Of a stretch of DNA of 29,442 nucleotides, positions 1-29,442 are shown piece after piece (position 1 is the stretch's first letter; each line of letters starts with the position of its first letter). The stretch covers positions 1 to 29,442 of IMG/VR virus record IMGVR_UViG_3300031951_000887. One strand, written 5' to 3'. A program made the translations under genes and the position numbers. The notes beneath the pieces are model-generated. The model searched no databases. It was not told where the DNA came from and saw only the letters and a list, made by a program, of their open reading frames with translations. The stretch comes from a virus.

Positions 1-67
1 ACCAGCAGAGAAGCTGGCAGCAGCAGGGCTCACGGTGGAGGAGTTGAAGGCGTTACTCGCTTCATAA
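1..67 (+). CDS. C-terminal end of an upstream gene (partial)
   Basis: Reading from base 2 there is an open frame of 21 codons ending in TAA at 65-67. It encodes an alanine/leucine-rich helical tail (KLAAAGLTVEELKALLAS). Only the end is present, so the product cannot be identified. Short helical tails of this kind occur at the ends of phage structural proteins, and since a tail fibre follows directly, a tail or fibre gene is a reasonable guess, but only a guess. Confidence 0.5.
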   Translation, partial: PAEKLAAAGLTVEELKALLAS

Positions 68-89
68 CTAAATATAAACTCTATAACTA
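68..89 (+). promoter_or_regulatory. AT-rich spacer with a CTAAATA late-promoter-like motif
   Basis: The 22 bases between the preceding stop codon and the tail fibre ATG are almost entirely A/T, in contrast to the GC-rich remainder of the window. They contain CTAAATA at 68-74 and TATAA-like stretches after it. T4-like cyanophages use CTAAATA/NATAAATA as their late promoter, so this may be a promoter that came along with the fibre gene. A seven-base match in AT-rich DNA can arise by chance. No clear Shine-Dalgarno sequence is seen before the ATG. Confidence 0.35.
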
Positions 90-3000
90 ATGGCATTTAA
101 CTTTCCAATCAATCCGATTGATGGTCAAACTCATAGCGAGACTGCATCTGACGGAACAATAATTACAGCCGTATACAAACTAGCTAAGAATGAATGGGAG
201 GTCTCTCGGGTCCTCCCCGCACCTACAACGCTTGTTGGTAATCCTGCCATTAGTGTCACTCCTAGTGCTGATGGACAGGTCATTACCTGGGATCAAGTAC
301 TAGGTAAGTGGGTAGCTAAATCACCAGCTGCTCAGACTGGTGGAGGAGGTGGGACGTTCGTTAAAGGCACACAAGCCGCTGCTGATACGTCTAACCCTCC
401 TCCTGGGTCTACACAGCCTCTCAGGCCTGGTATGCTGCAAACCACCCTTGAGAACCTGCATAAGGAACTAAAGGCATGGGATGGTACTAACTGGGCTGAG
501 GTGCTATCCGAAGATACAATTAAGCAGTGGATCTCAGCTGGCAGTTTATTTCGTGGGGTGACTAAAGAGGCTACACTTAACACCCTTCCTACACCTGCTA
601 CTGGCAACCGTGGTTACTACTACAGCTGGACTGGGAACCCTGGCTATGTAGTCAAGGCTGCTGACCCTTCCATTGGCACTGACCTTGTTGGTGAAGTCCT
701 ACAGGTCGGTGACTGGATTCAGAGCGATGGTGTTAAGTGGGTGCATGTCCCTGGTGACCTGCTGAGCAAACAGCGTTGGGACAGCCTGGGTAGCTTTGCC
801 CCTTGGTCTAACACCAGCTGGGAGAAGGGGTCAGTCGTTAGCTATCAGAAGTCTTTCTTCCGTGCCAATGCGCTGATCTCCCCTGGTGACCTGGCTCCTG
901 GTGACCCTGGCTCCAAGTGGACAGACATCACTCCTCTGCCTCACATGAAGCTGGAGGAGCTGTCTGACTGCCAACAGCTATCAACCGCTGCCGACATGCA
1001 GATTCCCACCTTTGATGCAATCAACAACGAGTGGGTGCCTAGGCAGCTTGGCATGGGTGACCTGAGCGATGTTAACGCTAACGTCATCAACCCAACCGAT
1101 GGTGCTGTCCTTCAATGGGATGATATCACCATGCAATGGGATGCTGCCAACAGCTTGTCCCTGCGCCTTGAAGACCTTGGGGACACTGGCCTGCTTGGTG
1201 GTGCCACTGAAGGCCAGGTTCCGATCTGGGATGACACGAATAATAACTGGAAACCTTTCACCCTCCCTGCTGGCAAGTTCCTTGGCTCGCTAGCGACACC
1301 ACCGCTGACAGGGAATGCCAGTGAGGTGTTCTATCAGAACGTTGCTGGAACGTTCCCCGTTGGTGCTACCGCTGCGGTGCCGTATGTAGTGGCGATGAAT
1401 CCAGTCCTACAGGCTGGGGCTCAACCTGATCCCGCCAATCCTGGTCAACCTCTGCGTAACTCCGGTGGTGTAGTTGCTCTGACTGCTGGCTGGATCTTCA
1501 GCTTCAACGGTACCAACTACTCAGTCAACAACACAACCAAGCTGATTGCCCGCATCAATGGTGGTGAGACCAGCCCCACGCAATGGGCAACTGGTGTAAC
1601 CCCTCCGATCACTGCTGTTACAGGTTCGACTGCCACCTTTGCCGTGGGTTTCTACCAGTGGAATGGAACAGCGTGGTCTCCTATTGCTAACTCACTGTCG
1701 AGCCTCTCTGATACGGCGGCGCTGGCTACTGCCACTGATGGCCAGATGGCGACGTGGGATGCAGCAAACAAACGCTGGATTCCCACCCATGCCCCCAATG
1801 AGCTTAACGATCTTGAAGATGTAAGGCTCGGCCCTCTTGCCGATGGTCAAGTCCTCAAGTTTGACCTTACCGCTAATGAGTGGCACAACTCAACGGTTGA
1901 TGGGTACACCAAGGCTCAAATAGATACCAAGATAAGCACCCTTGTTGTTGGCTTCGCTCACGGTGTTGCTGCCCAGTCAATCGTTCAAGACCCACCCACA
2001 GCGCCTGTAGCGGATGAGCTTTACATCGTTGGCACTGTTCCGACTGGGCTCTTCGCTACCCACCCCAATGAGCTTGCTGTATGGGATGGGACCAAGTGGA
2101 CCTTCTCTGCTGCCCAACCCAATGAGGCTCACCTCGTTGAAGATCAGTCAGCCACCTACGGCTGGTCTGGTACTGCTTGGGTAAAGGTTGCTTCCGCTGT
2201 TTCTGGTGGCACCAGTGCTCAGGCGGGCGTCGGTGAAATCGTCCCTTGGATCGGTAACACCTTCCCGACTACTGACTACCTGGAGTGCAAGGGCCAGGTG
2301 ATTGCGATTCCGACTTACTCGGACCTGCACAACGCCATTGGCAACAAGTACAACCCAGGTACAGCAGCTGATGGCACCAGCACCTTTGCGCTACCTGATC
2401 TGCGTGGTTACTTCCTGCGTGGTGACAAGACTGGGCTGACTGCCGGTACAGCACATCCCTGGACTACTGGTCTGCCTAAAGCTGGGTTTGGCACCAACAA
2501 CACAGGGGACCACAGCCACAGCTTCAAGCGATCCACGAACAACTTCTCAGGGGATGGCAAGTATCGGGATGGAAACCTGTCGTCGATCCAAGCAACTGGT
2601 GGTGGCGAAACGGTGTCACAAGGCATCGTGTCTGCCGGAGCCCACTCCCATACCGTCACTGGTGGTGATACTGAAACGGCACCTGATCACTTCGTTGTTA
2701 AGTGGCTGATCCGTTACAAGCCCATCAACGGTGGAGCAACAGGTAGCGCTGGACCAAAGGGCGACGCCACTCCCCTTGGTGAGGTCTGGCAGGTTGGTTC
2801 TATCCAGCAATCAATGCTGACTGAACCCCAGTGGGCCACGCTGCTTGGACCTGTAGAAGGTGCCAAGTGGGTGTTGGCTGATGGCCGTAATTGCACTGGC
2901 ACCAAGTTTGGGCAGATCACTGGTAAAACCAATCTCCCTGACTTGCGAGGTGCGTTCCTGCGGGCTGCTGGTCAGAACCGAAATGGATACAACAGATGGA

Positions 3001-3293
3001 ATGGTGGTGATGTTGGTCAGTGGTACGAAGACAGCACTGCGCTGCCTAAAACAGCGTTCACTACTAGCAGCTCTGGCGCCCACACGCACACTGCTAACCC
3101 AGAAGGCTACTACGCATCGAAATCAGGTAGCGGAACGTGGTCGATCGGCTCTGCGACGGTACATGAGGCACAGGATAACCGCATGACGCTGAACACCTCT
3201 AGTGCTGGCGCTCACACCCACACCATTGGTGGCGGTGATATCCAAACGGCTCCTGTTCACGTTGCTGTGAACGTGTTCATAAAGATTAATTGA
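90..3293 (+). CDS. Tail fibre with degenerate repeats and two tail-collar/HxH tip modules
   Basis: This 1067-residue protein is the probable receptor-binding fibre. Its N-terminal 75 residues resemble cyanomyovirus structural proteins. A degenerate unit of about 30 residues (LSD..., then DGQV..WD, then a Trp) recurs at about 58-76, 290-318, 322-352, 358-390, 535-567 and 572-600. Short WDGT.W/WNGT.W modules appear at about 130, 524, 665 and 692. The C-terminus has two phage tail-collar-type domains: about 712-876 (GEIVPWIGN, LPDLRGYFLRG) and about 895-1067 (LPDLRGAFLRA). Each carries two HxH motifs (H808/H810, H852/H854; H998/H1000, H1042/H1044). In T4 gp37, HxH motifs coordinate iron in the fibre tip. 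The first few hundred bases are AT-richer than the rest, which suggests a recent join. The protein is far longer than T7 gp17 (553) and shows no obvious gp17-type N-terminal tail-attachment domain, so how it attaches to the virion is unclear. Confidence 0.85.
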   Translation: MAFNFPINPIDGQTHSETASDGTIITAVYKLAKNEWEVSRVLPAPTTLVGNPAISVTPSADGQVITWDQVLGKWVAKSPAAQTGGGGGTFVKGTQAAADTSNPPPGSTQPLRPGMLQTTLENLHKELKAWDGTNWAEVLSEDTIKQWISAGSLFRGVTKEATLNTLPTPATGNRGYYYSWTGNPGYVVKAADPSIGTDLVGEVLQVGDWIQSDGVKWVHVPGDLLSKQRWDSLGSFAPWSNTSWEKGSVVSYQKSFFRANALISPGDLAPGDPGSKWTDITPLPHMKLEELSDCQQLSTAADMQIPTFDAINNEWVPRQLGMGDLSDVNANVINPTDGAVLQWDDITMQWDAANSLSLRLEDLGDTGLLGGATEGQVPIWDDTNNNWKPFTLPAGKFLGSLATPPLTGNASEVFYQNVAGTFPVGATAAVPYVVAMNPVLQAGAQPDPANPGQPLRNSGGVVALTAGWIFSFNGTNYSVNNTTKLIARINGGETSPTQWATGVTPPITAVTGSTATFAVGFYQWNGTAWSPIANSLSSLSDTAALATATDGQMATWDAANKRWIPTHAPNELNDLEDVRLGPLADGQVLKFDLTANEWHNSTVDGYTKAQIDTKISTLVVGFAHGVAAQSIVQDPPTAPVADELYIVGTVPTGLFATHPNELAVWDGTKWTFSAAQPNEAHLVEDQSATYGWSGTAWVKVASAVSGGTSAQAGVGEIVPWIGNTFPTTDYLECKGQVIAIPTYSDLHNAIGNKYNPGTAADGTSTFALPDLRGYFLRGDKTGLTAGTAHPWTTGLPKAGFGTNNTGDHSHSFKRSTNNFSGDGKYRDGNLSSIQATGGGETVSQGIVSAGAHSHTVTGGDTETAPDHFVVKWLIRYKPINGGATGSAGPKGDATPLGEVWQVGSIQQSMLTEPQWATLLGPVEGAKWVLADGRNCTGTKFGQITGKTNLPDLRGAFLRAAGQNRNGYNRWNGGDVGQWYEDSTALPKTAFTTSSSGAHTHTANPEGYYASKSGSGTWSIGSATVHEAQDNRMTLNTSSAGAHTHTIGGGDIQTAPVHVAVNVFIKIN

Positions 3294-3304
3294 CCTTCCA
3301 TGCT

Positions 3305-3886
3305 ATGTTTAACTGGTTCCGCCGATGGGCCATGCAGGAGACCTGGAAGCCAGTCGTGGGCTACGAGGGCCTGTACGAAGTCAGCGACGCTGGCCGCGTC
3401 CGGTCTCTTGGCAGGGCATACAGGATGCACAACTCTCACAGGCCCGAGGTAATCATGGATTGCCTTAAGCCAGTTCGCATCCTTAAGCCAGGCTTCAAGC
3501 CAAACGGTTACTGCCAGGTCATGCTCTATGGCCTGGATAAATCCAAATGGCAGCCGCTAGTCCACCGCTTGGTCCTTGAGGCATTTGTTGGCCCTGCCCC
3601 GGAAGGGATGGAGGCCAACCACATCAACGGCCAGCCGTTCGACAACAGGCTTTGCAACCTGGAGTGGACCACCCACAAGGAGAACATGGCCCATAGCCGG
3701 CAAGTGCTTGGTGCCATGCAGGGCGAGAAGAACCACAACGCCAAGCTCACAGCCGATTTGGTTCGCGAGCTGCGCCAGGCCAAGGCTGATGGTCTGCCTA
3801 TCTCTCCCATCGCCAATCGAATTGGCGTTTCAGTCGTTGCCGCTTGCAATGCAGCAAATGGCACGACCTGGAGGCACGTTGCCTAA
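3305..3886 (+). CDS. NUMOD4/HNH homing-type endonuclease
   Basis: This is a free-standing homing-type DNA endonuclease. A NUMOD4 DNA-binding motif lies near the N-terminus (ETWKPVVGYEGLYEVSD...GRVRSL). The HNH nuclease core follows (LVHRLVLEAFVG, then ANHINGQPFDNRLCNLEW), with the His-Asn and downstream Asn residues expected of the fold. A C-terminal helix-turn-helix-like segment (KLTADLVRELR...PIANRIGVS) probably contributes DNA recognition. It lies just downstream of the tail fibre, possibly overlapping it if translation starts at TTG 3290. ATG 3305 and ATG 3332 are also possible starts, the latter directly before NUMOD4, and none has a clear ribosome site. An 11-bp direct repeat (CCTTAAGCCAG at 3463 and 3481) produces a repeated LKP peptide. 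Such genes are usually selfish passengers; the true target is unknown. Confidence 0.88.
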   Translation: MFNWFRRWAMQETWKPVVGYEGLYEVSDAGRVRSLGRAYRMHNSHRPEVIMDCLKPVRILKPGFKPNGYCQVMLYGLDKSKWQPLVHRLVLEAFVGPAPEGMEANHINGQPFDNRLCNLEWTTHKENMAHSRQVLGAMQGEKNHNAKLTADLVRELRQAKADGLPISPIANRIGVSVVAACNAANGTTWRHVA

Positions 3887-4140
3887 TGCAAACCCCCCGC
3901 TGGCTGGTGGCATCGGTGGTGGGCGTTGTTGCTACCACCGCTGTTCTGGCGGTCAGCTGGGTTGGGGTCTGCACATTCGTGACGGGCCCTCAAATCTTCA
4001 AGGCTGCCATCGAGGGCAAGATCAAAGAAGAGCCCAAGGTCTGCGAGAACGTTGAAGACCGCGCCATCCAAATACTCACCGGACTGCTGGCCACCTTGCT
4101 TGGCCTGATGTCCAACCCACCCGCTGATCCAAACCCATGA
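3886..4140 (+). CDS. Small two-helix membrane protein, probable holin
   Basis: This 84-residue protein starts at an ATG overlapping the HNH stop (TAATG) and ends in an ATGA overlap with the endolysin. The N-terminal hydrophobic segment (about residues 7-33) and a second one (about 59-75) are separated by a charged loop containing KIKEEPK. Size, two membrane segments and direct coupling to the endolysin fit a class II-like holin that opens the inner membrane at lysis. No sequence family was recognised, so the call rests on context and topology. Two cysteines (residues 29 and 53) flank the loop. The first hydrophobic segment could alternatively be a signal anchor of a spanin-type protein. Confidence 0.6.
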   Translation: MQTPRWLVASVVGVVATTAVLAVSWVGVCTFVTGPQIFKAAIEGKIKEEPKVCENVEDRAIQILTGLLATLLGLMSNPPADPNP

Positions 4141-4874
4141 CCATCTCCGATCTGACCTTCACGCCTGAACGCTGGCGTCAGTTCTGGTCCAGCTTCAAGG
4201 GCGAGCCCCAGCAGCTAGCCGGCATCGAAGAGCTGCGTCAGCACATCGCCCAGTCCGACCCTGGCCTGCTGACTGAGGCAGCGTCATGGGTGGCCAACTT
4301 CCACAAGGAACAGCCCACGCCCGAGGGGCCGATCACCCCTGAGCTGATGCACCGCCTGACGGCCTACCCCGCCAGCAGCTTCAACGAGGCGTTCTGCACC
4401 AGCTTCAACAACATGCTGGCTGCCACTGGTTTTGACCAGCACCCGCAGGCCATGCAGATGCTGATGGCAAACCTCATGACCGAATCGGGCAACTTCGTCT
4501 GGATGAAGGAGATCGCTTCAGGCGACGCCTACGAGGGCCGCCATGACCTGGGCAACACCCAGCTGGGCGATGGCCGGCGTTTCAAGGGTTGCGGCCCCCT
4601 GCAGGTGACAGGCCGCGTTCACTTCCAGCAGTTCCATGACTGGCTGAAGGCCAACAAGGGGATCGACGACCCGCGCATCCTTAGCGAGGGCACGGCCTAT
4701 GTGGCGGACGCCTACCCGTTTGAGATCGCCATCAGCTGGATCCAGGGCAACCACCTGCTGGATGTATGCCTGAACCAGGGTTTCGATGCCTGCTGCCGGC
4801 GGATCAATGGCGGCACCAATGGCTGGCAGTCACGCCACGCCAACTACCAGCACTGCCAGCAGGTGATGGCCTGA
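4137..4874 (+). CDS. GH19 chitinase-like endolysin
   Basis: This 245-residue protein is a peptidoglycan hydrolase of the glycoside hydrolase family 19 / lysozyme-like fold. The catalytic glutamate region reads LMTESGNF (E116) and the second acidic residue lies in YEGRHDLGN (E133). The family signature before the active-site wall appears as FKGCGPLQVTGR (about 150-160), and RRINGGTNG at about 221-229 is also typical of phage GH19 endolysins. The usual RG in the KGRG element is CG here (C152). Residues 1-75 form an extra N-terminal region without a recognised family, possibly a cell-wall binding or regulatory part. No signal peptide is seen, so export would need the upstream holin-like protein. 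T7 instead uses an amidase (gp3.5). Confidence 0.88.
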   Translation: MTISDLTFTPERWRQFWSSFKGEPQQLAGIEELRQHIAQSDPGLLTEAASWVANFHKEQPTPEGPITPELMHRLTAYPASSFNEAFCTSFNNMLAATGFDQHPQAMQMLMANLMTESGNFVWMKEIASGDAYEGRHDLGNTQLGDGRRFKGCGPLQVTGRVHFQQFHDWLKANKGIDDPRILSEGTAYVADAYPFEIAISWIQGNHLLDVCLNQGFDACCRRINGGTNGWQSRHANYQHCQQVMA

Positions 4875-4969
4875 TGCCTGACCTCATCCCCCTGGTGACG
4901 TTCATGCTGGTGATGACCCTGTTGATTTTGACCGCTGTGCTGTTCGATGAGCTGAGGCCCCATGACTGA
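4874..4969 (+). CDS. 31-residue membrane peptide in the lysis cassette
   Basis: The ATG overlaps the endolysin stop by one base (TGATG) and the gene ends in the start region of the next one. The peptide is one hydrophobic helix (residues about 4-24, PLVTFMLVMTLLILTAVLF) followed by an acidic/polar tail ending DELRPHD. It has no recognised family. Its position suggests an accessory lysis factor, such as a small holin, antiholin or i-spanin-like peptide. The tight spacing on both sides supports real translation; the function is inference. Confidence 0.55.
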   Translation: MPDLIPLVTFMLVMTLLILTAVLFDELRPHD

Positions 4970-5225
4970 CCTCTCCCCCGCCGCCCAGGCGGTGCTGGAC
5001 CAAGCCATTTACAAAGGGCCCGAGCTTGAAAAGCGTGTAGCCGCCGCCCTGCGAGCTGCTGCGGATCAGGTGGTGCCAGAGCAAAGTGAGCCACCCTGCG
5101 GAGAAGGTGAGCCGTGGCCCCAGAGCTATCAATTGATGGCCGATTCTAAATGGGAGGAACGGCAGAAAACTCGCGCCGAACTCCTCTCCATCGCCGCCGA
5201 GCTGGAGGGTAATGGCCAAGCGTGA
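4962..5225 (+). CDS. Conserved-looking small protein of unknown function
   Basis: This 87-residue protein has an ATG eight bases inside the end of the preceding small gene. It is helical and charged, with an alanine-rich segment (RVAAALRAAADQV) and a closing helix (TRAELLSIAAELEG). Small proteins with this LRAAAD...ELLAIAAELE pattern are common in picocyanobacteria and their phages, but no function is known to me. It overlaps the next gene by 14 bases, indicating one transcript. Confidence 0.6.
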   Translation: MTDLSPAAQAVLDQAIYKGPELEKRVAAALRAAADQVVPEQSEPPCGEGEPWPQSYQLMADSKWEERQKTRAELLSIAAELEGNGQA

Positions 5226-5535
5226 CAAGCTGGTCCTCAGCGCCCACCAGTTCATCGAGACCAGCCGGGACATCAACGGCAGGTACTTCATCGCCTACTC
5301 CGGTGGGGCCAGCCTCTTCATCCGTGAGGTGAAAGACCTGCGGCGGTTCCTCAAGATCGCCACCGGCATCCCGATGAGGGAAAGCCTGGAGTCCTGGCTG
5401 GCCAGCTTGGCTGGCATGGACGCAGCCAGACAAAAGCCCCTCGCAAAGGAGGGGCTGAGTGATGAGCTGCTGGCCACAGGGTTCGGGCCGGAGGTCCACG
5501 ACGTTGACAACGAGAACACCCGCACTGTCGTCTAG
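5212..5535 (+). CDS. Small protein of unknown function
   Basis: This is a 107-residue soluble protein. It begins with a basic segment (MAKRDKLV) and contains an aromatic β-like stretch (GRYFIAYSGGASLFI) and an amphipathic helix (LRRFLKIATG). The C-terminus is acidic and ends ENTRTVV. No family was recognised. It is coupled to the previous gene by overlap, and a spacer with regulatory-looking sequence follows, so it probably ends the lysis-region transcript. It is not an integrase: the length is too short and the conserved R-H-R-Y residues are not visible. Confidence 0.6.
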   Translation: MAKRDKLVLSAHQFIETSRDINGRYFIAYSGGASLFIREVKDLRRFLKIATGIPMRESLESWLASLAGMDAARQKPLAKEGLSDELLATGFGPEVHDVDNENTRTVV

Positions 5536-5550
5536 GCCACATTCCTGCAT

Positions 5551-5569
5551 GGTTACAATTCGTATAACC
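5551..5569. promoter_or_regulatory. Inverted repeat GGTTA-N9-TAACC, operator-like, overlapping a -10-like TATAAC
   Basis: A perfect 5-bp inverted repeat lies 17 bases before the start codon of the 49-codon gene, in an AT-rich island. It contains TATAAC (5563-5568), a plausible -10 element, and TACAAT (5554-5559), another. No good -35 lies at the proper distance; the only TTGACA is at 5504-5509, too far upstream. A host-type promoter with an overlapping repressor site is one reading. Confidence 0.35.
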
Positions 5570-5585
5570 CATGCCGGAGGTCGCC

Positions 5586-5735
5586 ATGACCACTGCGCAG
5601 AGAGAAGTCAGAGAGATCCGTAAGCAGCTTGTTGAATCCGGGGCCGACCCCTACGAGGTAGCGGCCATGGCTCTCGAGCAGGCTGAGCGCTACCGGCGGC
5701 TGCTGGCCCAGGTAACCCGCCCCCACCGCTTGTAA
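5586..5735 (+). CDS. 49-residue helical protein before the RNA polymerase region
   Basis: A GGAGG ribosome site (5577-5581) lies four bases before the ATG, one of the best ribosome sites in the window. The peptide is a charged helix pair (MTTAQREVREIRKQLVESGA, then DPYEVAAMALEQAERYRRLL). It has no recognised family. With a strong ribosome site, its own putative promoter and a position just before the phage RNA polymerase, it may be an early regulatory or host-takeover protein; that is inference. Confidence 0.6.
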   Translation: MTTAQREVREIRKQLVESGADPYEVAAMALEQAERYRRLLAQVTRPHRL

Positions 5736-5834
5736 TGTGCCTGCGTCCACTGACCACAGAATTCTGCAGCCGCGTGTCCGCACGCTGCCGCATGCTGCAT
5801 GTGGGTGATCCTCGAGATCCATTGCAGTGACTGA

Positions 5835-5873
5835 GGGGGCATGGCGGAATTGGCATACGCAGCGGACTTAAAA
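5835..5873 (+). other. 5' half of a tRNA-Leu(UAA), attachment-site-like fragment
   Basis: This stretch reads as the 5' part of a leucine tRNA: acceptor strand GGGGGCA (5835-5841), D-arm GCGG-AATTGGCATACG-CAGC, anticodon-stem strand GCGGA (5862-5866) and loop CTTAAAA with anticodon TAA at 5869-5871. The similarity stops there: the expected TCCGC is AGCGC, and no variable arm, T-arm (GGTTCGA) or closing acceptor strand follows. It is therefore not a functional tRNA. P-SSP7-type cyanophages carry an exact match of about 42 bp to host tRNA-Leu as a putative attP near their integrase and RNA polymerase. This fragment has the same position and extent, but no integrase is seen. Confidence 0.75.
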
Positions 5874-5939
5874 AGCGCTGCCCACCTTCCCACCACTGCA
5901 GAACACTCAGCGGATCCAGTGTCTGACTGCAGCATGTGA
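5841..5939 (+). CDS. 32-residue ORF reading through the tRNA-Leu fragment, overlapping the RNA polymerase start
   Basis: The ATG lies inside the tRNA-like sequence and the G-run of the acceptor strand (AGGGGG, 5834-5839) could act as its ribosome site. The peptide starts MAELAYAADLKSA, the typical artefactual translation of a tRNA-Leu gene. It then continues open for 19 more codons of non-tRNA sequence and stops at TGA 5937-5939, forming a GTGA overlap with GTG 5936 of the RNA polymerase. That junction type recurs at real gene boundaries here (9457, 11297, 20658). It could be a translational coupling leader or could be chance. Confidence 0.3.
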   Translation: MAELAYAADLKSAAHLPTTAEHSADPVSDCSM

Positions 5940-8311
5940 CCCCTGGCCAACCTGTGCAGGGGTGGGGTGGAATCGGTGCTGAAAGCACGCATACATGCGC
6001 GTTGAACACCGAAAACGGCGCGTCCACACCTGTGGAATCCCTGCAGCAGCAGAGAGAAGCCAGGGAGGAGCGCCGCGCCCAAGAGCGAGCCAGGGACCAG
6101 CAGCAGAAGCTCAGGGCTCGAGGCAGGGAGAGCCGCACCACCTACGGCAACGCCCTGCTGCAGCGCTACGCCGAGACCGTGGGTTGTTCGATTGATGCCC
6201 TGCTGATTGACCTGTTCCACAACCCGGGCAAGGCCGGCCCGCACTTTGCCCATTGGCCACTGCTGCTGCACTTCAGCTCTGGTGGCCCACGCTCAATCGC
6301 AGCCATCACGTTGAGCGTGGTGATTGATGGCATCAGCACCAGCCCGCTCAGGGCATCGCTGGCCAATGCCATCGGCCGTGCACTGCAGGATGAGCTCAAG
6401 GCCACCCGTCTGCATGACGAGAAGGGCGGCGTCCTCCTGGCCCAGCTGCGCAAGAGGTTCGGCCGCAAGACCGTCAGCGACAAGCTCTTGGGTCAGCTGA
6501 ACGTGGACCCCAGCGGTTGGGACCTGAACGATCGCCGCGGCCTGGGCAACCTGCTGCTTGAGGTGATTGCAGCCAACACCGATCTGATTGCCTTCCGCAA
6601 GGTCGGGAAGGAGTCGGTGGTGGCAACTGAGGCAACGCTTGAGCTGATCAAGCTCAACCCACCGCTGCCCCTGCTGGCTCGGGACCTGCCATCACTGCTG
6701 CCGCCGGTGCCGTGGGAAGGGCCGACACGTGGCACCAAGAACCTGGTGGGCAGCCGCGCACCGATGGACCGCGGCCATCTCACCGCCCGCAGCTTGACCA
6801 CTGCCATCCAGGTGGTGAACCGGATTGAGCAGCAGCAGCTGGTGGTGGATCCCTGGATGGTGGAGGTGCAGCGCGAGGCCTGGGACTGCAACCTCCCTGT
6901 CGTGTTCCCCGTCAGACGAGAACCAGAAACGCCATGGGTGATGCCTGCGGAAGCGGGCCTGCGGTTGCGCACGGAAGAAGCCATCCGTCAGGGGGAGGAG
7001 GTGGCGGGCCGGCCGATCTGGCTGAAGCACGACATGGACTTCCGCGGCCGGTTGTATTGCTGTAGCCGCATGGCTGGCCACCAGGGCCCTGACCACCAGA
7101 AGGCGCTGATCTCCTTCTCCCAGCGGGAACGCATGGATGACGAGGCCGTGGATGCGTTGCTGGCTGCCGCGGCCGGCCACTACGGCCTGGGCCACTGCAG
7201 CTGGAGTGAACGCGCTCAGTGGGGCAGGGCTCACCTGGATCAGATGGCCGTCACCGCCGCCAACCCTCTGGATCGGTTCGACCTGTGGAAATCAGCCGAT
7301 GACCCCTGGCAATACCTGCAGGCGTGCAAGGCCATCGCTGACTTCCTCGAGGACGAGGCCACACCAATCGGCTGCCCGGTCCGGTACGACCAGACCGCCA
7401 GTGGGATGGGGATCATCGGGGCGCTGACCCGCGATGAGCTGCTCTGCCGCCGCACCAACATGATCGGCGGCACCCGGTCTGATCTCTATGCGGTGATCGC
7501 TGAGGCGGTGCTGAACCAGCTGCGGATGCACCTGGACTCCTGGGATCCGTATGAGGTGCGGATGGCTGAGTTCTGGCTGAAGCTCCCCATCAGCCGCAGC
7601 TTGGCCAAGGGTCCGACCATGACCATGGTCTATGGCGCCCGTCACTTCGGCATCGTTGAGCAGCTGGTGGCCTGGCTGCAGGAACACAACCCTGATGTGC
7701 CTGTTGCCTACTGGGAGAAGGAGTACACCCGGCCGGCGCAGTACATGGCCCGGGTGTTCAACGAGGTGCTGGGCCAGGAGATGCGCAGCTGCGTGGCCCT
7801 GCAGAAGTGGCTGCGTGATGTCAGCAAGGCCTGCGTGAAGAAGCAGCAGCGCATCCAGTGGGTGAGCCCGATGGGGTTCCCGCTGGCCTTTGGCGCACAG
7901 CTGGAGGAGAAGCAGCGGACCACAACCAAGATCCATGGTGCGCGGCGCTGGGCACGGGTGGATGCCGACGTTGAGCCGGGTGAGCTGAGTGCCCGTGCCA
8001 CCAACCGCGGCATCACGGCCAACACCATCCACGCCTTTGACGGGGCCCTGGTGCAGGCCATGGTGCTCAGAAGTGGGATGGTCGATGCCCCCCTGCTCAC
8101 CAACCACGATTGCTTCGCCACCATCCCGTCCCGCGCTAGGTGGCTGCACCATGAACTGCTGCTCAACCTGAGGCAGCTGTACCTGCCCGACTGGCTGGCT
8201 GACCTGCGGGTGGAAATTGGCCGGAACGCAGGCGTACACCTGCCACACCCACCGATTGTTGGCGATCTTCGTGAGGCGATGATCGGCGAAAACCCTTACT
8301 GCTTCTGCTGA
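5936..8311 (+). CDS. T7-like single-subunit RNA polymerase
   Basis: This 791-residue protein transcribes the phage middle/late genes. Landmarks match T7 RNA polymerase (883 residues): DFRGRLYCCSRM (TxxGR-like motif), motif A YDQTASGMGIIGALTRD with catalytic Asp485 (T7 D537), motif B SLAKGPTMTMVYG with Lys558 and Tyr566 (T7 K631 and Y639, same spacing of 8), and motif C LLTNHDCFATIP with Asp725 (T7 D812). It ends in ...NPYCFC, unlike the FAFA end of T7. There is no ATG in the N-terminal region, so the start is GTG 5936 (GTGA-coupled to the small ORF above), TTG 6002 or GTG 6032; the first 33 residues are low-confidence. A perfect 7-bp hairpin at 5939-5963 falls in the start region. It is shorter than T7, mainly in the N-terminal domain. 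Confidence 0.95.
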   Translation: MTPGQPVQGWGGIGAESTHTCALNTENGASTPVESLQQQREAREERRAQERARDQQQKLRARGRESRTTYGNALLQRYAETVGCSIDALLIDLFHNPGKAGPHFAHWPLLLHFSSGGPRSIAAITLSVVIDGISTSPLRASLANAIGRALQDELKATRLHDEKGGVLLAQLRKRFGRKTVSDKLLGQLNVDPSGWDLNDRRGLGNLLLEVIAANTDLIAFRKVGKESVVATEATLELIKLNPPLPLLARDLPSLLPPVPWEGPTRGTKNLVGSRAPMDRGHLTARSLTTAIQVVNRIEQQQLVVDPWMVEVQREAWDCNLPVVFPVRREPETPWVMPAEAGLRLRTEEAIRQGEEVAGRPIWLKHDMDFRGRLYCCSRMAGHQGPDHQKALISFSQRERMDDEAVDALLAAAAGHYGLGHCSWSERAQWGRAHLDQMAVTAANPLDRFDLWKSADDPWQYLQACKAIADFLEDEATPIGCPVRYDQTASGMGIIGALTRDELLCRRTNMIGGTRSDLYAVIAEAVLNQLRMHLDSWDPYEVRMAEFWLKLPISRSLAKGPTMTMVYGARHFGIVEQLVAWLQEHNPDVPVAYWEKEYTRPAQYMARVFNEVLGQEMRSCVALQKWLRDVSKACVKKQQRIQWVSPMGFPLAFGAQLEEKQRTTTKIHGARRWARVDADVEPGELSARATNRGITANTIHAFDGALVQAMVLRSGMVDAPLLTNHDCFATIPSRARWLHHELLLNLRQLYLPDWLADLRVEIGRNAGVHLPHPPIVGDLREAMIGENPYCFC
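5939..5963 (+). promoter_or_regulatory. Hairpin at the RNA polymerase translation start
   Basis: ACCCCTG (5939-5945) pairs perfectly with CAGGGGT (5957-5963) around an 11-base loop, directly after the putative GTG start. If translation begins at 5936 the hairpin would lie in the initiation region and could dampen it; if it begins at 6002 or 6032 the hairpin lies in the leader. Either way it is placed to influence polymerase expression. Confidence 0.4.
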
Positions 8312-8318
8312 TCTCAGC

Positions 8319-8392
8319 GTGGGGACAATCGGACTCGCCCTAGGTGTCTTGCCGTAGCGCACCTAGGGCCGTAGGGTCTCGGTGTTCCCCAC
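8319..8392 (+). promoter_or_regulatory. Nested inverted repeats between RNA polymerase and SSB
   Basis: GCCCTAGGTG (8337-8346) and CACCTAGGGC (8360-8369) form a perfect 10-bp stem with a 13-base loop. An outer pair, GTGGGGA (8319-8325) and TCCCCAC (8386-8392), encloses it. No U-tract follows the inner stem, so it is not a standard intrinsic terminator. It may be an RNase III-like processing or mRNA-stability element between the early and middle genes, or a regulator target. The spacer runs from 8312 to 8405. Confidence 0.6.
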
Positions 8393-8405
8393 TTCTGCAT
8401 CACAG

Positions 8406-9095
8406 ATGCCGCGCGAACTCATCGTCTCCCCCAGGGGTGAAGCGCTCTGGGCCAAGGTCCTGGGCGAGCCTGTCGCCTACGAGGACAACCCCAAGGCCTG
8501 GTCCGTCTCCCTGCTGCTGGACCCCAGCGATCCCGACACCATTGCCTTCGTGGAACGGCTCGAGGCAGTCTTCGAGGACTTCCACGGACCCAAGGCCAAG
8601 ATCGCTGCCAACGGCTGGCCGTTCGCTGACGAGACCACCAAGGACGAGAAGGGCCGGCCGGTACCCACCGGCAAGATCAAGTTCAACTTCAAGCGGAAGC
8701 AGGAGCTCCCCCGCGGTGGCTTCAAGGACGCACCGCTGGTGGTGGACAGCAAGAAAAACCTCTGGCCCCAGGACAAGCTGATCGGCAACGGCAGCAAGAT
8801 CAAGGTCGCCTTCTCCCCCTGGAAGTGGGAAGGACCGAGCGGCAAGGGCATGAGCCTCGAGCTCGAATCCATCCAGGTACTCGAGCTGGTCAGCTACGAC
8901 CCCGAGGGTTCGGTTGATCTCTTCGCGGAAGAGGACGGCTACGTGCTGGACACCCCCGCAGCGCAGGCACCCTTCCAGCAGGAAGTGGTGGTGACTGAGG
9001 ACGCGCCCACCGGCTTCGCTGCACAGCTGCGCGCCCGCGCGGCTGAGGTGCAGGCAGAGGCTGCCCAGGTGATGGCCGACGAAGTGCCGTTCTGA
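8406..9095 (+). CDS. Single-stranded DNA-binding protein, gp2.5-like
   Basis: This 229-residue protein has about the length of T7 gp2.5 (232) and is encoded directly after the RNA polymerase, the usual place in T7-like cyanophages. It would coat single-stranded DNA at the fork and recruit replication proteins. The body is rich in β-type and basic segments (KIKFNFKRKQEL, SKIKVAFSPWKW, LELESIQVLELVSY). The C-terminus is acidic and ends in Phe (ADEVPF), as gp2.5 does; there the last aromatic residue is needed for protein contacts. ATG 8406 is chosen over GTG 8382 because the extension falls in the hairpin region and the N-terminus MPRELIVSPRG is more natural; no clear ribosome site is seen. It overlaps the RusA gene by one base. 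Confidence 0.8.
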   Translation: MPRELIVSPRGEALWAKVLGEPVAYEDNPKAWSVSLLLDPSDPDTIAFVERLEAVFEDFHGPKAKIAANGWPFADETTKDEKGRPVPTGKIKFNFKRKQELPRGGFKDAPLVVDSKKNLWPQDKLIGNGSKIKVAFSPWKWEGPSGKGMSLELESIQVLELVSYDPEGSVDLFAEEDGYVLDTPAAQAPFQQEVVVTEDAPTGFAAQLRARAAEVQAEAAQVMADEVPF

Positions 9096-9460
9096 TGAAC
9101 AGCGCGGAGTTCCTCTTTCGGGTGCCGCTGATGTCCAAGGCTCGGCCGCGGTCTGCACCCGGTGGCGGCCGGCCTTACATGCCAGCCACCTACGTGAACT
9201 GGAAGGCCAACCTCCGCGGGCAGATGGGTGAGTGGTGGACCCTGCCACCACTTGATCGCATCAACGCCCTGGTTCTCACCTTCAACGGTCCTGCCCGTGG
9301 CGACCTGGACAACATGGCCGGCGCCGTGCTCGATGCCGGCAATGGCCTGATCTGGGTCGATGACCGGGTGAAGGTGATGCCCACCATCGCAGCCCGCTGG
9401 GTTCATGCCAAGCCAGCCAACTCTTCCATCTTCATGAAACTCTTTTGGGAGAACAAGTGA
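9095..9460 (+). CDS. RusA-family Holliday junction resolvase
   Basis: This 121-residue protein cuts four-way junctions during recombination or before packaging. The family signature is clear: basic/aromatic N-terminal strand FRVPLMSKARPR, then GDLDNMAGAVLDAGNGLIWVDD, with acidic residues D70, D72 and D89/D90 corresponding to the catalytic D70, D72 and D91 of E. coli RusA. Length is normal for the family (about 120). It replaces the unrelated T7 gp3 endonuclease I, which occupies the similar position in T7 and many cyanophages. It is coupled to SSB upstream (TGATG) and to the zinc-ribbon gene downstream (GTGA). Confidence 0.88.
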   Translation: MNSAEFLFRVPLMSKARPRSAPGGGRPYMPATYVNWKANLRGQMGEWWTLPPLDRINALVLTFNGPARGDLDNMAGAVLDAGNGLIWVDDRVKVMPTIAARWVHAKPANSSIFMKLFWENK

Positions 9461-10023
9461 ATTGCCCCCACTGCAACCACCCCGAATCGCGGGTGGCTGA
9501 GACCAGACCATCGGCCGACTTTGACAAGCGGGTGCGGCAGTGCCGCAACTGCGCCAAGACATTCACCACCCTTGAGCGCGTGGCGGTGTACGCCGGCCGC
9601 GCTGCTGGCTACATCGAGTCCGGCCAGCCTGAGCTGGAGGAAGAGCCGGACCCCGAGTCAGCACCGCTGACCGTCACCACTGCCACCACCACACCCTTCC
9701 ATCCTGTGGTGGTGGGTGACGAGCTGAACTCCATGCCGATGGAGGTGCGTCAGCTGCTGGTGGAGTGGTGGAACAACAGCCGGCGCAGCAAGCACAAGTC
9801 CTCTGCGGCCTGGACTCGCAGGGCATGGCTGCTCACTGTGACCCGCGTGTCGCTGCTGCCCCCGTGGCAACAGCTGGCACTGGCCGCCGCTGGTGTTGAG
9901 CAGGGTTGGCAGACCCTCAAGCCTGAGTACATCAAGGACGTGTCACCACCGGCGGAGGCCGGCCTGGTGCCCAAGTCCGCCGCAATGCAGGAAGCGATTA
10001 GCTCATGGAAGAAGATCGCCTGA
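9457..10023 (+). CDS. NrdR-like zinc-ribbon protein
   Basis: The first 40 residues closely resemble the zinc ribbon of the ribonucleotide-reductase repressor NrdR: MNCPHCNHPESRVAETRP, then RQCRNCAKTFTTLERV, with C3, C6, C29 and C32 as metal ligands. The ATP-cone that follows in NrdR is absent; instead there is an acidic linker and a helical C-terminal region (about 95-160, RQLLVEWWNNSRRSK...WLLTVTRVSLLPPW). A DNA-binding regulator is likely. GTG 9457 is preferred over TTG 9445 because GGGAGAA (9447-9453) gives it a ribosome site and it forms a GTGA overlap with RusA. The targets are unknown; no nrd gene is in the window. Confidence 0.72.
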   Translation: MNCPHCNHPESRVAETRPSADFDKRVRQCRNCAKTFTTLERVAVYAGRAAGYIESGQPELEEEPDPESAPLTVTTATTTPFHPVVVGDELNSMPMEVRQLLVEWWNNSRRSKHKSSAAWTRRAWLLTVTRVSLLPPWQQLALAAAGVEQGWQTLKPEYIKDVSPPAEAGLVPKSAAMQEAISSWKKIA

Positions 10024-10541
10024 CGATTGAATCCTTTCTCTCTGTTGCAGAGATGATCGCCGCGCAGCTGCGGATTAAGGAAGCAGATCGCTGGTCTGCC
10101 CAGATCTGCCAGCTCAAGTACGTCTCTTTCCTTTCTGAGTTCCCCGAGGTCACTGATCGGCAACTGCTCTGGTCTGCTGAGCAGTGGCTGCAGGGAACAG
10201 GAGGCAAGGACTTCCTGCGTTACCCCACCTGGAGAGAACTGATGGCACCGCTGTACCGCAGTGAGAACGGCCTGGCCAACCGCACGTGGGGGTTCCGCCC
10301 TGACCTGCCGGCCATGTGCAAGCCCACTGCTGACCAGCTGCGCCAGCTGCCCGGCTCACCCCGGCCACTGGCAGCAGCACCGGACCCGCACAACGCTGAG
10401 GCCTACATGCCGTTTCAGCCGGCCTGCCTCGCTGCCCTCCCGCCAGGGCATGACGAGGAGACCGGTCTGACTATGGCGAAGTGGGCTGACTACCTCAACT
10501 TCCTGGCACAGGAGGAGGAGAACCGTGAAGCCACTGATTGA
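10005..10541 (+). CDS. 178-residue protein of unknown function in the replication region
   Basis: No family was recognised. The N-terminal half is helical (TIESFLSVAEMIAAQLRI, then DRWSAQICQLKYVSFLSEFP), followed by tryptophan-rich segments (LLWSAEQWLQG, RYPTWRELMAPLYR) and a proline-rich C-terminal part. It overlaps the zinc-ribbon gene by 19 bases and the next gene by 17. It sits where T7-like phages normally encode primase-helicase and DNA polymerase, but has none of their motifs (no Walker A, no polymerase motif A/C). A role in recruiting host replication proteins is possible but speculative. Confidence 0.65.
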   Translation: MEEDRLTIESFLSVAEMIAAQLRIKEADRWSAQICQLKYVSFLSEFPEVTDRQLLWSAEQWLQGTGGKDFLRYPTWRELMAPLYRSENGLANRTWGFRPDLPAMCKPTADQLRQLPGSPRPLAAAPDPHNAEAYMPFQPACLAALPPGHDEETGLTMAKWADYLNFLAQEEENREATD

Positions 10542-10734
10542 GGCCCATGAGCTGCGGGACATCCTCGAGCGTGGCCTGGCGGGTGGGCTCTGGTCTATCG
10601 CTGACTTCAACGCCAAGGCAGCCAACCCGGTCCTGCCAAGCCGTGAGTTCCTTGAGGATCACCCCGAGTTCATGGACATGACGTTCAGGGACATGAAGGC
10701 CTACAGCAGCCGCCAGCACAGTGTGCGCCTATGA
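10525..10734 (+). CDS. Small protein of unknown function
   Basis: This 69-residue product has a GTG start preceded by GGAGGAGGAG (10511-10520), a very strong ribosome site. The sequence is mixed helical (PLIEAHELRDILERGLAGG) with an acidic middle (FLEDHPEFMDM). No family was recognised. It ends in an ATGA overlap with the next short gene, and the operon continues unbroken. Confidence 0.6.
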   Translation: MKPLIEAHELRDILERGLAGGLWSIADFNAKAANPVLPSREFLEDHPEFMDMTFRDMKAYSSRQHSVRL

Positions 10735-10904
10735 GCTGGTCGGCACTTGTTAAAGGCCAGGCCGTGAAGTTCTACTCAGGCAGTGGCTGGAAGAGCGGCG
10801 TAATTGCAACCGTCTACGACAACAGCTGCAGCGTTCTATGGACTGCTGGCAGCACCCAAAAAATCACGAGGATCTATGACTTCCGCAACATCAAAACACA
10901 ATGA
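10731..10904 (+). CDS. 57-residue SH3/Tudor-like small protein
   Basis: The ATG overlaps the previous stop (ATGA). The peptide is strand-rich (KGQAVKFYSGSGWKSGVIAT, then VYDNSCSVLW...KITRIYDFRNI), a pattern reminiscent of a small SH3-like β-barrel with the KG..V and W.SG.I turns. This is a fold guess from pattern only. It overlaps the following gene by 29 bases in another frame. Confidence 0.5.
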   Translation: MSWSALVKGQAVKFYSGSGWKSGVIATVYDNSCSVLWTAGSTQKITRIYDFRNIKTQ

Positions 10905-11067
10905 AGAGCGTCAGCTTGATGTCACAGTCGGCACCATCAAGCGGCGGCTGATCATGGCTTACGACTGCTACAACGCGGCCGAGAAGGACGGTGCCAGGAA
11001 TGCTGCCTCCTACTGGGACGGCTACATCCGCGCCCTGCAGCACGTCCTTGAGCAGGAGCACGAGTAA
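10876..11067 (+). CDS. Small helical protein of unknown function
   Basis: This is a 63-residue protein. ATG 10876 has GAGG (10868-10871) four bases upstream; a longer reading from 10804 has no ATG or ribosome site and would overlap the preceding gene more. The sequence is an N-terminal polar stretch followed by two helices (GTIKRRLIMAYDCYNAAEKD, WDGYIRALQHVLEQEHE). It ends in a TAATG overlap with the next gene. No family was recognised. Confidence 0.5.
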   Translation: MTSATSKHNEERQLDVTVGTIKRRLIMAYDCYNAAEKDGARNAASYWDGYIRALQHVLEQEHE

Positions 11068-11300
11068 TGCCGTTTGAGGTCCGCTACAACATCCCGCCCT
11101 CCATGGAGGAGACGGCCCCCAACCTGGGGGAAGGTGTCAGCCGGCCGGTGGCTGGTGCACGCACCAGGCTGTATGACCTGCTGGTGAAGCAGCCCGGCCT
11201 GCCCGTCATGAAGGTGGCCATGCGTGCCGAAAGCCCCAAGCGGGCAGTGCTCTACGCCAGCAACTGCTGGCCCAACTCCAACGTCCTGGTGGTGAAGTGA
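11067..11300 (+). CDS. Small protein of unknown function
   Basis: This 77-residue protein is coupled at both ends (TAATG before, GTGA after). It has a proline-rich N-terminal half and a C-terminal segment PVMKVAMRAESPKRAVLYAS that could form a strand-helix unit. An inverted repeat CTGGTGC-AC-GCACCAG at 11152-11167 lies inside the gene. No family was recognised. Confidence 0.55.
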   Translation: MPFEVRYNIPPSMEETAPNLGEGVSRPVAGARTRLYDLLVKQPGLPVMKVAMRAESPKRAVLYASNCWPNSNVLVVK

Positions 11301-11506
11301 AGCTGCTTGACAACCTGATCCAGCTGTACTGGTCCCTGGGGGAATACAGCATCGACGACAAGCGCCGCATGAAGGCGGTGCTGCTTGAGCTGGCCCAGGA
11401 GATCCGCACCTGGGCGCCTGACGAGGGGCAGGCCCGGATCTGCTACCTGGCCATCAACGAAGTCGCTGACCGCATTGTGAGGGAGAGCAATGAAAGCGCT
11501 GATTGA
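11297..11506 (+). CDS. Small helical protein of unknown function
   Basis: This 69-residue protein starts at GTG overlapping the previous stop. It is almost wholly helical and amphipathic (LLDNLIQLYWSLGEY, DDKRRMKAVLLELAQEIR, ICYLAINEVADRIVRES). It overlaps the exonuclease start by 17 bases, so the two are translated from the same message. No family was recognised. Confidence 0.55.
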   Translation: MKLLDNLIQLYWSLGEYSIDDKRRMKAVLLELAQEIRTWAPDEGQARICYLAINEVADRIVRESNESAD

Positions 11507-12230
11507 CGCTGAGTTCTACCTGTACCGCGCCGCAGCGGGCAGTGAGTATGAAGCCGAGTGGGGGCCAGATGACTGGACCTATGTCTGCCGGCATGGCGAT
11601 GCCCGGGCCAGCTTCCAGGAAGTCATCAATGAGTTCCTCGAGGTGGTGCCCGACCACCAGCCGGTGATGGTGTTCGGCGACAGCGCCAGCTTCCGCTACT
11701 CGGTCTGGCCGAAGTACAAGGGCAACCGGAAGAAGTACCGCAAGCCGGCCGGCTACTCAGCTCTCAAGGAGTGGGTGGTTCAAGCCGCTGACGCCCGGGG
11801 CTGGCAGGTTGCCACCCTCCCCGCTGTGGAAGGTGACGACGTGCTGGGTCTCCTCGCCGAGGAAGGCGATGTGATCATCAGTGGTGACAAGGACATGCTC
11901 ACCTTGCCGGGCCTGCACCTGCGCAATGGGGAGATCCTTGAGCAGAGCAGGCTGGATGCAGATCGGGCCTTCTACGCCCAGGTGCTGATCGGTGATGCCA
12001 GCGACAACTATCCCGGCTGTCCCGGCTACGGCCCAGTTGCAGCTGAGCGAGCTCTGGCTGGTGCGGCAAATGAGGATGAGATGTGGGATGAGGTCTTGAG
12101 GGCCTACCTCAAGAAGGCGCTCACCGAGCGGTACGCCATCACCCAGGCCCGTTGTGCTCGCATCCTCAGGCCCGGGGAGTATGACCACGATCGTGGTGTG
12201 CCGATCCTCTGGAAGCCACCGGTAGCCTGA
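11490..12230 (+). CDS. 5'-3' exonuclease (gp6-like, FEN family)
   Basis: This 246-residue metal-dependent nuclease would degrade host DNA and remove RNA primers. FEN-family motifs in order: LIDAEFYLYRAA (first metal Asp near residue 6), VFGDSASFRYSVWPKYKGNRKKYRKP (substrate-gripping basic helix), VEGDDVLG, ISGDKDMLTL, and the helix-three-turn region GDASDNYPGCPGYGPVAAERAL. T7 gp6 is 300 residues; the C-terminal part is shorter here. GGAGAG precedes the ATG. The gene closes the replication module, immediately before the head genes, as in cyanophages. Confidence 0.9.
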   Translation: MKALIDAEFYLYRAAAGSEYEAEWGPDDWTYVCRHGDARASFQEVINEFLEVVPDHQPVMVFGDSASFRYSVWPKYKGNRKKYRKPAGYSALKEWVVQAADARGWQVATLPAVEGDDVLGLLAEEGDVIISGDKDMLTLPGLHLRNGEILEQSRLDADRAFYAQVLIGDASDNYPGCPGYGPVAAERALAGAANEDEMWDEVLRAYLKKALTERYAITQARCARILRPGEYDHDRGVPILWKPPVA

Positions 12231-12239
12231 GGGTTGTTA

Positions 12240-12251
12240 TGCACAGGTGCA
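12240..12251. repeat. 12-bp near-palindrome copy 1 (TGCACAGGTGCA)
   Basis: This is the reverse complement of TGCACCTGTGCA, which recurs exactly at 17476 and 20911. This copy lies in the short gap after the exonuclease, directly before the GTG start of the first head-region gene; its AGG(TG) could also act as that gene's ribosome site. The half sites TGCAC/GTGCA are separated by two bases. Confidence 0.6.
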
Positions 12252-12443
12252 GTGGTGCCGTTCCCTCGGTTGTCAGAGCAGCTGATTGCAGCGATGGCAG
12301 CTCAGTTCCCAGAGCGTGCTGCTGACATCGACTGGACAGAGAAGGAGGTTTGGTTCAAGGCCGGCCAGGTGTCTGTAGTGCGCTGGCTGGCTACCAAGCT
12401 GGAAGAGCAGGAAGAAGGTGCCTTTGTGCTGGAGGTGGACTGA
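12252..12443 (+). CDS. Small conserved protein before the head genes
   Basis: This is a 63-residue protein starting at GTG 12252 (or 12255); an upstream TTG 12234 would add six residues. The sequence (FPRLSEQLIAAMAAQFPERA, then EVWFKAGQVSVVRWLATKLE) fits a small protein often seen upstream of the portal in cyanopodoviruses, with an aromatic WFKAGQ.SVV core. Function unknown. It ends in a TGATG overlap with the next gene. Confidence 0.6.
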   Translation: MVPFPRLSEQLIAAMAAQFPERAADIDWTEKEVWFKAGQVSVVRWLATKLEEQEEGAFVLEVD

Positions 12444-12862
12444 TGTGCATGGGAGGTGGTGGCGTTCAAGGCGCCAAGATCAACAAGCACGCACCTGAGC
12501 GGAAGAAAGCCAGCAAGCAGCTCAACAAAGTCGTCAAGGCGATCAACCGGATCACTGGCGACGAGCTCATGAAGGAGGGCGTCAAGGCTGACGACACCCC
12601 CCTGCTCGCTGCACAGCAACTGCTGCACAGTTCCAACGCCATGCTGAGCGGGACGCTGGATCGTGCCACCCAGCTGCAGACCGCCGCGGCCAACAGCCAG
12701 GCCATGCTCAGTCAGAACGCACTGCAGATGGCTGCGTTGGTGGGGCCACCGCCACCGGAGAAGAGCGCAGAGAAGGTGGTGGTGGGCAAGGCCCGTGGAG
12801 TGGAGACTGAATCCGATCGCAACCGCAGGAGTCTGCGGATTGACCTGAACACCGGGACCTGA
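12443..12862 (+). CDS. MCMGGGG small head-region protein
   Basis: This is a 139-residue protein. The N-terminus MCMGGGG and the C-terminal RNRRSLRIDLNTGT resemble small proteins encoded next to the portal in many podoviruses, where a Met-Cys-Gly-rich start and RRSLRI ending are typical. The middle is helical (KKASKQLNKVVKAINRI, LLHSSNAMLSGTLDRATQLQ). The role is probably structural or assembly related; family knowledge is thin. ATG 12443 follows the preceding stop with one-base overlap; longer readings overlap that gene and have no ribosome site. Confidence 0.65.
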   Translation: MCMGGGGVQGAKINKHAPERKKASKQLNKVVKAINRITGDELMKEGVKADDTPLLAAQQLLHSSNAMLSGTLDRATQLQTAAANSQAMLSQNALQMAALVGPPPPEKSAEKVVVGKARGVETESDRNRRSLRIDLNTGT

Positions 12863-12864
12863 AC

Positions 12865-13716
12865 ATGGCTAAGAACAAGGGCGGAGGCAGCAAGGCAGCA
12901 GCACCGGCAAAGTCCAGCGGGGGTGGCCTTGGCTCCCAGGTGAAGTCCGCTGGTTCGATCCTCACCAAGAACGAAGCGCTGAAGATCGCGGAGTCCACCG
13001 GCAAGGCCGTGGCTCAGGTGATGGCCCGTGCCCAGAACAATGGCCAGGGCCTGGGTTCAAGCCTGGTCAACAACTACAACCGGGGCACGCTCGGCCCGAA
13101 CGGCAGCAACGTCACCAACTTTGGTGGCGTACCCATTGGTATGGGGCCAGGTGTTGGCGGTGCTGCAACCAAGGCAATCCAGCAGCTGCAAGCCCTGGAG
13201 GGCCTGCGGATGGGGCAGGGCCAGGTGTACATGGGCAGCACCACCACCACTACGCCAGGCCAGCAGCAAAGGGGTGTGAACGATGGGTACAGCTCTACCC
13301 CTGGCAGCACCGTCTACAACCCGATCGTGGTGCCCAGGGGCTATGTCGCTGCAGCACCCAAGGCCGCGGCAGCAGCGGCAGCAGCAACACCTGCAGCCAC
13401 TGGCCCTGTTGGCAACTGGGAGAACTCGGTCAACAACTCCAACCAGGAGCTGATCAACTCCATCAATGCTCAGATCGCGGCCAACTCCACCCAGGCCGAG
13501 CTCTACATGGGGCAGATCAATGACCTGATGAAGTCGATGCAGGGCGCGAACCTGCAGTCGATCACCCCATACGCCACCACCACCAGCGTTGCCCCCGCTT
13601 CTGGCGCTCAGATCACGCAAGCCATCACGGCACGGAAGAAGCCGGTCAACACCGACCTGTCGATCAGCTCATTGGTGGGTGATCTGGCCGGCACCGGGCT
13701 CAACATCGGGATCTGA
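12865..13716 (+). CDS. Low-complexity virion-type protein before the portal (gp7.3 position)
   Basis: This 283-residue protein is rich in Gly, Ala, Asn, Gln and Ser. It has a basic start (MAKNKGGGSKAAAPAKSSGG), an Asn/Gly region at about 55-105, an alanine run at about 165-178 and a threonine/alanine C-terminal part. Composition resembles proteins that are carried in the virion or form flexible tail parts. Position directly before the portal equals that of T7 gp7.3, a virion protein needed for adsorption/tail assembly, but no homology can be claimed. It is separated from the previous gene by two bases. Confidence 0.6.
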   Translation: MAKNKGGGSKAAAPAKSSGGGLGSQVKSAGSILTKNEALKIAESTGKAVAQVMARAQNNGQGLGSSLVNNYNRGTLGPNGSNVTNFGGVPIGMGPGVGGAATKAIQQLQALEGLRMGQGQVYMGSTTTTTPGQQQRGVNDGYSSTPGSTVYNPIVVPRGYVAAAPKAAAAAAAATPAATGPVGNWENSVNNSNQELINSINAQIAANSTQAELYMGQINDLMKSMQGANLQSITPYATTTSVAPASGAQITQAITARKKPVNTDLSISSLVGDLAGTGLNIGI

Positions 13717-13718
13717 CC

Positions 13719-15350
13719 ATGGCCATTGCTGCACAGCGCTATCGCGCCCTCCAGTCCGACCGGGACTACTACCTCAGCCGGGCACGTAGCGCTGCGCGGC
13801 TCACTGTTCCCTATCTGATCCCTACCTCGAACGAGCCAAGCCCTGGCCAGAACGAGGTGTTCACCCTGCCGTGGAATGGCATTGGCGCCAGGGGTGTTCA
13901 CAACCTGGCCAGCCGGTTACTGCTGGCCCTGCTGCCACCCACGGAGTCCTTCTTCCGCTTCACCTACGACGACGTGGCGATGCAGAAGCAGGAGGCCCAG
14001 ATGGCCGAGGGCGGGGCCACTGACAGCCAGATCGCCAAGATGAAGACCGAGCTGGACGTGGGCCTGGCCCGCCTCGAGCGCTCGGTCCTGCGCAGCATTG
14101 AGACCAGCAACGACCGGGTGGCGGTGCATGAAGCGCTGATGCACTTGATCGTGGCTGGCAACTGCCTGCTCTATGTCGCTGAGAGCGGGCTGCAGTGCTT
14201 CCACCTCAACCGCTACGTGCTGCTGCGTGACCCCATGGGCAATCCCATGGAGGCCGTGGTGTGTGAGGAGGTGGCAGAGGAAGCTCTGCCCAAGGGCATC
14301 CGTGAGTTCCTCGAGGAGGAAGACCCCGAGCTGCACGGCATCATCAATGCCGAGCCGGTGCCGATCGCCAACACCAAGACCCACAAGATCTACACCTACA
14401 TCAAGTGGGATGGCGGCAGGGTCTCCTGGCACCAGGAGGTGAAGGGCAAAGAGGTGGACGGCAGCCGTGCCACTGCCGCTGCATCGGCATCGCCCTGGCT
14501 GCCACTCCGCATGATCCGGGTGGACGGCAGCAGCTATGGCCCTGGCTATGTGGAGTCAGCTTGCATCGCTGACCTGAACACGGCTGAAGCCCTGAACCAG
14601 GCCATCGCCGAGGGATCGCTGGTGTCAGCGCAGATCCGCCACCTGGTCAAACCCAGCGGGGTTACCAATGCCAAGGCCCTGGCTGAAGCCCCGAACGGTG
14701 CATTCCTGCCCGGCAACCCGGACGACGTGTTCACCGTGCAGACCCAGAAGAGCGGGGATCTGCAGGTGGCAATGATGGGCCTGCAGCGCATTGAGAGCCG
14801 CCTGTCCCAGGCCTTCATGCTGGCCGATCAGCGTGATGCCGAGCGAGTCACCGCCGAGGAGGTCAGGCTGCAGGCATTGCAGCTGGAGAACTCTCTCGGC
14901 TCGATCTATTCCATCCTCACCGTTGAGCTGATGTCGCCGTATGTGGCACGCAAGCTCGAGCTCTTCGTGCGTGCTGGTGGCATGAAGGCACTGCCTGAGA
15001 ACCTGATCAAGCCAGTGGTCAGCGTTGGCCTGGCGGCAGTCGGCCGCGGCAACGATCTGGAGAAGACTGCCCGCTTCATGCAGATCCTTCAGCAGACCCT
15101 TGGTCCTGAAGGCATCTCCACCTACGTCAACCCATCCGAGCTGATCAAGCGATTGGCCAGCTCGATGGGCATGGACGTTCTTGGCCTGGTCAAGACCGAG
15201 GACGAGCTAGCCGCTGAACAGCAGCAGCAGCAGGAGATGGCTATGGCCCAGCAAGCCATGGCATCACCAATGGCTGACCCGCAGAAGCAGGCCCAGGCCC
15301 AGGCCATCCAAGCCGAGATGGCACAACCACCACAGGAACCACCCGCATGA
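13719..15350 (+). CDS. Portal protein / head-tail connector (gp8-like)
   Basis: This 543-residue protein (T7 gp8: 536) forms the dodecameric ring through which DNA is packaged and ejected. It aligns with T7 gp8 throughout: LPWNGIGARGVHNLASRLLLALLPP near the N-terminus, ALMHLIVAGNCLLYV, MIRVDGSSYGPGYVES, HLVKPSGVTN, RVTAEEVRLQALQLENSLGSIYSIL, and a glutamine/alanine-rich C-terminus (QQQQQEMAMAQQAM...). The C-terminal tail is low complexity, as in T7. It begins two bases after the previous stop and overlaps the scaffold gene by four bases (ATGA). Confidence 0.97.
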   Translation: MAIAAQRYRALQSDRDYYLSRARSAARLTVPYLIPTSNEPSPGQNEVFTLPWNGIGARGVHNLASRLLLALLPPTESFFRFTYDDVAMQKQEAQMAEGGATDSQIAKMKTELDVGLARLERSVLRSIETSNDRVAVHEALMHLIVAGNCLLYVAESGLQCFHLNRYVLLRDPMGNPMEAVVCEEVAEEALPKGIREFLEEEDPELHGIINAEPVPIANTKTHKIYTYIKWDGGRVSWHQEVKGKEVDGSRATAAASASPWLPLRMIRVDGSSYGPGYVESACIADLNTAEALNQAIAEGSLVSAQIRHLVKPSGVTNAKALAEAPNGAFLPGNPDDVFTVQTQKSGDLQVAMMGLQRIESRLSQAFMLADQRDAERVTAEEVRLQALQLENSLGSIYSILTVELMSPYVARKLELFVRAGGMKALPENLIKPVVSVGLAAVGRGNDLEKTARFMQILQQTLGPEGISTYVNPSELIKRLASSMGMDVLGLVKTEDELAAEQQQQQEMAMAQQAMASPMADPQKQAQAQAIQAEMAQPPQEPPA

Positions 15351-16207
15351 CCGATTCTCAGATCACCCTGTCCACACCTGAAGCCGAAGCCCCGTCAATG
15401 GTGGGGCCCGGCCAGGAGGGCCTGCTTGATGAGTTCCTCGCTGAACAGGAGCAGGAAGCTGCGGCCGAGGCCGGCGAGGCTGCCCCACTGCTGGGCAAGT
15501 TCAAGAGCACCGAAGACCTGGCTCGCGCCTACCAGGAGCTGGAGAGAAAGCTGGGTCAGCCCCGTGACGAGACCGACCCAGAGACCCTTGACGACACTTC
15601 GGCACCCCAGCCTTACACGCGAGAGCAGTCCGTCAATGACTACGGCGAGTTCCTCTCGGATGTGTTCGAGACTGCGGAGGTCAACCCCTATGAGATCGCC
15701 CAGAAGTGGGAGGCCGGCCAAGACCTGACTGAGTACGTGGAGAAGCTGGAAGCAGCTGGCATCCCACGGCCGGTGGTTGAGCAGTACCTGGCCAAGCCTG
15801 AGCAGGCTGCTGCCCCTGAAGGCGCAGAGCTCACTGCTGATGACACCGCCCAGCTCAAGGCCATGGTGGGTGGTGACGAAGGGTTCAAGCAGATCAGCGA
15901 GTGGGCAGTGGAGAACCTCGATGCCCAGCAGCTGGTGGACTACAACGCTGTGGTGAACAGCGGCAACAAGGATGCCATCCGCTGGGCGCTCAAGGCCATG
16001 CAGGCCATGCAGGCCGGCCCTGCCAAGCAGGCTGAGCCGAAGCTGATCGGCGGCAAGGCACCTGGTGAGGGCCTGAAGTTCGAGTCCAAGCAGCAGGTGC
16101 TGGATGCAATGACCAAGCGGAACGACAAGGGCCAGAAGCTGTACGACGTGGATGAGGCGTACCGCGAGAAGGTGCGAGCAATCCTCGCCAGGAGTGATGT
16201 GTTCTAG
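15347..16207 (+). CDS. Capsid assembly scaffolding protein (gp9-like)
   Basis: This 286-residue protein (T7 gp9: 307) guides procapsid assembly and then leaves. It is acidic and helical, with a glutamate-rich N-terminal region (EFLAEQEQEAAAEAGEAA), the segment LLGKFKSTEDLARAYQELERKLG that recurs in podovirus scaffolds, and a short charged C-terminus (YREKVRAILARSDVF) where scaffolds usually bind the shell protein. It lies between portal and capsid genes, as in T7. It ends at a structured 111-base leader of the capsid gene. Confidence 0.93.
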   Translation: MTDSQITLSTPEAEAPSMVGPGQEGLLDEFLAEQEQEAAAEAGEAAPLLGKFKSTEDLARAYQELERKLGQPRDETDPETLDDTSAPQPYTREQSVNDYGEFLSDVFETAEVNPYEIAQKWEAGQDLTEYVEKLEAAGIPRPVVEQYLAKPEQAAAPEGAELTADDTAQLKAMVGGDEGFKQISEWAVENLDAQQLVDYNAVVNSGNKDAIRWALKAMQAMQAGPAKQAEPKLIGGKAPGEGLKFESKQQVLDAMTKRNDKGQKLYDVDEAYREKVRAILARSDVF

Positions 16208-16318
16208 TACCTTCAGAGCAGGGAATACTCCTCACCCCTGCAACTGACGGGCCCCTGCGGGGATAACCCGAGCTGGTGAAGGCGGAAGTGAGACCCGATC
16301 ACTTCTCTTTGCAAACTC
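16208..16318 (+). promoter_or_regulatory. Structured leader of the capsid gene with three hairpins and a T7-promoter-like segment
   Basis: This spacer holds three consecutive inverted repeats: CAGGG/CCCTG (16219-16223 with 16236-16240); CGGGCCCC-TGC-GGGG, bulge ATAA, CCCG (16248-16270); and GAAGTGA-GACCCGA-TCACTTC (16285-16305, perfect 7 bp). AATACTCCTCAC at 16224-16235 matches 10 of 12 bases of the T7 promoter stretch AATACGACTCAC, but the following -4 to -1 bases are CCCT instead of TATA. In T7 the strong φ10 promoter and an RNase III site lie before gene 10, so a promoter/processing role is plausible. No Shine-Dalgarno is seen near the ATG. Confidence 0.5.
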
Positions 16319-17395
16319 ATGGCTACTCCTCCCGATGCCGCGCTGCAGCGGATTGGTCAGATCAAAGGCGATGCCGCCACGTGGGGCCCTGGTGCTACTG
16401 GCCTAGATAAGGATCGCGCTCTTTTCCTGAAGCTGGGTGCCGCTGAGGTGCTCACTGCTTTTGAGGAGGCTTGCATCTTCAAGGGCAAGACCCGCGAGCG
16501 GAACATCAAAGGTGGCAAGAGCGTTGCCTTCCCGATCACGGGCAAGATGGCAGCTCGCTACCACAAGCCGGGCACCCCGATTCTGGGCGAGGGCAATGAC
16601 CCCTCTGACCTGAACGAGCGTGTGTTGAACCTCGACGCTCTGATGATTGCTGATGCAGCGATCCCTCAGATCGACGAGCTGATGGCGTACTACGACGTGC
16701 GTTCCATCTACACCACTGAGCTCGGCCGTGCTCTGGCCTATGAGTACGACAAGCGTGTGGCCCGCATGATCTATGCGGCTGCTGCCAACACCACCGAGCC
16801 CCTGGCCAAGGACGGCACCGCCAAGCCCAAGGGCCCTGCCAACAACACCGGTCGCATCGGTAAGACCATCACCCTGGGCACCGGCTACACCGGTGCTGGC
16901 GCCACCCGCCAAGCCAAGGGCGATGCTCTGGTGGAAGCCATCTTCGATGCGCGCATTGCGCTTGAGAAGAAGGATGTGGGCATTGATGGCTGCGTGGCTG
17001 TCTTCACCCCTGAGGACTACTACGCCATCACGATGTCCAGCCGTGCCATCAACACCGACTTCAACGGTGGCAATGGCTCGAACGGCACCATCGCCCAGGG
17101 CACCACGATGCGCGTGGCTGGCATCCCCATCTACAGCAGCAACCACATCAACCAGCCTGCTTACGCCCTGGTGGCCGGCGACTACAACGCCGACTACGCC
17201 CAGGATCTGAGCAAGTGCCACGGCCTCATCTTCAACAAGGATGCGGTGGGTGTGCTGACCCTGCTGAGCCCCTCTCTCCAGATCACTTCTGGTGACTGGA
17301 ACATCCAATACCAGGCAACCCTGATGGTGGCCCGCCAAGCCATCGGCATGGGCATCCTGCGTGCTGAGTCGGCTGTGGCACTGGTCACTGCCTGA
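16319..17395 (+). CDS. Major capsid protein (gp10-like)
   Basis: This 358-residue protein (T7 gp10A: 345) forms the icosahedral shell with an HK97-type fold. It parallels T7 gp10: LFLKLGAAEVLTAFEEA, KSVAFPITGKMAARYHKPG, LNLDALMIADAAIPQIDELM, and YDVRSIYTTELGRALAYEYD. It has an alanine/glycine-rich N-terminus of about 30 residues and ends in ESAVALVTA. No frameshift-extended minor form is apparent. Synonymous codons are noticeably more uniform than in neighbouring genes (many GGC, ACC, GCC), consistent with high expression. A terminator follows. Confidence 0.97.
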   Translation: MATPPDAALQRIGQIKGDAATWGPGATGLDKDRALFLKLGAAEVLTAFEEACIFKGKTRERNIKGGKSVAFPITGKMAARYHKPGTPILGEGNDPSDLNERVLNLDALMIADAAIPQIDELMAYYDVRSIYTTELGRALAYEYDKRVARMIYAAAANTTEPLAKDGTAKPKGPANNTGRIGKTITLGTGYTGAGATRQAKGDALVEAIFDARIALEKKDVGIDGCVAVFTPEDYYAITMSSRAINTDFNGGNGSNGTIAQGTTMRVAGIPIYSSNHINQPAYALVAGDYNADYAQDLSKCHGLIFNKDAVGVLTLLSPSLQITSGDWNIQYQATLMVARQAIGMGILRAESAVALVTA

Positions 17396-17425
17396 CCTAG
17401 GCTGGCTCAGACAGAAAGCACGGAG

Positions 17426-17454
17426 GGGGCTGGCTTCGGCTGGCCCCTTTTTTT
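17426..17454 (+). terminator. Strong intrinsic terminator after the capsid gene
   Basis: GGGGCTGGC (17426-17434) pairs with GCTGGCCCC (17439-17447) over nine pairs, two of them G-U, closed by the stable tetraloop TTCG (17435-17438) and followed by seven T residues (17448-17454). Its position equals T7 Tφ, between capsid and tail tubular genes. Confidence 0.95.
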
Positions 17455-17475
17455 GTGCCCCCATACGATGAGGGC

Positions 17476-17487
17476 TGCACCTGTGCA
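17476..17487. repeat. 12-bp near-palindrome copy 2 (TGCACCTGTGCA)
   Basis: This copy lies between the capsid terminator and the gp11-like gene, eight bases before its ATG. It is an exact match to copies at 12240 (reverse) and 20911. The spacer 17455-17495 has no other recognisable promoter. Confidence 0.6.
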
Positions 17488-17495
17488 CTTCAGGG

Positions 17496-18158
17496 ATGGG
17501 CCTGGCTAATCAAGGGATGACGCCCGGCAGGACCACCCTGCTGGAGGGGGTCAACACCCTGCTCGAGAACATCGGTGAGATGCCGGTGGATCAGCTGGAG
17601 AACCAGCAGGTTCACGATGCCCGGGTGGCAGAGCGGACCATCCTCGAGTTCCACAGGGAAGGCCAGCTGCGTGGCTGGAGTTGGAACTCAGAGCAGAGCT
17701 ACCCCTTCCACAAGGACGCAGCCACCAAGGAGGTGGTGGTGCCGGCCAACGTGATCAGCTTTGCCGTCAACCAGTACCAGTGGGACGGCCGCTTCATCGT
17801 CAGAGGCCAACGTGTCTACGACAAGTGGACCCGTGGTTACAAGCTGGAGGATGACATCAGCGAGATCACGGCTGATGTGGTCTGGCTGCTGCCGTGGGAT
17901 GAGAGCCCAGAGGCGTTCAACCGGTGGACGACGATCCGTTCCGCCAGGGTGTTTGCCACCCGCGTGCTGGGGGCTGACTCCACCATCCGGTACACAGCAC
18001 TGGATGAGCAGGCGGCGCTGACCGAGCTGATGCGCACCGAGCTGTCGCAGGCCCAGCCCAACAGCCTGACCGGTGGCCCTGGCCTGCGGCCGTTCCCCAC
18101 CTACCAGCCTGGGTGGGGGCTGATGCGTGGCATCAACGGGGGCCAGGTCATTGGCTAG
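17496..18158 (+). CDS. Tail tubular protein A (gp11-like)
   Basis: This 220-residue protein (T7 gp11: 196) forms the ring joining portal and nozzle. Diagnostic parts: LLEGVNTLLENIGEMPVDQL at the N-terminus (T7: SAVNDILASIGEPPVSTL), then RTILEFHREGQLRGWSWNSE, and the C-terminal helix segment with R..ARVFATRVLG. Start at ATG 17496; ATG 17517 would also leave the conserved part intact. The proline/glycine-rich C-terminal tail (GGPGLRPFPTYQPGWG) is longer than in T7. It overlaps the gp12-like gene by eight bases. Confidence 0.93.
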   Translation: MGLANQGMTPGRTTLLEGVNTLLENIGEMPVDQLENQQVHDARVAERTILEFHREGQLRGWSWNSEQSYPFHKDAATKEVVVPANVISFAVNQYQWDGRFIVRGQRVYDKWTRGYKLEDDISEITADVVWLLPWDESPEAFNRWTTIRSARVFATRVLGADSTIRYTALDEQAALTELMRTELSQAQPNSLTGGPGLRPFPTYQPGWGLMRGINGGQVIG

Positions 18159-20661
18159 TCCTGTCTCGGTTCTCATCCCCAACCTGATTCAGGGGATCAG
18201 CCAGCAGCCTGATGGCCAGCGTGACCCCAGTCAGGGCGAGGTTCAGATCAATGGGGTGAGCTCAGTCTCTGAGGGGCTGCGCAAGCGCGATGGCAGCAAG
18301 GTACTGGCCAAGGTGAGCGACACCCCGTTTGGGGATGCGTTCATCCATTCGATCTTGAGAGACGAGAACGAGGAGTATCTGGCCGTCATCACCAAGACAG
18401 GGGTGAAGGTGTACGACCTGGCCGGTGTGGAGAAGACCGTGAGCGCCCCTGGTGGGTACGGCTACCTCAGCACTGTCACCAGCGCTCGTGATCAGATCCG
18501 CGCCACCTCGATTGCGGACTACACCTTCATCCTCAACACCAAGCAGAAGCCGGCAATGGATCCGGCGCTGACACCGATCACCCCACGGCCGGCACTGCAT
18601 GAGGCGCTGGTGTGGATCAAGGCGGCCAACTACGGCCAGACCTACAAGGTCACGCTCGACACCACCACGGCCGAGGTGAAGACCGCCACCGCTGCGGTGA
18701 TCGCCAATGGCACCACGGTGACAGAGGTGAAGATAAGCGCAGCTGAGATCGCTGAGGCCCTCAAGACCGGCTTGGCCAGCGTGGCTGGGGTGACGATCAC
18801 CAGGTTCGGCAGTGTCCTGCATTTCACCAGTAGCACTGCCTTCTCGATCGCAGCCAGTGATGCCCGGGCCAACGCAGACATCACCTGCATCACCAGCTCA
18901 GTGCAGGCGTTCACCGAGCTGCCGACCATCGCACCCAAGGGCTATCTGGTGGAGATCGCCGGCGACCCTGGCAACAAGTGGGATGGCTACTTCGTTCAGT
19001 TCAAGCCACGTGATGGGCAGGGTGATTTTGGTGAGGGCGCCTGGATTGAGACGGTGGCCCCAGGCAGTGAGTACAAGCTGAGCGCCAGCACCATGCCGCA
19101 CGTGCTGGTGCGCAAGCCGGATGGCACCTTCCACTTCGGGCCGCTGGATGCCAGCACTGTTGGCACGGTGAAGCTGCCGAAGTGGGGTGAGCGCACCGCC
19201 GGTGACTACAACACCGCGCCCGATCCTTCGTTCATCGGCAAGTCGATCAACGACATCTTCGTGTTCCGCAACCGGCTTGGTGTGCTGGCTGATGAGTCGG
19301 TGGTGTTGAGCCGGCCGGGGGAGTTCTTCTCCTTCTTCCCGGAGACGGTGACTACCACGCTGGATTCGGACCCGATTGACCTGCGGGCCAGCAACAACCG
19401 GGTGTCAGTGCTGCGGTATGCGGTGCCGGTGCAGGACAACCTGATCATCTTCTCGGCTCAGTACCAGTTCCTGCTGAGCGGTGGTGATGTGGCACTGACG
19501 GCCAGCACGGCCCGGATCACGGTGCTCACCAGCTACGAGGTGGACACCAGGGTGCGACCCCAGGTGATGGGTGGCGGCATCGTGTTCGCCCAGGCCAATG
19601 GCCAGTGGACCCGGTTCCAGGACTTCCGCTTCCGTGGTGCTGGCACCGCGATGGTGGCGGTGGCGGATGAGATCACCGAGCACGTCTCCTCCTACATCCC
19701 AGGTGGTGTTTACAAGCTGGCGATCAACGAGGTGGGTGGCAGCCTGTTCGCCATCACCAGCGAGGCCAACCGCACCAACCGGATCTACGCCTACAAGACC
19801 CTGATGCGCAGCAGCGGGCAGGGCGAGCAGCGTGCACAGAGCAGCTGGTCGCACTGGGTCTTTGCTGGTGCTGACGAGATCCTGCAGGTGCTGTGTGTGC
19901 GGGAGATCCTCTACCTGCTGGTGCGCTACGGGCAGAAGGTCTACCTCGAGCAGGTGTCAGCGCAGGACCGGCTGCAGAGCACTGATGAGATCAGCTATCC
20001 CCTGCTGCTGGATCGCTGCGTGACCACCACCACGGAGACACCTGCTGCCATGCGAATGGCCAAGGGTGTCTACGACGCGGTGACACGCAAGACCACGTTC
20101 ACCCTGCCGTACCCCGCCACTGCACTCACGCAGGTGTGGGCACCGTTCTCCATGGGTGATGGGGTGCACTACAGCGCTGGCGTGCTGCTGGGTGAGGCGG
20201 CCAGCGGCAGCACGGTGGTGGCCCGTGGCGACTGGTCAAAGGCTGATGTCTACGCCGGTGAGCCGTTTGAGTTCCGGTATCGCTTCAGCCGGTTCAAGTA
20301 CATGCAGACCGCTGGCAGCGGCAAGGCCGCGGCGAACGCTGCTCGCACCCAGGTGAGGCAGGCCAAGCTGCGGTATCAGGAGACCGGCTACTTCCAGGTG
20401 CATGTGCTGCCTGAGCACCGGCCGGAGGGTGTCTACACCTTCGATGGCACGACCATGGCTGTGCGTGGCAGTGAGATCGGGATCCCCGACCCGGGCACCA
20501 CCAACACGGCCCGGTATTACGAGGGCGTGTTCAACATCCCAGTGATGAGCAGGGGTGAGCAGTGCATGGTGGAGATCAGGAACATGACGCCCCACCCCTG
20601 CAAGTTCTCCACCTGTGAATGGGTGGGAACGATCCACACCAGGGCGAGGGCGATGCAGTGA
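18151..20661 (+). CDS. Tail tubular protein B / nozzle (gp12-like)
   Basis: This 836-residue protein (T7 gp12: 794) forms the tail nozzle. The N-terminus PNLIQGISQQPDGQRDPSQG...INGVSSVSEGLRKR matches T7 gp12 (GGISQQPD...NGWSSETEGLQKR). Further typical segments are FRNRLGVLADESVVLSRPGEF, NRVSVLRYAVPVQDNLIIFS and VMGGGIVFAQANGQWTRFQDF. The start is placed at TTG 18151, giving MASPVSVLIPNL..., aligned with T7; an in-frame GTG at 18127 would add eight residues overlapping gp11. It ends in a GTGA overlap with the gp13-like gene. Confidence 0.95.
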   Translation: MASPVSVLIPNLIQGISQQPDGQRDPSQGEVQINGVSSVSEGLRKRDGSKVLAKVSDTPFGDAFIHSILRDENEEYLAVITKTGVKVYDLAGVEKTVSAPGGYGYLSTVTSARDQIRATSIADYTFILNTKQKPAMDPALTPITPRPALHEALVWIKAANYGQTYKVTLDTTTAEVKTATAAVIANGTTVTEVKISAAEIAEALKTGLASVAGVTITRFGSVLHFTSSTAFSIAASDARANADITCITSSVQAFTELPTIAPKGYLVEIAGDPGNKWDGYFVQFKPRDGQGDFGEGAWIETVAPGSEYKLSASTMPHVLVRKPDGTFHFGPLDASTVGTVKLPKWGERTAGDYNTAPDPSFIGKSINDIFVFRNRLGVLADESVVLSRPGEFFSFFPETVTTTLDSDPIDLRASNNRVSVLRYAVPVQDNLIIFSAQYQFLLSGGDVALTASTARITVLTSYEVDTRVRPQVMGGGIVFAQANGQWTRFQDFRFRGAGTAMVAVADEITEHVSSYIPGGVYKLAINEVGGSLFAITSEANRTNRIYAYKTLMRSSGQGEQRAQSSWSHWVFAGADEILQVLCVREILYLLVRYGQKVYLEQVSAQDRLQSTDEISYPLLLDRCVTTTTETPAAMRMAKGVYDAVTRKTTFTLPYPATALTQVWAPFSMGDGVHYSAGVLLGEAASGSTVVARGDWSKADVYAGEPFEFRYRFSRFKYMQTAGSGKAAANAARTQVRQAKLRYQETGYFQVHVLPEHRPEGVYTFDGTTMAVRGSEIGIPDPGTTNTARYYEGVFNIPVMSRGEQCMVEIRNMTPHPCKFSTCEWVGTIHTRARAMQ

Positions 20662-21104
20662 ACCTGACCGACCCAACGGATGAGATGGCCTGCTACGTGG
20701 CCCATCACCTCAGGGATGAGGACGCCAATGAGGTGTGGTTGAGCCACCGTGCCAACCCTGCTGAGGCGGTGCTGGGCAGCTGGGCCGAGAGCGAGCTATG
20801 CCAAGCCATCGTCACTGAGGACGGCGTGCCAGCTGGGATGACCGGTGTGGTGGGCAATCGGATTTGGATGCTGGGCACACCAGAGCTGACGGCCACCAAG
20901 GAGAGAAGATTGCACCTGTGCACAAAAGGCCGAGGATGGGTGCAGCACTGCATGGATCGAGTGGGGGAACCAATCGGCAACTTCGTCTACGCGAAGAACA
21001 GGCAAGCGATCCGCTGGCTGAGGTTCCTGGAGTTTGAGGTGGGGCCAGCTCAGCCGTATGGCCCGAGCGGTGCGCTGTTCCGTCCCTTCTGGAGGTTGGT
21101 CTGA
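20658..21104 (+). CDS. gp13-like protein (GNAT-like fold)
   Basis: This 148-residue protein (T7 gp13: 138) is encoded between gp12 and gp14, as in T7. GTG 20658 overlaps the gp12 stop. Shared features are an acidic helical start, a strand pair around VPAGMTGVVGNRIWML, and a C-terminal part KNRQAIRWLRFLEFEVG that matches T7 NTSHIRFLKTIGA in position and looks like the acetyl-CoA-side half of an N-acetyltransferase fold. T7 gp13 is needed for virion morphogenesis; enzymatic activity is not established. The third TGCACCTGTGCA copy (20911) lies inside the gene. Confidence 0.78.
   Translation: MNLTDPTDEMACYVAHHLRDEDANEVWLSHRANPAEAVLGSWAESELCQAIVTEDGVPAGMTGVVGNRIWMLGTPELTATKERRLHLCTKGRGWVQHCMDRVGEPIGNFVYAKNRQAIRWLRFLEFEVGPAQPYGPSGALFRPFWRLV
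20911..20922. repeat. 12-bp near-palindrome copy 3 (TGCACCTGTGCA)
   Basis: This exact third copy is intragenic in the gp13-like gene, about 190 bases before the gp14-like start. It is surrounded by AT-richer bases (GAGAAGAT before, CAAAAGG after), unlike the local average. It could serve the internal-core gene block, or be a coincidence of coding sequence. Confidence 0.5.
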
Positions 21105-21937
21105 TGGTGTTTGATCCGATCAGCCTGGGGATTGGGGCGATCTCCACCGGGATGAACATCTTCGGCGCCAGCCAGCAGAACGCTGCGCAGCAGCAGGCGT
21201 ACGAAGATCAGATCAAGTTCCAGAAGGCGAATGAGCAGTTCGCCAAGTGGCAGGCCAAGTTCAACAAGAAGGCCACCGACTCCCAGAACAAGTTCAAGTA
21301 CTGGGGTGAGGTTGTCCAGTACAACCAGAACAAGGCGTACACCAACAGCCTGCGGAACCTTGAGACGCTGAAGGCGTTCAAGCAGGCGCAGGTGGTGGCG
21401 CAAACCAGGGCTGCTGCTGGGTCGTCCTACATCCAGGACAGCGAGGCCATCTCCAACGCCTACCAGGAACAGTCAATGCAGGAGGCCGTCTCCCTGCAGC
21501 AGTACCAATGGCGCGCACTCCAGACCCGTGGTTCTGTGCAGGCAATGGAGAGAGAGGGGCAGTCGGTTGATCGGATTATCAATGACTACGCCCGGCAGAT
21601 GGGTGACTTCGAGTCATTGCAGCAGATCAATCAAGGCATCCGCACCAGGCAGTACACAAGAGAACAGGCTGGCCAGGTAGCGCAATACCTGAGCAGATGG
21701 AATAGCCAAACCTTCTATCAGGAACAGCCATACATGGATCCGCTGCCACCGTATGCACCACTGCCGACGATCATGATGCCGCCGGCTCCGACGATGACAG
21801 GCGCACCACCAAGTGCAGCGGCTGGTGCATTGAACATCGGCACCGCTGTGTTGGGTGGATTGCAGACAGGGCTCAATGCCTGGCAGTCGATGACCAAGCT
21901 CAACACCCCCACGTCCCAGTCCGGCCCCGGCACCTGA
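21104..21937 (+). CDS. Internal virion protein (gp14-like)
   Basis: This 277-residue protein (T7 gp14: 196) begins with a hydrophobic glycine-rich segment (FDPISLGIGAISTGMNIFGA) suited to membrane insertion, then a long glutamine/alanine-rich helical region (QQNAAQQQAYEDQIKFQKA ... AAAGSSYIQDSEA). T7 gp14 inserts in the outer membrane during DNA ejection; the N-terminal pattern and gene position support the same role. The proline-rich C-terminus (DPLPPYAPLPTIMMPPAP) is an extension not found in T7. It starts one base before the previous stop ends. Confidence 0.82.
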   Translation: MVFDPISLGIGAISTGMNIFGASQQNAAQQQAYEDQIKFQKANEQFAKWQAKFNKKATDSQNKFKYWGEVVQYNQNKAYTNSLRNLETLKAFKQAQVVAQTRAAAGSSYIQDSEAISNAYQEQSMQEAVSLQQYQWRALQTRGSVQAMEREGQSVDRIINDYARQMGDFESLQQINQGIRTRQYTREQAGQVAQYLSRWNSQTFYQEQPYMDPLPPYAPLPTIMMPPAPTMTGAPPSAAAGALNIGTAVLGGLQTGLNAWQSMTKLNTPTSQSGPGT

Positions 21938-21940
21938 TCC

Positions 21941-24900
21941 ATGGCAGAGCGTCTTCCCTTTGGCCAGCTGACCCCGGCCGCCCGTCCTGTTGGGGCGTTC
22001 ATCTCTCCTGCAAAGGAGGACGTGGCTGGTGTTGCCAAACCACAGCTGCAATCAGGCGGCATCCAGATCAACACGATCCAGCGTGGCAGTGAGGGCAATG
22101 TCCAAGGCTTCAACCAAGCGCAGCAGCTGGCTGAAGCGGTTGCTCCTTTCAACCGTGCGCTCACCGGTCTGCTGACTGAGGGGGCAGTGGCGTTGAAGAC
22201 CAACGCCATCAATGACGGTTACTACGACGAGATCCGGAATCAGCAGGCCCGGGCCACGCTCAGCCTGCAGATGCAGCAGGAGGCCGGCGCTGCCAATGCA
22301 GCAGGGCAGATCACCCAGCTGGAGAAGATTGACCCGCCTGGTGCAGCACTGCTGCGTGAGGCCAACCCGTGGAAGGCAATCGGCCGCAGGCGTGCGCTGG
22401 CCCAGCTGGCTGGCGGTGACGTGGACAACGTGCTGGCTGCTGACCTGCAGATGAACCAGGGCGAGCTCGCCACGGTGCAGCCCGGCAGTGGTGCGCTGTC
22501 GCAGCGGAAGACAGCGCTCACCCAGATCGTGCTGGACCGTTATGGCCTGACGGGCAGTGAGCCAGAGGCTGCGTTCTATGTGGCGCCCAAGGTCAACCAG
22601 GCTTGGGACAAGTACACCGATTCCCAGCAGAAGCTCTACAACGAGACGCTGCGGATCAACAGCAGGGCGCAGGCCACCGCGGCACTGGGTCAATCGCTGC
22701 AGCAGATGGGTGAGAACGGCATCCCCCTGGCCACCGGTGAGGTGGTGAAGATGGGCGACCCGCGGTTTGCCCAGCTGGCGGGGCAGGTGATGACGGGACA
22801 GCTGGACCGTTCGCTGTCGATGGTGGGCGGGCAGGACCGTGTGGATGATCTCAAGGAGATCCGCACCCAGCTGCTTGGCACCTACGGCCAGCTGCCGGTG
22901 CTGGCTGATGCGCTGGGGTTCATCCAAGGCGGCAACCCTGGTGATGCCAGCCGTCCGACGTGGGGTGAGACCTACGGGCTGGAGATCCTCGAGACCCGCA
23001 ACCGGGGCAACGCTGCCCGCCAGCAGACCTACGAGCTGGGGCAGAAGGGCATTGAGCAGCAGCTTGATGGCCTGTGGTGGGGCGAGGGTTCGCCCGGCTC
23101 AATGCTGCCGACTGACCCGGGCTATGCGGGCGCGTTGATCGAGTTCCGGAACAGGGCGGCAGCTGCTGGTTACCGGGACATCGACGGCTACATGAAGGGC
23201 CGGATGGATTCACAGGAGTCTGTGGTGGGGAGGGCCTATGCCCCCGACCCACTGGCCAGCCAAGACTTCCTCACCACCATCCAAGACCTGCCGCGTTCAG
23301 CGATGAACACGCCGGAGGCGGTGGCTGCGCTGCGTGGGCAGGCCAGGACCGCAGCCAAGGCTGAGCCAACCCCTGAGCTGCAGCGAGCCAGGTACAAGGA
23401 ATACCTGGACGCGATTGAGGCCAAGCAGAAGCAGGCAGCCGAGACCACCCCTGGCCTGCAGTCGGCCATCGACAAGGCGCTGCTGCAGGACCTGGGCCTG
23501 CCGCAGGTGAAGCCGCTGGTGGATGCTGCCAAGTCCAAGGCTGGCGGTGGTGATGCCTTTGCTCAGGCGCTGCAGGGTGCCGGTGCCATGGCTGCAGCCA
23601 GCGGGCTGGGTAACGACAAGATCACGGCCTTCACCCAGCGGTTGAACAACCTGTTCCTGCGGAACGCTGAAGCCAAGATCGACGCCTGGATGGCTGAGCG
23701 TCCTGGTGTGCCGTTGACCAGCAGCGCTCGCAACGTGCTGATCAGTGAGGCGATTGCTGAGACCAGGAAGAGCGATGAGTACAAGCAGGCCTTCTCCTCT
23801 CTGACCGGGAAAAACCCTGGTGAGGTGGGTGTCGGCAAGGTCGGCACTGGTCCTTCGCAGGGCACAGCACCTGGTCCTGCTGTCCGTGGTGTATCTCGTA
23901 CGGCTGCGGCTGCGTTGCCTGACACCACGGTGAAGGGCTTCGCGGTGCGGCCGGTGATGAACGGTGACTGGCTGCACTCTGAGCTGGCTGCAATCAGCAA
24001 GGGCAAGCCGGTGAGCGCTGACCTGTATCGCATGGCCAACACGGCTGGCACCAGCACCAACCGCTACCTGCTCGAGCAGCTGCGCTTCTACCCCCAGCTG
24101 GATCCCAACGGTGAGGCCCGCAAGTACCTCGAGCAGCAGATCCGCACCCAGCGCCAGGGGCAGACGGTGAGCGGTGCCAACTGGCAGAGCATGAGCCGCG
24201 GCACGGGGATGGGGATGGTGCCAACTGGGTACAACCCGCTGGCCCCGGGCAGCTGGCTGATGAACATGCTGATGCCGCCGGCTGCGGCAGCCACCATGCC
24301 GACCAACTTCTCCCGGGCCTACGGCGGTGGCGGTGGCGGTGGTGGGAACTATGTGGCCACGACTGGGTTCGGCTACTCCGCTGACCGTCAGACCCAGACA
24401 CTGCACGGCATCCAGGGCAGGCCGGGATACGACAAGAACCATGGCGTGGGCAATGACCACGTTCACCACGGTGCCAATGACCCGCAGACCGCAATGGCTC
24501 TGGCCAAGTTCCTGAAAGGGAAGGGCTGGCCCATCACTGAGTTCAAGCCATGGGGCAGGGTCGGCAAGCACCAGGACCCTGGCCATTACGACGGCCGCAC
24601 CTTTGACATCCCAGTTGCAACCAAGGATCACGCCAAGGTGTTGGCTGACATCAACGCCTTCTACTCAGGGCGTGGCCGCGGCAGCAGTGGTGGATCAGTA
24701 GGTAGTGCAGCGGGTTACCTGAAGCGGCTGGCCTACCTCGAGACCCGGATCCGCAACATCCCCAACGCTGAGGGTTCACCAGGGCGTGGCTACTTCCAAG
24801 CCTTCCCTGCTTTCAGCTCTGAGGCCATCGCTGCATCGGGTGGCATTGATCCCCGGGACGGTGACTACAACCGTTCAGCCAAGGCCACATGGGCATGGAT

Positions 24901-25060
24901 CCAGAAGCACCGGCCGGCCGCCGCTGCTGCCATCAAGCGTGGTGACTACGACACCGCCGATCGGATCCTGACGCCTACCTGGCCATCGCTGCCTGGGGGC
25001 AGTCAGGCCCAGCCCGATCAAGTCCAACGCGAAGCACGCCGTTACCTGGGAGGTCGCTGA
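21941..25060 (+). CDS. Large internal core/ejection protein with C-terminal lysozyme-like domain
   Basis: This 1039-residue protein is in the gp15 position (T7 gp15: 747). Residues 1-800 are mainly helical, Gln/Ala-rich, without a recognised enzyme. A glycine run (about residues 791-799) begins a C-terminal enzymatic part. First comes a His-rich region (NDHVHHGAND, then HQDPGHYDGRTFDIPV with H882) that recalls M15/zinc peptidase-like elements; this is only a pattern guess. Then a lysozyme/transglycosylase-like domain from about 921 (YLKRLAYLETRIRNIPN, candidate catalytic E934, and GRGYFQAFPAF at about 949). In T7 the transglycosylase is at the N-terminus of gp16; here it is on the neighbouring protein. 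It would open peptidoglycan during ejection. Confidence 0.82.
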   Translation: MAERLPFGQLTPAARPVGAFISPAKEDVAGVAKPQLQSGGIQINTIQRGSEGNVQGFNQAQQLAEAVAPFNRALTGLLTEGAVALKTNAINDGYYDEIRNQQARATLSLQMQQEAGAANAAGQITQLEKIDPPGAALLREANPWKAIGRRRALAQLAGGDVDNVLAADLQMNQGELATVQPGSGALSQRKTALTQIVLDRYGLTGSEPEAAFYVAPKVNQAWDKYTDSQQKLYNETLRINSRAQATAALGQSLQQMGENGIPLATGEVVKMGDPRFAQLAGQVMTGQLDRSLSMVGGQDRVDDLKEIRTQLLGTYGQLPVLADALGFIQGGNPGDASRPTWGETYGLEILETRNRGNAARQQTYELGQKGIEQQLDGLWWGEGSPGSMLPTDPGYAGALIEFRNRAAAAGYRDIDGYMKGRMDSQESVVGRAYAPDPLASQDFLTTIQDLPRSAMNTPEAVAALRGQARTAAKAEPTPELQRARYKEYLDAIEAKQKQAAETTPGLQSAIDKALLQDLGLPQVKPLVDAAKSKAGGGDAFAQALQGAGAMAAASGLGNDKITAFTQRLNNLFLRNAEAKIDAWMAERPGVPLTSSARNVLISEAIAETRKSDEYKQAFSSLTGKNPGEVGVGKVGTGPSQGTAPGPAVRGVSRTAAAALPDTTVKGFAVRPVMNGDWLHSELAAISKGKPVSADLYRMANTAGTSTNRYLLEQLRFYPQLDPNGEARKYLEQQIRTQRQGQTVSGANWQSMSRGTGMGMVPTGYNPLAPGSWLMNMLMPPAAAATMPTNFSRAYGGGGGGGGNYVATTGFGYSADRQTQTLHGIQGRPGYDKNHGVGNDHVHHGANDPQTAMALAKFLKGKGWPITEFKPWGRVGKHQDPGHYDGRTFDIPVATKDHAKVLADINAFYSGRGRGSSGGSVGSAAGYLKRLAYLETRIRNIPNAEGSPGRGYFQAFPAFSSEAIAASGGIDPRDGDYNRSAKATWAWIQKHRPAAAAAIKRGDYDTADRILTPTWPSLPGGSQAQPDQVQREARRYLGGR

Positions 25061-25062
25061 TC

Positions 25063-27951
25063 ATGCCTGCTTTCAACCTCGCACCCAAGCCTGAGAACCT
25101 CGATCCCCAGTGGGATGACAAGGCGCCGCAGTCCATGGGTGACGGCACCCAGCGGCCAACAGTGGGCCAGGCCAGGGCCACCTATGCCAAGCGATCGGAA
25201 GCAGCGGCTGGTCCGCTCAAGCCGGTGGTGCAGTTCGCCAATGCACTGGCCAGTCCCGACACCAAGATCGGCATCTTCACCGGTCCGGTGAATGGCATCA
25301 GCAAGTTGGGCAATGCAATCGGCGACCTGGTGCAGGGCAAGCCTTGGCGTGGCGGCAGGGCTCTGACGAATCCCGACTGGTCGCAGGTCAATGTTGGCGA
25401 TGCCTGGACCATCAGCGACAAGCAGGCCAGGCAGATCAACCCATGGCGTGTTGGTGTTGGGCAGGAGGTGACACCTTCTGACGATGCAGGCCTTGCCATT
25501 GGTGAAGGCGTTGGCGCTGAGCTGGCTGGTGCTGCAACGGGCGCCACCCTGCTGCAGAAAGCATCACAGATCCGCCGGTTGCAGCAGGCAGCTCAAGCGT
25601 TCCAGCAGCAGGCAGCGGTGCGGCGTGCAGCGGTGGCGATCACCGCCAGCCCGAAGCTGAAGGCCGGCGCCAACGTGCTCAAGAACGTGGGTGAGGCAGT
25701 GGGCAGCACCACCCTTGCCGTGCCGTTCCTGGACCAGGAGGACGGCAACCTGGCCAACCTCGGCGACCTTGCTGGCCTCAAGCTGCCGGGCCGTGTTGAA
25801 CCCGGTGAGAACTACCTGCAGTCGATGGCCAAGTCCATTGCTGTGGAGGGCATTGCTGCACCGCTGGCGTTGCTTGGCATGGGTGCCATGGTCAAGCCCA
25901 TCCGTGAGGGGATGGCCAAGGGTGATCTGGGGTGGATCCAGCAGCTGGCTGATGCTGAGCTCGAGCCCTACCTTCCGCGGCAGATGGCGGGCCCGGCACT
26001 GCCACCAGCTGGTCAGACCGGTCTACCTGCACTGCCTGGCTATCAGCAGCAGGGTGGTGCGCTGGTGCCCTACGACTCAGCTATCACCCGCTCACTGCAA
26101 GAGCAGACGCAGATCCGACAGGTGGGTGAGCAGCGGCAGCGGCTGCAGCAGATGGGCCTGGTGCAGCAGGGTGAAGGCGGTCAGCTTGACCTTGCACTCG
26201 GCGGTGCTGTTGACCCTGAGATCAGGTTGCAGGTGCGGCAGCTGCAGACGCAGCGCGGCCAGCTGATCAAGCAGGGCATGGAGTCCAGTCAGGACGTGAC
26301 GCAAGACCTGGCCAAGATCGACCAGGAGATTGGCGATCTGATCCAGAGCGGCAACAGTGCTGACTTCATGCCGGGTGAGCGGTTCACCCAGCCAGAGCTG
26401 GACATGCCGGACGGCCGGCCAGAGCTCGACACCTACCTGGCCAACCTCGATGAGCTGGGTGATGCCGACCTGCGGCAGATTCACAGCAGGGTGTACGCCG
26501 ACTTGAGCGCTGAGCGCAACGCACAGGAACTGACCAACGCACAGGAGAAGGTGACAGCACTGCAGCAGCAGATGGCTGACATCGACCAGCGGCTGGTGGA
26601 GGGGAAGATCAAACCGCTTGGTGCCAAGCGCCTGGTCGGCAAGGTGCAGAAGGAGATGGCCCTGGCGCAGCAGCAGGTGGAGGCCATCAACGCTCGCGGC
26701 CGGGTGCCCGAGGCGCTGGTCGGTGATCAGCTGCAGCTCCGCATTGATCAACAGGGCCAGCTTGATCTCAGCGCTGAGGTGAAGCTGCCACCGTTTGAAG
26801 CGATCACCCGCACCGCCAGTGAGTACGGGTACAAGACACCGGATGACTACCGCTCAGCGTTGGGTGGGTGGAACCGTGATCAGCTGCGCCGGCTGGCCAT
26901 GCCGGACTCCAGTCCTGAGGTAGCGGCATTGGTGAAAGCACGCACCGGCCGGCGGGTGTGGCAGGCCAAGAAGTCCGACATCGTTGATGCCTTGGTTGAG
27001 ATCGCTGAGAAGCGTGGTCGCTTCCTGCCACCTGAAGCTGAGCAGCTGGCGATGGAACTGAAGTCCAACCAGTTCGGTGATGCGGCGCCGCTGTTTGACC
27101 GGCCGGCTGATCTGTCTGCACCTGGCATGACCAAGGTGCTGGACGCTGATGGCGTTGAGCAGATGGTGCCAGCCACGGACTACAGCGGCCGCGGCATGGA
27201 CAGCGGCACCCGTGAGCGGTTGAAGGCTGAGATCCTGCAGCGTGCCATCGACAACGGTGAGGTGCAGCCACCAGTCAGCCCGCTGCCTCAGCGTCCGGTC
27301 ACCACCTTCGAGCAGGGCTCACTGGTGGATGACCTGCTGACGGAACCCACCGGTCAGATGGCAATGGCCTTCTCCACTGATGCACTGCCCACCTACAAGG
27401 CAAGCGGGAAGAACACGGACGCCTTGATTGAGGAGATGCGTCTGCGGTTTGAGTACAACCTGCTGGATGAGCAGGCCCAGCGTGCGCAGCAGCAGGCACT
27501 GATGGCAGCGCATGGGTGGGACACCCTGCCGTGGGAGGAGAAGAAGAAGCTGGGCATCCTGGGTGAAGGGTTCTACAGCCTGCAGCCGTACAGCGAACGG
27601 TTCCGAGACCCGACACCAGCAGCACGATCTGATCTGGATCTGGTTGCATCGCAGGGCGGGGACGATGGCGGCAGGCAGGCGCTCTTGGCTGCCTGGGACA
27701 AGGCGCATCCAGCACCAGCCCGTGAGCCGAAGGTCTACACCTGGAAGCCGGGTGGCGAGGTGACTGAGGCCACACCAGCGGCCAAGCCCAGCCCGGCTGA
27801 AGCAGCAGCTGCCAAGAAGCAGCAGGCTGCAGAAGCCAAGGCTGTGAAGGCCAATACCAAGCAGGGAACTGCTGTGGTTGACAAGCAGATCCAGGCGATT
27901 GAGAAACGACTGGAAGAACTGACCCGCCAATCCCAAGGAGCGAAGTGCTGA
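25063..27951 (+). CDS. Large internal virion protein of unknown detail
   Basis: This 962-residue protein lies between the gp15-like and gp16-like genes, separated by two bases from the former and overlapping the latter by one. The N-terminal part has Gly/Ala-rich possibly membrane-active helices (GLAIGEGVGAELAGAATGAT; AVEGIAAPLALLGMGAMV). The middle is coiled-coil (ELTNAQEKVTALQQQMADID, MALAQQQVEAINARG). A SAP/HeH-like helix pair may lie around RRVWQAKKSDIVDALVEIAE. The C-terminus is a lysine/alanine-rich helix (AKKQQAAEAKAVKANTKQG) ending AKC. It likely forms part of the internal core or ejectosome; it has no equivalent of this size between gp15 and gp16 in T7. Confidence 0.7.
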   Translation: MPAFNLAPKPENLDPQWDDKAPQSMGDGTQRPTVGQARATYAKRSEAAAGPLKPVVQFANALASPDTKIGIFTGPVNGISKLGNAIGDLVQGKPWRGGRALTNPDWSQVNVGDAWTISDKQARQINPWRVGVGQEVTPSDDAGLAIGEGVGAELAGAATGATLLQKASQIRRLQQAAQAFQQQAAVRRAAVAITASPKLKAGANVLKNVGEAVGSTTLAVPFLDQEDGNLANLGDLAGLKLPGRVEPGENYLQSMAKSIAVEGIAAPLALLGMGAMVKPIREGMAKGDLGWIQQLADAELEPYLPRQMAGPALPPAGQTGLPALPGYQQQGGALVPYDSAITRSLQEQTQIRQVGEQRQRLQQMGLVQQGEGGQLDLALGGAVDPEIRLQVRQLQTQRGQLIKQGMESSQDVTQDLAKIDQEIGDLIQSGNSADFMPGERFTQPELDMPDGRPELDTYLANLDELGDADLRQIHSRVYADLSAERNAQELTNAQEKVTALQQQMADIDQRLVEGKIKPLGAKRLVGKVQKEMALAQQQVEAINARGRVPEALVGDQLQLRIDQQGQLDLSAEVKLPPFEAITRTASEYGYKTPDDYRSALGGWNRDQLRRLAMPDSSPEVAALVKARTGRRVWQAKKSDIVDALVEIAEKRGRFLPPEAEQLAMELKSNQFGDAAPLFDRPADLSAPGMTKVLDADGVEQMVPATDYSGRGMDSGTRERLKAEILQRAIDNGEVQPPVSPLPQRPVTTFEQGSLVDDLLTEPTGQMAMAFSTDALPTYKASGKNTDALIEEMRLRFEYNLLDEQAQRAQQQALMAAHGWDTLPWEEKKKLGILGEGFYSLQPYSERFRDPTPAARSDLDLVASQGGDDGGRQALLAAWDKAHPAPAREPKVYTWKPGGEVTEATPAAKPSPAEAAAAKKQQAAEAKAVKANTKQGTAVVDKQIQAIEKRLEELTRQSQGAKC

Positions 27952-29442
27952 TGGCTAGCTGCAATGACCTGGGCCAGGAGATCAAGGATCTGCAGGATCA
28001 GCTGGAAGCGCTGCGGTCCACACGCCGTGGCCTCGAGGCACAGGCTGACCTGGCTGATGGCCAGCCCGCCAAGAAGGCCAAGGTCCTGCGCACCCACACC
28101 GGTGATGAGGTGACGGTGGACCCAGGTAAGTGGGTGACGGAGGCTGAGATGGATGCCATGCGGATGGGTGATGAAACCGTCCGTCAGATGGTGAGCGCTG
28201 GCTTCGATGGCAAGCAGCTGCCCAACGGCCGCACCGGTCGGATGATCAACTACAGCCAGATCGACCCCAGCCAGGGCAACGTGGCTGCGCTGCTCGAGGT
28301 GATGGGCCTCAAGCGGGCCGGCACTGACAAGGGTGTTGAGCTCAAGCGACCCTTCACCAACCAAGCAGCGGCCAAGGCGCTGATGGCCCTGGCCCAGAAG
28401 GAAGGTGCCGACCCCCGGGCTGTGGCTGAGGCCCTGCAGAAGCGGGTGCGTGGCATCGACAACCTGCCCAGCGCTGTCTATTCCGCAGCCAAGGCGCGGT
28501 GGGATTCAGCCAGTCAGTACACCGACGTGCTGGAGGAGATGGCCGATGCCCTCGACGGTGGGTATCTCACCGACGACCTGAAGCACCAGGCCGGCAACGC
28601 TGCCAAGTGGGCCCACTTCTACGAGCAGCTCGATGCCCAGGTGCGGCGGCGTGTGGGCCAGGCCCTCAAGTCCATGCAGTTCAAGCAGGACACTGAGATC
28701 ACCCTGGTGGATGTGACCAAGGACATCCAGGACCTGACGCTGGATGACATCACCGGCAACACCATGGTGGGCGACATGCTCAAGGTGGTGACCGAGGGCA
28801 ATGCCAAGGCACTGCGGCAGATGGCCGCGGCGAAGCGTGCAGACCAAGCGCTGGGCGTGAACCAGCCTGGTTTCTTCCGTGACCTGAGCCTGCTCAACAG
28901 CCTGCGTCGGGCCAACCTCCTGTCTTCCTTCGCCACCTGGGCAGTCCGCAACCCGCTGTCTGGCTCGCTGGTGCAAGGCATCTACATGGCTGAGGACGTG
29001 GTGTCCGGCAGCCTGCGGATGGCAGCCAAGAACGGACTGAAGGCTGGCGTGGGTGATGAGTTGAAGGCGGCTGGCTTTGCAGGCCGTGCCTTCGTCGATG
29101 CGTTCAGCATGAGCTGGGGCAACTTCCAGGAAGCACTGGCCACCGGCAAGACCACCGTGGCCCGCGACTCTCTGAAGTACGTGGAGTCGGTGGATGAGCT
29201 GCGCAATTCCAAGGCCATCGTTAACGCTGCCTTCGACTCCGCATGGGAGGACATCACCAGCTGGAAGGGTGTGTACAAGCCCGTGTCCCTGCTGAACTTC
29301 GTCAACGGTGGCTTCTGGAAAGTCTTCGGCGGTGGGGTGGAACGGCTGACTGGATCAGATGCCGGGTACATGGCACCGTTCCGCATCCTCAATGCCACCG
29401 ATGACTTCATGCAGACGCAGGCGTTCGCATGGAAGACCAGTC
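27951..29442 (+). CDS. gp16-like internal virion/ejection protein (5' part, cut by window end)
   Basis: The frame is open from ATG 27951 to the last base (497 codons, no stop). AAGGAG (27935-27940) precedes the ATG, which overlaps the previous stop (TGATG). Sequence: N-terminal coiled coil (LGQEIKDLQDQLEALRSTRR), helical middle, a segment RRANLLSSFATWAVRNPLSG with hydrophobic helices, and FRILNATDDFMQTQAFAW at the end. The TD(D/E)F..., segment is typical of very large podovirus ejection proteins (gp16-like, large polyvalent proteins), which in T7 span the periplasm. No transglycosylase domain is seen at its N-terminus, consistent with its presence on the gp15-like protein. Confidence 0.78.
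   Translation, partial: MASCNDLGQEIKDLQDQLEALRSTRRGLEAQADLADGQPAKKAKVLRTHTGDEVTVDPGKWVTEAEMDAMRMGDETVRQMVSAGFDGKQLPNGRTGRMINYSQIDPSQGNVAALLEVMGLKRAGTDKGVELKRPFTNQAAAKALMALAQKEGADPRAVAEALQKRVRGIDNLPSAVYSAAKARWDSASQYTDVLEEMADALDGGYLTDDLKHQAGNAAKWAHFYEQLDAQVRRRVGQALKSMQFKQDTEITLVDVTKDIQDLTLDDITGNTMVGDMLKVVTEGNAKALRQMAAAKRADQALGVNQPGFFRDLSLLNSLRRANLLSSFATWAVRNPLSGSLVQGIYMAEDVVSGSLRMAAKNGLKAGVGDELKAAGFAGRAFVDAFSMSWGNFQEALATGKTTVARDSLKYVESVDELRNSKAIVNAAFDSAWEDITSWKGVYKPVSLLNFVNGGFWKVFGGGVERLTGSDAGYMAPFRILNATDDFMQTQAFAWKTS

Follow-up and report, generated by a model that had tools for sequence, protein, structure and literature searches.

When a fragment of phage DNA carries the front half of a host tRNA gene next to its RNA polymerase gene, and no integrase is in sight, a simple question arises: is this a working attachment site, and if so, where is the enzyme that uses it? 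The window considered here is the entire analysed stretch of 29,442 bases, and the half gene lies in its left part. We argue that the element is an attP and that the integrase resides elsewhere in the same genome; we would put the probability of this reading at roughly 0.88. We place the phage among the freshwater T7-like cyanophages, as a relative of S-SRP02, within what is called below the type-B clade; the site itself would then be an attP of the ordinary kind in an unusual arrangement, with int and attP split apart.

The tRNA-Leu core and its host counterparts

The core occupies positions 5835-5873 on the plus strand (GGGGGCATGGCGGAATTGGCATACGCAGCGGACTTAAAA) and matches, at 37 of 39 positions and in the sense orientation, nucleotides 1-39 of the picocyanobacterial tRNA-Leu(UAA); its 3' end takes in the anticodon-loop bases CTTAAAA, and its length falls within the approximately 39-44 bp taken up by the 5' half of tRNA-Leu in cyanobacteria. 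The BLAST match to tRNA-Leu spans 49 bp at 87.8% identity (E 3e-12 against the upstream region, 1e-10 against the whole window), and no other stretch of the 29,442 bases is tRNA-like. ARAGORN and Rfam called no tRNA in the window, as would be expected for half a gene. The first-pass annotation had described an attP-like 5' half of tRNA-Leu(UAA) that diverges after the anticodon loop, and for the core this description is borne out; the remainder of the interval that it had assigned (5835-5939), from 5874 to 5939, is not tRNA and contains an attP flank and one conserved box. The core ends 158 bp before the gene of the T7-like RNA polymerase (RNAP; GTG at 6032), and in 41 loci, the window among them, the distance from the core to the aligned RNAP start is 146-196 bp.

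The comparison with picocyanobacterial tRNA-Leu genes that the same annotation had proposed was carried out on one genome per bacterial species. The search pattern had to allow GGGAGC, as without it no genome was matched; complete tRNA-Leu genes of the core's kind were then found in 72 genomes, nearly all of them picocyanobacteria (Cyanobium, Synechococcus, Prochlorococcus and relatives). The best matches reach 37/39; they come from 13 genomes, among them Synechococcus WH 5701 and Cyanobium usitatum. Both mismatches are in the D-loop, where the phage has GGCATACGC and every host has GGTAGACGC; the phage variant was seen in 0 of the 72 genomes of this one-per-species scan. Hence, none of the scanned genomes offers a perfect match to the core, and the true host may be unsampled. 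The cores found at the same place in other phages come closer (39/39 in G004, 38/39 in G011). The D-loop difference should not damage the rebuilt gene, because a chimera of the window's 5' half and a host 3' half is still called as tRNA-Leu(taa), its folding energy being unchanged for hosts of the GGGGGC type.

The apparent absence of a recombinase, also claimed at first pass, is real as far as the record goes: Phage_integrase (PF00589) has no match anywhere in the 29,442 bases, and 14 of 14 control genomes were positive. The record, however, is a fragment without a terminal repeat, so that this absence says nothing about the full genome.

Genome plans and integrases among the relatives

A search of IMG/VR with the single RNAP sequence of the window found no relatives; a search with an RNAP profile found 321, and the integrase, terL, MarR, lysin and tRNA piece were mapped on the best 80 of these 321. 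Two genome plans became apparent. In type A, which is that of S-SRP02, MarR, int, attP and RNAP are contiguous on one strand, with terL on the opposite strand. In type B, the block that comprises terL, the early genes, MarR and int has the reverse orientation, and the tRNA half with attP remains beside RNAP. The window RNAP is 45-66% identical to the family, and its nearest relatives, at 58-66%, are of type B; in the RNAP tree it groups with the phages in which terL shares the strand of RNAP and int does not, the type-B clade (30 rows) having an SH-aLRT value of 100 and the set of five rows that includes the window a value of 99. A single change from A to B suffices on this tree. In the outgroup G014, a distant relative, MarR, int and RNAP are adjacent, which suggests that type A is ancestral.

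The gene order of the window is that of the type-B phage G007, where terL and hyp11 are followed by tail fibre, holin, lysin, small ORF, attP and RNAP. The correspondence holds for positions 90-8311 of the window and 8406-14922 of G007, with lysin and o5212 on the other strand in G007. In G007, the genes that come before the tail fibre homologue (8406-10700) are hyp11, terL, the early genes, MarR and the integrase. As the window starts at the tail fibre, both terL and int would fall outside it.

Each of the eight type-B records with sufficient upstream coverage proved, in whole-record searches and annotation, to encode one intact tyrosine integrase, and this gene runs opposite to RNAP. The catalytic residues R..K..HxxR..W..Y of these enzymes are conserved. 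Six of the records have the tRNA-Leu core, and in these 6.6-10.2 kb separate attP from the integrase gene on the opposite strand (Table 1); S38-C3 and G010 are type-B int carriers without this core. The comparison suggests that the attP of the window seems orphaned owing to the combination of an inverted module and an incomplete record. An ancestral inversion of the segment from terL through the early genes and MarR to int would have separated int from attP, which stayed by RNAP; in the phage studied here, int would be expected on the minus strand, roughly 7-10 kb upstream of attP and past the left end of the fragment. We infer that int is encoded in the missing part of the phage genome and that its attP is active. 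An integrase directly adjacent to the site, which the first-pass annotation had named as the finding that would make it a plain attP, is not what the relatives have: their int is in the genome, yet distant.

The same comparison bears on two other readings that had been put forward. The fragment could be a relic, decaying after the loss of the integrase, as the lack of an integrase in the 29.4 kb present and the two differences from all sampled hosts might indicate. Yet all eight far-reaching type-B records carry int; phages that carry int share the very same D-loop variant, and their cores likewise differ from those of the hosts. Moreover, the core is on average 95% identical to those of the type-B relatives, as against about 61-63% where the flanks are least conserved, and both box A and the crossover flank of 8 bp (see below) are kept, which makes a relic unlikely. 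Alternatively, the site could be used in trans by a recombinase of another phage or of the host, given that tRNA-Leu is an attB common to several groups of T7-like cyanophages; this we consider very improbable, since every sufficiently long relative of the same plan has its own integrase and since integration of S-TIP37 was shown experimentally to require both attP and the phage's own int (PMC8776855). Both proposals founder on the intact integrases of the relatives together with the conserved boxes that flank the core in the window.

Flanks, boxes and neighbouring genes

Across 38 distinct att regions, a conserved block precedes the core and three boxes follow it at near-fixed spacing; the window keeps all of these (Table 1). 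The eight bases next to the core, AGCGCTGC, have a mean identity of 93% to nine type-B relatives and of 33% to 24 type-A phages. Together with GCAGCG inside the core they form, across the anticodon loop, an inverted repeat of 6 bp, which would match the expectation for paired core sites of an integrase. On the upstream side, the last 30 bp are 73% identical to type B, as against about 51-54% for random pairs; the conserved block there is possibly a left arm or a promoter. Box A is the top match of the window (21.1 bits) to a motif trained on other phages.

Table 1. Features of the window around the half tRNA gene, and positions of the integrase in type-B relatives with the tRNA-Leu core
Record	Feature	Position	Strand	Remarks
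Window	Tail collar fibre	90..3293	+	Pfam Collar; left edge of the fragment
Window	Endolysin, GH19-like	4137..4874	+	PHROG 9506; in the tail fibre-holin-lysin block moved beside attP, as in G007
Window	Small ORF, 54 aa	5571..5735	+	Between terL/hyp11 and attP in type-B phages; found by tblastn in most type-B loci
Window	Upstream block	5807..5825	+	Family consensus about AATCCCTGAGATCCCTTGC; column conservation at -30..-12 in 38 distinct attP regions
Window	Crossover flank AGCGCTGC	5874..5881	+	Non-tRNA side of the crossover; specific to type-B phages
Window	Box A, CCCACCACTGCAGAACA	5889..5905	+	Fixed 16 bases past the core; same place in relatives
Window	Box B, CTGTGCAGGGGTGGGGTGGAATC	5951..5974	+	Inverted relative of box A; conserved alignment block
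Window	Box C, TCCACACCTGTGGAA	6023..6037	+	Palindrome-like; overlaps the probable RNAP GTG start; conserved in types A and B
Window	T7-like phage RNA polymerase, 759 aa	6032..8311	+	PHROG 414, E 4e-111
G007, G009	Integrase	10.2 kb from attP, upstream	opposite RNAP strand	Near-identical phages
G011	Integrase	8.9 kb from attP	opposite RNAP strand	
G017	Integrase	8.1 kb from attP	opposite RNAP strand	
L286	Integrase	8.1 kb from attP	opposite RNAP strand	
L284	Integrase	6.6 kb from attP	opposite RNAP strand	

The function of the boxes is a separate matter. Boxes A-C were considered as arm sites of the integrase, and this idea was weakened by a genome-wide motif scan: phages of this group have a similar palindrome-like motif (about TGCACCNNTGCAGA) in other gaps between genes as well, one instance lying ahead of the capsid gene, so that the boxes may serve regulation and not be arms for the integrase. 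The motif sites are at 5889-6037 and 12235-12251 in the window and at 6029, 16390, 23137 and 27237 in L029, and the recurrent motif is a candidate phage promoter or operator. As to the neighbouring genes, neither the window nor the annotation of S-SRP02 showed a gene for a DNA polymerase. The S-SRP02 gene named DNA polymerase I encodes 246 aa (L029, 22389-23129), and the matches of its window homologue (11490-12230) are limited to 5'-3' exonuclease domains.

The position of the stretch within the RNAP leader, with conserved boxes downstream, is also what might be expected if it gave rise to a tRNA-derived RNA or to a leader RNA of the polymerase gene, a third proposal of the first-pass annotation. 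But there is no promoter match, the predicted fold is no better than those of shuffled sequences (z -0.12), and in sister phages the same spot is occupied by a tRNA-Met half, a replacement that fits target switching and not a conserved RNA; we deem this proposal extremely improbable.

Integration, target switching and known systems

Under the attP reading, a tyrosine integrase encoded by the distant gene would recombine attP with the tRNA-Leu(UAA) gene of the host, with the crossover in the anticodon loop. Integration would leave a rebuilt tRNA gene behind the phage DNA and, because attP holds the 5' half and RNAP is next on the same strand, would place RNAP behind the host tRNA-Leu promoter. 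A probable snapshot of such an event is seen in a relative, a contig of 5.4 kb (L009/L027, IMGVR_UViG_3300028114_000993, positions 1-1600). Here, 84 bp of non-phage DNA precede the tRNA half, 127 bp including this half are 99.2% identical to the tRNA-Leu locus of Cyanobium usitatum, and a TTTAGGAT element is found nine bases before the tRNA, within the Cyanobium-matching DNA. Past the anticodon loop come the phage boxes and then a polymerase gene that shares 66% identity with that of S-SRP02, the phage to which the genes of this contig are closest. The D-loop is of the host version, as expected at a junction where the host supplies the 5' half. The polymerase gene is cut at about 430 residues and abruptly joined to the lysin/terL region, which may be due to a deletion or a misassembly. 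The contig is probably a captured integration junction; it is a single short one, and a misassembly at the 43-bp shared sequence is possible. A scan for more attL junctions returned phage-type upstream regions only, apart from this contig, and a search for attR, that is, a full tRNA-Leu in phage context, yielded none, the tRNA-Leu context in the two contigs found being host-like.

Several further contigs deserve mention. Two phage-like contigs of the group (L115, L168) sit in GTDB bins that carry the labels Sphingomonadaceae and Rhodobacteraceae. In a Prochlorococcus single-cell genome (L164, 2715-3825), a tRNA-Leu 5' half located 1 kb before the complete gene would be the footprint of a small inserted element. 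One contig of 43.7 kb (L281 and L295, IMGVR_UViG_3300035703_000158) contains two attP-RNAP starts, with GGTATACGC and GGCATACGC, and is perhaps a merger of two strains.

The slot beside RNAP is fixed, with the target tRNA switched repeatedly: a tRNA-Met 5' half replaces that of tRNA-Leu at the same slot in L059, L063, L066, L073, L089 and L108, other relatives have longer copies of tRNA-Thr, tRNA-Leu or tRNA-Met, and on the RNAP tree the tRNA-Leu core alternates between present and absent about ten times. In some type-B phages (L042-L051, L062, L071, L080 and S38-C3), no tRNA half is recognisable beside RNAP; int is present where that region is covered. Nearly complete tRNA-Thr genes are seen at the slot on the opposite strand in L099, L052, L056 and L100. 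In a different T7-like group (L258-L264), int, a tRNA-Leu 5' half and RNAP occur together, and a host-like CTAGGAT element immediately precedes the tRNA half, as though it were a phage-borne promoter for the rebuilt tRNA.

It can be tentatively envisaged that integration acts as a promoter switch, such that the integrated copy expresses the polymerase and starts the lytic programme from the chromosome; we regard this as possible, with considerable doubt. If true, it would explain why T7-like cyanophages integrate without forming stable lysogens. The failure to find the phage D-loop in any of the 72 genomes fits rare or short-lived integration. The fixed tRNA 5' half before the polymerase gene and the probable natural junction make it a testable hypothesis that integration rewires polymerase expression, and this bears on the unexplained integration without lysogeny in such phages. 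A literature search on displaced attP sites or promoter capture by a polymerase gene found nothing directly relevant. Several points weigh against the attP reading itself: the incomplete record does not show the phage's own integrase, the match is 37/39, whereas the published marine attPs are described as perfect, boxes A-C are possibly regulatory, and the junction is seen in one short contig that also has the abrupt join within its polymerase gene.

Among the known systems, the tRNA-dependent lysogeny of mycobacteriophages (PMC10865867) resembles the scheme proposed here in that a tyrosine integrase acts in a tRNA gene, but in that system the shared sequence is only about 10 bp long and no tRNA is restored, whereas the window carries 39 bp and a full tRNA-Leu would be rebuilt. 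Stopalavirus S38C3 (AP013548) has the type-B architecture and an RNAP 51% identical to that of the window, but no tRNA fragment was found beside its RNAP with a set of 78 tRNAs. S-SRP02 (MW822601) has the core at the same position, the same boxes, and homologous RNAP, SSB, RusA, NrdR, exonuclease and virion genes; it differs in that its int, encoded on the plus strand, lies 1.35 kb upstream of attP (type A) and in that the core is followed by ACCG instead of AGCGCTGC.

The closest functional precedents are P-SSP7 and S-TIP37 (Shitrit et al. 2021, PMC8776855). In S-TIP37, the 39-bp first half of tRNA-Leu is a functional attP, with the host tRNA-Leu as the target, and P-SSP7 integrates at a site of the same kind, the junctions having been detected. 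The parallel with P-SSP7 drawn at first pass is apt: the same half tRNA lies there between integrase and RNAP, on the RNAP strand and just upstream of RNAP. Unlike the window, where the host match is imperfect and int would lie apart across the inverted terL/early block, these two phages have attP directly downstream of int. An integrase gene normally has its attP as a neighbour, and when T7-like cyanophages were surveyed in the published work, attP was sought directly downstream of int, a rule by which an entire clade of freshwater T7-like cyanophages would be missed.
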